64,000 nt of DNA from Acidisarcina polymorpha (GTDB lineage: Bacteria; Acidobacteriota; Terriglobia; Terriglobales; Acidobacteriaceae). This document shows positions 1 through 64,000 of the stretch, piece by piece. The stretch's first letter is position 1, and every line of letters begins with the position of its first letter. The notes under the pieces are model-generated. The model had not been told where the DNA came from. It did not search any database and saw only the letters and a list, made by a program, of their open reading frames with translations. The DNA lies in assembly GCF_003330725.1 (NCBI RefSeq), contig NZ_CP030840.1, positions 3,596,001 through 3,660,000 of the forward strand, written 5' to 3'. A program made the translations under genes and the position numbers.

Positions 1-240
1 ACATTCAAGTAGTAAGGGAGAAACTATGTCTCATCACCTCGATTCGCCCATTGCTCGCCAGGACCTCCTCCTCCTTTTTGGCTGACGATCGCAATGATTG
101 AGAGCTTTCATGCCTCCCGTATAGCAGCGGCACGAAAGGACGCACGCGGGATTTCGTTACTTCGGGCTTGCCCGCTTTCTCGAACGTCAGGGGCAACGTC
201 CACGGCAAATTGCTATTCCAAGTGGCTGGAGACGACTCAG

Positions 241-699
241 ATGGCCGATGAGCCCGATCTGGCAAAGAGCATCGAGGAAACGCTGCGCGCCGTCATCGAG
301 ACACTCATCGATTGCGAGGAAGGTTTCCGCCTAATCGGCCAGGATCTCAAAGATGAAAGTCTCAAGACCTCATTTCTCGCTGAAGCCCAGACACGTGCCG
401 CTTTTCGCCGAACGCTGGAGGAAACGCTTCATCAAATCGGCGTGGCGGATGCGACTGAGACCGGGACTGTAGTTGGAGCAATCCACAGAAGCTGGGGCGA
501 CATTAAGGCAAAGCTCGGAAGCACGGATCGCGACCTGCTGGAGACTGCCTGTCAAGGTGAGGAGTCGGCGCTGCAGATCTATAAACTTGCTCTCGACAAA
601 AAGCTTCTTCTGCCGATCCGTCAGGTTCTCGTAAACCAGCAAGCGCACGTCCAGGAAACTTTGGAGTATCTCCAGGTGGCTGCAGAAGGTCTCGTTTAG
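241..699 (+). CDS. DUF2383/PA2169-like four-helix-bundle protein
   Basis: A 152-residue, all-helical, acidic protein without signal peptide or membrane segment. It has the pattern of the PA2169/DUF2383 family (ferritin-like four-helix bundle): a first pair of helices carrying many Glu/Asp, a SFLAEAQ-type segment around residues 40-50, then GAIHRSWGDIK and a helix that ends in LEYLQVAAEG. Family members are short cytoplasmic proteins often induced by stress; the biochemical role is unknown. I chose the ATG at 241 because GGAG lies about nine bases upstream and the similarity begins there. The frame is open back to 94, but that extension is Arg/Ser-rich and unlike the family. The gene stands alone, with decayed minus-strand genes on its right. 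Confidence 0.75.
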   Translation: MADEPDLAKSIEETLRAVIETLIDCEEGFRLIGQDLKDESLKTSFLAEAQTRAAFRRTLEETLHQIGVADATETGTVVGAIHRSWGDIKAKLGSTDRDLLETACQGEESALQIYKLALDKKLLLPIRQVLVNQQAHVQETLEYLQVAAEGLV

Positions 700-709
700 A
701 GGCCGGGTG

Positions 710-890
710 CTACTTCGCCTTACTGGCCTTCCGCTTAGGTTTGGGCGTGCTATGCAGTTCGTCTGTGCTCGAAGACTCCGACTGCTTAGACATCATTTCC
801 TTCACAGACTTGCGCGGCGGTTCGGACTTCTTGCCGTAGGAAGGGGCGTCTTCTGCTTCCGCCCTTGGTCATACTCTTCTTCGTTGCCAT
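710..890 (-). pseudogene. Small Lys/Ser-rich protein with a frameshift
   Basis: Read on the minus strand from the ATG at 890, the frame starts MATKKSMTKG and then loses phase. A neighbouring frame continues with a typical low-complexity tail (AEAEDAPSYGKK, then SVKEMMSK, ending in PKPKRKASKAK and a TAG at 710). The span is 181 bp, one base more than a whole number of codons, which fits a single-base indel near 860. Short Lys-rich basic proteins of this style are common in Acidobacteriota and Bacteroidota. No function is known. The alternative is a sequencing error in an intact gene of about 59 codons. Confidence 0.4.
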
Positions 891-908
891 GGCCAGAAGG
901 ATACGCCG

Positions 909-1016
909 TCAGACGAACATTTGCGTCATCCACCAGATGAGAAACAGCGCCACTACTCCGAGGATTGCGTGTGCGATCCAGTCGCCGGCAGATTTGGGTT
1001 TGCCGAAGTTGAACAT
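909..1016 (-). CDS. 35-residue single-span membrane protein
   Basis: A complete 35-codon minus-strand frame, MFNFGKPKSAGDWIAHAILG and then a hydrophobic run (VVALFLIWWMTQMFV). It has a short basic N-terminus and one transmembrane helix of about 18 residues at the C-terminus, the usual layout of small inner-membrane proteins. The Shine-Dalgarno is weak: GGAG lies about 17 bases upstream. It may share a transcript with the broken Lys-rich gene downstream on the same strand (710-890). I do not recognise a family. Its amino-acid composition is the main argument that it is real. Confidence 0.4.
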   Translation of the reverse strand: MFNFGKPKSAGDWIAHAILGVVALFLIWWMTQMFV

Positions 1017-1058
1017 GGGGCAAGGGTAGCACTCCGCCAACAGACATCGCACGCGGCG

Positions 1059-1180
1059 TTAAGCTGGGTCTGGGTACTCGCTGAATGTGCCGTAGTCAAC
1101 GGTCAGTTCTTCCCCGGCCGCCATTTGGCGAAGCCGACCGATCCAGAGTAAGTCCAACCTTACCGATATAACATCGGTAG
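1059..1180 (-). pseudogene. Possible SET-domain C-terminal remnant
   Basis: The minus-strand frame ends with QMAAGEELTVDYGTFSEYPDPA. The GEEL.xDYG core is the conserved end of SET lysine-methyltransferase domains, where the Tyr closes the active site. The upstream part of the same frame does not contain the expected NHSC motif, and the two other frames do not supply it cleanly. If it is a SET gene, only its last 30 or so codons are recognisable. It rests on a single motif, so a chance match is possible. Confidence 0.25.
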
Positions 1181-1568
1181 ATGTAGGCTTTCGGCCGTAG
1201 AGCAGATGGCGCACTTCAAAGGGAAACAGCCTGTTCTCAGGTGCGATGTGGCAACGCTTCGGGGATTCCGTCAGGGAAGCGTGTTCTATGACATGGTGGC
1301 AAATTGACATGAACCGGATTGCCATTTACGTTAGCGTTAGAGAATGAAGTGAATACACCCTTCCATTCAGATTTCTGTGCTCTGGGGCCGGCCGGTCCAG
1401 ACCTATTGACCTGTTGTTGACCCCGACGGCATTCTCAAGCTCTTTTGCCCTTCATTGAACGGGTACCCAATCATCTTCTGAGTTTAATCCGGAATAAACG
1501 GATCAACATCGTCTGACCCGGTGCCGGAAACGAAAGATCAGTCACACCCCCGAAAAAGATCGATCAAT

Positions 1569-2465
1569 ATGACAACCAGGCGACATGTTTTGAAGTCAGC
1601 AGGCGCGTTCGCAATTGGAGGTGCCCTTCCTGCGATCACGGGATTTAATGCCTTCGCTCTGGGCCTTAAGTCTGGAGCTAGCATCCAGATCGGTGCTCAG
1701 ACAAATGCGTGGGCGATCAACCCGAAGAATTTCGGGTCGTTTCTCGCAGTACTGGGTCAGGTCAAGCAGGTTGGATATGCGGGATTCGAAACCGGATTTG
1801 TCAATCTTCTTGCGGAGTTCGATTCGCCCAATGTTGCGCGGCAGAAGATCGCAGACACAGGGCTGACCTTCTTCGGAATTCACATCTTCCTTCCACCAGA
1901 CAAAGTTGACCAGGCTACCAGGCTTCCAGGGGCGGCGCTTTACGAGAAGGTCGCGCGTGGCGGAGTTGCGCTTGGCCCGCAACACCTCATTCTGAGTGGA
2001 GCTCCATCCAGAACCGCGGACGAGTTGAAGGCTAAAATCGAGGCGCTGAATACTGCTGGAAGATTCAGCAAGAGCTTGGGCCTGCCTTTGGCTTATCACA
2101 ATCATTGGTGGGAGTTCGATTCGAAGGTCGGAGAGATCGACGCGCTCTATTCGCAAACCGACCCCGCGCTCGTTTCGTTCTTGCTCGACGCGGGTCACGC
2201 CTATCGAGGAGGGGCGGATGTTCCAGCCTTTCTGCGTTCTCATGCAAAGCGGTTGGTCGGAGTTCACCTGCGCGATTACGAAGACGGAAAACAGGTTCCT
2301 TTAGGGCAAGGCAGGTTTCCGCTGTCAGAAGTAGCCGCCACCCTAAAGCAGCTTCAGTGGAAGGGGTGGGTATTAAATGAAGAAGAGCGCGAAGACGGCA
2401 CGAAGGGTGGCTTGACCGTCATCGAACCAGCGTTTAAAGCGCTGCAAGGAGTCCTGGCTGAATGA
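1569..2465 (+). CDS. Tat-exported sugar phosphate isomerase/epimerase (TIM barrel)
   Basis: A 298-residue protein of the xylose-isomerase-like TIM-barrel family (AP endonuclease 2 fold, PF01261), whose members isomerise or epimerise free or modified sugars using a divalent metal. The N-terminus TTRRHVLKSAGAFAIGG is a twin-arginine signal, so it should act in the periplasm. Metal/substrate motifs are visible: YHNHWWEF (about 176-183), LLDAGHAYRGG (about 204-214) and HLRDYEDG (about 233-240), followed by LGQGRFPLSEV. The ATG at 1569 is preferred over the upstream GTG at 1521 because the Tat motif sits directly behind it. Its stop overlaps the next start (ATGA), so it is translationally coupled to the oxidoreductase at 2462. 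The exact substrate cannot be read from the sequence. Confidence 0.85.
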   Translation: MTTRRHVLKSAGAFAIGGALPAITGFNAFALGLKSGASIQIGAQTNAWAINPKNFGSFLAVLGQVKQVGYAGFETGFVNLLAEFDSPNVARQKIADTGLTFFGIHIFLPPDKVDQATRLPGAALYEKVARGGVALGPQHLILSGAPSRTADELKAKIEALNTAGRFSKSLGLPLAYHNHWWEFDSKVGEIDALYSQTDPALVSFLLDAGHAYRGGADVPAFLRSHAKRLVGVHLRDYEDGKQVPLGQGRFPLSEVAATLKQLQWKGWVLNEEEREDGTKGGLTVIEPAFKALQGVLAE

Positions 2466-3640
2466 ACCGGCGTGACTTTCTCTTCACCGCTGCAACGGCG
2501 ACGGCTGGTATGAGCGCGCGTTCCTATACTCAGGTGCTCGGCGCTAACAATCGCGTTGGACTTGGAGTCATCGGGTTAGGGCGGCGCGGCACGATTGTGA
2601 GTGCAGCCTTCGTTCAGGATGATCGCGTCAGTATTCGCGCGGTCTGCGATATCTATGACGCCCAGACGAAGAGTTATGTGTCCCGGGTGATCAAGAGTTC
2701 TCCATCGCCTGCAGCATATGTAGCTTATGAGGAGTTGCTCTCGCGAAAAGATGTGGATGCAGTTTTGATATCGACCCCTGACCATCTTCACGTGACGATC
2801 GCGAAAGATGCGCTGAGTGCGAGCAAACATATCTTTCTCGAAAAGCCAACGCTACATCATTGGAGCGAGCGCAGTACGCTGGTAGACGCCGCAGCCACGC
2901 ACAAACTTGTATTGCAATGCGGAATGCAACAGCGAAGCACCGCGCATTATATTCGCGCGAAGCAAGAGATCTTCAGTCAGCAGAAGCTTGGTAAAGTCAT
3001 CTTCGCGCGTGCGGTGTGGCACAACTTCCCGTGGCAAACGAGAAACATCAAGCCCGAGCCACAGCCCGCTGGCCTCGACTGGACACGCTTCCTCGGACCG
3101 GCTCCGCGCGTTCCTTACGAGAAGGTTCGCTACTCGTCGTGGCGCTACTTTCCCGATTACGGCAATGGACTGCTGGCCGACATCCTTACCCACTGGGCGG
3201 ACGTAGCGCAATGGATGCTCGAGGACGCGCACCCACAAAGTGCGGCGGCATTGGGAGGAATCTACCAGCTTCACGATGGCCGTGAAAACCCGGACACGGT
3301 CAGTGCGATCGTCCAGTATAAAGACTGGAATTTGAATTTCGAATCGTCGGTGCTACCGATCCGGAATGACCAGCCGTCGGTATTCTTCGAGGGCATCGAA
3401 GGCACGCTCGACTTATCGCGTGACGGTTTCACCTATACTCCAACCCAGGGCGACGCGATCCAGGTGAAGTCAACCGAGAGCCTCGAGCGTGCACACACGA
3501 AGAATTTTCTCGATGCGATCGTTACCGGGAGCACCGTTAGTGCGCCGTTGCAGGCGGGCATCGAGGCGTCGCGGCCGGTGCAGATGGCGCTGCAGTCTTA
3601 CAGAACGCAGAAGATCGTCTCCGAAGCAGACTTTAGTTAA
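2462..3640 (+). CDS. Gfo/Idh/MocA-family NAD(P)-dependent sugar oxidoreductase
   Basis: A 392-residue oxidoreductase. It starts with a Tat-like leader ([16 protein letters not shown]), then an N-terminal Rossmann domain with the dinucleotide loop [12 protein letters not shown] at about 32-43 and the family EKP motif at 127-129, then the C-terminal beta-sheet domain ([24 protein letters not shown]-like stretch, [13 protein letters not shown]). The family oxidises or reduces sugar hydroxyl or keto groups with NAD(P). Tat-exported members usually carry their cofactor through the membrane. It overlaps the isomerase by four bases and is followed after 11 bp by the monooxygenase, so the three are almost certainly co-transcribed. 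The pairing with an isomerase fits an oxidation-epimerisation route for an unusual sugar. Confidence 0.88.
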
Positions 3641-3651
3641 GGACGAGAAAT

Positions 3652-4782
3652 ATGCAGATCAACTGGTTTATCCCCACTACCGGCGATGGACGTTATCTCG
3701 GCTCCAGCCATCAGTCTCGGCTTACTGATTATGCCTACCTACGCCAGATTGCACAGGCGGTCGATGAGTTGGGATTTCACGCGGTGTTGCTGCCGACGGG
3801 CAATTCCTGTGAAGATTCCTGGGTGGTTGCTTCTACCCTGATGCCAAGCACCAGGCGTCTCAAGTTTCTGATCGCTGTCCGCCCTGGCATCATGTCGCCC
3901 ACGGTAGCGGCGCGCATGACCGCGACCTTCGATCGGCTCTCCGGTGGCCGGCTCTTGATTAACGTTGTTACCGGAGGCGATCCACACGAGGCAGCTGCTG
4001 ATGGCGTGTTTCTTTCTCATGATGAGCGCTACGAGGTCACTGGCGAATTTTTGACGATCTGGCGAAAAATCCTTGCCGGAGAAAGCTACAGCTTTCATGG
4101 CAAGCATTTAAACGTGGAGAACTCGCGCGTGTATTATCCCGCGACCCAGCAGCCGCATCCTCCGCTCTATCTTGGCGGATCTTCTGACGCCGCGATGCAG
4201 ATTGCAGCCGCGCACATCGACGTCTACTTGACCTGGGGCGAGCCGCCGACGCTGGTTGCGGAAAAGATCGAACGCATGCGGCGCCTGGCCGCGAGCAAGG
4301 GCCGAACGATTCGCTTTGGCATTCGCCTTCATGTGATAGTGCGCGAGACCAACGAAGAGGCCTGGCGCGACGCACGCGAACTGATTCGCTACATCGACAA
4401 AGAAACGATCGAACGCGCGCACAAAGGACTGGCGAAGTTCGACTCCGAGGGGCAGAGGCGCATGGCGTCGCTGGTTCAGGGAAGTCCCGACAGCCTAGAG
4501 ATCAGCCCCAATCTGTGGGCGGGCATCGGCCTGGTGCGCAGCGGCGCGGGCACTGCGCTGGTGGGTGACGCCTCGACCGTGGCCGCGCGCATGCTCGAAT
4601 ACGCCGACCTTGGTATTGAGAGCTTTATCCTTTCCGGCTATCCGCATTTGGAAGAGGCGTATCGCGTTGCCGAACTCCTCTTCCCGCTGCTCCCCGTCGA
4701 TCACTCGAATGGCGGTACGGAGCGGAAGAGTGTGCGTGCAGCGGCGAACTTTGTGGGAAATGAGTTCCGGCCGGTGAAGTAA
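3652..4782 (+). CDS. ssuD: FMNH2-dependent alkanesulfonate monooxygenase (LLM family)
   Basis: A 376-residue luciferase-like monooxygenase with the hallmarks of SsuD, which uses FMNH2 and O2 to cleave C-S bonds of organosulfonates, releasing sulfite and an aldehyde. Residues known to matter in E. coli SsuD are in place with an offset of one: Cys53 in [10 protein letters not shown], Arg225 and His227 in [24 protein letters not shown], and Tyr330 in SGYPHLEEA. The start has a good Shine-Dalgarno (AAGGACG). It has no signal peptide, so it is cytoplasmic. No flavin reductase (SsuE type) or SsuABC transporter is nearby; the neighbours are sugar enzymes and a sugar-acid-type MFS carrier. That points to a sulfonated sugar as substrate (inference; sulfoquinovose monooxygenases belong to the same family). 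Confidence 0.88.
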
Positions 4783-4810
4783 GCATCACTGTGAGGCCAT
4801 ACCAAAGCTA

Positions 4811-6070
4811 ATGAGCGTAACCTCCGCAGCCATACAGCACTCTCGCGATGAATCGCCACCGACGGTCGCAGCTGACCGTACTGGGCGCGCTCGTTGGATC
4901 GTGCTCTTAATGCTGCTCACGATCACAATCATCAACTTCATCGACCGGCAGACCGTATCGGTGCTCGCGCCAGTGTTGCGCCAGCTACTGCATCTCTCGA
5001 ACGAGCAATATGGCCGCATCGTCTCTGCCTTTCAACTAGGTATGACCGCAGGCGAATTTCCCATGGGTTGGTTGATGGACCGATGGGGCGTACGTGTCGG
5101 TCTGGCTGGTGCGGTGTTGTGGTGGTCGGCTGCGACCGGCACCCAGTCGATGACACGCTCTGGATTGCAGCTGGGGCTCACTCGGTTCTGGATGGGCACT
5201 GGGGAGTGTGGGAACTACTCCGGCGGGATGAAGGCAATCTTCAGGCTCTTCGCTCCAGGCGAGCGCACGCTGGCGATTGGGATCTTCAACAGCGGTAGCA
5301 TGGTTGGCGCCACCATCGCTCCTCCGTTAGTCATCTTCCTAGCTCAGCGTTACGGTTTCCGCACCGCGTTCCTGGTTCCGGCGTTGCTCGGCATATTCTG
5401 GACGCCCTTCTGGCTGTACCTCTATCGCGACGTAGCGTCGAAGCGGCCCACATTAACTGTCACGACGTCCCTGCGGACGTTACTGACGCGGTCTTCCGCA
5501 TGGGGGGTCATGCTTTGCCGCTTCTTCATTGGCCCAGTGATGCAGTTTTACTGGTACTGGATTCCAAGCTATCTCTACAGCGTGCGGCATTTGTCACTTG
5601 CGCAGATCGGTCTTTTGGGCTGGGTTCCATTTTTACTCGGAGACACTGGCGGCATTGCAGGCGGCTGGGTTGCCGGCTGGCTGCAGAAGCGCGGATTGAG
5701 CATCTACTCGGTTCGACGCATCACGATGTACTCAAGCGCGACGCTCTGTCTTGCCAGCCTGGGGGTGCCATATCTCACGAATACGGCGGCAGCTTTCTTC
5801 GCCATCGGCATCGCCGTCATGGCTGATAACTTCCTCTCCGCGAACATGTTTGGAGCGGTAACCGATCTCTTTCCTGATCATGCTGTTGGCCGCGCAACTG
5901 GACTCACCGGAGTCGCTGGCGGGCTTAGTGGTCTGCTCTTTCCATTACTGACCGGGCATCTCGTCGATCACGTGTCCTATGCGCCGGTTTTTGTCATGGT
6001 CGGGTTTATGCCGCTTATCGGTACCGCACTGCTCTTTCTTATCGGCCGGGAATATAGGAGCCTACAGTGA
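4811..6070 (+). CDS. MFS transporter, anion:cation symporter (hexuronate-type)
   Basis: A 419-residue 12-span permease of the ACS subfamily (ExuT/GudP/DgoT-like). The first helix carries INFIDRQTVSVLAPVL, followed by the loop GWLMDRWGVRVGL (MFS motif A) and the RFWMGTGECGNYSGGMKAIFRLF segment typical of hexuronate and galactonate carriers. Relatives import sugar acids with protons. It follows the ssuD-like gene after 28 bp on the same strand, so it is likely the inner-membrane importer for the compound handled by the three upstream enzymes. The N-terminal 25 residues are hydrophilic. The ribosome site is weak. Confidence 0.85.
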   Translation: MSVTSAAIQHSRDESPPTVAADRTGRARWIVLLMLLTITIINFIDRQTVSVLAPVLRQLLHLSNEQYGRIVSAFQLGMTAGEFPMGWLMDRWGVRVGLAGAVLWWSAATGTQSMTRSGLQLGLTRFWMGTGECGNYSGGMKAIFRLFAPGERTLAIGIFNSGSMVGATIAPPLVIFLAQRYGFRTAFLVPALLGIFWTPFWLYLYRDVASKRPTLTVTTSLRTLLTRSSAWGVMLCRFFIGPVMQFYWYWIPSYLYSVRHLSLAQIGLLGWVPFLLGDTGGIAGGWVAGWLQKRGLSIYSVRRITMYSSATLCLASLGVPYLTNTAAAFFAIGIAVMADNFLSANMFGAVTDLFPDHAVGRATGLTGVAGGLSGLLFPLLTGHLVDHVSYAPVFVMVGFMPLIGTALLFLIGREYRSLQ

Positions 6071-6470
6071 TTGGAGATTTGCTTATGTGCGGTTTGCTCA
6101 AACGTTGCATGAGCTCGGAGCCAATGGTATCTTGTGGATGTGAGCGCAATGCAGCTTAACTCGTCGCCCCTCCAACAGGGTCCGGTTATGGTTGTGGATG
6201 GTGTGCCTTCTTCCGCCGTTCGTTTATGCTCGTGTTGTTGTTGCCTCTAATCCCTCCCTCCTGCTGATTGCGAGAGCTTCGTCGAGTCTCTAAAGAGAAG
6301 CCCTGAAGTATCGACTCGGCAGATAACCTTGCTGACACGTTAAACCTCAGGTCTTTTCAAAGTCAGCAGACCATTCTGGTTAGCTCTTCCTCTCGATGGC
6401 AATCACTCTTCCTCTCGATCTCATTCCGAGGCTCCTAAGAGCCCGGGAAGATGTCCCTGAAAGGGAATTC

Positions 6471-9400
6471 ATGTTTTCGACCATACGCAGATTTATGATC
6501 GCAGGTGCGGCGGCAGCCGTCGTCCTGCTCCCAGCCGCTTCTCCGCTATTGTTCTCCCAGGCAATTGGCAGCATACGCGGCACTGTCTCCGATGGAAGCG
6601 GAGCAGTCATCGCCAGCGCGAGCGTGGTTGCGACGAACTTGGACACCTCGGCAACGCGCACCGTGTTTACCAACCAGGAAGGCATCTACGTTTTTCCGGA
6701 CCTGGCAATTGGAAACTACTCTCTGCAGGTTAGCCACGAAGGCTTCGAGAGCAAAAAGCGCGACGGCATTCAACTGCTTACCGGTCATACCGTCGACCTG
6801 AACATCGAGCTTACAATCGGGAGCACTGCCCAGTCGATCGAAGTGACGACCGCCGCACCATTAATCCAGACGGCCTCATCGAGCGTCCAAACGTCGGTGG
6901 AGCAGGAACAGATACAGTCGCTGCCGTTGAACGGCCGGAACGCCCTGCAGTTGACCGTGTTAACACCTGGCACTACGCTGACCAGCGTTGGAACTGAGTC
7001 TGGCCAGCAAGACAACGTCGGTCTCACGGTAAATGGCCTGCGGGCCACGCAAAATAATATTCAGCTTGACGGCGCAATCTACAACGATCGTTTTTTTGAT
7101 TCAGTCCCGATTTTGCCAAATCCCGACGCGTTGCAGGAGTTCACGATTCAGTCCTCGAACTACGGCGCCCAATATGGAGGCGCTGGTGCGCTGGTGCAAT
7201 TATCAACCCGCTCCGGCACCAACCAAATCCACGGATCAGCCTACGAGTTTTTGCGCAATACGGACTTGAACGCGAAGAATTATTTCCAGCAGACGATTCC
7301 TCCATTCAAGTTGAACCAGTTTGGCGGAACGGCCGGCGGCCCTATTATCAAGAACCACACCTTCTTCTTCTTTTCGGCCGAGGACCTGCAGCAACGCTCC
7401 TCGCCCAACCCGATCTCGATTACCGTTCCAACCGCGCAGGAACTCAGCGGGAACTTCTCTGCGTTGCTTGCCAAAGGGATCGCCATCTTCAACCCTGCTA
7501 CGGGTCAGCCTTACCCGAACAACATCATTTCAACTCCGATCAATACTTTATCGGGCAAACTGGCGAATACCTATCTCGTGCCGCTGGCCTCGGATCCGTC
7601 GACAGGCATCTTCAACTCGACTTCCAACTCCAACGTCGACAGTACGCAGTACCTGGTCAAGATCGACCAGGTAGTGACATCGAACAACCATCTCAGCGGC
7701 AGGTATTTCTACAATCAGGACAACTTCCAGCGGGCCTTCAATGCGCCGCTCGGCTTCTACGCAGAGAATCTCTTCCGCAACCAATCGGCGATCATCACCG
7801 ATACGCAGGTTTTCGGTCCGACGCTCACCGCGACATTTTCGGTGAGCGCCGGACGTTTCGCCCGCACTCAGATCCCCGAGGCTCCCGGGCTGCAGTCTCT
7901 GCAGGACCTTGGACAAAACGTACCTCTTGGCACTCCGGGCGAGTCCATCTTTCCGGGTATCCGCGCGAACATATCCGGTTTCGTAGACATCTTCTCTGGT
8001 GGCGCCCTGACGCAGGATTCAACCTTGTTCGATTACCAGGCGTCAGTTGTGAAGGTGCTCAGCGCACATACCATCAGCTTCGGCGGTGAGTTTGAGCGCG
8101 ACCGGATCGACATGGACGATTACTCTTATACGCCGGGCGACAACACCTTCAATGGCGAACGCACAGCAGCGCCGACCGGTGCCATGCTGCCCACTGGAAC
8201 CAAAACAAGCGGCTCAGCGCTGGCAGATTTTTACCTTGGTCTCGAGTCACAGTTCTACCAAGACAACGGCCGTAAAGCCTATCTCCGCGGAAACCGGCCA
8301 TCTCTGTATGCGCAGGATGATTGGAAGCTCAACCGCCAACTCACTGTGAATGGCGGCCTGCGTTGGGACCCGTGGCTTCCACCGACTGATCTGAATGAGA
8401 CATTAGCGGGATTCGTCCCGGGCCAGCAATCTGCCATCGCGCCGGGTGCTCCGCAAGGGCTTATCTTCAAGGGCGACGCGGGGCTCCAGTCCTCGGTCTT
8501 CCAACGGAACTGGAAGGATTTCGCGCCTCGCGCCGGCTTCGCGTGGAACATTGGCGGACGTGGCGTCCAGGTGCTCCGCGCCGGTTACGGGATTTTCTAT
8601 GGCTTTCCCGAGGGGCTTCTTTATCAAAGGACCGACGCGATGCAGCCAGTGGACTTATATCTAAGCTATCCCGCTCCAGCGCCTGCCTGGGACGACATCT
8701 ATGCGGGATATCCCGGCGGCGATCCATTTCCTCGTGCCCATGTAGGTCCCGACCAATTCGCAAACTACAAGTTTCTGCTTCCGGTTTCAGGAGGAGTGCT
8801 CGATCCAAAATCAAAGGTGAGTTACACACAGTCTTGGAATTTGACCTTTGAGCAGCAGCTACCTCATAACACCGCGTTTTCGCTCGCGTATGTTGGCAAC
8901 CGGGGTGAACACATTATGGGGTCGAGGCAGTTTAACCCTGCAATCTTCGGCCCGGGCGCGACCGTGGGGAACGAGAACTCCCGGCGGCTCTATCCCGGTT
9001 TGGGTGCGGTAGAGCTGGCGCAGTCTTATGAGTACTCCATCTACCACGCCTTGCAGGCTAACCTTGTGATTCACAAGCAACACGGACTGTCGGTGCTGAC
9101 CAATCTCGTTTTTTCCAAGACCATCGACAACACCTCCAGTGCGATCGAAGGCAACACCGGGCCGCCGAATCCGTTCAACTTGCAGAGCGGGCGCGGCCCC
9201 GCCGATTTCGACCAGACCATTCGCTATAACCTCGCCCTGGATTACGCCACGCCTCACGTAGACGTCACCGGTTTCAAGAACGCGCTCATCAACAATTGGC
9301 AGATCAACGCAATCGCCAGTCTTCAAACCGGCCTTCCTTTTACCGTGCTTAGCGGCACAGACCGCTCTTTATCCGGTATCGGTAATGACTATGCGGATAT

Positions 9401-9731
9401 TGTGGGAAACCCCATTCGCCCCGCCGGCGTGAGCAAGATCAAAGAGTATTTCAACACCGCTGCCTTTGTGCCGGCAGCAACGGGCACCTTCGGCGATATT
9501 GGGCGCAACAGCTTGCGGGGTCCGGGTTATGCCGATGTGGACGCCTCTATCTTCAAAGACCTCTTTGAAGAGGAACCTATCCATGCCCAATTCCGGGCTG
9601 AAGCGTTTAACACATTAAATCGCGTCAATTTCACTAATCCTGTGTCCACGTATTCTTCGGGCACTTATGGTCAGATCACCAGCGCAAGTAGTCCGCGGGT
9701 CTTTCAGTTCGGACTGAAGCTGCTCTTTTGA
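6471..9731 (+). CDS. TonB-dependent, Oar-like outer-membrane receptor 1
   Basis: A 1086-residue outer-membrane protein. A signal peptide (FMIAGAAAAVVLLPAAS) is followed by a carboxypeptidase-regulatory/CNA-B-like domain (about 35-115, GSIRGTVSDGSGAVI), a plug domain (QSLPLNGRNALQL about 155, then the NNIQLDG and EFTIQSSNYGAQYGG motifs) and a beta-barrel that ends in a terminal Phe (FGLKLLF), the Omp assembly signature. This is the Acidobacteriota version of SusC/Oar receptors for large nutrients. I chose the ATG at 6471 because AAGGGA lies just upstream and the signal peptide starts there. It follows the MFS gene after 400 bp and closes the sugar block. A 1.68-kb internal part (7386-9064) is duplicated in inverse orientation at 30943-32619. 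Confidence 0.9.
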   Translation: MFSTIRRFMIAGAAAAVVLLPAASPLLFSQAIGSIRGTVSDGSGAVIASASVVATNLDTSATRTVFTNQEGIYVFPDLAIGNYSLQVSHEGFESKKRDGIQLLTGHTVDLNIELTIGSTAQSIEVTTAAPLIQTASSSVQTSVEQEQIQSLPLNGRNALQLTVLTPGTTLTSVGTESGQQDNVGLTVNGLRATQNNIQLDGAIYNDRFFDSVPILPNPDALQEFTIQSSNYGAQYGGAGALVQLSTRSGTNQIHGSAYEFLRNTDLNAKNYFQQTIPPFKLNQFGGTAGGPIIKNHTFFFFSAEDLQQRSSPNPISITVPTAQELSGNFSALLAKGIAIFNPATGQPYPNNIISTPINTLSGKLANTYLVPLASDPSTGIFNSTSNSNVDSTQYLVKIDQVVTSNNHLSGRYFYNQDNFQRAFNAPLGFYAENLFRNQSAIITDTQVFGPTLTATFSVSAGRFARTQIPEAPGLQSLQDLGQNVPLGTPGESIFPGIRANISGFVDIFSGGALTQDSTLFDYQASVVKVLSAHTISFGGEFERDRIDMDDYSYTPGDNTFNGERTAAPTGAMLPTGTKTSGSALADFYLGLESQFYQDNGRKAYLRGNRPSLYAQDDWKLNRQLTVNGGLRWDPWLPPTDLNETLAGFVPGQQSAIAPGAPQGLIFKGDAGLQSSVFQRNWKDFAPRAGFAWNIGGRGVQVLRAGYGIFYGFPEGLLYQRTDAMQPVDLYLSYPAPAPAWDDIYAGYPGGDPFPRAHVGPDQFANYKFLLPVSGGVLDPKSKVSYTQSWNLTFEQQLPHNTAFSLAYVGNRGEHIMGSRQFNPAIFGPGATVGNENSRRLYPGLGAVELAQSYEYSIYHALQANLVIHKQHGLSVLTNLVFSKTIDNTSSAIEGNTGPPNPFNLQSGRGPADFDQTIRYNLALDYATPHVDVTGFKNALINNWQINAIASLQTGLPFTVLSGTDRSLSGIGNDYADIVGNPIRPAGVSKIKEYFNTAAFVPAATGTFGDIGRNSLRGPGYADVDASIFKDLFEEEPIHAQFRAEAFNTLNRVNFTNPVSTYSSGTYGQITSASSPRVFQFGLKLLF

Positions 9732-11106
9732 AGACCAGCGTATAGCGTTGCGCCCGGCATCTGTGGACAGGAAGGCATTCATGCTTCGGCTCGTTTGAGG
9801 AATTCAACCCCAGAAAGTCCCTGATTACGCACACGATGTCCGTAACGTTTCCGCGGCGCTAGCCATCAACATTCACGCCTACGGGACGCGAACCCCACCA
9901 CCTTTTCTTTTGCTTGCGCTGGAGGATCTGGGCAGAGAGCTTGCTCCGGGGAGAACGCTAATCCTGTACCGGGTTGCGTTTATATGGCGGCCGAGCACCA
10001 CCTACCGGAAAAGGCACTGGTAAAGAGCCTTCTGCCCCGAACCCGGCGGCCATAAAATACCGGGGAATTTACCGGGGACACTCCGCACAAACCACTAGTA
10101 ATTGGCAGAAGTCTCAGAGTTTCAAGGGGCGGCGGTAAGTTGCTGATTCGCATATCTCTGTACCACACGGTATCGATAGGCTTCTCCCGGCTGTTAAACG
10201 ATGTGTTGTAGGTTCGAGTCCCTCTGAGGAGCTCCTGTGCTCGTGGAGCGGTATGCATGCGGGCTTCTTTCCCCGCGCTGCCCCTGGTAATCCTGTTGTG
10301 CTGCCTCAAGAGATATGCGTTGACGAGTTAGCGTATGTCACGATATGAGACGGTGACGGCTGCGCTCGCAAGTCAGCCTCCAGGGGTTCTTGGGATAATA
10401 CTTCCACTACTGTATTATCTCCTTCGTTGCTTTCGGTTCAACCTCGCTCCGTACCGCGATCGGCACGCGCAAATCCTGCGCCTTCACGTCCACGCTTGGA
10501 CGGTCTGCCGGTCCCTCGGTCTGTATTCTCAGGAATTAAACTGTTACAAACGGTTCGCCGCAATCGCCACAATGGATCTTTACATTAGCCATGCGCGGAC
10601 CGCCATCAATTCCGCGGAAGGACACTCACCTTGGCGGTGGCGCGGATGTGGTTGCAGTCCTGCATCATCTTGAGAATTCGGTACTCCTTTAGTGAGCGAT
10701 CGACCAGATCACTGTCAAGAAGTCATTGCCGACGGTCCCCTTCTCCGCGGCCGCGAGATCAGGCTGTATCAAAGCAGCAGTGATCGCTCGCCCCGACTAA
10801 GCTCCACGTAAACCGAGATTTTTCATCTCAGCGTGTGCAGGGGACACTACCCCAGGAGCTCCTCCACAGTAACCCCAATGCTTTTCACACAATTGTCTGG
10901 TGAGGGCTTCCAATCGGGCGATTAGCTCCCCATTTAGTGAACGATGCTCGATATCGGGCACGGGAGGTCAGTTGCCCACCGGGCCGCTTCGCGCATCTGG
11001 GAGAGTCTGGCCGTTGAGTAACCCGGAGGCCTACCTGGCGTCGAGAACGAGATCACAGCAGCAATGGGCCCCTGGGCGGTCTGCTTCCATCGTTTAAGCT
11101 CAACAC
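9732..11106. other. Non-coding stretch between the two sugar blocks
   Basis: No convincing coding frame on either strand; the open frames present are short and of random composition. It contains the tRNA-Asn remnant at 10188-10231, a GGGGACACT motif that recurs near 10075 and 10840, and direct flanks of the LacI gene. It is best read as decayed DNA left by an excised or deleted element. Confidence 0.5.
10188..10231 (+). pseudogene. Degenerate 3' half of a tRNA-Asn
   Basis: The segment keeps the anticodon-loop core CTGTTAA, then GTTGTAGGTTCGAGTCC (T-arm) and TGAGGAGC (acceptor 3' strand). It matches the intact tRNA-Asn on the other strand at 58707-58781, but the anticodon stem is mispaired, the 5' half is missing and the T-stem has a substitution. 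Partial tRNA 3' ends are classic attachment-site scars, because integrases of tRNA-targeting elements duplicate them. It could equally be a decayed duplicate tRNA. It is in the opposite orientation to the intact gene, so the two are not a simple att pair. Confidence 0.65.
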
Positions 11107-12138
11107 ATGCCTACACTCGCTGACGTTGCTAAAGTTGCCGGAGTTGCAGTAATGTCAGTCTCGCGGGTGGTCAACGGAAGCCGACGTGTATCTCCAGAGG
11201 TGGAGCGAAAAGTCCGCGCCGCAATTGAGAAAATTGGTTACCAGCCGAACGAAGCCGCCCGGGTTCTCAAAGGAACTCGATCCAGTGTGTTGGGCTTGAT
11301 AGTTCCCGATCTGGCGGATCCCTTTTTTGCAGGTTGTTGTAACGCAATCCAAGAGGCCGCATGGCTTGCGGGATACATGACGCTGATGGTTGCTTCCGCA
11401 CATCGTGAAGAGTTGGAGCGGCGTGAAACGGAGATGATGGTACAACGCCACGTCGCCGGCCTTATCGTTGTCGCCGTCGGCGCACACAACGACCACTTCG
11501 CTGCCGCTCAAAATAAAGGCGTGCCCCTCGTTGCCCTCGATCGGCCAATAGAAAATGTTCAGTCAGATACTATTACGGTCGACAACTTCAAGGCAGCCGT
11601 CCGCGCAACCGAGCACCTGATCGGTCATCAACATCGCGAAATTGTCTGCGTCGCCGATGACGAAAGAATTTACACGAAGTTTGAAAGGGTTTCCGGGTAC
11701 TCCCGTGCCATGAAAGAGGCTAATTTAGCTCCTCGAGTGTGCCTTGTGGGAGCAATGACTGGCTCAGTCGAGGAACAAGTATCGCTACATCTTGGTTCGA
11801 AGCATCCTCCCACCGCAATTTTTGCCGCCAGCAATGTCGTATGCACCGAGATTCTTCACTACTTGCGAGAACACTCGATGAGCATTCCTGAAGATTTAGC
11901 GCTCATCTGCTTCGACGACTTTAGCGCCGCAACTTTAGTCACTCCCCCGATCACCGTCATCCAACAACCCCTCGCCGAACTCGGCCAAACGGCGACACGC
12001 ATGATGCTCGACCGACTGCAAAACGCCGGCGGCATGCCTTCAACGACTATTGAACTGAAGACGCGCCTCGTCCTCAGAAATTCTTGCGGATGTAGTGGAG
12101 CAAATTTAGAAGCGGAACCCCGTTTTTCAGTGTCCTAG
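11107..12138 (+). CDS. LacI/GalR-family transcriptional regulator
   Basis: A 343-residue repressor. The N-terminal helix-turn-helix and hinge helix (PTLADVAKVAGVAVMSVSRVVN, residues 2-24, then the hinge NEAARVLKG) precede a periplasmic-binding-protein-like ligand domain (GLIVPDLADPFFAG, then the DRPIE and CFDDF stretches) that senses a sugar. The C-terminus carries the pair SCGCS. It lies convergent to the ROK gene with 31 bp between the stops, and one gene upstream of the receptor/glycosidase block, so control of that block is likely. Two candidate operators lie at 13242-13257 and 13354-13369. The ribosome site is weak. Confidence 0.88.
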   Translation: MPTLADVAKVAGVAVMSVSRVVNGSRRVSPEVERKVRAAIEKIGYQPNEAARVLKGTRSSVLGLIVPDLADPFFAGCCNAIQEAAWLAGYMTLMVASAHREELERRETEMMVQRHVAGLIVVAVGAHNDHFAAAQNKGVPLVALDRPIENVQSDTITVDNFKAAVRATEHLIGHQHREIVCVADDERIYTKFERVSGYSRAMKEANLAPRVCLVGAMTGSVEEQVSLHLGSKHPPTAIFAASNVVCTEILHYLREHSMSIPEDLALICFDDFSAATLVTPPITVIQQPLAELGQTATRMMLDRLQNAGGMPSTTIELKTRLVLRNSCGCSGANLEAEPRFSVS

Positions 12139-12169
12139 GAGACAAGGCGGATTCATGAGGTGTGGGCAG

Positions 12170-13171
12170 TTACTCGACTAGCGAAGGCTTGTGCCGGTAG
12201 GTGAAGGCTCGGACGGCCACGCATAATGAGGCAACATCCCCGATCTGCTCCCCTAATCCAGCGGAGACAATGCGGCATTTCGCAGCCGAAGATCTGAGGG
12301 CTTCTCTCGACACGACGTCGCGCGCTGGTCCCAGCAGGACCTCGCCAAATCTCGTAGCTAAACCTCCAATCACGATGCATTCTGGATTAAGTAAATCAAC
12401 CAGGATCGCCATGGCCTCGCCCAACCGTTCCCCAGTTGCCCGAACTATTGCCTGCGCGACCGAATCTCCGGCTCTTAAAGCCTCAGCAACGTCAAGGGCA
12501 GTCACATTTGCTGGCGATTGTCCGCTGGTGTCCAGCAACAAGCTCGACTCTCCTCGGATCACGGCGGCGTTCAGAAACATCTGCGCCACCTGGGCCATAC
12601 CACCACCGCTGGCCCAGCCCTCAACTGTTCCGGCTTTGCCGAAGCCAACAGGTCCGTCTTCAGTCAAACGTACATGACCGATCTCGCCCGCGGCGTTCGA
12701 AGCTCCGCGATAGAGTTGCCCGTTCAGGATAAGTCCGGCGCCCAGCCCTGTCCCCATGGTCAGGAAAATCAAATTCTCAGATCCTCGCCCGGCGCCAAAG
12801 CGGGCCTCGGCTAAAGCGCCTGCATTTGCATCATTCTCTAAGAAACACGGAACTCTGAACTCTTCTTCCAGCAACGCGCAGATAGGCACGTTCTTCCAGG
12901 TGCTTAAGTTGGGCGGGCACTGGATGATGCCTCGCGCCGGATCCAGGGGTCCACCGCAACTCACCCCGATTGCAGCCACTTGAGCCATGGTTATGGACTG
13001 GGAGGCAAGTGCTTCCCGGAGGCTCGCGATGATCTTACCTACGGCCATGTTGGGACCCTGCTCCGGTCGGGTGGGAAACGAAAGCCGCGCAACCGTCCGA
13101 GGCGGCTCGAAAGACAGAACCACGGCGGTCTTCGTCCCACCGATGTCGACACCTGCGAAAACTCTCTGCAT
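12170..13171 (-). CDS. ROK-family sugar kinase lacking the zinc motif
   Basis: A 333-residue ROK protein. It has the ATP-binding phosphate-1 loop GVDIGGTKTAVV at about 7-18, the catalytic-type segment ENDANAGALAEARFG, and the ROK signature region LIFLTMGTGLGAGLILNG. ROK kinases phosphorylate glucose, fructose, N-acetylhexosamines or related sugars in the cytoplasm. The usual structural zinc motif CxCGxxGCxE is absent: the corresponding stretch reads GPVGFGKAGTVEGW, with no cysteine. That puts it in the zinc-free branch or among altered-function members. It has no N-terminal helix-turn-helix, so it is a kinase rather than a NagC-type regulator. It is divergent from the TonB receptor at 13472. 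The start follows AAAGGTGAA. Confidence 0.82.
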   Translation of the reverse strand: MQRVFAGVDIGGTKTAVVLSFEPPRTVARLSFPTRPEQGPNMAVGKIIASLREALASQSITMAQVAAIGVSCGGPLDPARGIIQCPPNLSTWKNVPICALLEEEFRVPCFLENDANAGALAEARFGAGRGSENLIFLTMGTGLGAGLILNGQLYRGASNAAGEIGHVRLTEDGPVGFGKAGTVEGWASGGGMAQVAQMFLNAAVIRGESSLLLDTSGQSPANVTALDVAEALRAGDSVAQAIVRATGERLGEAMAILVDLLNPECIVIGGLATRFGEVLLGPARDVVSREALRSSAAKCRIVSAGLGEQIGDVASLCVAVRAFTYRHKPSLVE

Positions 13172-13241
13172 TTCACCTTTATCCGCTCACCAGCTCTGAC
13201 GGGAAAATTGTCGACAATCGCTTGACAATCTTCAAGTGGCA

Positions 13242-13257
13242 TGGATATCGTTACCCC
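13242..13257. promoter_or_regulatory. Candidate LacI-type operator (site 1)
   Basis: The 16 bases TGGATATCGTTACCCC match 13 of 16 positions of the better palindrome at 13354-13369 and keep the central CG. It lies in the divergent ROK/receptor intergenic region, close to the ROK start at 13171. It is weaker than site 2 and may be a chance match. Confidence 0.35.
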
Positions 13258-13353
13258 ACTCTAGGTTTTGCCTTGTTGCTTGTCAACAGCGGCTTTTTAC
13301 CCGGTGAGACTTGATCCAGAGCATATTGCTATCCGTGATGCTCACTCGGATTA

Positions 13354-13369
13354 TGGATAACGTTAGCCA
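13354..13369. promoter_or_regulatory. Candidate LacI-type operator (site 2)
   Basis: TGGATAACGTTAGCCA is a palindrome with a single mismatched pair around a central AACGTT, the classical LacI/GalR/PurR operator layout with a central CG. It sits 103 bp upstream of the receptor start at 13472, in the gap shared with the divergent ROK kinase. The LacI gene at 11107 is the obvious candidate to bind it (inference). Confidence 0.5.
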
Positions 13370-13471
13370 GCCCTCCACCTTTGCGCGAAGATGAGGAGCG
13401 AGATCGTGAAAGCTGCACGGCGGTCGCACGAAATTGGTCAGTTTGTTCGTGAAGGTCTTAGGAGGCAAACC

Positions 13472-16400
13472 ATGAAGAAGTTAAATAAGATGACACCGGC
13501 ATTGATCGGTATCTGGTCGCTCGTGGCTTTAGCAATTACCCTCTATCCGGCTCATCCAGCACTGGCACAATCGGTACGGGGGTCTCTGTCGGGAAATGTT
13601 CTCGATCCGTCTGGAGCGGCAATCCCGGGAGCCAAGATCACTGTTGTAGACCCCAATACCGGAGTGACGCGAGAAACGTTATCGAGTGCGGAAGGCTCCT
13701 ATCGCTTGCCCGAGCTGAATCTGGGATCCTACGATGTCACCGCCTCAGCGGCCGGATTCTCAATCCAGGTCCAACATGGCGTTCAGATTACAATCGACAA
13801 CATCACTTCGCTCGACATGACGCTGCGGACTGGAAATGTTGAATCCGTCGTCAATGTCGACGCGTCCGCGCCAGGTTTAGAGACGCAATCGTCTGAGGTG
13901 GGTGGAACTATTCAGGCGCGCCAGATCGTCCAGCTTCCGCTCGCCTTAGGCGGCGTGGGTGCGCTACGTTCTCCGGAAGCCTTCATATTTCTACTACCGG
14001 GTACCACGGGACCAGGATCCGCAAATAGCTTCAACGGTATCTACACACTGAAGATCAGCGGTGGTCAGGCTTTTGGCAATGATGATCTGCTTGACGGAGC
14101 CAGTCAGACAAGAAGTGAAAATGGCTCGTCCTTTGACGAAGAGTCGCCATCTGTGGAGGCGCTGCAGGAGTTCAAAGTTATCACGGGCGTCCCTGCGGCG
14201 GAGTACGGGCGTACGAGTGGAGGAATTGAGAGCTTCGTCACGAAGGGCGGCAGTAACCAATATCACGGTTCCGTTTTTGACATCTTCCGCAACGAAGCTC
14301 TTGATGCAAACACGTGGTTCAACAACGGAAACCTGGCTGCAAACTGCGTAGGCGCGAACGACACTCCGCAGTGCACCAACCTATATGGAAGGCCCGATGA
14401 TAAGCAGAACGATTACGGAGTGAGCCTGGGTGGTCCGGCAACCATCCCACACCTGTTTAACGCGAGTAACAAAGTTTTCTTCTTCTTCGCCTGGGAGCAA
14501 CTGAAGCGAACGATCGGAGGAACGCAGGTGAGTACTGTGCCCACGGTTGCCGAACGGGGTGGGAATTTCACGGATCTCTACAATCCGGCAGCGCCTCCAG
14601 CCACTGGCAGCACCGCCATCAATCCATGTGACGGCTTGCCAGTCTATCCAGGCGAGGTATTTGATCCTGCGACACAACGGGTAGTGAACGGAACGCCATG
14701 CCGTTCTGCCTTTGCAGGCAACATGGTTCCGGCGCAACGTTTTAGCGCCGTGGCAAGTAACGTTCTCAATTACATTCCCCTGCCTACGACATCAGGCCTC
14801 TTCAATAACTACTTTTATCAAAGCTCGTTCCCGGTCAACAACACAACATACACCATACGAGTCGATATCAATCCTTCGCCCCGGCAAAAGTTCTTTGCGT
14901 CTTACTCGACTCGCGACAATCTTAGAACCTGTTGCGCGACTCCCCTTCTTCCATATCCCGAAGATTCGGGTACCTGGCAACAGAACTTCGACACTCACTT
15001 CGGTCGTGCGGGTTGGGACTTCATTTTTACTCCAAACCTTTTGAACCACTTCAATTTCGGGTACAACCGCTCAAATAGCGCTAATTTCGCATATCCGACT
15101 CTGAACAACATCAACTACACGCAGGTGCTTGGGATTTCAAATGCACCGTTGTCCAAGAATTTTCCTGGCATTGACTTCGACGGCCGTGACCAGTACCGCA
15201 ACCTAGGCAACGGGTTGAACAACGACTGGATCGACAACGGATTTCGTTTCAATGACAGCGTCAGTCTAGCGAAAGGACGTAACAGCATTAGCTTTGGGGC
15301 AGATTTTCGCATACAGCAGTTCTCACCCCTGAGCTACCCGACGAATTCCCTGATCTACGCCCGTGCCCAGACTTCCTCGGACCCCGCTAATTCAGAGCTC
15401 GACGGTAATAGTCTGGCGAGTCTGCTGCTTGGTCAAGTCTCAAGCGGTAATTTTGGAGCGGGGGTGCTTTCAACTCAGCCGCGGTGGACGTCGCGCTACT
15501 TTGCATTGTTTGCGCAAGACGACTTGAAGGTGAGCGAGAAGCTGATCCTCAACCTTGGCATCCGCTGGGATGTGGATATTCCGCGTACTGCCGCCCACAG
15601 TGTTACGTCCAATTTCAGCCCTAATGCGATTGATCCTGAGTACGGCATTCCCGGAGCTCTCGTCTTCGGCACCCAGTACAAGGGCAATACGCGCTGGGCA
15701 GACACCTACTACAAAGATGTTGCGCCTCGGGTAGGATTTGCGTTTTCTCCCTATGGGAATGGAAAGACCGTGTTCCGCGGCGCCGGGGGTATCATTTACG
15801 GCCCGCTGCAGTATGCCGATGATGGAAATGGAATGATCGCCGGTTACAAGGTTCAGCCAGTGTTCACAAGCGGCGATGGTTTTTCGTCATCGTTCTTGAG
15901 TGACACCGGTTTTCCAGGCTACGTTCAACCGCCGAACCTGGATCCTGGTATCTTCAATGGTCAACCTCTCGGCGACACTTATATCGAGCGCTCATTCGGT
16001 AAACCGCCGGTGCTCTATGAGTGGAGCTTGCAGTTACAGCAGCAAGTGGCACAGGATTTGATTCTTGAGATTGGATATCTGGGCAACAAGGGGCAAAACC
16101 TGCGGTCGAGTGTGCAGAATCTTAACAACATCCCTCTGAACGCGTTGACCCTGGGTAATGAACTGAATGCCAGTGTGTTAGGCAACACTGAGGGTGTGCC
16201 TGCCCCGTTTTCAGGCTTCTACTCGTTATGGGGCGCAGGCGCGCCGATCCAACGTGCGCTCCGCCCATTCCCGCAATACTCGGCAATCGACTCAGGCTGC
16301 TGCCTTCAGAACGCAGGCATGTCAACCTACAATGCGCTGCTCGTGTCCTTAAGCCGCCGGTTTCGAAGCGGATTGTCTCTGCAGGCCTCTTACACCTGGG

Positions 16401-17101
16401 AGAAGAACCTGACCGATGCTGACAGCGCCATTCCCGGCAACGTGACTGGCTGGCAGGTACAAAACCCCTTGAATCTTCACCAGGCAAAGGCACTCAGCGC
16501 CGAAGATCTGCCACAGACCTTCGTGGTGGCGCCGCTCTATCAGCTACCCTTCGGGGGAGGCAAGACATACCTAAATCATGGCCCGGCGAGCTACGTAGCC
16601 GGGGGTTGGGAAGTTGGCGCAGTTCTGCGCTACGAGTCAGGTCAACCAATCTCATTCTGCTGCGCAACCTCGATACCAGGATGGGATAACAATATCTTCT
16701 ACAGTCGAGATCCAACCCAACCCCTGGCGAGTGCTGCGTATCGCGCAGGCCGGTTGAACCCCTTTGTCGCGGGTGAGAATAGCTATTTCAATCCTGCTGC
16801 CTTTATTGATCCCAACAGCACTGCCGTCAGGGGGGCCGGACCCTACACCTTTGGCAATGTGCCTCGGGTTACAGGAGAAGTGAGAGCGCAGAACTTCTAC
16901 AACGAAGACGTGAGCATATGGAAGACAACGCCGATCCGTGAAGGTGTCAGTGTTGTATTGAAGGCAGAGATGCTGAATGTGTTCAACCGCCATCAATTCG
17001 CAGTGCCCGATACAAATCCAACAGATTCTTCTTTCGGTGTCCCAACCTCAACCATTTCACTCCCGCGGAACGTGCAATTCACCGCACGTGTAAGTTTCTG
17101 A
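13472..17101 (+). CDS. TonB-dependent, Oar-like outer-membrane receptor 2
   Basis: A 1209-residue receptor with the same architecture as the one at 6471. It has a signal peptide (LIGIWSLVALAITLYPAHPALA), a carboxypeptidase-regulatory domain (GSLSGNVLDPSGAAIPGAKI, about 35-120), a plug (the DDLLDGASQT and VITGVPAAEYGRTSGG motifs) and a barrel ending in Phe (FTARVSF). Paired cysteines occur in surface-loop-like segments (NLRTCCATP, DSGCCLQN). The ATG at 13472 has a perfect Shine-Dalgarno (AGGAGG, seven bases upstream). It likely brings oligosaccharides released by the GH51 and GH38 enzymes encoded directly downstream across the outer membrane. Transcription is probably controlled from the operator-like palindromes at 13242 and 13354. 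Confidence 0.9.
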   Translation: MKKLNKMTPALIGIWSLVALAITLYPAHPALAQSVRGSLSGNVLDPSGAAIPGAKITVVDPNTGVTRETLSSAEGSYRLPELNLGSYDVTASAAGFSIQVQHGVQITIDNITSLDMTLRTGNVESVVNVDASAPGLETQSSEVGGTIQARQIVQLPLALGGVGALRSPEAFIFLLPGTTGPGSANSFNGIYTLKISGGQAFGNDDLLDGASQTRSENGSSFDEESPSVEALQEFKVITGVPAAEYGRTSGGIESFVTKGGSNQYHGSVFDIFRNEALDANTWFNNGNLAANCVGANDTPQCTNLYGRPDDKQNDYGVSLGGPATIPHLFNASNKVFFFFAWEQLKRTIGGTQVSTVPTVAERGGNFTDLYNPAAPPATGSTAINPCDGLPVYPGEVFDPATQRVVNGTPCRSAFAGNMVPAQRFSAVASNVLNYIPLPTTSGLFNNYFYQSSFPVNNTTYTIRVDINPSPRQKFFASYSTRDNLRTCCATPLLPYPEDSGTWQQNFDTHFGRAGWDFIFTPNLLNHFNFGYNRSNSANFAYPTLNNINYTQVLGISNAPLSKNFPGIDFDGRDQYRNLGNGLNNDWIDNGFRFNDSVSLAKGRNSISFGADFRIQQFSPLSYPTNSLIYARAQTSSDPANSELDGNSLASLLLGQVSSGNFGAGVLSTQPRWTSRYFALFAQDDLKVSEKLILNLGIRWDVDIPRTAAHSVTSNFSPNAIDPEYGIPGALVFGTQYKGNTRWADTYYKDVAPRVGFAFSPYGNGKTVFRGAGGIIYGPLQYADDGNGMIAGYKVQPVFTSGDGFSSSFLSDTGFPGYVQPPNLDPGIFNGQPLGDTYIERSFGKPPVLYEWSLQLQQQVAQDLILEIGYLGNKGQNLRSSVQNLNNIPLNALTLGNELNASVLGNTEGVPAPFSGFYSLWGAGAPIQRALRPFPQYSAIDSGCCLQNAGMSTYNALLVSLSRRFRSGLSLQASYTWEKNLTDADSAIPGNVTGWQVQNPLNLHQAKALSAEDLPQTFVVAPLYQLPFGGGKTYLNHGPASYVAGGWEVGAVLRYESGQPISFCCATSIPGWDNNIFYSRDPTQPLASAAYRAGRLNPFVAGENSYFNPAAFIDPNSTAVRGAGPYTFGNVPRVTGEVRAQNFYNEDVSIWKTTPIREGVSVVLKAEMLNVFNRHQFAVPDTNPTDSSFGVPTSTISLPRNVQFTARVSF

Positions 17102-17249
17102 TCGCGGAAGGGGACCTGCCCCATGCAATAGGGCGCCTCGCGTGGCCGGGTTTCCTCGTCATACGAAGACAGATGTCACTGCTTACCCGGGTGGTAACTA
17201 CCTGGTAGCATCATTCGTCCCCTTCTTTGCACGAAAGAAAATCATTAAC

Positions 17250-19316
17250 ATGACGACACCTCACAAGTCGACACCGGAACGCCTCAGGTTTTATTGCTTG
17301 CTTTATGTGGCATTCTTGACGATCTCTGCCGCCCGTTCCCAAATGACAGAATCTGCTTCGGAGCCCCAGGAGAAGCCCATTGTGATTCGAGTTAGTCGGC
17401 TCAACAAGCCGCAAGACATACCATTTTCTCTTTTTGGGAGCTTTCTTGAGCCCATCGGTCATTCAACTTACGGCGGTCTTTGGGCCAACGTTGTTGAGAA
17501 TCCCTCCTTCGAAGAAGGGCTCTGGTCTGCGGAGAATCTCGAGACGTTATGGAACTCCCGTGCCGAACTTCGCGCCGCGTCGTCATTCGGCCTGCCAGCA
17601 CCGTGGGAGCCACTCTATCCAGCTCAGGGCAGCCGTTATGCTCCAATGCGCGGAGATGCGGCGAATTCAGCACAATCTCTGCTCCTGATGTCTTTGCCAG
17701 ACAAAGAAGTGGGCGTACTTCAACGGGTCTATCTTCCTGTTCATCGCGAACTCGGTTATAGTGGCAGCCTTTGGCTCAAACATATCAAAGGGAACCAGTC
17801 GGTGAAGCTCTCCCTGCGGCGCCATGCACATCCCGGGGAAGTGCTGGCCGCCAGCATCGTGCAGGCCCCGTCGTACGCTTGGAGCAAGTACGCATTTCAT
17901 CTTGAGTTGAATCGCGGCCAATTGGCGCCACTGGAGCCGTCTGACCTGGTGATCTCCCTCGAAGGAGACGCCCGCGTGCTGGTGGATAACGTGGTGCTAA
18001 ACCCTGATGACGCTGTGGATGGCATGGACCCGGAGGTGCTGACCTTGGCTCGGGAGCTTCATTCCCCAGTAGTTCGATTCGGAGGTAACTTCACCTCCGC
18101 CTATAACTGGCGTGACGGTGTCGGGCCGCCGGACACCAGAGTGAGTAAGTTGAACCTGGCCTGGGGTATACCTGAGTACAACACCTTTGGCACAGACGAG
18201 TTCTTACGGTTCTGCGAATTTATTCAGGCGAAGCCGCAAATCGCGTTGAATCTGGGAACCGGATCACCGCGCGAATCGGCCTCCTGGGTCGACTACGTCA
18301 ATACGCGTTGGGCGGACCACCGCGGTGGCCTTACCTGGGAACTGGGGAACGAACTTTGGGGGGCCTACCAGGTGGGATACCCTGCTGCGACTTTAGCTGC
18401 AGCTGCCACCTTGGCGAACAGTGAAGCCGTTCGAAAGGTTGACCCGACGGCCCGGTTGATAGCAACCGGAGGGGACGGAGGTCTCTTCCAGGATTGGAAC
18501 GCGCGGCAGCTCACTAACCCGGTCGACAGCTTTGATTATCTTTCCAGCCACTTCATCGTGAACGAAGACGTGCTTCTTCCCCAGGCATCAAACGACTTTC
18601 GCACGATGGCGATGATCGCCGTTCCCTGGGGCTTGTCAGAGCGGATCCATGAGATGAAACAACAGGCTATTGACGCTCATCGACCCAAGATGCAGTTTGC
18701 CTTTACGGAGTGGCTGATGATCGCCAACCGTTCGCATAGCGTACCGAACTACGACAACATGGGAGGCGCGCTGTTTGCTGCCGGATTCCTGAACACAATG
18801 ATGCGCAACTCAGACGCCGTTTCAATTGCGAACATGACGGGCATCCTTGAGTTTGGCGGGATATGGAAGAAGCGAGAACAGGTGTATGCCTCGCCTGCCT
18901 ATTGGGTACTGCGGGCCTACGCAAGAGCGAAACCCACGACCTTGCTTAAGGTCGAGTCCACTTCACCAACTTTTAACATATCGAAAGGTGTTACCCAACT
19001 GCCGGAGATCATCGCTGCACCCTATCTCGATGTGGTTGCGGCATTATCCGAGAACGGAAGCTCTCTGTTGTTGCTGTGCGTGAATCGCCACGTTACGCGT
19101 CCGGAATCCGCGACCATCGATTTTAGTTCCATCGGTGCGGAGAGTGGTCCTACACAAGTGACGACCATCGCCGGCGACGGAGTGCTTGCCGAGAACGACG
19201 AATACAGTCCCAACCGTGTGACGGCCGTGACACGATCCGAAAGATTAGAAGCCAGAGGTTCCTATACCTTTCCCAGCGCGAGCGTAACCGTCATTGAAAT
19301 TGAACTCAAGAAATAG
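17250..19316 (+). CDS. GH51-type alpha-L-arabinofuranosidase, secreted
   Basis: A 688-residue glycoside hydrolase. After a signal-peptide-like hydrophobic segment (YCLLYVAFLTISAARS), a carbohydrate-binding-like beta domain (about 60-240, VENPSFEEGLWSAEN) precedes a TIM barrel and a C-terminal beta sandwich. The acid/base Glu368 lies in WELGNELWG and the nucleophile Glu487 in FTEWLM, the GH51/clan GH-A pair. The family removes arabinofuranosyl side chains from arabinan and arabinoxylan. The start at 17250 is chosen because the signal peptide follows it; the Shine-Dalgarno is only GAAAG. It follows the receptor by 148 bp on the same strand, so a polysaccharide-utilisation role is well supported. 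The precise GH51 subfamily is uncertain. Confidence 0.82.
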   Translation: MTTPHKSTPERLRFYCLLYVAFLTISAARSQMTESASEPQEKPIVIRVSRLNKPQDIPFSLFGSFLEPIGHSTYGGLWANVVENPSFEEGLWSAENLETLWNSRAELRAASSFGLPAPWEPLYPAQGSRYAPMRGDAANSAQSLLLMSLPDKEVGVLQRVYLPVHRELGYSGSLWLKHIKGNQSVKLSLRRHAHPGEVLAASIVQAPSYAWSKYAFHLELNRGQLAPLEPSDLVISLEGDARVLVDNVVLNPDDAVDGMDPEVLTLARELHSPVVRFGGNFTSAYNWRDGVGPPDTRVSKLNLAWGIPEYNTFGTDEFLRFCEFIQAKPQIALNLGTGSPRESASWVDYVNTRWADHRGGLTWELGNELWGAYQVGYPAATLAAAATLANSEAVRKVDPTARLIATGGDGGLFQDWNARQLTNPVDSFDYLSSHFIVNEDVLLPQASNDFRTMAMIAVPWGLSERIHEMKQQAIDAHRPKMQFAFTEWLMIANRSHSVPNYDNMGGALFAAGFLNTMMRNSDAVSIANMTGILEFGGIWKKREQVYASPAYWVLRAYARAKPTTLLKVESTSPTFNISKGVTQLPEIIAAPYLDVVAALSENGSSLLLLCVNRHVTRPESATIDFSSIGAESGPTQVTTIAGDGVLAENDEYSPNRVTAVTRSERLEARGSYTFPSASVTVIEIELKK

Positions 19317-19508
19317 CACTGTGCCCGATGGCCACGCGGAGCACCCTTCAGCACACAAGTCCAATAAATGTAAGCGGCGACCGAAGGAGCGAAGTAAGTC
19401 TATGCCAACCACTTTCCAGTCAACGTTTCAAAGAATGTTGTCCAGCACAGCGTCGGTGCTATTCGTTGTCACCATCCTATCTAGCGTGCAACTCGGTAGG
19501 TGGTAGTC

Positions 19509-20142
19509 ATGGCCCAGGTGACATCTAGTTCAGAACAACTCGACCTTCTCATGCAAAGGAACATCGATCTTGAGGTTTGCGAGCCAGACGTCAAGCGTGC
19601 ATTTAATACGATTCGGGAAGCTTTTCGGGCTAAGCATAAGCTCCTCATCTGCGGTAATGGGGGAAGCGCAGCAGACGCCGAACATTGGGCCGGAGAACTG
19701 TTGAAGGGTTTTCGCCACAAGCGCCCGCTGTCACCGGAAGATCGCGCAAAACTGCCAGAAAAGCTGACAGCGAGCCTTCAAGGCGCGTTGCCGACAATCA
19801 CTCTCACGGGGTTTCCTTCTTTAACCACAGCTTTCGGGCATGATGTCGATCCGGAACTGACGTTCGCTCAGTTGGTTTGGGGCTTGGCCAGTCAGGGACG
19901 TGCTGATCGGCATTACCACGTGCGGCGATGCAGCCAACGTCTGTGCAGCACTTCAGGCGGCGCGCTCTCGGGGCCTCCGAACGCTAGGTCTGGCGGGTGA
20001 AATTGGTGGAACGATGAAAACTCTTTGAGATGTCATCATCCTTGACCCCTCACGCGAGACCTAGGTGATCCAGGAGTACCATCTGGCTATCTACCACTCT
20101 TTATCAATGATGCTGGAGGAGGAGTTCTTTAGCCATCAGTAG
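19509..20142 (+). pseudogene. GmhA-like SIS-domain sugar isomerase, inactivated
   Basis: The N-terminal 130 codons read as a phosphoheptose-isomerase-like SIS protein (KLLICGNGGSAADAEHWAGE at about 43-62, then GALPTITLTGFPSL and LVWGLASQG). At about 19893-19900 the phase changes. The correct continuation (VLIGITTCGDAANVCAALQAA, then GLAGEIGGTMKTL) is in another frame, which itself contains a TGA and a TAG before the family C-terminus (EYHLAIYHSL, MMLEEEFF). One frameshift plus two stops argues against a sequencing error. GmhA converts sedoheptulose 7-phosphate; SIS relatives isomerise other sugar phosphates. It sits between GH51 and GH38, so this block has lost an isomerase step. Confidence 0.85.
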
Positions 20143-20206
20143 CGGGGTTCTGGTGCAATCAGATGATGACCGGCCCGGCGCATGGAGCTCAACCGCAGGA
20201 GAAAAT

Positions 20207-22735
20207 ATGGACAAGGGTTCGAAGAGCAAGGATCCTCATGAGGCTAGATCGAGTTGTTCCCGACGGGACTTCGTCAGAACTTCGGCCACTGCAGTGTTAG
20301 GCACAAGCCTTTTGTCGCGTGGGGCACTCGCATCTTCCCTGGTGACAGCGGCGGGCGGTGAGCGTCCCGTCTTACATATAATCGGACACTCTCATATCGA
20401 TGCCGCCTGGCTGTGGCCGTGGACCGACAGCTCCGACGTTGTACTGACGACATTTCGTAGTGCGCTGGATCGAATGCAGGAAACGCCGGGATTCAAATAC
20501 AGCCACTCGTCAATGATTCATTATCAATGGGTGGAGAAGGCAGACCCTAAGATGTTTGCCGAGATATTAGCTCGCATTCAAGAAGGTAGGTGGGAGGTCG
20601 TAGGTGGTTGGCCAGTCGAACCTGACTGTAACATCCCTTCAACGGAAAGCTTCGCCCGGCATTGTCTCTATGGAAAGACTTACGCCTCGAGAAAACTCCA
20701 GACGGATGTTAACGTCGGGTTCAATCCGGACTCCTTCGGTCACGCCGCCGGCCTGCCCACAATCTTGAAGAACGCGGGCTACAAGTACTATGTATTTCTA
20801 CGTCCGCAAGAGCATGAAGGAGTGTTGCCTCGCCTTTTTTGGTGGGAGGGGTCGGATGGATCCAGGATCATGACGTATCGAATTTACGGCTCCTACGATT
20901 GGCTCGCAAAGAACCTGACTGATGCAGCCTCGCACTCATTCCCATCAGGTTGCCACCACGGGGCGTTCTTTCTCGGCGTCGGCGATCATGGCGGTGCGGT
21001 GACCAAAGCACAATTGCAGGAAATTGTCGCCCGGCAGACTGACTCCACTCTGCCCGAGCTTCGCTGGAGCACCCTGCGCGAGTTTTTTACCTCGGTCGAG
21101 CAATCCATATCAGTCGCTGATCTTCCAGTCATGCGCGGCGAGCTTCAGCACCACGCAAGAGGTTGCTACTCGGCCTGCGGGGAAGAAAAGTTTCAGAATC
21201 GCCGTGCCGAACATGAGCTCTTTAATGCCGAGTCGGTGGCGCTGATTTCAACCCTCAGCCAAGGCCGATCTTACCCCGGAACCGAGTTAGCGGGCGCATG
21301 GGAACGAGTGCTCTTCAATCAGTTCCATGATGTTCTCGCGGGCACGTCTCTCTATTCCGATTATCAGAATGCTCGCGACGGCATAGGGTACGCCTGCCAG
21401 ATCGCGATGGAGACGAGCCGTCCTGCTTTAGAGGCGCTGGCAAAGCAGGTAGACCTCCACGATGTACCCGAGGGCGCTGTCTTTGCCTATAATCCTTTGC
21501 CCTGGCGGCGGAAGGCATTGTTGGAGTTTCACTATCAGACCAACACGACCACGGAGCACTTCAGCTATCTGAAGGCGCGAGATGGTAGCCAGACACCCCT
21601 TCAGATGCGCCCGTCCGACAGCATGACAGACTTCTATCCCCGGCTTTCATCGTGGGTCGATCTTCCCGCGTGCGGATATAAAGTCTTTACACTCGAGCGC
21701 GGCGCGCAGTCTGTGGCTGCTGCCTATTCGCAATATACGACTGTCTCCGACAACAGCTTTGGGATTAAATCCTTACGTGCTCCGGATGGTACTGAACTGC
21801 TTGCAGCCAACCTTGGGCTGGTCGTTATAGGGGATAAGAGCGACACCTGGGCGCATGGTGTGGCGGCATTTCGCCAGGAGTTGGGACGGCCGACCTTCAT
21901 CTCTTCCAGGATTGTCGAAGACGGTTCGGTCACTCGAGTGACTCGCCAGAAGCTGAAATGGCAGAGCTCGGATATTATGGTCGACATCGCCGAGTTCTCG
22001 GCAAACGATGCAATAGAACTTCGATTTGTTATCAATTGGCAGGAGCACGAACAGATTCTGAAGTTGGAAGTGCCAACGGCATTCCATTCACCTAGAGTGT
22101 TCGCCAAGGTTCCCGGAGCGGCCCTTGAGCGCACCGCAAACGGTAACGAAGAGCCTTACCAGGATTGGGTCGCGTTGCAAGGGTCACGCAATGAGCAAGA
22201 CTACGTTCTGGCACTGGCAAATAGTGCTACCTACAGCTACGATTGCCTGGATGGTCTGCTCCGAACCGTTCTCATCCGCTCTGCTCCATACGCCCGGCAT
22301 TATCCCAACAAAGTGGCTGAGGACGGCATTGCTGCCTGGCAAGATCAGGGTCGCCAGGAGCGAACCTTCTGGCTGTTGCGGGCAAAGGGAATCTACACTG
22401 ATCTCTTCCTCGATCGCGAAGCCCGAAGTCTGCAGACGCCGGCCGGATATGTGCTTGACTCGCGACACCGCGGCGACCAACCGTGGGAGCGATCGTACCT
22501 TGAGGTGAGCCCGAGCCAGGTTGAGGTCCTTGCCATCAAGCAAGCAGAGGGCGGAGGGCCTCCTCTGCTGCGGTTCCAAGAGCGTTCCGGCCAACACACC
22601 CTGGTGCGGATCATCAGCCCGCTCTTCAATTTGAGCCAGGGACTGTCCTTGCTGCCGTGGGAATTAAAAACCATTTCACTCTTGCCCAGTCAAGTAAAGA
22701 CGACAAGTATCATGGAGTCTAATGGAACGGGTTAA
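20207..22735 (+). CDS. GH38 alpha-mannosidase, Tat-exported
   Basis: An 842-residue family 38 glycosidase. The N-terminus has a twin-arginine signal (SRRDFVRTSATAVLG). The catalytic domain opens with IGHSHIDAAWLWPW (zinc ligands His61/Asp65 by family analogy). The nucleophile Asp175 lies in FNPDSFGHAAGL, and HDVLAGTSLYSD marks the helical middle domain. C-terminal beta domains follow (about 430-840). GH38 enzymes hydrolyse terminal alpha-mannosides with a Zn ion. The start at 20207 has AGGAG nine bases upstream. It is the last gene of the polysaccharide block, 64 bp after the broken isomerase. Export to the periplasm fits processing of oligosaccharides brought in by the receptor. Confidence 0.88.
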   Translation: MDKGSKSKDPHEARSSCSRRDFVRTSATAVLGTSLLSRGALASSLVTAAGGERPVLHIIGHSHIDAAWLWPWTDSSDVVLTTFRSALDRMQETPGFKYSHSSMIHYQWVEKADPKMFAEILARIQEGRWEVVGGWPVEPDCNIPSTESFARHCLYGKTYASRKLQTDVNVGFNPDSFGHAAGLPTILKNAGYKYYVFLRPQEHEGVLPRLFWWEGSDGSRIMTYRIYGSYDWLAKNLTDAASHSFPSGCHHGAFFLGVGDHGGAVTKAQLQEIVARQTDSTLPELRWSTLREFFTSVEQSISVADLPVMRGELQHHARGCYSACGEEKFQNRRAEHELFNAESVALISTLSQGRSYPGTELAGAWERVLFNQFHDVLAGTSLYSDYQNARDGIGYACQIAMETSRPALEALAKQVDLHDVPEGAVFAYNPLPWRRKALLEFHYQTNTTTEHFSYLKARDGSQTPLQMRPSDSMTDFYPRLSSWVDLPACGYKVFTLERGAQSVAAAYSQYTTVSDNSFGIKSLRAPDGTELLAANLGLVVIGDKSDTWAHGVAAFRQELGRPTFISSRIVEDGSVTRVTRQKLKWQSSDIMVDIAEFSANDAIELRFVINWQEHEQILKLEVPTAFHSPRVFAKVPGAALERTANGNEEPYQDWVALQGSRNEQDYVLALANSATYSYDCLDGLLRTVLIRSAPYARHYPNKVAEDGIAAWQDQGRQERTFWLLRAKGIYTDLFLDREARSLQTPAGYVLDSRHRGDQPWERSYLEVSPSQVEVLAIKQAEGGGPPLLRFQERSGQHTLVRIISPLFNLSQGLSLLPWELKTISLLPSQVKTTSIMESNGTG

Positions 22736-22868
22736 GTGGTAACTAGCGCATGTGAATCCACTTTCTCAGTGCGCTTGTACGGGCGCTCCAGCTGTTCGTA
22801 TACCACCAAAGTGCTATTCACTGACGTGTATAGAATCAACGACAATGCACTGATAAGAAGGGGGTCGC

Positions 22869-22988
22869 ATGAAACACGTAGCAGCTCTTGTTCTGTGGAA
22901 CGGGGTGTACGGTGCCCGCCGAAACCGCGTTCCGTTCTGCCTTGCGGTAGCAGTATTCACCGCAATCATTGTCAGCATTTGCCACTAG
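22869..22988 (+). CDS. Possible 39-residue membrane peptide
   Basis: An ATG preceded by AAGGGGG opens a 39-codon frame with a basic N-terminal half (YGARRNR) and a hydrophobic C-terminal half (FCLAVAVFTAIIVSIC). That layout would allow one membrane helix. There is no recognisable family, and composition plus Shine-Dalgarno are the only support. The rest of 22736-23084 holds nothing else I can identify. Confidence 0.25.
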   Translation: MKHVAALVLWNGVYGARRNRVPFCLAVAVFTAIIVSICH

Positions 22989-23084
22989 CATGCTTCTCAA
23001 GCCGGCGCTCGAGCCTCGTCGATCGCGGACCACGCCTTCGGGACACCTGGCCACAGACCAGAAAATTGAGGATAAGTATCCGCC

Positions 23085-23366
23085 ATGAACCGACGCCAGT
23101 TCGCCGCCTGTCTACCCGTCGCCGGACTGTTGGCCGGCTGTGATTCCGATCAAAGACCATCGGCGGCGGCCACGCTTCTGAACAATGGTCGGGTGCAAGA
23201 TGCAATGAAGGGCGTGGAGTCCTCCCTCGGCGATCTAGAGGTTAACGTGGACAGCTTTGACAATGAGGACTGGCGGGACGTGGTGCCTGAGATTAAGAGC
23301 TCAGTGGATGAGGTAAGAGAGGCGTTTGAGCGCCTCAGGCAGGCTCTTGGTGTTTCGAATGCATGA
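23085..23366 (+). CDS. Small lipoprotein, helical
   Basis: A 93-residue protein with a short n-region (MNRRQFAA), a hydrophobic stretch and a lipobox LLAGC (Cys20), so it should be lipid-anchored after signal peptidase II cleavage. The mature part is acidic and predicted helical (VESSLGDLEVNVDSF, then VDEVREAFERLRQAL). No named family is recognised. It is a solitary gene with no close partner on the same strand. Confidence 0.6.
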   Translation: MNRRQFAACLPVAGLLAGCDSDQRPSAAATLLNNGRVQDAMKGVESSLGDLEVNVDSFDNEDWRDVVPEIKSSVDEVREAFERLRQALGVSNA

Positions 23367-23508
23367 GTCCCTCCTCGGATTTCGCTTGACATAGGGATTT
23401 ACCAAGCGCAATTTCTTCTCACTGATTCGTTGGGTCGGCGGACCGGAAGCGAAGCCGAACCAGACTTAAGCAGATCAAACGGGCTGAACCCCTGGGAGTG
23501 TTTCCCTT

Positions 23509-23946
23509 ATGTCACCCAATGAGCTCCAAGAGCTTATCCCTGTAGCAAAGACCCTCAACGAAGAATCGGATGGCATTAACGCCACAATCACAGATCTGAA
23601 CCGAAAACTGTCAGCTCTGAACATCGGAATCGAAGTATGGATCGATCCCGAAGAGGCAGGCTCTTTCCAGTTCGGCTACGCGCGAATCGACAGCGGGAAG
23701 GATCAGGCATGGGAACTGGCCCTGCGGCACCGTGATTCCCGTAAAGCGAAGGCCAATTTCGAAGCCGTGATCGCCGAGGGTGACGAACTGATGCCTGGTC
23801 CGGCGGAGTCTCTCCTTCGTGCTGCTCGAAATGTGCGGATTGAAGCGCTCGAGGTGGTGCCCTTGATCTTGAGAAACCTCAAGCAGGTAGCTGAGCGGAA
23901 CATCGAGACAATCAAGAGAGCGAAGCAACTCGCTTCTGAACTCTAG
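23509..23946 (+). CDS. Hypothetical cytoplasmic protein
   Basis: A 145-residue protein I do not recognise. It starts with helices (MSPNELQELIPVAKTLNEES), a DLNRKLSALNIGIEVWI segment, a beta-like stretch (FQFGYARIDSGKDQAWELALR) and a long C-terminal helix with heptad character (ALEVVPLILRNLKQVAERN). A strong hairpin starts 17 bases after its stop. It lies beside a zinc-ribbon gene and phage-remnant DNA, so a mobile-element origin is possible but not shown. Confidence 0.55.
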   Translation: MSPNELQELIPVAKTLNEESDGINATITDLNRKLSALNIGIEVWIDPEEAGSFQFGYARIDSGKDQAWELALRHRDSRKAKANFEAVIAEGDELMPGPAESLLRAARNVRIEALEVVPLILRNLKQVAERNIETIKRAKQLASEL

Positions 23947-23962
23947 TCTGGACTTGAAATAC

Positions 23963-23998
23963 AGCGCCACGCGGCTGTTAGAGCAGTCGTGTGGCGCT
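23963..23998 (+). terminator. Long stem-loop after the 23509 gene
   Basis: AGCGCCACGCGGCTG (23963-23977) pairs over 15 bp, with two G-T wobbles, with CAGTCGTGTGGCGCT (23984-23998) around a six-base loop. No T-run follows on the plus strand. It is either a factor-independent terminator of low quality or a structured leader for the zinc-ribbon gene starting at 24026. Its core CGCCACGCGG also occurs in the stem at 51234-51282. Confidence 0.5.
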
Positions 23999-24025
23999 AA
24001 CCGAAGTCGCCCACGGGAGGGCAAC

Positions 24026-24328
24026 ATGGCTACCTGTCACACTATCAGTCCGCTCGATTCGCCTCAAGACACATTTTCCCCTGTCCTCACCCCTGATAAG
24101 ACCAGAGATCCAAAACACGTTCTGGCCGCCGCGATGTTTAAGGCATCCCTCGAGCTTGCACGGTCCCAAGTGACCCTCGACAAAGAGGGCTGGCGCTGCG
24201 CGTCCTGCGGGGCGACGTGCGCCAAGCTGCACAGACTGACCCATGCCCCTGACTGCGCAGTCGAACGCGTCACAGAGGCGTGGGACGCGATTAAGCGATT
24301 GATCTCCGAACAGTCTTTCACTGCCTAG
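24026..24328 (+). CDS. Zinc-ribbon-like hypothetical protein
   Basis: A 100-residue protein whose C-terminal half carries CASCGATC followed by a His and a Cys (LHRLTHAPDC), a plausible CxxC...HxxxxC zinc site. The N-terminal half is polar and variable; the middle helix (MFKASLELARSQV) precedes the zinc module. The ATG at 24026 follows GGGAGGG, a strong ribosome site. A clear rho-independent terminator stands at 24484-24510. The function is unknown; nucleic-acid binding would be typical of such a ribbon but is only a guess. Confidence 0.6.
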   Translation: MATCHTISPLDSPQDTFSPVLTPDKTRDPKHVLAAAMFKASLELARSQVTLDKEGWRCASCGATCAKLHRLTHAPDCAVERVTEAWDAIKRLISEQSFTA

Positions 24329-24483
24329 AAGTTCTCTCTCGTTCCATCCTCCCGGCGAGCTTCTATGGTCTCGATTCAACCTTTCCGCGCACCTACCGCG
24401 TGTAAGCAACCTTTACCAATGCATTTGCATCCCTTTGTTTGAGAAAAGGGTCGCACCTCACGCGACTCGGCCACGCAGAATCT

Positions 24484-24510
24484 AGGGACGCGCCCGCGTC
24501 CCTCTTTTTT
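24484..24510 (+). terminator. Rho-independent terminator
   Basis: AGGGACGC and GCGTCCCT form a perfect 8-bp stem around GCCC, followed by CTTTTTT. It lies 155 bp beyond the zinc-ribbon gene. A related stem with the same T-run is found at 33525-33552. Confidence 0.85.
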
Positions 24511-24538
24511 GTGCTCAAGTAGTTGTCCGCCGTCGACC

Positions 24539-24759
24539 CTAGCAGGAAAGTTCGCACCGATGTTCATAGTATTTAACCCTCGCCTCTTCGGCGCGCACCC
24601 GTCACCCATTCGAGCCATTGCGTCTCCACCCTTGTTTGTTGGAGATGCTTGTCTCAGCGAGACGGTTTTGCCAACGAACTCAAAAAAAATGGGGGACTCT
24701 TACGATCAGAGATTGCACCAAATCCGGGCTTAGGATTTCTCCATTTCTTCGCCTGCCAT
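24539..24759 (-). pseudogene. Deletion derivative of the two-gene module at 33.6-34.1 kb
   Basis: On the minus strand this segment begins like the membrane protein at 34144-33848 (MAGEEMEK, IWC, then LRQASPTNKGG and MARMGD). Directly after that start it jumps to the last codons of the neighbouring gene at 33801-33583 (AEEARVKYYEHR, ending in Cys-stop, against AEEARFHFHEYR there). In-frame stops lie upstream. The nucleotide leader around LRQASPTNKGG is nearly identical in both places. So an internal deletion fused the 5' part of gene A to the 3' end of gene B. Confidence 0.7.
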
Positions 24760-24805
24760 GGGGTGCAAAGTCTAAAGACGCACGCAAAGCGGTGACTATC
24801 GATCG

Positions 24806-25798
24806 TCACCGCACGAGGAAATCAGAACCGATACTCCCTCCGATGCATGATCCTGATCCAAAAGATGCGTGGGAGGCGAATTGTCCGAGCGGGCGTTTTT
24901 GTTTGTTCACATAAATGTATCTAGACAGGCTAATAGCGTGATCATTGAAGTAACTAATATTGATCGCCTCGTTCCCATACTCATCTATGACTATCAACGT
25001 GCTTGGATTTGGCCTACTCACAGATAACCTTCTACCTACGACAAAGCCGTTTTCGTCAAATCGAGCGATGATCTTGTCATCAGCGTCGCGAATATCCAGT
25101 ATTGGAGTGATGACGCCCGGCGACACCTGCTTCAGCTGAAATTGCGGGCGACCATTGACCTCAAGAACAGTGTAAGGAAAATGGTCAGCGAATCCAGTGT
25201 AGTCGGGATACAAAATTAGGGTCGAACCCGGAGGAGCTTTTCCCTCGCAGCCATTGTGCGGTGTTACCATCTTCCCCGCTGTTATTCTTCCTGAGTATGA
25301 TTCAGCTAACTGTTCTTCATGTTCAAAGAGTTTCTTGTTTTGTGTCACTAGGGCACGGAAGCGACGGCGTTCTTGGTGGTTTGTCTGGGATAAGTCATCA
25401 ATCGTCGCCTTGAATTGCTTCTGGCTAAGTTCGTACGCCCGTGTCAGCTCACCTGCAGTGGCTTCAAACTCAGACTTTTGAGTAGAGGCTATATGGCTAA
25501 ATTCCGAATTCAGTTCGGCCCTCTGCTTGTTATTTTCGAAGTTGCTCTTACCAATGGAGTGGATCTCGGCCGTAGCTAGAACCATGAGGATGAGCATCCA
25601 GGAGACTTTCTCCACTATGTGCATGTCTGTACGAATACTCATGATGCCAGCCGCAGTCGCGAGCAAGCCAACTGAGACACCTGGGGATCGCACCGTATAT
25701 GCAGCCCATACCGCAATCCCGGTAAACACCAGAACCAAGGCATGTCCCACTCGATCGCTTTTCCATACTGTTTCCGCCCAATCTTCTCGTCTCCCCAT
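24806..25798 (-). CDS. Membrane-anchored coiled-coil protein, unknown function
   Basis: A 330-residue protein. Three hydrophobic segments lie near the N-terminus (VGHALVLVFTGIAVWAAYTV, VGLLATAAGIMSI, VSWMLILMVLATAEI). A charged helical region with coiled-coil character follows (about 85-165), then a beta-rich C-terminal domain (LILYPDYTGFADHFPYTVLEV, IIARFDENGFVVGR). The ATG at 25798 follows GGTGAGAG. The frame is open upstream, but that part overlaps the terminase remnant in another frame and is not this gene. It starts 47 bp after the terminase C-terminal remnant on the same strand, so it may be cargo of that lost element. I do not recognise the family. Confidence 0.65.
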   Translation of the reverse strand: MGRREDWAETVWKSDRVGHALVLVFTGIAVWAAYTVRSPGVSVGLLATAAGIMSIRTDMHIVEKVSWMLILMVLATAEIHSIGKSNFENNKQRAELNSEFSHIASTQKSEFEATAGELTRAYELSQKQFKATIDDLSQTNHQERRRFRALVTQNKKLFEHEEQLAESYSGRITAGKMVTPHNGCEGKAPPGSTLILYPDYTGFADHFPYTVLEVNGRPQFQLKQVSPGVITPILDIRDADDKIIARFDENGFVVGRRLSVSRPNPSTLIVIDEYGNEAINISYFNDHAISLSRYIYVNKQKRPLGQFASHASFGSGSCIGGSIGSDFLVR

Positions 25799-25844
25799 GA
25801 CCGCAATGCTCTCACCTGGGGCTGCCAACGTCGAGGGCGCTTCA

Positions 25845-25984
25845 TCACATCCTCCACGAAGGCATCTGCTGAGTTTCCGAGTACACGCATGCCTGCGCGC
25901 CGAATTGGTGGCCGCAGTTGCCGCATCGGAAGCCAGCGCGAAGCGTCTGGATGAAGGGGCGCAACGACTCTTCGATGCAATAGA
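25845..25984 (-). pseudogene. C-terminal remnant of a second phage terminase
   Basis: The minus-strand frame that stops at 25845 reads IQTLRAGFRCGNCGHQFGAQ and ends in QQMPSWRM-stop. The intact terminase at 51312 ends IQKLSSGFRCGMCAHQFGTP and RMPSWRM-stop, with the same zinc-knuckle CxxC spacing. The nucleotide sequence past the stop (CATCCTCCACGAAGGCATC on the plus strand) is conserved too. Only about the last 45 codons survive; nothing upstream resembles a terminase. This is the residue of an element related to the one at 51-58.8 kb. Confidence 0.85.
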
Positions 25985-26116
25985 CTCGGCATCTCGGAGG
26001 CGGCGGTAACTTCTGAGACGCGCGTTTGAACTAAGCCGCTGGCGCGGCGGATGCTGCATTGGTGGCGGCGCTGGCGGCGGCTGGATTTAGGGTTCGGGTC
26101 ACAAGGAGGATTTCCT

Positions 26117-26395
26117 GTGACCCATCTTCGCCAGTTGATACTCGACGAACTCGAGCGTCGTAACTACTCTCCGAACACCGCACGGTCTTACCTGCATGCA
26201 GTGGAGAAGTTTGCAAGGCACTTGGGTCGTTCTCCCGAGCAGCTTGGCGCCGATCACGTCCGCGAGTACCAGGTCCATCTGTTCCGCGACCGCAAGCTTT
26301 CGGCACGCACCATCGCAGGTCAGACGGCGGCGCTGCGCTTCCTGTTCGTCAAGACATTGCGCCGTCCTTACCTGCCCGACGCGCTCCCGTCTCCT
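26117..26395 (+). pseudogene. Truncated tyrosine recombinase (N-terminal part)
   Basis: Begins with GTG behind a perfect AGGAGG and encodes the SAM-like core-binding domain of a tyrosine recombinase (ILDELERRNYSPNTARSYL, LGRSPEQLGADHVREYQ, then LRFLFVKTLRRPYL). The similarity stops after about 90 codons and the catalytic domain is missing. The frame runs on into unrelated IS DNA up to 26533. It closely resembles the recombinase at 42582, which belongs to a class found with IS91-like transposases. It is a dead end created by the IS3-type fragment on its right. Confidence 0.8.
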
Positions 26396-26492
26396 GGCTC
26401 TGTGGGTCCAGCAAATTTGATCGACCCTAACGCTGTGCTGTTTATGGGTACCCGGCGCGATTCCGAAACCGAACGCAAGCAACGGAAGCAAT

Positions 26493-26905
26493 TCATTCAT
26501 CACGTCGATCAAGCAGCCGACGAATGTGCGTGAAGACCTGGTGCGCATCGATCAAAATATCAACATTAAGCCGGATCCAGCGGCCATCGGGCAGCCGCTG
26601 AGCGACGAAATCCATGCTCCACTTGTGGGTGGGGCGCGCGGCCTGTCCTATTGGGAGCCGCTGTCGCTGGGCTCGCTCCTTGCGCTTCTGAGTCCGCACG
26701 ATCAGGCCCTCTTCGGCTGCCGGCGAGTCGCGCAATCGCACCCGGGGCGCATCCTGGGGATCGCGATGATGCTCGTAACGCAAAGTCGCCCGGTTCACCG
26801 GGATCAGCCCCGCCGCGCGGCGCTGGCTCAGTTGGTGGGCCTCTTCGGCCCACTCCGCCAGCTCGCGCCGCAAGTAGTTTGAGGGCAGAGGTGTGAACAT
26901 CTCAA
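26493..26905 (-). pseudogene. IS3-family transposase (OrfB) fragment
   Basis: The minus-strand translation contains NRATLRYEHHRDPQDAPRVRLR, then EEGLIVRTQKRKERAQ and THKWSMDFVAQRLPDGRWIR, the N-terminal half and start of the DDE catalytic core of IS3-type OrfB. The HTH_21-type linker between RVRLRD and EEGL is deleted. After the first catalytic-core strand the frame leaves the family and runs to a stop at 26493. No inverted repeats could be recognised. It overlaps the end of the truncated recombinase reading the other way. Confidence 0.75.
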
Positions 26906-26995
26906 GTTGGATCCGCTGAGAAGGAATGTTGATGGTCCACCCGACATGTTCGGCTCCTTGCGTGCCATTGATCCCCGCAGCCACACTAATAGAAT

Positions 26996-27856
26996 TCAAA
27001 ACTTCAAATCGGGTAATCCTTTCACATTCTCGGCGTCGGTTGAGACGCTAATGTTGTGCCATGCCCTGGCGTCGGATTCTCGCTTTTCCTCGGCAAAGCG
27101 GGCATACTGCACTGCGTCGCTGCCAAGCAAAAGGTGTGCAGGGAGCTGCTCCTTGGAGGCTAGTTGCAGAATGACCTGAGCAACTTTTGCTGGAGCGCTC
27201 ATCTCATGCCCCCAGTGCTCCTGCAACATCTTAAGAAATGTGCCTACTGAGGCCTCATAGTCGGGAAAAAGCTCAGGTGCGCCAGCGGTTGCCCGCTTCC
27301 CCCAGTTCGTCCGAATACCACCTGGCTCCACTGCGCAGACTGTAACGCCGAAGGGGGCCAACTCTGGGGCAAGGGCTTCGGTGAAGCCCCCTACAGCCCA
27401 TTTTGCGGCGTGATACCCCGCGTTCCCAGGGACCCCCAACCGGCCACCCACGGAAGAGATTTGAAGGATGCATCCGCTCTTCTGCGTCCGCATAATCGGG
27501 ATCGCCGCTCGTGTCATATAGACAACACCGAAGAAATTCGTTTCGATCAAAGCGCGAAAGCTCTCTGAACTTAGCTGCTCAAAGGGGGCAACATCTCCGT
27601 ACCCTGCATTATTGACGACAACATCCAGCCGTCCAAAGCTATGAACAGTCTTTTCGACCGCTGCCTTTGCCGCCGCCTCATCTGCCACGTCGAGGGCGGC
27701 TATTTGCACCTGCTCGCCATACTGCTTCACCAGATTGTTCAACCGGTGTGGATCGCGGGCGGTCGCCATAAGCCGATCACCCGAAGCAAGAACTGCCTCC
27801 GCGATATCGCGCCCCAAACCACTCGCGCAACCTGTTACCAACCATACTTTGGACAT
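26996..27856 (-). CDS. Short-chain dehydrogenase/reductase (SDR)
   Basis: A 286-residue classical SDR. It has the NAD(P) loop TGCASGLGRDIAE at about 7-19, Asp in ALDVADE, the NNAGYGDV motif at about 80, the catalytic Ser in ISSVGGRLG, and YHAAK (Tyr/Lys) at about 150, followed by EPGGIRTNWG. It is likely a cytoplasmic oxidoreductase with broad carbonyl or alcohol substrate range. The start at 27856 has GGAGG seven bases upstream; an upstream ATG in frame at 27892 lacks one. It is intact although flanked by scars on both sides (IS3 fragment and surface-protein fragment). Confidence 0.88.
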   Translation of the reverse strand: MSKVWLVTGCASGLGRDIAEAVLASGDRLMATARDPHRLNNLVKQYGEQVQIAALDVADEAAAKAAVEKTVHSFGRLDVVVNNAGYGDVAPFEQLSSESFRALIETNFFGVVYMTRAAIPIMRTQKSGCILQISSVGGRLGVPGNAGYHAAKWAVGGFTEALAPELAPFGVTVCAVEPGGIRTNWGKRATAGAPELFPDYEASVGTFLKMLQEHWGHEMSAPAKVAQVILQLASKEQLPAHLLLGSDAVQYARFAEEKRESDARAWHNISVSTDAENVKGLPDLKF

Positions 27857-27917
27857 CACAACCTCCGTTCTACTGTTTAGATGCAGATCCACTACTTCAT
27901 TCTACCGACTGGTCGTT

Positions 27918-28518
27918 TTATTGCATCCTGCCATCCTTGAAGACCACCGTACAGGTTGGGGTCGCTCCGGAAGATGCGGTCACGTTAGGTGTGAAACTCC
28001 ACCGACTCGTTCAACGCGGATGGGTTGAACTCAGAAGTAATTTCTGTTGCGGTGGGGACGGCGGACGTCACGATGCTATCGATCGCGGTGGCTACTGCGC
28101 TGGTTGTTTCACCGCTCTTCACGGCGATTGCCTTGATGGTCGATGTGGTCGACAGAGTGATCGGCCCGGTGTACGTTGCCGAGCTTGCTGTTGGGAGCGC
28201 CCCATTGGTCGTGTAGTGGATGATCGCCCCAGGTGTGGCGGTTTTCAAGACTACTTTCACCGGGAGGTTGTAGCTGCCTCCAGGCTGAGGGAAGGTAGGC
28301 GTCGCGACAACTCTAGAGACACTCACTGTTGTGACACCGCTATCCGACGGCTCATTGAGCGCGCTTCCTCGATAGCTTGCAACGACGCTGTGGCTGGCTA
28401 CGCTCAGACCAGTTGCGTAGTACACCGCATAGCCGCCAAATCCTAGCGGAACGCTCTTCACGGTCACTCCATCGACCATGAAGTCCACCGTTCCGGTCGG
28501 AATACTGCGGTCCTCCAA
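27918..28518 (-). pseudogene. Fragment of an Ig-like-repeat surface protein
   Basis: The minus-strand frame encodes Ig-like (Big_3_5) and chitobiase-type C-terminal (CHB_HEX_C_1) repeats: PTGTVDFMVDGVTVKSVPL, then GAIIHYTTNGALPTASSATY and PSALNESVEF. At about 27985 the frame ends, and the next repeat (NVTASSGATPTCTVVFKDG) continues one frame away. Both the N-terminal export signal and the C-terminus are missing. Complete proteins of this kind are large secreted adhesin- or hydrolase-like proteins. It is a decayed internal piece. Confidence 0.75.
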
Positions 28519-28577
28519 GATAAGTCGAGTAGTCGAAGGCCGTTCCCTCTGGATTTATCTTGGTGACAAAGGCATAG

Positions 28578-29285
28578 GATGGTCTGGCCGTATACGCCTT
28601 GGATCTGCGAGGTCGCGGGAATTCGGACGGCGAACGCTTCTATGTCGAAGCCTTTGAAGACTACGTGCGTGACGTCGAAGCGGTTACGGCAGATGTAAAG
28701 TTGCGCGAACCGGGTCTCCCCATGTTCTTGCTCGGTCATAGCGCTGGCGGCGTTGTTGCATGCCTCTATACTCTCGATCACGAGGCCGAGTTGACGGGGC
28801 TAATCTGTGAGAGTTTCGCCCACGAGTTACCCGCTCCTGATTTTGCTCTCGCGGTTTTCAAGGGACTGAGCCATGTCGCGCCACACGCGCATATCCTGCA
28901 CCTTCCGAATGAGAGATTCTCTCGTGATCCGAAGGTCGTCGAGGCAATGGACAATGATCCATTGATTGCACATGAGACTCAGCCAACCCAAACCATGGCC
29001 GCTATGGTCAGGGCTGACGAGCGACTCAAGAAAGAGTTTCCTCTGATCACGCTGCCGGCTCTGATCCTGCATGGCACCCTTGATAAGAATACGAAGCCAA
29101 GTGGCAGCCAGCATTTTTACGACATGGCCGGTTCCACCGACAAAACCTTAAAGCTTTACGAAGGCGGCTTTCACGATCTACTCAACGACATCGATAAGGA
29201 TTCGGTCATCGTGGATATCAAGAGCTGGATCGATCGGCACATTCCTGTCGCGGCCGGACCCCGAGCTTCGACAGTCCGAGTCTGA
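28578..29285 (+). pseudogene. Lysophospholipase-type alpha/beta hydrolase, 5' truncated
   Basis: The frame enters at DGLAVYALDLRGRGNSDGE, which is residue 60 or so of monoacylglycerol-lipase-like hydrolases. It continues through the nucleophile elbow LGHSAGG (Ser), the Asp in LHGTLDKNT and the His in YEGGFHDLL. So the catalytic triad is present, but the first strand and the oxyanion region are missing, and a TAG stands directly before the first recognisable codon. The only start available in the frame is a TTG inside the RGRG strand (28599). Not likely functional. It is followed after 2 bp by the secreted-protein gene at 29288. Confidence 0.7.
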
Positions 29286-29287
29286 AA

Positions 29288-29875
29288 ATGAGAACCAGAA
29301 GAGACTTCATAGCCATTACGATGGGAGCTGCTGCTGCATCATTGAGCAGCAGTTCCGGTCAAAGTGCGGTTCTCTCGAAGGAGACAGCGTCCGATCTTCT
29401 CACCCCAAGAACGAAAGGCCCACAAATGGTGAACCAAGCGGAAGACCCAAGAATTACAAGAGCGCGGCTTTCCGGCCCTAAACAAGTGACCCGGAATGCG
29501 ACGGTCGCCGAGCTGGGAGCCGACGGGACACTAAACGTTTTGGCTAAAGGAACTAACGAATGGGTTTGTGTGCCTGGCAACGAGAATAAGATCGGCGAAC
29601 CGCCAATGTGCATGAACCCGATGGGAATGCGATGGATGATGGATGCCATGCAGGGCAAACCGAAGCCGACGAATGAATCTCCAGGCATGATTTACATGCT
29701 TTGCGGAGCAACACAGAGGAGCAATACCGATCCGACCGATAAGACGAGTCCCGCTATACCAATCGGGCCTCATTGGATGATTACGTGGCCCTTTGATGCA
29801 GCGGAGAGCGGGCTTCCAACTACGGTCCGCGATAAGGGAGCATGGGTAATGTTTGCGGGAACTCCTTTTGCCTAA
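29288..29875 (+). CDS. Tat-exported hypothetical protein, probably C-terminally truncated
   Basis: A 195-residue protein with a twin-arginine leader (RTRRDFIAITMGAAAASL). The mature part is rich in Met/Pro/Cys around CMNPMGMRWMMDAMQG and has PHWMITWPFDAAESGL near the end. I recognise this as a recurring secreted family in soil bacteria but cannot give a function. It stops at FAGTPFA. The codons directly after the TAA still look protein-like (LHICGTPW), and a DNA-ligase fragment on the other strand starts just beyond, so the natural C-terminus has probably been lost by point mutation or at the junction. Confidence 0.6.
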   Translation: MRTRRDFIAITMGAAAASLSSSSGQSAVLSKETASDLLTPRTKGPQMVNQAEDPRITRARLSGPKQVTRNATVAELGADGTLNVLAKGTNEWVCVPGNENKIGEPPMCMNPMGMRWMMDAMQGKPKPTNESPGMIYMLCGATQRSNTDPTDKTSPAIPIGPHWMITWPFDAAESGLPTTVRDKGAWVMFAGTPFA

Positions 29876-29929
29876 CTACATATTTGCGGCACCCCTTGGC
29901 CAAGACAAATTGCCTTTTCATTGCCGGCG

Positions 29930-30062
29930 AGCGGCGCAACCAATGGGCTTCCGCAAAACAACTGCACCCTGGTCGCCGGCGTTAAGCCATTGCGCACGCG
30001 AGCGCTGTAGACCAGCTTCTTTCCCTCGTAATAGCCGATGACCATGCGGCCTTGGTGATCTG
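29930..30062 (-). pseudogene. Fragment of an ATP-dependent DNA ligase (LigD-like)
   Basis: The minus strand encodes GRMVIGYYEGKKLVYSARVRNGLTPATR, split here as GRMVIGYYEG, KKLVYSARVR and NGLTPATR. This is the OB-fold region of NHEJ-type ATP-dependent ligases, where the family reads GYYEG..L.Y.GRVRNGFTP. Neither the adenylation domain nor the end of the OB domain is recognisable. It is a stranded fragment of about 45 codons in a 280-bp gap without other genes. Confidence 0.65.
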
Positions 30063-30154
30063 GAGGGAACGGAGAGCTATGGTCACTCAGAGGTTCAAAG
30101 CAACAGCGTTACCGGATTGGGCGTCGAAGTAAACGCTAGGCGAAAGGTCGAACC

Positions 30155-30379
30155 ATGAAAACGACGAACTGCAAGGATCTAGGCGGCGTTTGCGATCACG
30201 AGCTGACGGCGAGCTCTTGGGACGAAATAGTGAAGCTGATGTACAAGCACGTGATGGAGAATCATCCCGAATTGGCGAACGAGATGGAAGCTCAGCACGA
30301 AAAAGACCCGCATGCCTGGGGCAATGAGATGAAGCCGAATTGGGATAAGGCCAAGGAGGTTTCGGTCACCGTCAACTAG
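30155..30379 (+). CDS. DUF1059-domain small protein
   Basis: A 74-residue protein matching the short DUF1059 pattern: CKDLGGVCDHELTASSWDEI with the invariant Cys-x6-Cys, then MYKHVMENHPEL (HV..H, a possible metal site) and a charged C-terminus. Family members are short cytoplasmic proteins of unknown function, often near stress genes. The Shine-Dalgarno is AAAGG. The next small gene starts 15 bp after its stop, so the two probably form a bicistronic unit. Confidence 0.8.
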   Translation: MKTTNCKDLGGVCDHELTASSWDEIVKLMYKHVMENHPELANEMEAQHEKDPHAWGNEMKPNWDKAKEVSVTVN

Positions 30380-30394
30380 GGTCCGACGAGAGCT

Positions 30395-30622
30395 ATGCCA
30401 CCCGACTATGAGAACCTTTGGCAATACAAGGCGCCGTTCAGCTACCCGGATTGTGGCGAGCATACATTCCAGACGGATGCCAAGCTCAACTCGAAATTCT
30501 CGTTCATTGAAGCGGAATGCACCAATTGTGGCCACCCACTGACGAGGGAGGAGATCGTAGCGCAAATGCCGGGTATTTCCCCGACTGCTATGCAGGCTGC
30601 GCTTGCGCAAAAGGGGGCGTGA
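30395..30622 (+). CDS. Small zinc-ribbon-like protein
   Basis: A 75-residue protein with two half-ribbons, YPDCGEH at about 18-24 (a single Cys where two are usual) and CTNCGHP at about 43-49, then a helical C-terminus (MPGISPTAMQAALAQ). The loss of one zinc ligand in the first knuckle is visible directly. It follows the DUF1059 gene by 15 bp. No family name can be given. Confidence 0.55.
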   Translation: MPPDYENLWQYKAPFSYPDCGEHTFQTDAKLNSKFSFIEAECTNCGHPLTREEIVAQMPGISPTAMQAALAQKGA

Positions 30623-30942
30623 GCAGGCGACCTCGGCGGGTCCGACAAAGGACGGGGCAAATCATTATTCGTCATGGAAGACGACTGCGTCGCACTGCAG
30701 GCTCTCCATACGAACTTGCGGACTTCTCCCGATAGGGTCTCGCAACAACACAGATATCAAAGGTCTGACGTCAGTTGACCTAGACAAAGAACATTGGTTG
30801 ATTGGCTACGAATCAATACGACAGGGTTTCTGAGCGATAGTGAATCGATCGTGCGTCGGCTTCCTTTATGATCTGTTTGGCAAAAGGGTCCCTTTTTTTA
30901 AAGGCCAAACGCCCGCAGTTCGCGACCGTAGTCCATCCCGGG
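30623..30942. other. Gap without recognisable genes
   Basis: About 320 bp between the small zinc-ribbon gene and the receptor duplicate. The translated frames are random in composition, and only an AAAAGGGTCCCTTTT palindrome with a T-run near 30880 stands out. Confidence 0.4.
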
Positions 30943-32619
30943 AGGTTAGCCTGCAAGGCGTGGTAGATGGAGTACTCATAAGACTGCGCCAGCTCTACCG
31001 CACCCAAACCGGGATAGAGCCGCCGGGAGTTCTCGTTCCCCACGGTCGCGCCCGGGCCGAAGATTGCAGGGTTAAACTGCCTCGACCCCATAATGTGTTC
31101 ACCCCGGTTACCAACATACGCGAGCGAAAACGCGGTGTTATGAGGTAGCTGCTGCTCAAAGGTCAAATTCCAAGACTGTGTGTAACTCACCTTTGATTTT
31201 GGATTGAGCACTCCTCCTGAAACCGGAAGCAGAAACTTGTAGTTTGCGAATTGGTCGGGACCTACATGCGCACGGGGAAATGGATCGCCGCCGGATATCC
31301 CGCATAGATGTCTTCCCAGGCAGGCGCTGGAGCGGGATAGCTTAGATATAAGTTCACTGGCTGCATCGCGTCGGTCCTTTGATAAAGAAGCCCCTCGGGA
31401 AAGCCATAGAAAATCCCGTAACCGGCGCGGAGCACCTGGACGCCACGTCCGCCAATGTTCCACGCGAAGCCGGCGCGAGGCGCGAAATCCTTCCAGTTCC
31501 GTTGGAACACCGAGGACTGGAGCCCCGCGTCGCCCTTGAAAATAAGCCCTTGCGGAGCACCCGGCGCGATGGCAGATTGCTGGCCCGGGACGAATCCCAC
31601 TAATGTCTCATTCAGATCAGTCGGTGGAAGCCACGGGTCCCAACGCAGGCCGCCATTCACAGTGAGTTGGCGGTTAAGCTTCCAATCATCCTGCGCATAC
31701 AGAGATGGCCGGTTTCCGCGGAGATAGGCTTTACGGTTGTTGTCTTGGTAGAACTGTGACTCGAGACCAAGGTAAAGTCTGCCAGCGCTGAGCCGCTTGT
31801 TTTGGTTCCAGTGGGCAGCACGGCACCGGTCGGCGCTGCTGTGCGTTCGCCATTGAAGGTGTTGTCGCCCGGCGTATAAGAGTAATCGTCCATGTCGATC
31901 CGGTCACGCTCAAACTCACCGCCGAAGCTGATGGTATGTGCGCTGAGCACCTTCACAACTGACGCCTGGTAATCGAACAAGGTTGAATCCTGCGTCAGGG
32001 CGCCACCAGAGAAGATGTCTACGAAACCGGATATGTTCGCGCGGATACCCGGAAAGATGGACTCGCCCGGAGTGCCAAGAGGTACGTTTTGTCCAAGGTC
32101 CTGCAGAGACTGCAGCCCGGGAGCCTCGGGGATCTGAGTGCGGGCGAAACGTCCGGCGCTCACCGAAAATGTCGCGGTGAGCGTCGGACCGAAAACCTGC
32201 GTATCGGTGATGATCGCCGATTGGTTGCGGAAGAGATTCTCCGCGTAAAAGCCGAGCGGTGCGTTGAAAGCACGCTGGAAGTTGTCTTGATTGTAGGAAT
32301 ACCTGCCGTTGAGATGGTTGTTCGATGTCACTACCTGGTCGATCTTGACCAGGTACTGCGTACTGTCTACGTTGGAGTTGGAAGTCGAGTTGAAGATGCC
32401 TGTCGACGGATCCGAGGCCAGCGGCACGAGATAGGTATTCGCCAGTTTGCCCGATAAAGTATTGATCGGAGTTGAAACGATGTTGTTCGGGTAAGGCTGA
32501 CCCGTAGCAGGGTTGAAGATGGCGATCCCTTCGGCAAGCAACGCAGAGAAGTTCCCGCTGAGTTCCTGCGCGGTTGGAACGGTAATCGAGATCGGGTTGG
32601 GCGAGGAGCGTTGCTGCAG
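30943..32619 (-). pseudogene. Inverted duplicate of the middle of receptor 1
   Basis: This 1677-bp segment is the reverse complement of 7386-9064, the middle of the TonB-dependent receptor gene, with scattered substitutions. It carries two one-base deletions: one near 31785 (GACTTT against GATTTTT) and one near 31295 (TATCCGGC against TATCCCGGC). Both break the frame, so it encodes three overlapping partial frames and no usable product. Neither the signal peptide and plug start nor the barrel C-terminus is included. The right joint is at a CTGCAG hexamer; the left joint is at GCTAACCT. The close match implies a recent copy or ongoing gene conversion. Confidence 0.93.
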
Positions 32620-32736
32620 CAATCTGGCGGACATTTCCTTCAGCGCTTCGATTTCAGCAATGATTGCGTCCCTTTCGTTGTCCGCGACTTGATAGCTTCC
32701 ACTGAAATGCCGCGTGTCTCGCGCAGCATTGTTCAT
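32620..32736 (-). pseudogene. 5' end of an unknown gene cut by the duplication
   Basis: The frame that runs into the receptor duplicate starts at an ATG overlapping the previous stop (ATGA) and encodes about 39 residues (NNAARDTRHFSGSYQ, then NERDAIIAEIEALKEMSARL) with a helical, charged character. It is not part of the receptor. The rest of the gene has been replaced by the duplicate. No family is recognised. Confidence 0.5.
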
Positions 32737-32965
32737 TTCTCAAGAATGCCAAAGACCGCAACACCGGTCGGAGTGCCTCCGTAGACTCTGCCGTTGGCGA
32801 TGGTGGGCGCGGCGAAATCGGCTGCTGCCCCAAACAGATCACGGCTGCCAGCCTGCCCGCTGTCGTAATACTTATCGGATAGGTCTTCAGCATTAAACGC
32901 GTATAGAACAAACGGACTGGTATGCCAGATTGCCCATGCAATTCCGTTCGCATTACCTAGATGAA
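32733..32965 (-). pseudogene. C-terminal fragment of a PQQ-like beta-propeller protein
   Basis: The minus strand encodes NANGIAWAIWHTSPFVLYAFNAEDLSDKYY (split here: NANGIAWAIW, SPFVLYAFNAEDL), then AADFAAPTIANGRVYGGTPTGVAVFGIL and a stop at 32733. This is the closing blade of quinoprotein/pyrrolo-quinoline-quinone-like repeat proteins, where the pattern VLYAyda..l...PtvanGkVYvGT..gvavfG is diagnostic. Everything upstream is lost. The stop overlaps the next start by four bases, which shows the original two genes were coupled. Confidence 0.75.
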
Positions 32966-32977
32966 ACCCCCGTTCGG

Positions 32978-33157
32978 ATGATACTTACCAAGATTTATCC
33001 GGTTGAACAGGTAGATGTTGTGGTCTTTGTCAAACCTCATGACAAGGAGCAGCTCCAGTTTGCCTACAGCCGCGCGGAGGTCCTTACTTATTTTGCCGCG
33101 CACATGATGCACGCAGGTGGGGAAGCCCGTGAGCGCGTCTTGAATACCGCCGTTTAG
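32978..33157 (+). CDS. Possible small protein, 59 residues
   Basis: A plus-strand frame with protein-like composition: KIYPVEQVDVVVFVKPHDKEQ, then FAYSRAEVLTYFAAHMMHAGGEA. No convincing Shine-Dalgarno precedes the ATG at 32978, and an earlier ATG at 32930 is also possible. It may be a stranded fragment like its neighbours. No family is recognised. Confidence 0.3.
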   Translation: MILTKIYPVEQVDVVVFVKPHDKEQLQFAYSRAEVLTYFAAHMMHAGGEARERVLNTAV

Positions 33158-33192
33158 CATTTCACCCAAGTTTCAGCAAGGAGAAAGAACCA

Positions 33193-33261
33193 ATGGCAAC
33201 ACTTGCAGTTACACCAGTCACCGAAGAAAACCGCTATCAGGTGGCGTCCTTCGGCAGTTAA
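33193..33261 (+). CDS. 22-codon frame behind a strong ribosome site
   Basis: AAGGAGAAAGAACC and ATG form an ideal initiation site for the 22-residue peptide MATLAVTPVTEENRYQVASF-Gly-Ser. Such a perfect start for so short a frame suggests either a real small peptide or the preserved 5' end of a longer gene lost to rearrangement. The region between it and the terminator at 33525 has no other gene. Confidence 0.3.
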   Translation: MATLAVTPVTEENRYQVASFGS

Positions 33262-33524
33262 ATAGGGGGAGCAGGCGATTTCCAGGAATTTCATTTTCAC
33301 ACCCTAAGATACCCGGAAGTAGACGAGGATCGATTCCGGAGTTTCTGCGGGGCGCTATCAACTGTAGACCCGTTCGATTTGCGAGATGGGGCGTAAAGGC
33401 TGGCCAGGTGTCGACTGGAGTGACCTGGAAAAGGTGGTGTGAACAACCTTACCACTGGATTTTGAATCTCTCGAGTAGCGCGAGTCCACACCCTTCGAGG
33501 CTCGCTCACACACAGCAGGATCCT

Positions 33525-33552
33525 GGGGATGCGCCCTGCGTCCCCCTTTTTT
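33525..33552 (+). terminator. Rho-independent terminator
   Basis: GGGGATGC pairs with GCGTCCCC (one T-G wobble) around GCCCT, followed by CTTTTTT. It resembles the terminator at 24484-24510 and stands in the same relative place beside the related two-gene module. Confidence 0.8.
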
Positions 33553-33582
33553 CGTGTTTCCTAAGTGATGGTCGTTGACCGC

Positions 33583-33801
33583 TTAGCAGCCATGCTCGCG
33601 CCGATACTCATGGAAGTGGAACCGTGCCTCTTCGGCGCGTTCCCGGGCATTCGTGCAGATATCCGTTGCCACCAAGACATCCTCCGGCTCCCCATTCTCT
33701 GAGATGAAGGCCAGTTTGGAGATGGCATCATCCAAGAAACATACCGCTTCGCAATATTCATCAAGCAGTTGTAGCCTGGCAGGACACCACGGGACATGCA
33801 T
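33583..33801 (-). CDS. Hypothetical protein, module gene B
   Basis: A 72-residue helical protein: RLQLLDEYCEAVCFLDDAIS, then VATDICTNARERAEEARFHF and a charged end (HEYRREHGC). I recognise the LLDEY.xA pattern and the EAR...F..H..EH ending as a short helical type frequent in Acidobacteriota, without known function. The ATG at 33801 is the likeliest start although the Shine-Dalgarno is poor; the frame is open to 33897. It lies 46 bp downstream of gene A. Its last codons reappear, fused to the start of gene A, at 24539-24759. Confidence 0.6.
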   Translation of the reverse strand: MHVPWCPARLQLLDEYCEAVCFLDDAISKLAFISENGEPEDVLVATDICTNARERAEEARFHFHEYRREHGC

Positions 33802-33847
33802 ACCTGTGAAACTACCATTTCTTGCGCGCTGAGGTCTTAAGCCGCCT

Positions 33848-34144
33848 TCATTTGGCGGGCACAATTGCTTGAGGATGTTGATCGACCAGGCGCCCATTTC
33901 CGGCCGAGTAGAACATCCAAACGCCTAAGCCCAGCAGTAGGCCTACCAGGATGACGGTGCTGAGCACCAGCCTAGCTATGTTCGCAGCACAAAACTCGCC
34001 TACTCGAGCCATTGCGTTTCCGCCCTTGTTTGTTGGAGATGCTTGTCTCAGTCGTACGGTTTCGTCGCCGGCGTTGATTTCTGTCACTGTTGCCCATGTG
34101 CACCAAACTTGGTCACTGGCTTTCTCCTTTCGTTCGCCTACCAT
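33848..34144 (-). CDS. Small membrane protein, module gene A
   Basis: A frame of 98 residues if it begins at 34144 (MVGERKEK), with a C-terminal half that has one clear membrane helix (IARLVLSTVILVGLLLGLGVWMFY) and a short polar tail. A second candidate start at 34012 (MARVGEF, behind GGGCGGA) would give a 54-residue protein consisting mainly of the helix. The sequence upstream of 34012, including LRQASPTNKGG, is conserved in the deleted copy at 24.7 kb at both DNA and protein level, so the longer form may be translated. The function is unknown. An IS3 scrap lies directly upstream. Confidence 0.5.
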   Translation of the reverse strand: MVGERKEKASDQVWCTWATVTEINAGDETVRLRQASPTNKGGNAMARVGEFCAANIARLVLSTVILVGLLLGLGVWMFYSAGNGRLVDQHPQAIVPAK

Positions 34145-34214
34145 CCTGGGAAGTACTCCGTAGCCGCCGTCGTGGCTGTGTAAATGTGGGAGGCGTTGGC
34201 CTTCCACATTTTAT

Positions 34215-34269
34215 ACTCCTGCCGCCAGTTCGCCAGAGTGTTGCGCACATCGTTCAGGGTGCGGAACCA
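34215..34269 (-). mobile_element. Scrap of an IS3-family transposase C-terminus
   Basis: The minus strand encodes WFRTLNDVRNTLANWRQEYK, the conserved segment near the end of the IS3 OrfB catalytic domain (family pattern WF.sLedaR..l..WR.dYN). Only about 18 codons survive. It abuts the 5' end of the AraC-like gene on the other strand and probably destroyed it. Confidence 0.65.
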
Positions 34270-34270
34270 G

Positions 34271-34909
34271 CCAGCGATTTTGCTTCCCAATCCCTTCGAC
34301 ACGCTGGTGCTCCATGTAACTCAATCAGCTCTCGATGAGATCGCCTATGCCCACAAGATACCGCGCGTCGATCAATTGGTTTGGCCGCATGGGCATTTGG
34401 ATCCTGTCGTATACCACCTAGGACAGACTCTCGTTGCCTCGCTCGATCAACCCAATCACACATCGAAGGTTTTCCTGGACCATATTTTGCATGCTCTGAA
34501 TTGTCATATTGTCAGTTCGTATGGCGGTTTGAGAATATCGACCCCGCGCTCTCGAGGTGGGCTCTCTCCTCTTCAGATGCGAAGAGCGACAGAGTTCCTG
34601 GAGGCGCATCTAGACGGCAATATCAACCTCGATCAGGTTGCAAGAGTGTGCAACTTATCGGTAAGTCACTTTGCTCGGGCCTTCAGGCAAACCTTTCGCA
34701 GGCCGCCTTACAGGTGGTTGATTGAACGCCGCGTAGCCAGGGCCAAAGACCTTATCGCGACTTCCCACCTGCCCCTTGCCGAGATCGCCATGCAGTCTGG
34801 ATTTTCAGACCAAGGTGCACTGAACCGCTCGTTCAAACGAATCATCGGGCTACCGCCGGGAAAATGGCGGGGCGAGACGACCCGGGGCCGCCGCGGTTTA
34901 GGAAGTTAA
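34271..34909 (+). pseudogene. AraC-family regulator lacking its N-terminus
   Basis: From about 34271 the plus frame reads as an AraC/XylS regulator of the cupin-like N-terminal type (PFDTLVLHVTQSALDEIA, then WPHGHLDPVVYHLGQ and FLDHILHALNCHI). It has a complete C-terminal double helix-turn-helix (INLDQVARVCNLSVSHFARAF, LPLAEIAMQSGFSDQGALNRSF, then GLPPGKWR). Complete members are about 300 residues; here the first 70 or so are missing, replaced by the IS3 scrap. The frame is open to an ATG at 34184, so a chimeric protein could still be made. DNA binding might survive, ligand sensing probably not. Confidence 0.7.
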
Positions 34910-35046
34910 GGGGCATCCGGGCGGTTGGGGGTCCGCAGTAGCACCTCAAGTATCGCGTCAGTCGCAGACCGGATGCGTTGACCGATTGGCAATCGACTCT
35001 CTTCAATATCCAGAGGCGCGCCAGGGTTGCCGCCTCATCTGTGCGC

Positions 35047-35370
35047 TTAGTCAGCTACGGAGTCATCTTCTCCGACATCGGCCAGGGATCGAGTCAATTC
35101 GCGTTCAATCATTGGGACTGTCACAGCAACCATATTTGAGTATTGGTAAAGAGAACCGATGATTAGGCGGGAACTCTCAGCGATTGCGTCGGCGGTGTAA
35201 CCCTGAAAGCCGAATCGTGACGAACTGTGAGCAACTGCTTGAGCACAGCATGCATCCTCTCGGTGGCACGCGTGGAGCAGGCAGTCTACGTGGTCCCATA
35301 CTCTTGCGGTTTGATCAATAAGTTGCTCTTCGTCGTCCGATAGCGGGCACCTGCATAGAGGGCATTCCAT
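35047..35370 (-). CDS. Hypothetical protein with N-terminal zinc-knuckle motif
   Basis: A 107-residue protein beginning MECPLCRCPLSDDEEQL with CxxCxC, then DHVDCLLHACHREDACC (several Cys/His that could complete a metal site) and a helical C-terminus (AIAESSRLIIGSLYQYS). The start follows GGAAAGATGG. The family is not recognised. Cysteine spacing is the main clue and supports a structural zinc protein. Confidence 0.5.
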   Translation of the reverse strand: MECPLCRCPLSDDEEQLIDQTARVWDHVDCLLHACHREDACCAQAVAHSSSRFGFQGYTADAIAESSRLIIGSLYQYSNMVAVTVPMIERELTRSLADVGEDDSVAD

Positions 35371-35595
35371 CTTTCCGATGTGCCTGACTTCTGCAACAGA
35401 AAAGATCAGTTCTTGATCGTTTTCGCCCTTCCCGATGGTCTTCGCCTATATGCGGCTGCGCATCCGCAACTACGCTCAGGGCTAACAGGATGGCGAATGT
35501 GACGACGGCCACGAGAGAGTGTCTTTGCTCGCGCTAGATCGGTCAGCACACCGTCAAGCCGTGCGCTGATTCTCACAAACCTAAGGAGGAAGACT

Positions 35596-36060
35596 ATGCA
35601 AGCATTCAGGTTTGTTCGGAACGTTGTGGCGACGTGCGCCACACTAATCGCGATCACCGGTCACGCCCTCAAAGCGTCCGCTCAGACCGTCCCTGCAACA
35701 GGAATGAAAACCGTACCACTCGTCCATGGAGCATGGGCAGACGGTTCGAGCTGGTCGAAGCTCATTCCATTGCTGGGGGCGAAGGGCCTGAATGTTGTTG
35801 CATTCCAGATTCCGCTGACATCATTCGCAGACGATGTTTCAGCAACCCAGCGTGCCATCGCTCTCGAGGATGGGCGTTACTGCTCGTTGGGCACTCGTAC
35901 GGCGGGGCTGTCATTACCGAAGCTGGCAACGATCCTAGTTCGGTTCCGATCGGCGTAGGAACGCTCGTAATGAGACCGAAAGCACAGATTCTCCTTTATC
36001 TGGGGCCAATGCGGACACGTAGACGAGTCCTGCCACCTTATCGGAAGCGCTAAACCATTT
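35596..36060 (+). pseudogene. Secreted alpha/beta hydrolase with frameshift and internal inversion
   Basis: A good start (AGGAGGAAGACT before ATG) leads into a signal peptide (RNVVATCATLIAITGHALKASA) and the hydrolase opening LVHGAWADGSSWSKLIPLL. Near 35880 the frame slips: the nucleophile elbow LLVGHSYGGAVITEAGNDP continues one frame away. After NDP (about 35935) the expected next strand, KVAGLVYVSALAPDKGESVLSVS, is present but on the opposite strand, at 36040-35965. So a block of roughly 100 bp has been inverted. An IS110 remnant starts directly beyond. Intact relatives are about 250-270 residues. Confidence 0.85.
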
Positions 36061-36073
36061 GGTCAGTGCTGCC

Positions 36074-36614
36074 GTAGCGGGGACGAGTGGCACGGCTGGA
36101 GGAAGCCATCCTGGAGGCGGTTGAGTTGGCATCACCAGCGCTGCGACAGGTCATCAACGATCTACAGGCACTGCGAGGTATCGCAGACATTTCGGCTGTG
36201 ACCATTGCGAGCGAGTCAGGCCAGGTATCCCGCTTCGACAGTGCTCGGCAACTGATGGGTTACTGCGGCGTTGTACCAAGCGAGGATTCCAGTGGTAAAC
36301 GAACGAGACGCGGAGGCATCACCAAGACTGGCAACGCGCACCTGCGACGCATCGTTGTCGAAGCCGCATGGAGCTATCGTCGTCCGCCAGGTATCTTGTA
36401 CGGTCTGCGAAGACGACAGGAGAGCATCTCGGAAGAGACCAAGGAGATTGCATGGAAGGCGCAACACAGGCTGCACAAGCGATATTTGAAGCTGGGTGCG
36501 GCCGGCAAGGACCAGAGGAAGATCGTCACAGCTGTAGCTCGAGAGCTGCTGGGCTTTATCTGGGCTATTGGTAGCAGAGCAGAGACTGTCTCCAGGCAGC
36601 AAGTTGCAGCCTGA
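36074..36614 (+). pseudogene. IS110-family transposase, C-terminal part
   Basis: From RVARLEEAILEAVELASPAL the frame encodes the C-terminal Transposase_20 domain: LRGIADISAVTIASESGQVSRF, then LMGYCGVVPSEDSSGKRTRRGGITKTGN and HLRRIVVEAAW. IS110 enzymes are about 340-420 residues with an N-terminal DEDD catalytic domain, which is entirely absent. A frame from ATG at 36087 could still be translated but would be inactive. The same enzyme type left a second scrap at 44173-44331. Insertion here goes with disruption of the hydrolase. Confidence 0.85.
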
Positions 36615-36779
36615 CAACAACGCAGAACAAAAAACCTCCTAAGAAGGAAAAAGATAGGAACACTATCGATGAACGCTGACATCCATCTCGAACACAGAGC
36701 CAGCAGCAGCCAGGGCAAGCACGAAGGAGAATCCTCGCTCGGCCTATGCGACAGGCTCAACCGGACTCGCGATAACAGT

Positions 36780-37025
36780 CAGAGGCAGCTCCCGATGGAT
36801 CATGATTATGCGGTTCCGACCCGCGAATATCAGATTGATCAATCGTCGCTCAAAACTGCTCCGACTGCGGCGGACGGCGCGACTGAGCGCGTCGTCGATC
36901 TAAAGGACTTTCGCTACGCGGGGAACGATGGCGGATGGATGGGCCTCGACCCTACCGGTGCGCCGTTATTTCTCCGCGATCTGAGCACTTCCGACATCTA
37001 CTCTCTAACTCTCGAAAGAAAGTGA
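36780..37025 (+). pseudogene. C-terminal fragment of a TolB/WD40-type sensor or kinase
   Basis: The frame ends with VVDLKDFRYAGNDGGWMGLDPTGAPLFLRDLSTSDIYSLTL (split: VVDLKDFRYAG, GGWMGLDPTG, LFLRDLSTSDIYSL). That is the closing segment of Acidobacteriota winged-helix or Ser/Thr-kinase proteins with TolB/WD40 repeats (pattern WmGl.pddspllLRD.g..diYaL). The upstream part from 36669 is of unrelated composition. Only the last blade survives. Confidence 0.6.
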
Positions 37026-37380
37026 CAGCCTACTACCTGGTGGGTAAAAAGAAGTCGTGCTTGTCGCTCTCATCCCAGAGTCGCGGAACGACCGGATTGG
37101 CAGGTGTATGAGTTGCCGACTACACAGACGAGTAGATTGCTCTCAATCGTCATTAATTGAGTTGGCGATGATGTTTATAGAAAGGGACGCTCGGGGTTTT
37201 GCGAGATGCTCTCTCGAAACCCCGAGGTCTTGTCACACTCGCCAATTCGGAACCCGCTCAGCCTACAAATCCTTTACAAGGATCATCGTCGCTAAGTGAA
37301 AGTACCTCCGAAGCGGCTGTCCACTGCTGTTTTGAGGACTCAATCCAATGGGACACTCGGCCGGAAATTGTCCTTTATCT
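37026..37380. other. Gap with a strong inverted repeat
   Basis: About 355 bp without a credible gene. The only structure is the inverted repeat at 37190-37226, described separately. Confidence 0.4.
37190..37226. repeat. Imperfect inverted repeat, about 17-base arms
   Basis: CTCGGGGTTTTGCGAGA (37190-37206) faces TCTCGAAACCCCGAG (ending at 37226). The outer 10 bp pair perfectly and the inner part pairs with one mismatch. There is no T-run on either side. It could be a protein-binding palindrome, an IS end or an RNA hairpin; it lies between two decayed genes. Confidence 0.5.
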
Positions 37381-37836
37381 CTAATCGCGCTCTACAAATT
37401 GCCTCCGTCCTGTCCGGGTGATGACGGCGCCCGAGTCCTGACAGATGGCTTGAAATCCGGTCCCGTCTGCATCAATCACGAAGTTGAAGTGAGAAGTGAT
37501 CCCGCCCCCAGTCTCGGTGAACTCGCCCGTGCAATCATCATTCACCGAATACGTGCCCGTTGCGGTCCCGGGGCCTACGTTGCCGTTTTGGCTCGTACTG
37601 AAAATGAAGGTAACGCTGCCATTGCCGTTGAAGTGTTGCACTCCAACCTCGGCATACGGCCCCCACGCTACGGGCGGGATCGGGGCAGCAACGAGCGCCC
37701 CGGTGGACGTATAAGCGAAGTGGTGGCTGGCCAGGGTGACGTCAGAGCAGGCAGCCTTCGCCGCGGGCGTAATACCCAGGACGAACGCGCCGCCTGCGGC
37801 GATGGTAAGGGCCTTTGCAATAATGCTGAGTTTCAT
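37381..37836 (-). CDS. Secreted hypothetical protein
   Basis: A 151-residue protein with a clear Sec signal peptide (LSIIAKALTIAAGGAFVLGITPAAKA, cut before Ala-Cys). The mature part is beta-rich: GTATGTYSVNDDCTGEF, then TGGGITSHFNFVIDADGTGFQAIC with two Cys likely forming a disulfide. This pattern (GTYTVN.DCTG...fviv..g.g) is common in secreted Acidobacteriota proteins of unknown function. The ATG at 37836 follows AGGAGATCATC, so it is preferred over 37857. It is divergent from the sigma-factor gene. Confidence 0.78.
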   Translation of the reverse strand: MKLSIIAKALTIAAGGAFVLGITPAAKAACSDVTLASHHFAYTSTGALVAAPIPPVAWGPYAEVGVQHFNGNGSVTFIFSTSQNGNVGPGTATGTYSVNDDCTGEFTETGGGITSHFNFVIDADGTGFQAICQDSGAVITRTGRRQFVERD

Positions 37837-37964
37837 GATGATCTCCTTTGAATTCATAAAATTCCGTGGAATCAGATATCAGACCGTTCGGCCGGCCTGA
37901 TCTCCTCTTCACTGGTACAGGCGGAATTGGGCGGCACGAACGGCCACGTTTTGATATATTTTTT

Positions 37965-38606
37965 GTGCCCGCAGGGAAAGGGCCATCCATCGACGCACCT
38001 TCCGCAGAGATCACCCAGCTGCTAAAGGCCTGGGGCAGTGGTGATAAAGCAGCACTCGGCCAATTGGTCGAGCACGTTTATCCCGAATTGCGCCGCATGG
38101 CCCACCGCTATATGAAGAACGAGTGCCGCGGCCACACCCTGCAGTCCACCGCAATCGTCCACGAGCTCTACCTTCGCCTGATCGATGTGACCAGGGTCGA
38201 TTGGCAGGCGCGCGCCCAGTTCTTTGCAATAACGGCGCAGATGATGCGACGCATTCTGGTTGACGCGGCCCGAGCCCGAGGTTCTCTGAAGCGCGGCGGC
38301 ATAGTGGTTAGAGTCAACCTCGATGAGACGGCTGTCTTGTCGCCGGCTTTGGACCGGTCGATCCTTGACTTGGACGAAGCATTGACAACCTTCTCGCTGT
38401 CGGCTCCTCGGCAGGCCAGGGTTGTCGAGCTGCGTTACTTTGGCGGATTGACCGAAGAGGAAATTGCTACGGCTCTCATCATCTCTCCGCGTACGGTCAG
38501 GCGAGATTGGGATTTCGCCAAGGCGTGGCTGCTTCGAGAGTTAAGCCATACTGTAAGTGACGATAAGAACTCCGGACATGACCCAGGAGCGCTTCCGGAA
38601 GATTGA
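37965..38606 (+). CDS. ECF-type RNA polymerase sigma factor (Sig-70_X6-like)
   Basis: A 213-residue sigma factor when started at GTG 37965; an upstream ATG at 37866 in frame is possible but adds unrelated sequence. Region 2 shows LVEHVYPELRRMAHRYM and then TLQSTAIVHELYLRLI, the special form seen in ECF groups of Acidobacteriota and Planctomycetes. Region 4 shows LRYFGGLTEEEIATALIISPRTVRRDWDFAKAWLL with its helix-turn-helix. These factors are typically paired with a Ser/Thr kinase rather than an anti-sigma protein. Here the kinase gene overlaps the sigma gene by 29 bp, a direct sign of such a pair. AT-rich DNA (TTGATATATTTTTT) precedes the start. Confidence 0.88.
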   Translation: MPAGKGPSIDAPSAEITQLLKAWGSGDKAALGQLVEHVYPELRRMAHRYMKNECRGHTLQSTAIVHELYLRLIDVTRVDWQARAQFFAITAQMMRRILVDAARARGSLKRGGIVVRVNLDETAVLSPALDRSILDLDEALTTFSLSAPRQARVVELRYFGGLTEEEIATALIISPRTVRRDWDFAKAWLLRELSHTVSDDKNSGHDPGALPED

Positions 38607-41310
38607 AGAGCTGTACCACGCCTGTCGCGAGGCATCCGCGGACAAGCGCGCTGCGCTGTTAGCGCAGGCAGACTCCGAAGTGCGCCACGAAGTTGAATCG
38701 CTTCTCGTCGAGCGAACCGATCACGATTTCTTCGACCGGCCCGCCATTCATAACCCCCTGCAACTGCCAAATGAATCAACCGTCGCCCAATTGACATCCG
38801 GCGCCACCCTCGGGCCATACCGCATAGAGAGCAAACTCGGCGAGGGGGGCATGGGGCAGGTCTTCCGCGCGGTAGACACGCGCTTAGGCCGCTCCGTGGC
38901 GATCAAGATCAGTCATGGAGAGTTTAGCGCTCGCTTCGATCGCGAAGCGCGCGCCATTTCATCGCTCAATCACCCCAATATCTGCACGGTGCATGACGTC
39001 GGCCCTAACTATCTGGTGATGGAATTGGTAGAGGGCGAAACGCTTGCAGAGCGGCTGAAACAGGGTCCCATGCCCATCGAAATGGTGTTGCGCTACGGAG
39101 GGCAGATTGCTGCGGCGTTGGCGGAAGCGCATGGTAAGGGCGTCGTGCATCGCGATCTCAAGCCGGGAAACATCATGATCGCGAAATCCGGAGTGAAGGT
39201 CCTGGATTTTGGCCTGGCGAAGTCAGGCCACGACGAAACGCTCACTGCGAGCCACATGGTGATGGGTACGCCCGCCTATATGTCGCCCGAACAAAGGCAA
39301 GGCCAAACCGCCGATGCGCGCTCCGACATCTACTCATTCGGCCGTGTTCTCTACGAAATGCTGACTGGCACGCGAGTCGGGTCGGTGCGAAGACCTATTC
39401 CGTCAACAAAAATGGAAAAGATAGTAAGCCGGTGTCTTGAGGAAAATCCAGAACGTCGATGGCAATCCGCCGCCGAGTTGGAGGCAAGTCTCGCGGACGT
39501 GACCGCCTCAGGCAGCCGCGGGAGGAGCGCCCTTGCCGCCGGGAGTGGTGTGAGGAGTTTGTCCGCCGCCTGGTTCTACGCGGGGTTGGCATTAGTGGTA
39601 GGCGCTATCACTTGCGGCGTGTATCTATATTCGACCCGTAAATCATCCGCACCGATGGCGACTCAGGATGCGTGGACGCCGCTCACCGACCTCGCGGATT
39701 CAGCCGTTTCTCCGGCAATCTCTCCGGACGGGCGAATGCTCGCGTTTGTTCGCGGCTCCAACACTTTCTACGGAGAGGGGCAGGTTTATGTCGAGCTTCT
39801 GCCCGGCGGCGAACCCGTCCAATTGACACACGACGGCGTGGAAAAGATGAGTCCGGAGTTTTCTCCTGACGGCTCGCGCATCGCGTATACAACGGTGCCC
39901 GGTTTTTGGGACACCTGGGTCGTGCCAGTTCTGGGAGGCGAGCCTCGACTCATGTTGGGCAATGCCGAGGGCCTGACCTGGATCGACACGAAGAACATTC
40001 TTTTCTCCGAACTGAAGAAAGGGCTGCACATGGTGCTGGTCACAGCCGGCGAAAATCGTGAGAACAGCCGAGATATCTATGTGCCGCCCCGGGAGAGAGG
40101 CATGGCCCACCGCTCGGCAATCTCTCCGGACCACAAGTGGGTGCTTCTCACCGAGATGGACAACGGCGGGTGGCTTCCCTGTCGTCTGGTGCCTTTCGAC
40201 GGCACTTCGCCGGGGCGGACTGTGGGCCCGACAAAGGGTGGGTGCACGTACGTGGGGTGGTCTCCGGATGGGGGCTGGATGTACTTCAGCTCCGATGCCG
40301 GCGGCCACTTTCACATCTGGCGGCAGCGGTTTCCCGGCGGCACGCCTCAGCAGGTTACCTCAGGGGCGACGGAGGAGGAAGGCATTGCTATGGCTCCAGA
40401 CGGAGGATCGCTGATCACATCCGTAGGGCTGGTGCAAAGTACGATCATGCTCCATGATTCGAAAGGAGAACGGCAGCTTTCGTCAGCAAATTACGCGGTG
40501 AAACCCCGATTCTCGGCCGACGGGAAATATATCTTCTACCTGGTTCCTCCGCCCGGAACCTCCGGGCAACTGTTCGGGAGTGGGGAGCTCTTTCGTGTAG
40601 GTCTGGAAACCGGCGAAAGTCAGCATCTGCTGCCCGGTTTTTTGATGAACGGATATGCCCTGTTTCCCGACGGAAAGCGAGTCGTGTTTTCCGCAGCCGA
40701 CCCAAAGGTCCACTCCCGCCTTTGGATTGCCGATTTAGATCTTCGTTCTTCGCCTCGGCAGTTCCCCTCAACCGTCGACGAAGATTCGCCTGAGGTCGAC
40801 CAGAACGGCAACATTTACTTCCGTGCCGCGGAAGGCGGGTCGAATTTCCTCTATCAAATGAAAGAGGACGGAAGCGACCGCCTAAAAGCACTCCCTTCGT
40901 CAATCCTCGAATTCGAGAGCGTTTCGCCCGACGGTCGCTGGGCCGTCGTTGGCGCGTCATCCCAGCATCAGGACCCTCCGTTCGCAAACCTAACAGCATT
41001 CCCGCTTGGCGGGGCAACTCCAGTAATTATCTGCCGGGAGCATTGCGAGGCGAGGTGGGGTGATCAAGGGAAAACCTTTGCGGTATTCCTCAATGACAGA
41101 GAAGCCGGCAAGACTGTTATTTTCCAGCTTGATGCCGAAGATAGTCTCCCCTCGCTGCCACCTGACGGAGTGGGTTCAGTTGATCATCCCGAGACCCTGA
41201 AGGGCACCAAAGTTATCAATAAGATGGTTATTCCAGGGCCGAATCCAGGACAATATGCGTACCTGCTCCGAAGCGTGCATAGAAATCTTTACCGCATTCC
41301 ACTGCCTTAG
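38578..41310 (+). CDS. Membrane Ser/Thr protein kinase with TolB/WD40-like sensor
   Basis: A 910-residue Hanks-type kinase. Residues 1-80 form a helical leader common to this group (TQERFRKIEELYHACREAS). The kinase domain has the glycine loop LGEGGMGQVFRA, Lys110 (VAIKIS), the catalytic loop HRDLKPGN (Asp193) and DFG Asp210, then GTPAYMSPEQ. A single membrane helix (FYAGLALVVGAITCGVYLY, about 330) separates it from a periplasmic-side beta-propeller with SPDGR-type repeats (AISPDGRMLAFV, EFSPDGSRIAYT, RFSADGKYIFYL). So it is a transmembrane sensor kinase. It overlaps the ECF sigma gene and probably controls it by phosphorylation (established for related pairs, inference here). Confidence 0.92.
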   Translation: MTQERFRKIEELYHACREASADKRAALLAQADSEVRHEVESLLVERTDHDFFDRPAIHNPLQLPNESTVAQLTSGATLGPYRIESKLGEGGMGQVFRAVDTRLGRSVAIKISHGEFSARFDREARAISSLNHPNICTVHDVGPNYLVMELVEGETLAERLKQGPMPIEMVLRYGGQIAAALAEAHGKGVVHRDLKPGNIMIAKSGVKVLDFGLAKSGHDETLTASHMVMGTPAYMSPEQRQGQTADARSDIYSFGRVLYEMLTGTRVGSVRRPIPSTKMEKIVSRCLEENPERRWQSAAELEASLADVTASGSRGRSALAAGSGVRSLSAAWFYAGLALVVGAITCGVYLYSTRKSSAPMATQDAWTPLTDLADSAVSPAISPDGRMLAFVRGSNTFYGEGQVYVELLPGGEPVQLTHDGVEKMSPEFSPDGSRIAYTTVPGFWDTWVVPVLGGEPRLMLGNAEGLTWIDTKNILFSELKKGLHMVLVTAGENRENSRDIYVPPRERGMAHRSAISPDHKWVLLTEMDNGGWLPCRLVPFDGTSPGRTVGPTKGGCTYVGWSPDGGWMYFSSDAGGHFHIWRQRFPGGTPQQVTSGATEEEGIAMAPDGGSLITSVGLVQSTIMLHDSKGERQLSSANYAVKPRFSADGKYIFYLVPPPGTSGQLFGSGELFRVGLETGESQHLLPGFLMNGYALFPDGKRVVFSAADPKVHSRLWIADLDLRSSPRQFPSTVDEDSPEVDQNGNIYFRAAEGGSNFLYQMKEDGSDRLKALPSSILEFESVSPDGRWAVVGASSQHQDPPFANLTAFPLGGATPVIICREHCEARWGDQGKTFAVFLNDREAGKTVIFQLDAEDSLPSLPPDGVGSVDHPETLKGTKVINKMVIPGPNPGQYAYLLRSVHRNLYRIPLP

Positions 41311-41843
41311 TCATGGCGGAAATATAAGCAACATCAGACGAGCCGGAAAAGCGCCGATCCGAAAGTTTCATCTGGGAGCAGGCGAAGGCCGAGTGTTCGA
41401 GACCGAACTACCGCGGTTAGTCTTCGACGCAATATCGGTTAGCGATACTGGCCGATGCCTTCATTGAGCCGTCCAGATCGGCCTAAGTTCTGCCATGTTG
41501 CCGATAAACGTCATACTCTATCGGAGCTGCTCCGCGGGCGCGAGTGTGTGGTGTAGCAGTGGCGTGAGAGGGGAGTAGGTCGGATAGAGCGGTTTGAAGG
41601 AAGGCGCTGGTGCGGTCGGGAGAGGATGTTGGCTATGGGTTTTTAATGCCTATGGGCTGGGTCGACGCGATGGATGAGGTCCGGCAAGTGGAGCGAAGCC
41701 TTCTCAGTAGCCACCCGCATTTGGATACGGGGAGGATGCAGCGGGGGTCGTAGAGCGAGTAAGAGGCGCTGTTTTGGGCCGTGAGACACACCTCCAGTAA
41801 GCATGCTGCGAAGCACACGATGATCGCCGCTTTGACCTGGCGG
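41311..41843. other. Gap, including the tail of an IS91-like element
   Basis: No credible gene. From about 41640 on, the minus strand continues beyond the transposase stop with an open but unfamiliar frame (VKAAIIVCFAACLLEVCL and onward), which may be the non-coding tail of the IS. The first half (41311-41600) shows nothing recognisable. Confidence 0.4.
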
Positions 41844-42582
41844 CTAGGAAGAGTCAAGCTGATATGCCTCCTTTGCTTCCGCGAAGAATATCTGTGCGGC
41901 CGAGAGCCGTGCGACAAGGTGCATGCGTCCATGACAGTGCGGACACTCCCATTGTGTGGGCCTTGCGATAACAGGCGTTTCAGTTGGAGGAGGCTGGTTG
42001 AGCAGAGCGCGGCAGAGTGGCAGTATGCGGGCTCGTCTTCGGTTGGCGAGGAAGCCGAAGTAGCGGATGCGGGGAAAGCCTCTGGGCAGGACATGCTGTA
42101 CGAAGCGGCGCAGAAACTCTGCGGAAGCCAGTATCATCGCTGTCGATGTCCTCGACCTTGATCCGCGCCGCTTCGGTCCTGCGTACTCCAGTGGCATAGA
42201 GCAGCACAAGGATCATGCGGTACAAACGGTCGGGCGCGGCTTCGATCAGCCGCACGACTTCCTCCTGGCTAAGCACGGTCGGCAGCTTGTGTGGCACCTT
42301 GGGGAAGATGAGATCGTCGAAGGCCAGATCACGCCGCTTCAGTGTGCGCTTGTATAGGAACCGCAGTGCCGAGACGCGCATCTCGACGGTGCTGGGCTCA
42401 AGCCTCTTCTCCTGCAGCAGGTATCGCTGATAACGCCGCAGGTGCTCAGCGCCCAGTTGCTCCGGCGAGCAATGGAAATGTTCGGCAAACTGTCGCACCG
42501 CACCGAGGTAGCCGCGGATCGTAGAAGGTGAATAGTTGCGCCGCTCAAGCTCGTGCAGCATGCGCTCGCGAAGTTGGGTCAT
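41844..42582 (-). mobile_element. Tyrosine recombinase fused by deletion to an IS91-like transposase end
   Basis: From the ATG at 42582 (behind GGAAGGAG) the minus strand encodes a tyrosine recombinase: MLHELERRNYSPSTIRGYL, LGAEHLRRYQRYLL, LPTVLSQEEVVRLIEA, then ILVLLYATGVRRTEAARIKVEDID with the first catalytic Arg. Right after that, near 42130, it breaks off. The remaining frame (AEFLRRFVQHVLPRGFPRIRYFGFLANRRR, then CPHCHGRMHLVARLS) is the C-terminus of an IS91-type transposase of the kind usually encoded directly downstream of such recombinases. So a deletion removed the recombinase C-terminus and most of the transposase. The element is dead. Confidence 0.85.
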
Positions 42583-42989
42583 AAACAATCTCCTTCCTAT
42601 GACCCCTCACCCTAACCCTGCAGGACTCCCTTCGCTACACCACGACTCTCAGTCCGCCGCGCCAGCGGCTTCGTTCAAACCGGCTAATCGGACAAAAGCT
42701 ATTCTGCTCATTTGGTGCACGATCGCCAAAGCACTCATCGACAATAATCACGACGAACACTTCCTTGGGGCGGAGAGGTGGAGGCAGCGAGCGGAAAAGA
42801 CATGATGCGTCTGTCTGAATGCGGTTGCAGAGCTGGGCTGTCCGTTTGGTCAGGCTCTCTGGCAAGTCCGATGACGATTACGACAACTAGCTCTGAAACA
42901 CGATGCCACATATCTCTAAGTGACAGGCCATTTACATTGGGGGTGGTTGGGGCAGTGTTCGCGCACCGCCCCCTTTGGCCAACTGCTGA
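42583..42989. other. Gap without recognisable genes
   Basis: About 400 bp between the recombinase start and the SSB fragment. It probably contains the promoter end of the IS91-like element; the translations have no family character. Confidence 0.4.
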
Positions 42990-43181
42990 TTACACGTAGG
43001 TTACCGTGACGTCCTGTGATGTCGCGTCGTCTTCCGGATCTTCGGCCTTGGCCACGCGTTCGATCTGCGAAGCATAGACCTCATACCGAACGAGCTTGAG
43101 GGTTTCGCCGCCAATGGTTTTCTCCCATTTGCTGGTTCGCAACTCGCCTTCGAGGTATACGCGATCGCCCTTAAGGATCAT
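42990..43181 (-). pseudogene. C-terminal half of a single-stranded DNA-binding protein
   Basis: The 63-codon minus frame reads LKGDRVYLEGELRTSKWEKT, then RYEVYASQIERV and a short acidic tail. This is the second half of an SSB OB fold (family pattern LkKGd.VyvEGrLrtr.we...Gv.ry.tEv.a..i). The first 55 or so residues with the DNA-binding aromatic strand are missing and not found in any frame upstream. The natural tip DDDIPF is also replaced by TVTYV. A fragment, possibly left by an integrated element. Confidence 0.75.
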
Positions 43182-43324
43182 GCGGTCATCTTCTGCTATT
43201 AGGTACCAAGCGACGCTATTCGCGCGGAGACGCCAGGAATGATACTGGGCGCTTCGTCATGTGCCTTTTTTACTCACAACGGCCGCTAGATTGGCGAAGG
43301 CTATAGTCCGCTCGTTCTCCCGAG

Positions 43325-43792
43325 CTATGAGGGCAGGCCGTTCTTTGAACTTACGGGATTGTCGATAACGATAGGAGAGGGATGGCTCTTCTCAGTGGTA
43401 GGAGAGGTCTGCTCGGCAATGGAAAGATTCTCCGCCTTGATCTCAAGCCGCAGGCGATTGAATGCGCTCATGTATACGTTACCCATCCACACAAGCGCAA
43501 ACTCCGAGATCAGGAAGCCCCGCCATCCCTGGTAAAGCATCTGAAAATGGGTGAAGAAGAGGAACAGCGCCGTCACATAGTGACTAAAGCAATACTCACA
43601 TGTGAAGAGGTAAAAGAATTTGCGCTGGTAGAGCGGTTTGCAGTTTTGGCTTCTGTCCTTGCAGTATTCCCTTGGCTCGCGAAATACCTCCTCGTGGGTG
43701 ATCGTCCATGAGACGCAAGCGACCGGAAGCCCGAGCAATATAAGAACGCCGAATTGGTGCGACAGCTGGTCATTAAGAACAAGCGGGTTCAT
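43325..43792 (-). CDS. Membrane protein of unknown function
   Basis: A 155-residue protein with a strong start (GGAGGGCACACC before ATG). It has a first membrane segment (FGVLILLGLPVACVSWTI), a charged loop with Cys (REPREYCKDRSQNCKPLY), then FTCEYCFSHYVTALFLF and FALVWMGNVYMSAFNRL. The CEYC pair and the EYCKDR motif are conserved in a family I have seen next to various chromosomal genes, without assigned function. It looks intact, with about three membrane helices and a polar C-terminal tail. Its neighbours are fragments. Confidence 0.7.
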   Translation of the reverse strand: MNPLVLNDQLSHQFGVLILLGLPVACVSWTITHEEVFREPREYCKDRSQNCKPLYQRKFFYLFTCEYCFSHYVTALFLFFTHFQMLYQGWRGFLISEFALVWMGNVYMSAFNRLRLEIKAENLSIAEQTSPTTEKSHPSPIVIDNPVSSKNGLPS

Positions 43793-44172
43793 GGTGTGCC
43801 CTCCTACCCTCTGCCTTGCAAAGGCTTCGAAATGGCGCCGATGACAGCCCCCGGCGAGAAGGTGGTAAGGGCCGGAACTATGGCCCTGCCGGAAGGTCGC
43901 CCAGGCGGATCGCTGTGCTCCGTTCGGCTCCGAGTCCTTTGGCTTCCAGGAGTATCAGAAGCTTTTCAGAGCGTAGAAACAAATGGCTTCTTCTTAAGAA
44001 GAATTGCGGGATTTCGGTCGCCCGGCCAACTACGACACTTTCGGAGGTGAGTGAAGCATGCGTAGCTAGTAGCGCCCAATACTCAGTCTGATGCGGATTC
44101 TTGAGTCGCAGTGAGAAATCTGCGCGTTGATCTACAGCTTGTGTTTCATCCAGCTGATCTGGGTGGCGCAGC

Positions 44173-44331
44173 CACGTTTCACACAGAGATCGCTCAAGAG
44201 TCCACGCGCCAGGATTATCTGCACTAGGTCGAGCACATGCGGGAGCGGGTCGCACGCCTGGAACAAGCCATCATGGAAGCGGTGAAGCTGGCATCGCCCG
44301 CGCTGCAACAAGTCATCAACGATTTACGACC
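44173..44331 (+). mobile_element. IS110-family transposase scrap
   Basis: The frame reads FHTEIAQESTRQDYLH-stop-VEHMRERVARLEQAIMEAVKLASPALQQVINDL, shown here in pieces (AQESTRQDYLH, then VEHMRERVARLEQAI). It corresponds to the linker before the C-terminal IS110 domain and overlaps the segment preserved at 36074. It contains an in-frame TAG and ends abruptly at 44331. About 50 codons of the element remain. Confidence 0.75.
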
Positions 44332-44497
44332 AACTCACCGGCTGACGACTACTTCGCGGCTCGTGACAGCAATGTTAGGTTTCATGTTGTCGGTAGCACA
44401 CTTGAACTCAATAGTCCTTCCGCCACTTCGAATTTCGCTCAGTATCCCTTGCGTGAGTGGCGCGCATCCCACCCTTGCGCGGTGGTAAGAAAGTCCT

Positions 44498-46636
44498 ATG
44501 ATCACGTTCAAAGATAAGCTTCCAGGGCGGCACTGGCTGATGCTAGCATTGGCCGTACTTTTATTTGGTCTCGTAGCTATATTTGTCGACCTGAAGCCGC
44601 AGGTGACCGAGAACTTCTTTTTCTCTCCGAGTGATTCCGAATATAAAGAGTCGGCAAGGATTGATAAGATATTTCCTTCCGGCAGCCAGCTGATCGTTAG
44701 CGTAGCCGCGTCGAGTGTTTCTTCGCAGCACTACCTTCAGCGGCTGGCACAGTTGACGCGGCAATTGCAGGCGGTTGAAACAGTTAATGGTGCCGCAAGC
44801 CTGACTGACGGACCGAAAGACTTTGCGGATGCGGAAAAGAGCCCCTTTTGGAAGCGATTGTTGATTGCGGAGAATGGGCGCTCCAGCAACGTGGTCCTTT
44901 TTGCTTCCAACAGAGACGGCGAGGGACTGATCCGCCGGGTCGAAGCGATCGTGGACAAATTCAATGCAAAGGATTTTCGCATTAATATTGCCGGGGCCCA
45001 GTATGTGGCCGAGATGATCCGACGAAGTCTGAAGCATGATTTCCGTGTCTTTAGCCTTACGTCTGTGCTCCTGTTCGGAGCGGCAGCTTGGCTTCTCTTT
45101 CGATCGTTGAAGCTCACTCTTGGAATTCTCGTGACGTGTACCAGCGCCGTGCTGGCGACGCTGCTCGTCCAATCGGCAGTGGGCGAAAAAATCGGGATCC
45201 TGACTGCAAACTTGGGAACAATTGTCTTTGTCGTGACCTTGTCTCACCTGGTTTATATGACGTTCAACTGGCAGACACTTGCGCGTCAGGGAGATGAGGA
45301 GGAGGTTGATTCGCGCAGCCTGAGTGCGAAGGCGTGGCGTATGACGTTGCCAGCCTCGTTCTGGTCGATGGTGTGTGCATCGCTTGGGTTCGGAAGTCTG
45401 TTGCTGGTGCCGGCCAAACCATTGCGTGAGCTAGGCTACGGCGGCGTGGAGGGAACGGTGATCGCGCTCTGTTGCGCATACCTAATGTACCCGTCATTTT
45501 TGGAGTGGGCACGGCCCAAAAAGACACAAACACTGCCTGATGAACGCTGGTCTAAATTTTGGACTAGGAAGTTTGCCTGGCCTTCCGTGGCTATCCTGTT
45601 GGTCAGCGTCGGCTTGAGTTTTGGCATATCGCGGCTAAATACCGACCCCAGCCTGCTTGATTACTTCAAGAAAGGCAGGGAACCGCGAGACGGACTTCTA
45701 TATGTCGACCGCAACGGGGGGTCGAATCCGCTGACCCTGGTGATCGCCGCAGCGAATGGCGACAAGCTGGATACGAAAGAAGAGTACGACAAGATGTGGA
45801 ATCTGCAGGAGGCGCTCGAAGAGCACAAGGGAGTAGGAACCGTGCTCTCGCTGCCAGTATTGATGGACGAGGGGCATCGTCAGCCGTTTGCCTTCCTTTT
45901 CGGTTGGGACCGCCTGCTAAAAATCATGAGCGAAGCGAAGCACGATAGGATCGCGAGCACCTTCGTATCGAAAGATCGTAAGCTGGCGGCCTTCTATCTG
46001 CGCATGGACGAGCAAAGGCGGGACAAGCCGCGAGTTGAGGTTGTGAACGATCTAAAATCGATTGTTCGGAAGCAAGGCTTCACACCCTATCTCGTTGGGG
46101 GCGTGTATCAGTTGCAGGGAGCGCTGGCGAAGCTGGTAGCGTCAAGCCTCAGAACTGGCCTGATTTGGTTACTAGTATTTTTTACGGGCGTGGCCTTGAT
46201 CGTCGGCCGGAATATCCGGGTAGCGATCGCCATGATTTTCAGCCTCAGCTTGGTGCCCATCTGGATGCTGGGTGGTATTGGTTTGCTTCGTATTCCCGTT
46301 GATATCATCTCCGCGCCCGCTACCAACGTCTGCATTGGAATGGCGATCGATTCGATGGTTCACCTGGTGTTTGGGGTGAAGCGTGCGCAGCGCGATGGCA
46401 AAGAGGGCTGGAGCGCGTGGGCAGCAGGCCGTCGTGAGCAATGGCGCGGCATCGTCTATTCAGATGTCATCATCGCGGCCGGCTTTGCCATCTTTGCCCT
46501 CTCGAATTTTCCTCCTACACAGAGGTTCGGCCTCGTAGTCGTTGCCGGAACGGTCATAGACATTCTCGCTAATCTCTTTTTGCTGCCGCTGTTGGGGGAC
46601 GCCGATTTGAAAACACGGCATAGCGTTGCAAAATGA
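44498..46636 (+). CDS. RND-superfamily (MMPL/SSD-type) exporter
   Basis: A 712-residue permease. An N-terminal helix (HWLMLALAVLLFGLVAIFV) is followed by a periplasmic loop (about 45-175), then a cluster of helices with the sterol-sensing-like segment (VFSLTSVLLFGAAAWLLF, LGTIVFVVTLSHLVYMTFNW). A second helix and loop (about 365-545) and a second cluster follow (LIWLLVFFTGVALIV, then CIGMAIDSMVHLVFGVKRA with the GMAID motif). The size and two-fold repeat fit HpnN/MmpL-like exporters of lipids or small molecules. No adaptor or outer-membrane partner is adjacent, so substrate and partners remain open. The gene appears intact. Confidence 0.85.
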   Translation: MITFKDKLPGRHWLMLALAVLLFGLVAIFVDLKPQVTENFFFSPSDSEYKESARIDKIFPSGSQLIVSVAASSVSSQHYLQRLAQLTRQLQAVETVNGAASLTDGPKDFADAEKSPFWKRLLIAENGRSSNVVLFASNRDGEGLIRRVEAIVDKFNAKDFRINIAGAQYVAEMIRRSLKHDFRVFSLTSVLLFGAAAWLLFRSLKLTLGILVTCTSAVLATLLVQSAVGEKIGILTANLGTIVFVVTLSHLVYMTFNWQTLARQGDEEEVDSRSLSAKAWRMTLPASFWSMVCASLGFGSLLLVPAKPLRELGYGGVEGTVIALCCAYLMYPSFLEWARPKKTQTLPDERWSKFWTRKFAWPSVAILLVSVGLSFGISRLNTDPSLLDYFKKGREPRDGLLYVDRNGGSNPLTLVIAAANGDKLDTKEEYDKMWNLQEALEEHKGVGTVLSLPVLMDEGHRQPFAFLFGWDRLLKIMSEAKHDRIASTFVSKDRKLAAFYLRMDEQRRDKPRVEVVNDLKSIVRKQGFTPYLVGGVYQLQGALAKLVASSLRTGLIWLLVFFTGVALIVGRNIRVAIAMIFSLSLVPIWMLGGIGLLRIPVDIISAPATNVCIGMAIDSMVHLVFGVKRAQRDGKEGWSAWAAGRREQWRGIVYSDVIIAAGFAIFALSNFPPTQRFGLVVVAGTVIDILANLFLLPLLGDADLKTRHSVAK

Positions 46637-46959
46637 ACTGTTTAGATTTTCGGCCCAGTCTCGCGAGAAAGGCCGCAACGTCAAACGACTAAAATTGCCA
46701 ACTTGCATAGGACCGACCCCTTCTTTCTCCGCGAGACGTTGATAAACTAGACCACGCCTTTGTCGCCCACTGACAGAGGTGGGCGGAAAAAGACGGCTAG
46801 GCCATTTGCCTAAGGTTTGGGCGCTTGCGATGCCTTGGCTCTCGAATAGAAAGAAGCTCCGTTCCCGCTCCGCTTGATGACGGCTGGCCCACTTGAGTTG
46901 GCTAAGCCGCGGGCGAATGGCCGCCCTGTAAGCGGCATACCAAACCCCTAGCTCGAAAG
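46637..46959. other. Gap with a short hairpin
   Basis: About 320 bp between the exporter and a broken secreted-protein gene. It holds a perfect 7-bp stem, CGCCCAC (46764-46770) with GTGGGCG (46779-46785), without a T-run. Nothing else is recognisable. Confidence 0.4.
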
Positions 46960-47677
46960 TCAGCGGCCAAAAGTAGGACTGATTTCCTCGATGCGCCAGA
47001 TCGGGCCACCCTCATAGAGTGGTCCTTCCTCCCGAACGAAAGCCGGAGGTGCGCCGCTCTGTAGCCAGATGTGATAGTCGGCCGGCTGTTTGCCGATCAT
47101 CGGTGCGACCATCCCAGAAGCCCCACCCAACTCAATGTGAAGGGTAAAGTCGGTCGCTTGCCGCCGTAATCCCCCAACGGTAAAGGCTAGACTGCCTGTC
47201 GGTTTAATAGAGACTAGGATCAGACGCGGCTTCTTGCCTGGTACAACGTATGAAATCTTCGTTTCCGCAGTGGATGGAGGAATGTTCAGCAGGAGATTGG
47301 GCGGAAGCCCGTTCGACACGTCGGGTGGCAAGTCCATATGTTCCTTGGTTAACGTGCATGGGAAATGAAGGCCCATGCTGAATGTGGTGGTCGCTGACCA
47401 GTCGGAAGACCTCGCGTTGCGTGAAGATGGTGGTGTCGTCATCGATTGATCCGTCACGAAATCGAAAAATAAGCCGCGAAGTGACCCGATCGCCATGAAC
47501 TATTTGGGTTGATTCACCCGTAGCGATGAGCTTGCCGTCAAGCGTCCGGATAGCAAGAAAACCGTGGCTTGATCCCTGGGCGAAGCGAACGTGAATCGGC
47601 TCTGCGTCCGCCAAGCCGGTTAGGATTGCTGCCAAAAGAGAGGTGGCGCCAAGGATACGGGTCAATGAAGCGCACAT
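46960..47677 (-). pseudogene. Secreted hypothetical protein with internal deletion and frameshift
   Basis: The 5' part has a signal peptide (RILGATSLLAAILTGLADA) and the body SHGFLAIRTLDGKLIATGE, then VTSRLIFRFRDGSIDDDTTIFTQREVFRLVSDHHIQHGPSF. Near 47370 the frame changes. The rest (KEHMDLPPDVSNGLPPNLLLNI, IGKQPADYHIWLQSGAPPAFVREEGPLYEGGPIWRIE) continues in another frame, and the linking segment expected between the two halves is missing. So a short out-of-frame deletion inactivated it. The family is common in Acidobacteriota; its function is unknown to me. Confidence 0.8.
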
Positions 47678-47896
47678 GAGAGCTCCTACCTGGGTAATTT
47701 GAAGACGTCATTCCTCGCTCGTGCGACTCGAGAACATGGATTGTGAGTCTTGGCGTCGAAGACAAGCCGCCAAATCGAAAAAAGGAGACGTCATTTCGTA
47801 TAATCGAGGTCACATGCTCACTCGGATCTATATTCCCAACTTTGGAAGCGTCGGATCGCAGGCAATAAGTCGCAATCACGTCTTGACGGAAGAGGC

Positions 47897-48154
47897 CTAA
47901 ATGCCCGTTGGGTGGGTAGGCATTAAGAGGATTACATCCTCAACGCCGCGGCGTCGGAGCGAACTCTTGGCCTCTAGTTTCACCTCCCCGCTGGGCGAAA
48001 AAGTGAAATCGTGGGCTGCGTAGCAAAGGCCACAAAGCCAGAAGTGTTCCAATACATCGGTTTCGCCTTTTCGGGTAATCACTCGCACCACCCGACCGTC
48101 ACGAAGGTAGTGCAACTGCAGTCTGCAATCTGGATTAAAGCAGCGGTCAATCAT
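47897..48154 (-). CDS. Small zinc-finger-like hypothetical protein
   Basis: An 85-residue protein with two Cys pairs: MIDRCFNPDCRLQLHYLRDG at the N-terminus and HFWLCGLCYAAHDFTF in the middle, which together form a likely zinc site. I recognise the pattern RC.NP.C...L.YLR.GrV...........EHFWLCg.C as a recurring small family in Acidobacteriota; function unknown. The start follows AGAGGACG. It stands alone with an 820-bp gap upstream of its start. Confidence 0.72.
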   Translation of the reverse strand: MIDRCFNPDCRLQLHYLRDGRVVRVITRKGETDVLEHFWLCGLCYAAHDFTFSPSGEVKLEAKSSLRRRGVEDVILLMPTHPTGI

Positions 48155-48974
48155 GATCGTCCTCTTCAGATCTGCGATGCAGGTGATTTCGAACTCAGTT
48201 GCTTGTTCAAAGTTTATGCCACCCCCTTAGCGCGGTAAAAAGCCTTTGATTTATGGTTCCTTCCAGCTCGCTTGAAGATTCCTCGCTTGAGCCTTCCGGT
48301 TCGAAATTTCCCAAGAGGCCCGCCCCAGTCTTGTGAGCCCGATTAGCACGATCATCAGCCTCAATTGCGTTCTCTGTACCTGTGTCTAGCTCTTGAATTC
48401 CTACTCCTATGACCTAGCAGGTGCTTACATCGCCTTAGAAAAGTACGATGCAGATGGCAGCAACTCGGTTTGTCAAAGTCAGTCGGAACTTAGGGTCGTT
48501 GTCTGTTCGTCGGTCATGCTGCCTTGTGGACGGCTGCCTCTGAAAGAGCTAAATGAGCAGCTGTTCTTGAAATATTCGTGGCAGGCATGGCCTTTAAGTG
48601 CGACTTTGTAGAGGCTTAGAGATTGATTCGAGCGATTTACCTGCTGCCTTCAGGCCGATCACCCACTCGCAGATGGCGGCGAGAACCATCAGCGTGGCAC
48701 CAATGAGGAATCCAGGCTGCGAAAAGCTTCATAGCTCCTTTGGCTCGAAGTCTTCGAGGAAATGATCCGCTCCGTCACACTTTCAATGCTCAGGGCTGCC
48801 TAACGACCACTATCCTGAGATCGGGCCGCATATCGTCAAGCTGGCGGACCAACTCGGCGCATGGCACATCTTGAAGCCCCCGGGTTAAACGATGAAACAA
48901 GGCCCGATGTGTTTGTAAGGCATTCTCAATATAAACAACTCGAACAAGGTAGCACATGGGGTATACGCTGATAG
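48155..48974. other. Gap without recognisable genes
   Basis: About 820 bp. I checked both strands and found only short frames of random composition. It precedes the DUF72 gene and must contain its promoter, but no clear element can be pointed out. Confidence 0.4.
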
Positions 48975-49769
48975 ATGACAGTCTTTATTGGTACGGCAGG
49001 ATGGACTGTGCCGAAGCAGCATCTGCCTCTCTTCTCGGAACGCGCGATGGGTTCGCATCTGGAGGGCTATGCAAGCCGACTGCGGTGCGTGGAGATCAAC
49101 TCCAGCTTTCACCGGCCGCACCGGCGAGCCACCTGGGAGCGGTGGGCGGCAACCACGCCCGCTAACTTCCGCTTCGCCGTGAAGGCGTCCAAGACCGTAA
49201 CTCACACCGCTAAACTTGTGAACACAGGCGGCGCTCTGCTGGAATTCTTTGATTCGGTGCGTGGTCTTGGCGATAAACTAGGACCAGTGCTCTTCCAGCT
49301 TCCCCCGAAGCTCGCCTTCGACGAAGGTGTTGCACAGGAGTTCTTCATTACTTTGCGAGAATTCCATCCGGGCGCGGTGGCTCTGGAGCCTCGTCATCCG
49401 AGCTGGTTCCATCCCCAGGTCGACAGCCTCTTGCGAAGCTTCGAAATCGCCCGCGTTGCCGCCGACCCACCCAAAGGATCTGAACTCGCGAGCCTGCCGG
49501 GAGGCTGTTCAGGCCTGTTTTATTGGCGTCTTCATGGAACTCCGCGCATTTACTACTCGGAGTATGACGAGCAATGGCTGCAGACCTTTGCGAAGCGACT
49601 ACAATTGCTTGAGGCCGGACCGAGGCCGAAGGAGACTTGGGTTATCTTTGACAACACCGCGATGGGCCATGCCACCGCCAACGCCGTCTGGCTCAAAGAT
49701 GCTTTATCCTCCGACCGAACTGACATTCGCTTGAGAAGCCTGAGTCTAAAGGACGGCTTTGCTGACTAA
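48975..49769 (+). CDS. DUF72-domain (YecE-like) TIM-barrel protein
   Basis: A 264-residue cytoplasmic protein of the DUF72 family. It shows the opening VFIGTAGWTVPK, then the CVEINSSFHRPHRRATWERWA segment (family pattern vEinstFYr.p...t...W), FRFAVKASKTVTHTAKL, GPVLFQLPPKLAFD and FYWRLHGTPRIYYS, with the final FDNTAMGHATANA. The family adopts a TIM barrel; its biochemical role is unknown. It appears complete; the Shine-Dalgarno is poor. There is no operon partner. Confidence 0.9.
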   Translation: MTVFIGTAGWTVPKQHLPLFSERAMGSHLEGYASRLRCVEINSSFHRPHRRATWERWAATTPANFRFAVKASKTVTHTAKLVNTGGALLEFFDSVRGLGDKLGPVLFQLPPKLAFDEGVAQEFFITLREFHPGAVALEPRHPSWFHPQVDSLLRSFEIARVAADPPKGSELASLPGGCSGLFYWRLHGTPRIYYSEYDEQWLQTFAKRLQLLEAGPRPKETWVIFDNTAMGHATANAVWLKDALSSDRTDIRLRSLSLKDGFAD

Positions 49770-50592
49770 CTACGTGGTCTCCGTAGCGCCGACCTACTCT
49801 CTTTCGCGTACGGATCGGTTGTCTTGAAGAGAATCCTGGGATACTTCGACGACCGCAGTGATTGTAGGGCGACTTTCCGACCAGGCTCGGCAGGCTTCCG
49901 ACAGCTTGGATCATCCCGAGCACCTCGTAATCTCGGAGCGATCCGTCAGTTCGTCCGACGCGCTCGCTTTGAAGCTCGCACCGTCCTGGGGGATGGTAGC
50001 AGCCATCCTGTCACCCTCCGAGCAGGCCATAGTACTGCCGCGGAAGAACTGCTTGTGCCGGATTCTTCATGAATCCTCTTCCAACGTCTCTCTCACGGTG
50101 TACCCTGCAAGCGTAGACTATGTCGGGCACGAAACAAAGCTTTTGCAGCGCTCAAATCAGAGAAGGAATGAAAAATCTGCTTCAACGATTCTTCCTGCAC
50201 GCGGCTAAACTTTTATTACGCCTGCTCACAGAGCTGGAATTCGCCTGCCGTTCAACCTCAGCCCCCTGGAAATGAGTCTCATTCCAACATTGGTCACGCT
50301 GTTCGATGAACTTGGAGCCTGACTCATGTTTCTCCGCAGTTTTACTCGAGCGAGATGACTGCGAAAAACTTGATCTGGCGGAGCAAATAGGTTATTACTA
50401 TTTTTCACCCAGTGTGTCCGCAGTTGTCTCGTTTCCACATATTGGAGTGACCAAAGGGCCATATCAAGGCGCCCGCTCCTAGCATTTCTTCTCTTTCCGT
50501 TTGTTTGTAACTGACGGAACTTCGGCGTAATACCATCAGCACTCGCGCAACCGCATCAGCCCTTATGGAACTCAGATAGGGGCGAAGCCATT
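49770..50592. other. Gap without convincing genes
   Basis: About 820 bp. A plus frame of 116 codons at 49858-50208 is open but has no protein-like pattern, no ribosome site and competes with an equally poor minus frame. I treat the stretch as decayed DNA. Confidence 0.4.
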
Positions 50593-50860
50593 TAGGCGTT
50601 ACCGGGCGTCTTTGGCTATCTCTTCTGGGACCTCGGCTGGTGGACGCCGGTCTATCTCTTCGCCGCCGGACTGCTTGCCGGATGGCTCTGGCGGGCATTC
50701 AAGCGCGGGCGGACATCCGGCATCGTCCTTTATCCATGGATGGCCTTCTGGGTGTTGTTCTGGTTCGGCTGGAACTGCCTCTTTGACGCCCGGGGAATCG
50801 TGCTGATCGAGGCATGGATCGCGCTCGCGATCTACGACAAGATTTCATCAGAAACGCATC
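50593..50860 (+). pseudogene. Internal fragment of a polytopic membrane protein
   Basis: From the codon after a TAG near 50593 the frame reads FGYLFWDLGWWTPVYLFAAG, then LLAGWLWRAFKRG and GIVLYPWMAFWVLFWFGWNC, LFDARGIVLIEAWIALAIYDK. These are at least three aromatic-rich membrane helices resembling the oligosaccharide-repeat polymerase (Wzy/O-antigen ligase) type. The frame deteriorates after 50860. Both ends of the gene are missing. The polymerase assignment is tentative. Confidence 0.55.
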
Positions 50861-51046
50861 TGTTGCCCAGTGTGCCCAACGCATTGTTTACTACAGTGCT
50901 ACTTCCTTCTACACGGCCGGCACGAGCGGCGCTGCTAGCGCTTCGCTTCCGCTCGTGCCGACGGTGAATCCCTAAAGAGGAATTTCTATCGGCTCTCTAC
51001 TTCCAAGCACAAATCGGCCATGTGCGTCGCCCACCCTCTTTCCTTA

Positions 51047-51214
51047 TTATTCGGGCGCAATTTCCTCTGCCTCGAGTCTATCCAGCGAAAATGACGCGAG
51101 TTGTTTAGCCGTAAAGATCGCCATGGTGTCATCTGAGAAGTACACTGCGAGCTGACTACAGTTCACATAATCCCTGGCGATCATTTCGAATTTCAGTTCC
51201 ACTTCCTCCACCAT
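51047..51214 (-). CDS. Small acidic protein, 55 residues
   Basis: A complete minus-strand frame, MVEEVELKFEMIARDYV, then LAVYFSDDTMAIFTAKQLAS and a Glu-rich end (RLEAEEIAPE). It is strongly acidic, with mixed helix and strand, and codon use like the neighbouring terminase. It starts just beyond the terminator of the terminase gene, so it needs its own promoter. No good Shine-Dalgarno is visible. If real, it is the left-most gene of the integrated element. Family unknown. Confidence 0.4.
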   Translation of the reverse strand: MVEEVELKFEMIARDYVNCSQLAVYFSDDTMAIFTAKQLASFSLDRLEAEEIAPE

Positions 51215-51233
51215 GTGATCGTAAAACTATAAA

Positions 51234-51282
51234 GATAACGCCACGCGGGCGATAGATCGAGCACACTCCGCGTGGCGTTATC
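51234..51282 (-). terminator. Perfect 15-bp stem-loop after the terminase
   Basis: GATAACGCCACGCGG (51234-51248) and CCGCGTGGCGTTATC (51268-51282) are perfect inverse complements around a 19-base loop. The stem lies 29 bp after the terminase stop, and the minus strand continues CTTTATAGTTTT, a modest T-rich tail, so it probably ends the packaging transcript. The length of the stem is unusual for a simple terminator. Confidence 0.7.
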
Positions 51283-51311
51283 CGAATCTCGGCCCCAGGT
51301 CCTTATTCTCT

Positions 51312-52901
51312 TCACATCCTCCACGAAGGCATCCGCTGACTCTCCGAAAACACGAATGCCGGCGTGCCAAACTGGTGGGCGCACATGCCGCAGCGAAAGC
51401 CTGAAGACAGTTTCTGGATGAAGTCTGAGCCGCATCTCTCACACTGCAGGACCGGGTCCGGTACGGGCGCAGCCGGCTTCGATAAGCCCAGCCACTCAGT
51501 CTGATCCTCGTGCGACGCGCCGCCCAGCTGCTTCATGGCTTCGATCAGTCCGTGAGCCTGGTTGCTACCGCGCAAGTAGTTCAGCGCTTGCGTTGTCGAA
51601 TCCACGTCATCATCGTGGGCACCTGCGGGAAATGTCGACATGACGGTCAGGTAGTCTTCCAGCCACGGTGCCGCCTTCGGTAGGAAGACCTTGCCGCATT
51701 CGACCAGAGGGCTTGCAGCATGAGCCCGGGACAGCTTGTCGGTGTCTACCTTGATCGGCCGGACCGCGAACCGAGTGCTGTTCTTGATCTCCTGCAGAAG
51801 CGACTGGCCTGATGCTTTGTCTTCGATCAGGATGATTCGAGGTTTCCACTCTGCAGCCAAGATTGCCACTTGGCGTTTTAATTCGGGGAATTCAACCCTT
51901 CTTTTGTAACGATGAAGGAGGTAAAAGCCATCCTGAGCCTCTCCCCACGTTGTGCAAACAGAGTAATCGTTCTCTGAGCCCGTCTTGAACGCCGTGTCCC
52001 ACGACTGAACGATGCGACGAAACTTTGGAAACTCCGTGTATCTCTGCCACCAGGACCGCTGGAAGACGGCGCCCTCCTCAGTGGTTGGGCGGCCTTGATA
52101 GAGCGCGTCGAATGCTTTACCGCCGAGAATGGAACGTTTGGACTTAAGATCTGCTAAGTCGAATCGGTCAGGCCAGAGCGCTTCCCCTTCGTTGCGACCG
52201 TCACCGTCGACTTCAGCGATCGCCGGCATGTTGAGGTAGTCCCAACCTTCGTCCGGATGCTCCCTGAGCAGCCAGCCAATGAGATCGTCATGCGACCAGC
52301 GCGTCTGGATGACCACTACGGCTCCATTGGGGGCCAGACGCGTGTACGCGACCGTGGAAAACCAATCGTGCAGCGTGCGCAGCATAACTTCGCTGCGGGC
52401 GTCCTCCATGTTGCGGATTGGATCGTCGATGAGGAGCAAGTTTGCTCCCCGGCCAGTGATAGCTGCCCCAACACCAACAGCGAAGTAATTCCCGCCCGCG
52501 GTCGTGGTGAATCTCTTCATGGAGTTCGAGTCTTCCGCGATTTTGAGCTCCGGGAAAGCGGCCTGCGTATAACCATCATTCACAAAGTTTCGGACCTGCC
52601 GGCCAAAATCGTCCGCAAGGTCCTGGCCGTAACTTGCCGTAATCACCGATTTGCCAGGATTGCGCCCCAGATACCACGCAGGGAAGATCGTAGTAGCCAG
52701 CAGTGACTTGCCATGCCGAGGCGGCATGGAGATGAGCAGGCGGCGAAGGCGGCCTGCTTCTACAGCTTCGAGTTTGCGAATGAGCTTTGAATGGTGCTGG
52801 GACAGCTGAAATGAAGGGAACATGAGCGGGGCGTAGGCTGCCAGGCTAAGTCGGGCAAGCGCGAAGACTTCCTCACTTTTGACAGACGTCGATGATTGCA
52901 T
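51312..52901 (-). CDS. terL: Phage terminase large subunit with C-terminal zinc knuckle
   Basis: A 529-residue packaging ATPase/nuclease. Walker A is at residues 60-66 (PPRHGKS), followed by SYGQDLADDFGRQVR and Walker B LLIDDPI. The coupling motif region is VVVIQTRWSHDDLIGWLL. The C-terminal nuclease opens with VQSWDTAFKTGSENDYSV (first catalytic Asp) and closes with HDDDVDSTTQAL. This is the TIGR01630/Terminase_6C type. Beyond the usual end there is an extra CERCGSDF...FRCGMCAHQFG zinc knuckle of about 45 residues, which is also what survives at 25845. It overlaps the small-subunit gene by 29 bp. It cuts and threads phage or satellite DNA into a capsid that this element does not encode. Confidence 0.93.
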   Translation of the reverse strand: MQSSTSVKSEEVFALARLSLAAYAPLMFPSFQLSQHHSKLIRKLEAVEAGRLRRLLISMPPRHGKSLLATTIFPAWYLGRNPGKSVITASYGQDLADDFGRQVRNFVNDGYTQAAFPELKIAEDSNSMKRFTTTAGGNYFAVGVGAAITGRGANLLLIDDPIRNMEDARSEVMLRTLHDWFSTVAYTRLAPNGAVVVIQTRWSHDDLIGWLLREHPDEGWDYLNMPAIAEVDGDGRNEGEALWPDRFDLADLKSKRSILGGKAFDALYQGRPTTEEGAVFQRSWWQRYTEFPKFRRIVQSWDTAFKTGSENDYSVCTTWGEAQDGFYLLHRYKRRVEFPELKRQVAILAAEWKPRIILIEDKASGQSLLQEIKNSTRFAVRPIKVDTDKLSRAHAASPLVECGKVFLPKAAPWLEDYLTVMSTFPAGAHDDDVDSTTQALNYLRGSNQAHGLIEAMKQLGGASHEDQTEWLGLSKPAAPVPDPVLQCERCGSDFIQKLSSGFRCGMCAHQFGTPAFVFSESQRMPSWRM

Positions 52902-53334
52902 GGCTAAGTGCCTCGTGTTTCAAGTAGCTGTTTGCGATCCGTGCCGCGGTCTCTTTGTCCAGAGTTGCAAAGAACGCCGATCTTGGCTTTGGAAGAATCT
53001 CGCCGCGGAGATTTGCGATCTCGAGGCCGATCTTGATTCGCTGGCTGAGCGCGGCCACGGCCGATTGCGTGTGCCCGCGAGTGATCGCCATGGTCTGAAC
53101 AGACGCGAGGTCCCGATCGCGTTCCTCTAGAAATTCAATAGAAGACATCAGCGCAGCCGGGCGGTGCACCAACGAAGTCGCGGCGGCAGTGAGGTGGTCC
53201 TTTCGATGTCGATACAGGTTGCTTTCTGGTAGCCCCACCTCCCGTGCGATCGCCGGGATCGACCTCCCCGCAGTCAGTGCCGCGTCGATCTCGTCACGGC
53301 GCCGATCGGTACACACTCGACAGGCTCTCGGCAT
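52873..53334 (-). CDS. Putative terminase small subunit / DNA-binding protein
   Basis: A 153-residue protein that opens with a Cys pair (RACRVCTDRRRDEI) and a helix-turn-helix (AGRSIPAIAREVGLPESNLYRH). A long helical region follows (LEERDRDLASVQTMAI, SAVAALSQRIKIGLEIANLRGE) and a C-terminal helix. Position directly before terL with a 29-bp overlap, size and N-terminal DNA-binding motif all fit a small terminase. Sequence similarity to a named small-terminase family is not obvious, so the call is mainly contextual. The start at 53334 follows GAGGAAC; the open frame further upstream has no coding character. Confidence 0.65.
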   Translation of the reverse strand: MPRACRVCTDRRRDEIDAALTAGRSIPAIAREVGLPESNLYRHRKDHLTAAATSLVHRPAALMSSIEFLEERDRDLASVQTMAITRGHTQSAVAALSQRIKIGLEIANLRGEILPKPRSAFFATLDKETAARIANSYLKHEALSHAIIDVCQK

Positions 53335-53720
53335 TGTTCCTCGTTTCTGAAGATCGTGGGGAGCTTTGTGAATACCCAGGGAGCACTTGATCATACAAGC
53401 CTTGCCAGGCTCCTCTAAGAAAGGAGTTATAAGGTTCTGACATCGAAGTGCATAATCACACCCTGATCGGTCACCGCCGAGACTGCCGCGCCTCGCCTGC
53501 ACCCCATGGCGCTGAACACGATGCCCGCGTTTGCTTTCTGTTCCGAGGATAAGCTAACAGCTTCAGCAATGCGTCAAGTTCTTCGAGCCTGACGGGGTGC
53601 TGCGCAGCATGGATGGCAGCGACGTCCGGCGCCAAATAAATCAGCGATACATGATCGCTGCTATATCGCGAAGCACATGTTCGCGATGTGGGCACTCGAG
53701 CTTTTCTGCCCGAGAACAGA
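53335..53720. other. Gap between terminase and helicase genes
   Basis: About 385 bp inside the minus-strand operon. A 27-codon frame from an ATG at 53725 (overlapping the helicase stop) and a neighbouring frame with protein-like composition (APDVAAIHAAQHPVRLEELDALLKL, here in pieces: APDVAAIHAAQ, LEELDALLKL) could together be one small gene with a frameshift near 53640. I cannot decide between that and non-coding DNA. Confidence 0.3.
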
Positions 53721-55013
53721 TCATGCGGTGCTTCTCTCCTCGAAGATGAGGCGTTCGGAGTTATAAAATACGTTGATCGGACCCGTGACCCCGTGCCGCT
53801 GCTTAGCGATGATGATCTCGTCGGCGCCAGTAAAATCCTGCCGATCATCGACGGGCCGATGAAGCAGGAAAACGTTGTGGGCGTCCTGCTCAAGGTTTCC
53901 AGTTTCCTTCAAGTGAAAAAGCGTCGGTCGTTCATTGAGGTTACGTGAATTCGCACGACTCAACTGCGAAGCCGCCACGACGGGAATTCCTGCACTTTTC
54001 GAGAGACTACGAAGGGCAGCCGAGACCTTGTTCATCACATCGCGGGCATCACGGCCAGTCTCGCTCACGATCTGGATGAAGTCGACAAAGACAATTTTGA
54101 CGCCGGCCTTACGGATCCAAAGGCGTGCCGTCGCTGTGATTTGACGAGGATTCAAGCTGTCCTGATCGCATACATAGATCGGCAGTTCCGCGAGCGCTCC
54201 GGCGCATTCCACCACATGGTTAAACTCAGAGGTATTCATCTCGCGAGGCTCGCGGAACTTGCGCGGCCTTAACCTTGATTCAAGAGACATAAGCCGGCGA
54301 AGCAGTTCGCCTTTGCGCATCTCGAGCGACAGGATCAGTACCGGGAAGCCCGCCTGCGCGGCTGCCCGCGCCGCCTGCACGATGAATGAGGTCTTGCCGC
54401 GACCAGGATAAGCGCCCACCAGCGAGAATTCACTCCTCCAGCCCGTCGTCACCTCGTCGAGTGATGCAATACCCGTTGGTATGCCGAGTACGGCCTTCTT
54501 TGTCTGGCGCTCACGGGCGATCGCATCCAGTTCAGGTTGGATTAAATCTTTCAAGGAGAGCACCTCAACCCCGCAACCCGACTGCACCTCCGCGACGTCG
54601 TGTTCGATCGAAGCGATTACGTCGTCCGCCGTTTCATTTCCATAAACTCTCGCGAGAGCCCGCTCGAGCGAGGCCGCAAGGGCTCGCTTTGCAGCCATCG
54701 CGCGGAGTGTTTCCAAGTGCTGCCTGACGTCGTAAGTCCGAACCGTGCCCGTCGTGAGGTCGGAAATGTATGTGGCGCCGCCTGCGCTCGATAGTTCATC
54801 CGACTGGATGAGTTCCGTCTGGACCGCCGTCAAATCGATTGAAGCTCCACGCCCGTTCAGGCGAACCATCGCCCGAAGGATCCGCCGGTTCCCGTCTGTG
54901 AAAAATAGGTCGTCGGTCGCGCCTTCGAAAAACTCAGGCTGCTTCACCTCGAAATTTAGGGCGTGCCCGAGGATTGCGCGCTCTTCGTACTCGAGATGCA
55001 ATGGCTCAGGCAC
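53721..55013 (-). CDS. dnaB: DnaB-type replicative helicase
   Basis: A 430-residue hexameric helicase. The N-terminal DnaB domain (HLEYEERAILGHAL, FFTDGNRRILRAM, GGATYISDL) is followed by a RecA-like motor: GIPTGIASLDEVTTGW, Walker A GAYPGRGKTSF, LSLEMRKGELLRRLM, Walker B KIVFVDFIQIV, and motif H3 VAASQLSRAN, ending with the arginine-finger region IIAKQRHGVTG. It starts with GTG and overlaps the upstream gene by eight bases. It is shorter and divergent relative to a chromosomal DnaB and lies in a phage operon, so it is the element's own helicase for replication after excision. Confidence 0.9.
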   Translation of the reverse strand: MPEPLHLEYEERAILGHALNFEVKQPEFFEGATDDLFFTDGNRRILRAMVRLNGRGASIDLTAVQTELIQSDELSSAGGATYISDLTTGTVRTYDVRQHLETLRAMAAKRALAASLERALARVYGNETADDVIASIEHDVAEVQSGCGVEVLSLKDLIQPELDAIARERQTKKAVLGIPTGIASLDEVTTGWRSEFSLVGAYPGRGKTSFIVQAARAAAQAGFPVLILSLEMRKGELLRRLMSLESRLRPRKFREPREMNTSEFNHVVECAGALAELPIYVCDQDSLNPRQITATARLWIRKAGVKIVFVDFIQIVSETGRDARDVMNKVSAALRSLSKSAGIPVVAASQLSRANSRNLNERPTLFHLKETGNLEQDAHNVFLLHRPVDDRQDFTGADEIIIAKQRHGVTGPINVFYNSERLIFEERSTA

Positions 55014-55836
55014 TCGCCGCCTCCAATCTTAGTTTCTCGAGGGCCCCTGGTCGGACCGCGTTGTCGAGCCGCATGAGGGACTCATCGTCATACCTCTCTT
55101 GACTAAACCAGGTTGCTGGGAGAGGGATAAATTGTTGATCGGTACCTTTCGCAGTTTCGCGATCACGGTACAGCTTCACGCGGATTAGGAGCCTCTGCAG
55201 AGCTGCTTCGAGGGAGATGTTTTCGGCCTTCGCCACCCTCTCCGCAGCGTGCCGGATTGCTTCCTTCGCCGGTCTTTGAGCTACCCGTTTTGGGTAATTG
55301 TTGTAAATCTCCGCGACTGCCGCATCAGTCAACTGATTCATCGCGGCTGTATCTCTCTTCATTGAATGGGAAGACGAAGATGAAGGAGAAGGGGACGTCC
55401 TTAAGGGTGGCTGCAAGGATGCCTTCCCAGTAAACTCATTCTTCGCTTTCGGCCTCGGGACATTTGGGTGGTCCAAACTCTTAACTCCGCCCGAGGCGCG
55501 GACTTGACGCAATTTCTCATCGCGCACCATGCGACGGGAGAAAAGGATATCGTCAGAAGTTCGGCTGAAGACCTTAAACCGCTCCAACTCTGCCAAAAGA
55601 GGCACAAGCTCGGACTCGGTCATGCCCAACATGCGGGCATGGACCTCAGGAAGGATGGGTCGAACCACATCCTCCCCGCCTTCCTTCTGCAGCATCGATA
55701 AATGTCCGTAGGGAGCTCCTTGGTGGCAGAGGCAGAGGGTTTCAATACACAGCCCACGAGCTCCAATCGAAACAGCGCGCAAGGCCGTGTCGCGATACCA
55801 GTCGCCCGGGTAAAATTGGAAGCTCGGGCGAATCAT
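55006..55836 (-). CDS. Phage replication protein (DUF1376-like N-terminus)
   Basis: A 276-residue protein. The first 110 residues have the DUF1376/replisome-organiser look (RPSFQFYPGDWYRDTALRAVSI, then RGLCIETLCLCHQ and LFSRRMVRDEKLRQVR, the typical rr...ek....a..GG segment). A Ser/Pro-rich linker follows (SPSPSSSSSHS), then a C-terminal helical domain (YNNYPKRVAQRPAKEAIRHA, IPLPATWFSQERYDDE) seen in phage primosomal loaders. It sits directly upstream of the helicase with an 8-bp overlap, so it probably binds the origin and loads the helicase. The start at 55836 is preferred for the match and for GAAGGCGGG upstream. Confidence 0.75.
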   Translation of the reverse strand: MIRPSFQFYPGDWYRDTALRAVSIGARGLCIETLCLCHQGAPYGHLSMLQKEGGEDVVRPILPEVHARMLGMTESELVPLLAELERFKVFSRTSDDILFSRRMVRDEKLRQVRASGGVKSLDHPNVPRPKAKNEFTGKASLQPPLRTSPSPSSSSSHSMKRDTAAMNQLTDAAVAEIYNNYPKRVAQRPAKEAIRHAAERVAKAENISLEAALQRLLIRVKLYRDRETAKGTDQQFIPLPATWFSQERYDDESLMRLDNAVRPGALEKLRLEAASA

Positions 55837-56045
55837 GCGCCCGCCTTCGCGTACCAGCAGCCACACCCATCGATGGTCTCGTGATGGAGGCGCAGGTTCT
55901 CAATCGACAGGATTGCCGTCATAATAGGCGCGACCTGAGCGCTTGGCAGCGCACTAGCTAGTTGCGCAAGCGTCTTGCGGTACTTGCGCAATTGGATCGC
56001 AGGGAATTCACACCCCTTCGGGGATTGCATGACGTCTTTGGACAT
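55833..56045 (-). CDS. Small hypothetical phage protein
   Basis: A 70-residue protein (QSPKGCEFPAIQLRKYRKTL, then LASALPSAQVAPIMTAILS and a Cys-rich end GCGCWYAKAG). It overlaps the replication gene by four bases (ATGA), so it is translated with it. The family is not recognised. Basic N-terminal half, no membrane segment. Confidence 0.6.
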   Translation of the reverse strand: MSKDVMQSPKGCEFPAIQLRKYRKTLAQLASALPSAQVAPIMTAILSIENLRLHHETIDGCGCWYAKAGA

Positions 56046-56071
56046 AAATTTTCTCGAGTCGGTACTCCAGG

Positions 56072-56090
56072 GGCCCGTTACGAGCGGGCC
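56072..56090. repeat. Short GC-rich hairpin in the leader of the replication operon
   Basis: GGCCCG (56072-56077) pairs with CGGGCC (56085-56090) around a seven-base loop. It lies in the 103-bp spacer between the excisionase-like gene and the replication genes, so it may attenuate or process the transcript. There is no T-run on the minus strand. Confidence 0.4.
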
Positions 56091-56148
56091 TTATGTTGGT
56101 CGTTAAAGTTGCCTAAGTGCCGTCGTCGCCACCCGTAGGCGTTGACTT

Positions 56149-56346
56149 CTACCGCGCGATCGCCGGTACGTATGAATTTTCAAGTGCCTTTTCCACCATC
56201 TCCTCAGTGAACCGGATGTTGCGGCCAATTTTCAGATGTTCCTGTTCCCGGCGCCAAATTTTCTGCCGAATTGTTGCAGGTCGCTTCCCGGTTCTCTCGG
56301 CAAATTCATCGACGTTCAAAAAACGCTTGGGACTAACTGTCGGCAT
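56149..56346 (-). CDS. Excisionase/AlpA-like helix-turn-helix protein
   Basis: A 65-residue winged-helix protein of the HTH_17/excisionase kind: KRFLNVDEFAERTGKRPATIRQKIWRR (pieces: LNVDEFAERTGKRP, TIRQKIWRREQEH), then KIGRNIRFTEEMVEKAL. The order NVdEfAerTgk...tIr..i..g.l...kiGr..rf....ve is diagnostic for this group, which bends DNA for excision or activates satellite genes (AlpA). Strong start: GAAAGGAGG seven bases before the ATG. It is the first gene of the minus arm and lies directly next to the palindrome at 56372, so it may bind that site. Confidence 0.8.
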   Translation of the reverse strand: MPTVSPKRFLNVDEFAERTGKRPATIRQKIWRREQEHLKIGRNIRFTEEMVEKALENSYVPAIAR

Positions 56347-56371
56347 GTACGCGTCCTCCTTTCTCCTGAAA

Positions 56372-56395
56372 ATTCATGCGAACTTTCGCATGAAT
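56372..56395. promoter_or_regulatory. Perfect 24-bp palindrome in the divergent control region
   Basis: ATTCATGCGAA (56372-56382) and TTCGCATGAAT (56385-56395) are exact inverse complements separated by CT. The site lies 26 bp before the excisionase-like gene and 53 bp before the 345-residue gene, where both promoters must be. It is the obvious operator of the element, but which protein binds is unknown: the excisionase-like protein or the unknown 345-residue protein are candidates. A second small palindrome, CTAGTG-CTT-CACTAG, follows at 56411-56425. Confidence 0.75.
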
Positions 56396-56447
56396 GTCAT
56401 TGCGGAAGTCCTAGTGCTTCACTAGTATGAATCAAGAGGAATGGCGA

Positions 56448-57485
56448 ATGAGCAAGATCGCAGACTTTCGCGAAGATTCGCGGTATGGTCTCCAGTGGTT
56501 TCGTCCGGCATGGCAAAAGGGCGAGTTGCTTAAAGTGAAGCAGCTTTTAAGGGGACAGTCTTTCCCAACTGTGGACGCTGCCACCCCCGCTTATCTAGAC
56601 GAGATCAAGGATGTGGCTCCAGTGATCCGAGTGAACGGACACACGAGACCATCAGTCCGCATCGTTCGCGGAGCTAGCTACAGTGTTGAAAGTCTTGTCA
56701 CGGATGCAAAGCGGAGTAAAGATCTTAAGGATTCGCCTCAAGTAAGTTTCGTCACGCTTCAGCGTGACGATGATCTCAGTGCGTTGAAGTTCATCGACAC
56801 GTTCGGCCCCCTATTCTGGCCGCAGAAGATGTTGGCTGTTGCGGACTGGATACATCTCGACGATTTCTGGGCTCGTCACGCTCGCTTCCTCGCAATTTCC
56901 AAGCTCTGGCGTTCTCTTAGGGATGGCGAGCAGGCAATCCAAGACGCCTGGAAGTGGATAGAAGAAAACCTTACGGCAACCAGGATTGCTGGTGAGCCGG
57001 ATCTTGGAAGCGATCCAACGCAAACGATCGGTACAGGCAAGCGCGTGAATTCGATTGCAGTGCCGATGCCTTGGCAAGCAAATAAGCAGATGCTTAAGGT
57101 GCTACCCTCTCTTGCTATGGCGGAAGGGCGTTTCAACGATGAGGTTGTTCGCATCAGTTCCAGCGCCATGAATAGAACGCTTGCGATAGCCCTCATCCAA
57201 CATGAACTCACCCGCCAAACAGAGAGCGCCAAGACGCTCTGGCGCATAGAAGACGGCGTAAAAAATCTGCGTTGCATACCAGAACGGCGGATCGAGAGCT
57301 TGTGGTCCGCCATGTGGGAGATCTTCGCAGCCGAGGCAGGAAGTGGACTATCTTGGCGCTTCTGCAAGGCCTGTGGCAAGCCGTTCTACCCAAAGCGTAT
57401 CGATAGCGATTGCTGTACAACCGCGGAGCAGTCTGCTTGGAGCAAAAGCAACTACGCCGCGCGCTGGGCACAGAAAGGGAGATGA
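56448..57485 (+). CDS. Unknown protein with C-terminal zinc motif, next to integrase
   Basis: A 345-residue cytoplasmic protein I cannot assign. The N-terminal half is mixed alpha/beta (YGLQWFRPAWQKGELLKV, VAPVIRVNGHTRPSVRIVRG, FIDTFGPLFWPQKMLAVADW). The middle is helical (DWIHLDDFWARHARFLAIS, AIQDAWKWIEENL). The C-terminus carries WRFCKACGKPFYPKRIDSDCC, here quoted in pieces (FCKACGKPFY, DSDCC), i.e. CxxC plus CC, a plausible zinc knuckle. It recalls abortive-infection or HTH-less phage accessory proteins only in size and context. The start at 56448 has AAGAGGA seven bases ahead; 56427 is an alternative. Its stop lies one base before the integrase start, so both are co-transcribed. Confidence 0.7.
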   Translation: MSKIADFREDSRYGLQWFRPAWQKGELLKVKQLLRGQSFPTVDAATPAYLDEIKDVAPVIRVNGHTRPSVRIVRGASYSVESLVTDAKRSKDLKDSPQVSFVTLQRDDDLSALKFIDTFGPLFWPQKMLAVADWIHLDDFWARHARFLAISKLWRSLRDGEQAIQDAWKWIEENLTATRIAGEPDLGSDPTQTIGTGKRVNSIAVPMPWQANKQMLKVLPSLAMAEGRFNDEVVRISSSAMNRTLAIALIQHELTRQTESAKTLWRIEDGVKNLRCIPERRIESLWSAMWEIFAAEAGSGLSWRFCKACGKPFYPKRIDSDCCTTAEQSAWSKSNYAARWAQKGR

Positions 57486-57486
57486 T

Positions 57487-58782
<1,296 letters not shown>

Positions 58783-59089
58783 TGTTGTGGCAGGACGCCA
58801 CTCTGACCCTCTTAGGTATATCAAAAGGCTGGATAGCGCGTCAAAGAGCGCTCTTGAATCCTGTCGGGATGATGTTGGCGGGTGGGCGACTCCAGGCGCA
58901 GTCCTATCGCATCGAGAGCGGGGGCTTGGCTGCCTGCGACCGCCCAGATTGCTGTTCGACTCAAGTCGCAAGTGGCTTGAATGGGGCACCGTGTTATCCG
59001 CTCAAGCCGTGGAGCGCTCGAACCCGGCTACCCGCTTACCCAATCAAGGCTAGCTTCAATGGAGCACACCGCGAATGATCCGAGTCGCT
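58783..59089. other. Gap upstream of tRNA-Asn
   Basis: About 300 bp without a gene. It should hold the tRNA promoter on the minus strand and the 3' end region of the DUF5996 gene. No repeat of the tRNA is present here. Confidence 0.4.
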
Positions 59090-60046
59090 TCAGCCAAGTG
59101 CAATTGCTCGCGCTACTTCATCATCCCGGTCGAGCGAAGAGCGGTCCCAGCCGGCGGCGTTGGCTGCAGCAGAATAGGTCTCTTGCAGGAAGCTCAGGAC
59201 GGTGTGGGCTGGATCCTGCGAGTTGAGCACTTCTTCATAGTCGAGCAGAAACTCGCCCAGGCCCGGATCAAAGCGACCTGCTGTTTTGAGAATAGTGTTG
59301 CTCAAGCCGGTGGGAACGGGTGCGGCATAGGTGTAGAACGCGGCGCGCCCATAGCCTCCATTTCCGGGCCAGAAGCCGGAGCTGATGACTTCATGCGAGT
59401 AGGCTTCCGACTGAATAGCATCCGCGCCGTCGCGGGCCGGAGCGCGGCGGCCGTTGAACCGGGTCACGGCCAGATCGAAGGAACCCCAGAAGAAATGAAC
59501 GGGGCTGATCTTGCCGTAGAAGTTGGTTGAGGCGCGCTTGAAGAGCGTGTCTGCCAGTCGCAGAACATGCCAGAAACGCTGCGCTGCGTCAGCATCGTAG
59601 GAGCGATGTACAGTGTCCTGATCAAAGGGGATGGGACCGCTTATCTCAACCGGGAGCGGATCGATGGCGACATCGACGTGGAGGTCGTTGAGAAGCTGCT
59701 GGTATTCCGCATAGAAGGCGGCGACGGTTCGAGGTTCGAGCTTTATCGTTCTGGTTATGCCGGTGCTGACTCGAAAAAGGAGCTCATGGGCGAGAAAATC
59801 GAACTCGATCTCGAGCAGATGCCCCGCGTCGATTGGCATTGGCGAGGTCCAGAGTCCCCGAGACGTCACGTAGAGGGGAACGTTCCACCAATGGTTTTGG
59901 GTCGAAGTCAGTTCGAGCCGAGTCTTGCCGACAATCTGCATCCACATATGCAAGGTTTCGGCGGTGTCCTTCCACTGGCTCCATTCAAGGGCCGGCCACG
60001 GACCGAGGGACAATTTTGGGGCGTGATAGCGCAAGGACACCTCCAT
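59090..60046 (-). CDS. DUF5996 family protein
   Basis: A 318-residue cytoplasmic protein matching the DUF5996 pattern: PALEWSQWKDTAETLHMWMQIVGK, here in pieces (WSQWKDTAETLHMW, QIVGKTRL), NHWWNVPLYVTSRGL, LEIEFDFLAHEL, then FFWGSFDLAVTRFNGRRAP and HEVISSGFWPGN. The family has strictly conserved Trp/His/Asn positions suggesting an enzyme, but no reaction is known. It is intact, in ordinary chromosomal context, divergent from the amidohydrolase at 60279. Confidence 0.9.
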   Translation of the reverse strand: MEVSLRYHAPKLSLGPWPALEWSQWKDTAETLHMWMQIVGKTRLELTSTQNHWWNVPLYVTSRGLWTSPMPIDAGHLLEIEFDFLAHELLFRVSTGITRTIKLEPRTVAAFYAEYQQLLNDLHVDVAIDPLPVEISGPIPFDQDTVHRSYDADAAQRFWHVLRLADTLFKRASTNFYGKISPVHFFWGSFDLAVTRFNGRRAPARDGADAIQSEAYSHEVISSGFWPGNGGYGRAAFYTYAAPVPTGLSNTILKTAGRFDPGLGEFLLDYEEVLNSQDPAHTVLSFLQETYSAAANAAGWDRSSLDRDDEVARAIALG

Positions 60047-60278
60047 GAAACATGATGCTCCGGTCTGCGTAATTTCCTCGGCCTGTTAACCAGGTGCGCC
60101 TGGTCTCGGTCCGACTGGTTTTCTCCGACTACTCTATCTTCCTCCGGAAGACCCGTGCTAGGCTTCTTCGACTTCAGTTTCAAAACAATCATAAGTTTTG
60201 AAGTAAGTACTCGGGCGCAGAGTCGAAATCCAAGCCAATCTGGGCGCTATCTCGATTTGAATCGAAAGGGCGAAAACA

Positions 60279-61994
60279 ATGAACAGCAAAGCTCTGCTGT
60301 CCGCGCTGACAATCATTCTCACCGTTGGCACCGGCTGCAAATCGAGCCCCCATGGTGCTGCGGCCGCGGACGCGATTTACTTCGGCGGCCCCATCATCAC
60401 CGTCAATGACGCGCAACCAAGTGCGGAAGCGATCGCCATAAAAGATGGCAAGATCCTGATGGTAGGAACAAGGTCCGCCATTGAGAAGGAGCACAAGGGC
60501 GCAACCACCCAGATGGTTGATCTCGGTGGCAAGACGCTCGTGCCCGGCTTTCTCGATCCCCACAGTCACTACGTCAGCTCGCTGTCGGTAGCCAATCAGG
60601 TGAACGTCTACGCTCCTCCAGTAGGCCCCGGCAAAGACATTCCGAGTATCTTGGCGGCTCTCAAGACATTTCGTGAGGACCACAAGATTCCCAGCGGCGT
60701 CGTAATCCAGGCATACGGCTATGACGAAAATATGATGCCCAACGGAGTGGGTCTGAACCGTGACGACCTCGATGCGGCCTTCCCGGATAATCCTGTGATG
60801 GTCAACCATGTCTCAATGCATGGAGCCGTACTCAATTCGGCGGCCTTCACAAAATACGGCATCTCGGCGAAGACCAAAACGCCAGCGGGCGGTATCATCC
60901 TGCGCAAACCCGGATCGAACGAACCTGCGGGTTTGATCATGGAAACAGCCTATCTGCCGGTTTTTTCTGCGCTGCCCCAACCAACCCGCGAGGAGGAGGT
61001 GGAGTGGAGCCGAGCCGAACAGATGCTCTATGCTGCCGCCGGAATTACTACTGCCCAGGAGGGGTTGACCCATGCGTCGGACGTGGCCCTTATGCAACGT
61101 GTCGCCGGCTCCGGAGTGCATGTGGTTGACGTCGTCGCTTATCCCTTCATCCTCGACCTGGACGCTGTACTTGCGAACAACCCGGCCAGCAGCTTCGGGA
61201 AGTATGTTAATCACGTAAAGCTCGGCGGCGTGAAGATCACGATGGATGGTTCTCCCCAAGGCAAGACCGCTTACTTCACTACGCCTTACCTAACCGGGGG
61301 CCCGGGCGGCGAAAAGAACTGGCGCGGTCAACCCACGTTTCCTCAGGAGCAGTTGAATACCTGGGTTAAAAAGGTGTATGACCTCGGCATCCCGCTGAAT
61401 GTCCACGCCAACGGAGATGCGACGATTGATATGCTCCTCAAGGCCCATGAATTTGCCGCAGCCGGCGATCTTGCCAGACAGCGGCACACTACCGTCATCC
61501 ACTCCCAGTTCGTTCGCGCCGACCAGTTGGACAAGTATGTCGCCTATTCGATCACCCCTTCGCTCTACACGGAACACACCTTCTACTTCGGCGACACGCA
61601 CGTCCTCAACCGCGGCAAAGAGCAGGCGTTCTACGAGAGCCCTATGCGGGCCGCGATCGACAGGGGCTTGCGTCCCACCAATCACACCGACTTTGTCGTC
61701 GCACCGCTCGATCAGATGTTCGTCATCTGGACGGCAGTCAACCGAGTTTCACGAAGCGGTGTAATCATCGGGCCGGATCAGCGTGTCACTCCTATGGAGG
61801 CGCTGAAAGCGATCACCATCAACGCTGCATTCCAATACGATGAGGAAGCGTCAAAGGGTTCAATCGAACCGGGCAAGTTGGCGGACCTGGTCATCCTTTC
61901 TGGAAATCCGATAACAACCTCACCCGACGCGATCAAGGATATAAAGGTTGTCGAAACGATCAAGGAAGGTAAGTCCATCTACAAAGCCGACTAG
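60279..61994 (+). CDS. Exported amidohydrolase (YtcJ-like), lipoprotein
   Basis: A 571-residue metal-dependent hydrolase of the Amidohydro_3 type. The leader ALLSALTIILTVGTGC has a lipobox with Cys20. Then come IYFGGPIITVNDAQPSAEAIAIKDGKI, in pieces (GPIITVNDAQP, AIAIKDGKIL), and the metal site PGFLDPHSHY. Further ligands follow in LNVHANGDATIDM and TVIHSQFV, with LRPTNHTDFVVAP in the C-terminal part and the closing PGKLADLVIL. Relatives hydrolyse N-acyl or amide bonds; the substrate is unknown. Lipid anchoring places it on the outside of the membrane. The Shine-Dalgarno is weak (GAAAGGGCG). Confidence 0.9.
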   Translation: MNSKALLSALTIILTVGTGCKSSPHGAAAADAIYFGGPIITVNDAQPSAEAIAIKDGKILMVGTRSAIEKEHKGATTQMVDLGGKTLVPGFLDPHSHYVSSLSVANQVNVYAPPVGPGKDIPSILAALKTFREDHKIPSGVVIQAYGYDENMMPNGVGLNRDDLDAAFPDNPVMVNHVSMHGAVLNSAAFTKYGISAKTKTPAGGIILRKPGSNEPAGLIMETAYLPVFSALPQPTREEEVEWSRAEQMLYAAAGITTAQEGLTHASDVALMQRVAGSGVHVVDVVAYPFILDLDAVLANNPASSFGKYVNHVKLGGVKITMDGSPQGKTAYFTTPYLTGGPGGEKNWRGQPTFPQEQLNTWVKKVYDLGIPLNVHANGDATIDMLLKAHEFAAAGDLARQRHTTVIHSQFVRADQLDKYVAYSITPSLYTEHTFYFGDTHVLNRGKEQAFYESPMRAAIDRGLRPTNHTDFVVAPLDQMFVIWTAVNRVSRSGVIIGPDQRVTPMEALKAITINAAFQYDEEASKGSIEPGKLADLVILSGNPITTSPDAIKDIKVVETIKEGKSIYKAD

Positions 61995-62174
61995 AAGCAA
62001 TGCGCACCCGTCGCCCTCACCGAGCCAGCGAAAGACGAGCTTGCGGATGGTCCGGCACGGCTACCTTGCACGGCTTGATCCGGCCTAGCCGACAGGCCCA
62101 TGAGACCCTCAAATTACGGCTGTACCGATGTCGCTGAGCTGCCTTGAAGGCAGGTGCTAATTCGTTGGCAGGTG

Positions 62175-62987
62175 CTAGGTACGTTCGTCTGCGCCGGCCC
62201 GGGCTTGCCGCACCATCTCGACGAGTATTTGCCGAGTCTCCTGTGCAGTTGCGACCTCGCGAAGAAAGTTGATGCGAGCGCCTTTCATGCCTTCCGCGGT
62301 CTTGAGGCGCAGGGAGAACCCGAGTCGATCGACGGAGGTCATGGTGGCTTCAGTAGCTTCCAGCTGGGAATGGACGCGCGCCAGCAGAATCATTGCGTCG
62401 CTATGGTCGGCGTTCATGTGGGCGAGGATGTCGGGAGCGACCAGGGCGAGCGGATCAGGCGAGGCTTGCTGGTAGGCGTCGGGGGTAATCCAGCCCATCA
62501 CCCCGAAACCGCCGACGTAATACAGATCGAGCGGCTGCAGGCGAAAGAAGCTGAAATCCGGGAAGTCGACCCAGTAGGCGCTGTTCTCGTGTCGCGCCAG
62601 GTAGCATTCCCGAGCGGCCGCGACCTCGCTCGCGGGTACTGGCTCGGCGTGGCCCACCAGGGTCGCCCGGGCAGCGCCGAGCGGGTCTCCTTCGACGGGA
62701 GGCTGGTTGATGAAGAGGCTGGCGCGCGGATCCTGCTTGAGATTCTGAGTGTGCATGGCCATGCTGCTGATGAGGAAGATCGGCCGCCCCTCGGGATCCA
62801 GTGCATAGGGCATCAGAGAGCCAAAGGGAAATCCCGGATGCTTCCGTGACATGGTAGAGAGCATCGCTATCGAGGTCAGGGAGACGAGGGTCCGAACCCG
62901 CTCTGCGTGGCTCGGCTCGGGGATGGGCGGCAAGGAGGGCCCGGTATACGCATGTTGGCGCGGCTCGGCGGCATTCGTGGTTGACAT
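62175..62987 (-). CDS. HugZ-like FMN/haem-binding protein (PPOX + DUF2470)
   Basis: A 270-residue protein with an N-terminal split-barrel flavin fold of the pyridoxamine-phosphate-oxidase superfamily (TLVSLTSIAMLSTMSRKHPGFPFGS, in pieces: AMLSTMSRKHPG, PIFLISSMAMHTQNL, DPRASLFINQ). A C-terminal DUF2470 domain follows (HMNADHSDAMILLAR, DRLGFSLRL). The same two-domain order is found in HugZ haem oxygenases and chloroplast relatives. Whether it degrades haem here is not shown; no haem importer is nearby. The start at 62987 is followed by a Pro-rich, probably flexible leader. Confidence 0.88.
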   Translation of the reverse strand: MSTTNAAEPRQHAYTGPSLPPIPEPSHAERVRTLVSLTSIAMLSTMSRKHPGFPFGSLMPYALDPEGRPIFLISSMAMHTQNLKQDPRASLFINQPPVEGDPLGAARATLVGHAEPVPASEVAAARECYLARHENSAYWVDFPDFSFFRLQPLDLYYVGGFGVMGWITPDAYQQASPDPLALVAPDILAHMNADHSDAMILLARVHSQLEATEATMTSVDRLGFSLRLKTAEGMKGARINFLREVATAQETRQILVEMVRQARAGADERT

Positions 62988-63034
62988 CGAAATTCCCTTC
63001 GTTCTTGCATCATGTTAGCCCACGCTGTTTGCTT

Positions 63035-63424
63035 CTACGCCTCGAGCGTGTAGTCGAACTCATAACTGTGCTGGCCGTCGACGATCACGATGCGCATCGT
63101 GCCGGTGAGTCCGGTGAGTTCGCCTGTGCCCGAATCGGGAACGACGACGATGCTGAGGTGCGGCGTTCCGCGGTTCATGGTGGCGGAATGTTGGAGGACA
63201 AACGAGCCGGAATGGCCGCTGAGCTTGCCGGTTACCTTTTCAAGAGCGACGTATCCGGCCGATCCCTTGACGTCGGTCTGGACCGAGAGCATCTCACCCT
63301 GGCTGGTGGCCTCGAGATCGCCCTTAAACTCCTTGTCGATCGTCATTCGACCCAACTTCGTATCGGAGCTTGGGCCGTCCTGTGGGACCAGCTTGACGGT
63401 GAATTCCCCACTGGCAAATGTCAT
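63035..63424 (-). CDS. DUF3224 family protein
   Basis: A 129-residue beta-barrel protein of the DUF3224 family (allene-oxide-cyclase-like fold): ASGEFTVKLVPQDG, LGRMTIDKEFKGDLEATSQGEML, in pieces (MTIDKEFKGDLEA, SQGEML), then GYVALEKVTGKLSGHSGSFVLQHS and GTGELTGLTGTM. No catalytic function is known. The ATG at 63424 has GGGAGAAG seven bases ahead; the open frame upstream is not part of it. It lies 47 bp downstream of the HugZ-like start on the same strand but reads toward it. Confidence 0.9.
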   Translation of the reverse strand: MTFASGEFTVKLVPQDGPSSDTKLGRMTIDKEFKGDLEATSQGEMLSVQTDVKGSAGYVALEKVTGKLSGHSGSFVLQHSATMNRGTPHLSIVVVPDSGTGELTGLTGTMRIVIVDGQHSYEFDYTLEA

Positions 63425-63518
63425 GATTCTTCTCCCGGTGAAAGATCTGCTTGCATCGCTGTCCAGTATAGGGCGCTGGGCGAATGTGCATCTGTATGAG
63501 AATGGAGAAGTGACGAGC

Positions 63519-63890
63519 GTGCGAATGGATAAGTGGCTTTGGGCGGCGCGTTTCTTCAAGACCCGCGCGTTGGCGGCGCGAGCGTGCGAGCTGGGCAGGA
63601 TCACCTCGAACGGCCAGGCGGCCAAGCCGGCGCGGGACGTTCGCGTGGGCGACTTATTGCTGGTGAGGAACGACGGCGGCGACTTCCAGGTGGAAGTCCT
63701 GCTGTTGAGCGAGGTACGCGGGCCGGCAGCGGTCGCACAGACGCTTTACCGGGAGACGGACGCGAGCCGCGAACAGCGCCAAAAGCTGGCGGAGGAGCGG
63801 AAGGCGATGCCGCACTTCGAAGCGATGCGAGAAGGCCGGCCATCGAAGCGGGACCGGCGGGAGCTGAGCCGGCTTCGCGGACGAGGATGA
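63519..63890 (+). CDS. S4-domain RNA-binding protein (HslR/Hsp15-like)
   Basis: A 123-residue RNA-binding protein. The S4 domain is complete: VRMDKWLWAARFFKTRALAARAC, in pieces (MDKWLWAARFFKTR, ALAARACELG), RITSNGQAAKPARDVRVGD, and then the Arg/Lys-rich tail (KPSKRDRRELSR-like, here RPSKRDRRELSRLRG). Hsp15/HslR binds stalled 50S subunits carrying peptidyl-tRNA. The GTG at 63519 is preferred because the family begins M-R-[ML]-D-K-W, with GGAG about 11 bases upstream; the ATG two codons later is possible. It is divergent from the DUF3224 gene. Confidence 0.85.
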   Translation: MRMDKWLWAARFFKTRALAARACELGRITSNGQAAKPARDVRVGDLLLVRNDGGDFQVEVLLLSEVRGPAAVAQTLYRETDASREQRQKLAEERKAMPHFEAMREGRPSKRDRRELSRLRGRG

Positions 63891-64000
63891 GCGCCTGATC
63901 GGCCTTGCTATGCTATGGCAGGCTATGTTCGGCCTTTTAACCGGCCCCCTCCAGGTGAAATCGATTGCGGCGATTATGCTCCTTCGGTGATCGTGGTTCC

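Follow-up and report, generated by a model that had tools for sequence, protein, structure and literature searches.

Positions 24806..25798 of the 64,000-nucleotide stretch of DNA analysed here (the window) hold, on the minus strand, a gene for a protein of 330 amino acids, recognized by its open frame, its distant homologues and a low-confidence structural model; the protein has a predicted membrane anchor, coiled coil and beta-rich end, and the gene is presumed to be cargo. Its ATG at 25798 lies 46 nt past the stop codon of a fragment of a terminase gene, terL (25845..25956, minus strand). Near the broken side of this fragment, a truncated tyrosine-recombinase sequence belonging to a dispersed repeat occupies 26022..26533 of the plus strand, recognized by Pfam (Phage_int_SAM_4, E 7.6e-19, for the ORF at 26051-26533) and by further copies in the genome (best 90%, with similarity from 26022 on). 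Another truncated tyrosine-recombinase ORF, resembling that at 26051-26533, is found at 41980-42588.

The terL fragment is a dead remnant of the gene, identified by its DNA identity to two intact copies, A (51312..52901 of the window, minus strand) and B (elsewhere in the genome), and by comparison of frames and mosaic patterns. Clear DNA homology to copy A spans 25842-25956, with 91 of 115 bases identical (79%, E 1e-23), and identity to copy B is 87% over 114 bp; at the protein level, a search with terL A against its own genome gives 55% identity to residues 477-529 (E 2.0e-11). Within a frame of 61 open codons, the fragment reads FIQTLRAGFRCGNCGHQFGAQACVYSETQQMPSWRM and then stops, and intact copy A reads FIQKLSSGFRCGMCAHQFGTPAFVFSESQRMPSWRM. 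An earlier reading made from the sequence only held that some 45 terminase codons, an unusual zinc knuckle and the DNA just past the stop survive here. A homologous 3' end is indeed present on the minus strand, its clear part amounting to 37 codons with the stop, or ~53 (to ~26009) if the protein alignment is extended into a part of weak similarity; of the zinc ribbon it keeps the second half, with the second CxxC (CGNC) in place and the first, which is CERC in intact copy A, absent, and conservation past the stop is confined to 2-3 bases. All of terL upstream of the last 37 codons is gone, and the locus, referred to below as copy D, keeps the terL side only, without an integrase end or a tRNA end, which counts against the element interpretation proposed below.

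The sequence-only reading described the gene that follows on this strand as an apparently intact membrane/coiled-coil protein, and this description holds, as the frame is open and looks complete from the ATG at 25798; the start chosen by the ORF caller (26059) would yield 417 amino acids and overlap the terL fragment in another frame. Hydrophobic segments lie at residues ~16-38 and ~59-83, and a single-sequence model of low confidence (mean pLDDT 52.5, pTM 0.24) predicts a helix for residues 59-168 and strands within 209-282. The protein matches no Pfam family above the cut-off (best FeoA, E 0.00097, 19.6 bits where 23 are needed) and its profile finds nothing better than E 0.97 among PDB sequences; it matches PHROG 21483 with E 0.0014. 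In PADLOC no significant match was obtained for any of the cargo proteins scanned, the best values for the membrane protein being E 0.012 and 0.023, the latter (12.3 bits, not significant) to a CBASS-like 2TM effector model. The gene has a G+C content of 48.9%, among the lowest 0.6% of 993-nt stretches in the window.

Five terL loci in the genome

The sequence-only reading spoke of a second related element, which falls short of the actual number: a search with terL A against its own genome (nine rows, the weak row at C1:2860349, E 0.43, not being counted) gives five terL loci, two of them intact (A and B) and three relics (C, D and E). Copy A matches Pfam Terminase_6C/6N and PHROG 38 (E 1.5e-121), and copy B lies at C1:263356-264942. 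Relic C (C1:3578952-3579543) is made up of four search rows, one of them inverted, another point against the element interpretation; it retains an integrase remnant and a piece of tRNA-Asn (97% over 61 bp). In relic E (C1:6475033-6475182), the end of terL directly adjoins the end of an integrase gene, and the locus has a weak resemblance to tRNA-Glu (70% over 54 bp, E 0.005), with no tRNA called by ARAGORN. Both C and E have thus kept one terL end and one integrase end.

In A, the remainder of the element occupies 52873..58770, and the gene order is integrase (beside tRNA-Asn), orf352, orf70, a replication-initiation-like gene, a DnaB-like helicase gene, a small-terminase-like ORF and terL. 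B has the same order but different integrase and replication genes, its DnaB being 33% and its terL 97% identical to those of A, and the frames of all listed genes are open in both copies. None of the A or B proteins scanned matches a portal or capsid family. Each is a small integrated element with an integrase and replication genes and no structural genes, from which we infer a phage satellite. The sole Phage_portal hit of the genome lies at C1:4613290-4614339 (E 8.6e-50) and may belong to a helper prophage or to another relic; an HK97-type capsid had no hit in the genome.

Direct repeats that could serve as attachment sites were sought beyond the cargo of A and B with exact words (covering 40000-51400 for A and L041 12900-19900 for B), with blastn and with mismatch scans, and none were found; it is therefore not proven that the cargo lies inside the element, and we do not claim membership in a named satellite family. 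The best candidates for B, at L041 ~17350, match at 13 positions out of 16 and at 15 out of 20 (one shuffle each gave 11 and 13) and lie far from the end of the homology between B and E (14098), and those for A reach 14 of 20 bases, without a shuffle comparison; we find neither set convincing. A short dispersed repeat is present at 24587-24668, 33996-34062, L041 14659-14720 and C1:5093481-5093547, two of these four places being behind terL cargo; its copy at 24587-24668 was rejected as an element end, because the repeat recurs at three other places and at two of them runs into the beginning of a small membrane ORF. The segment 10188-10232 resembles tRNA-Asn (87% over 46 bp), in the orientation opposite to the tRNA at 58707, and may mark where a further element, now lost, once ended.

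Variable DNA behind terL

When the 3' ends of the terL copies are aligned, similarity breaks off at the stop codon or close to it in nine of the ten pairs: at the stop itself in A-B and A-E, 2-3 nt past it in A-D, B-C and B-D, 7 nt before it in A-C, and within a few bases of it in C-D, C-E and D-E. The exception is B-E, where similarity continues through a methyltransferase gene (Pfam Methyltransf_11, E 1.4e-8; 92% amino acid identity between the two) and ~220 bp more. As B and E, 6.2 Mb apart, share this gene, the cargo probably travels, and the comparison suggests that it moves with the element; the common methyltransferase could instead be due to duplication of host DNA. Behind terL, A has a 55-aa ORF (51047..51214, minus strand), B and E the methyltransferase gene, C a 735-aa ORF facing terL and D the membrane gene, so that A, B/E and D carry different accessory DNA at the same position. 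The proposal that cargo is variable at this point is thereby supported, and the related statement that the complete element has another gene there is right as to the ORF in A, which is not proven to be a gene.

The tract behind terL has a G+C content of 50.6% in A, 47.5% in B, 53.0% in C, 49.7% in D and 49.0% in E, compared with 55.8% for the window and 55.0, 56.1 and 55.9% for the 20 kb surrounding B, C and E, respectively (other stretches, 53.6-60.0%). C, with the highest of the tract values and a next gene, the 735-aa ORF, at 57.7%, has no clear AT-rich cargo, which speaks against the cargo-slot interpretation.

The last 112 nt of terL, on which the following evidence rests, are divided in two. 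A and B are identical in the first 58 of these nucleotides (their identity ahead of the breakpoint extending over a total of 186 nt) and have 8 differences, all in the last 54, while B and D are identical in the last 57 and have all 15 of their mismatches in the first 55; when 15 mismatches were placed at random 200,000 times, a mismatch-free run of at least 57 occurred with a frequency of 9e-5. Since A differs from B in the tail, constraint alone is not the reason for the identity of B and D. The 13 bases just before the stop are invariant in all five copies, the decayed E included. These patterns make terL of B a mosaic of an A-like body and a D-like end, with a breakpoint that presumably arose by homologous recombination, and the terL tail would thus have been a recombination point beside the slot. 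Because the cargo of B differs from that of D, the donor would have resembled D while carrying a different passenger gene, or the cargo was replaced afterwards.

Relatives in other genomes

Close relatives of the membrane protein are absent from the genome-contig, viral-contig and plasmid collections. Distant homologues occur in 8 of 200 relative genomes, its own included; in the 7 others, the N-terminal part is matched in 3, the C-terminal part in 3 and both, in two frames, in one (G063). A 7-row profile matches 19 of 399 class genomes, again counting its own (18 others). The homologues next to terminases that the sequence-only reading had suggested looking for did not appear, as terL, sought at E 1e-3 in 22 homologue loci (7 + 15), gave no match, and the family is therefore not specific to the element. 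Integrase matches are present at two of the 22 loci (L225, L232), and no terminase, portal or capsid name is among the best 25 of 31 PHROG families matched by near neighbours. That reading had regarded a fixed chromosomal place without phage genes as evidence against it: the missing link to terL goes some distance in that direction, but no common fixed place is seen in the 22 loci. What we take to be a guaB-like gene adjoins two of them; it follows the homologue at one locus and precedes it at the second. A PADLOC comparison of 82 near and 67 far neighbours of these loci shows no clear enrichment of defence genes, with 15 families of at most 2 members each among the near neighbours, TIR-like among them, and 65 of 1 member each among the far ones, including type I restriction-modification. 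The family thus appears, from these distributions, to consist of patchy, scattered accessory genes that are not tied to terminases.

The terL tail has no match in phages and weak hits in 14 other genomes of the 399 of the class (E 4.6e-6 to 0.0097); only one of 7 such loci examined (G300:C131) matches both terL and the small-terminase gene. Next genes were surveyed at 20 loci (8 of 10 from related genomes, 4 of 10 from genome contigs and 8 of 80 viral), of which L058 and L070 look like one locus and some are at contig ends. An ORF of at least 400 aa starts within 60 nt of terL in 7 of the 20 and within ~350 nt in 11, and of ten next ORFs tested, 6 match a portal family and that of L178 is GreA-like. 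Four loci from related genomes (L174, L176, L178 and L179) have no long phage-like ORF behind terL. In this family, terL units that lack a capsid may be frequent.

Interpretation

We consider it probable, with some reservation, that what survives at this locus is the outer end of a small integrative satellite-like element that has decayed, with the membrane gene in its cargo slot and the terL tail as the hinge. Such elements would combine a fixed body (integrase, replication initiator, DnaB-like helicase, small-terminase-like gene and terL) with an exchangeable outer gene in the slot behind terL, and recombination inside the conserved terL tail would link one element's body with an outer end from a different element. 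D would then have been reduced to the last 37 codons of terL and its cargo, with the truncated recombinase repeat near the break. By analogy with the other copies, the membrane gene would have arrived in this way; its position, strand and low G+C favour the idea that it is retained cargo, whereas the broader occurrence of its family does not. Its product would help the host or the element, and a phage-exclusion factor, given the membrane anchor, coiled coil and beta-rich head, is a guess that we think unlikely to be right. Somewhat less doubtful, if still improbable, is the general proposition that capsid-less satellites with both terminase subunits swap anti-phage or host-benefit cargo through recombination in the terL 3' end.

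The membrane gene could also be a resident chromosomal gene with the terL fragment beside it by chance, as its relatives lie among ordinary genes (in the ORFs listed) and none of them with terL; its shared strand, its distance of only 46 nt, its unusually low G+C and the lack of a close homologue in other genomes make this rather unlikely. We are a little more sceptical of the view that A-E are the left halves of decayed ordinary prophages, whose structural genes have been deleted and whose genes behind terL are chromosomal flanks. A portal gene commonly follows terL in phages, as in the survey above, C, D and E are visibly decayed, and the genome does have one portal gene elsewhere, but the terL stop codon would not be the common end point of independent deletions, the same gene follows terL in B and in E, which lie far apart, and all listed genes of A and B are still open. 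The 13 invariant bases before the stop would fit a terL end kept as a DNA site (an integrase core or packaging site) instead of a relic, which we regard as very improbable, because neither the integrase end nor any other part of the window contains a second copy and the differences between A and B in the tail still yield a full protein.

If the locus is indeed the outer end of such an element, fixed and exchangeable DNA meet at the terL tail in a family of elements about which little is known, and passenger genes, among them perhaps some directed against phages, could be collected directly by examining what follows such tails.

Comparison with known systems

Acidobacterial gene-poor prophages have been described, and those without virion genes may, according to the authors, be satellites (PMC5900883); in contrast to the loci described here, neither a cargo slot nor a repeated family features in the part of that account considered. 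The cf-PICIs and the Mulch/Flayer satellites, as far as the consulted portion of their description goes, also have both terminase subunits, but they carry their own portal and capsid genes (PMC10690885), of which there are none in the A or B proteins scanned. PICMI is likewise a small satellite with an integrase, a replication gene and a hotspot for accessory genes; the sections of its description used here do not mention a terminase (PMC10803314), whereas both terminase genes are present in our elements. In P2 and P4, an exchange tract lies between psu and int, by the cos site, and recombination has been proposed for the exchange (PMC9122126, in the excerpts available). The resemblance is that one small exchangeable tract adjoins conserved genes; here, however, the slot is behind terL, the breakpoint is inside terL and a defence function of the cargo is hypothetical. 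Should our interpretation hold, one genome would display a breakpoint left by cargo exchange of the kind suggested for P2 and P4, and, by analogy with what those partial accounts describe, the element would work like the P4 and PICMI hotspots (PMC9122126, PMC10803314).
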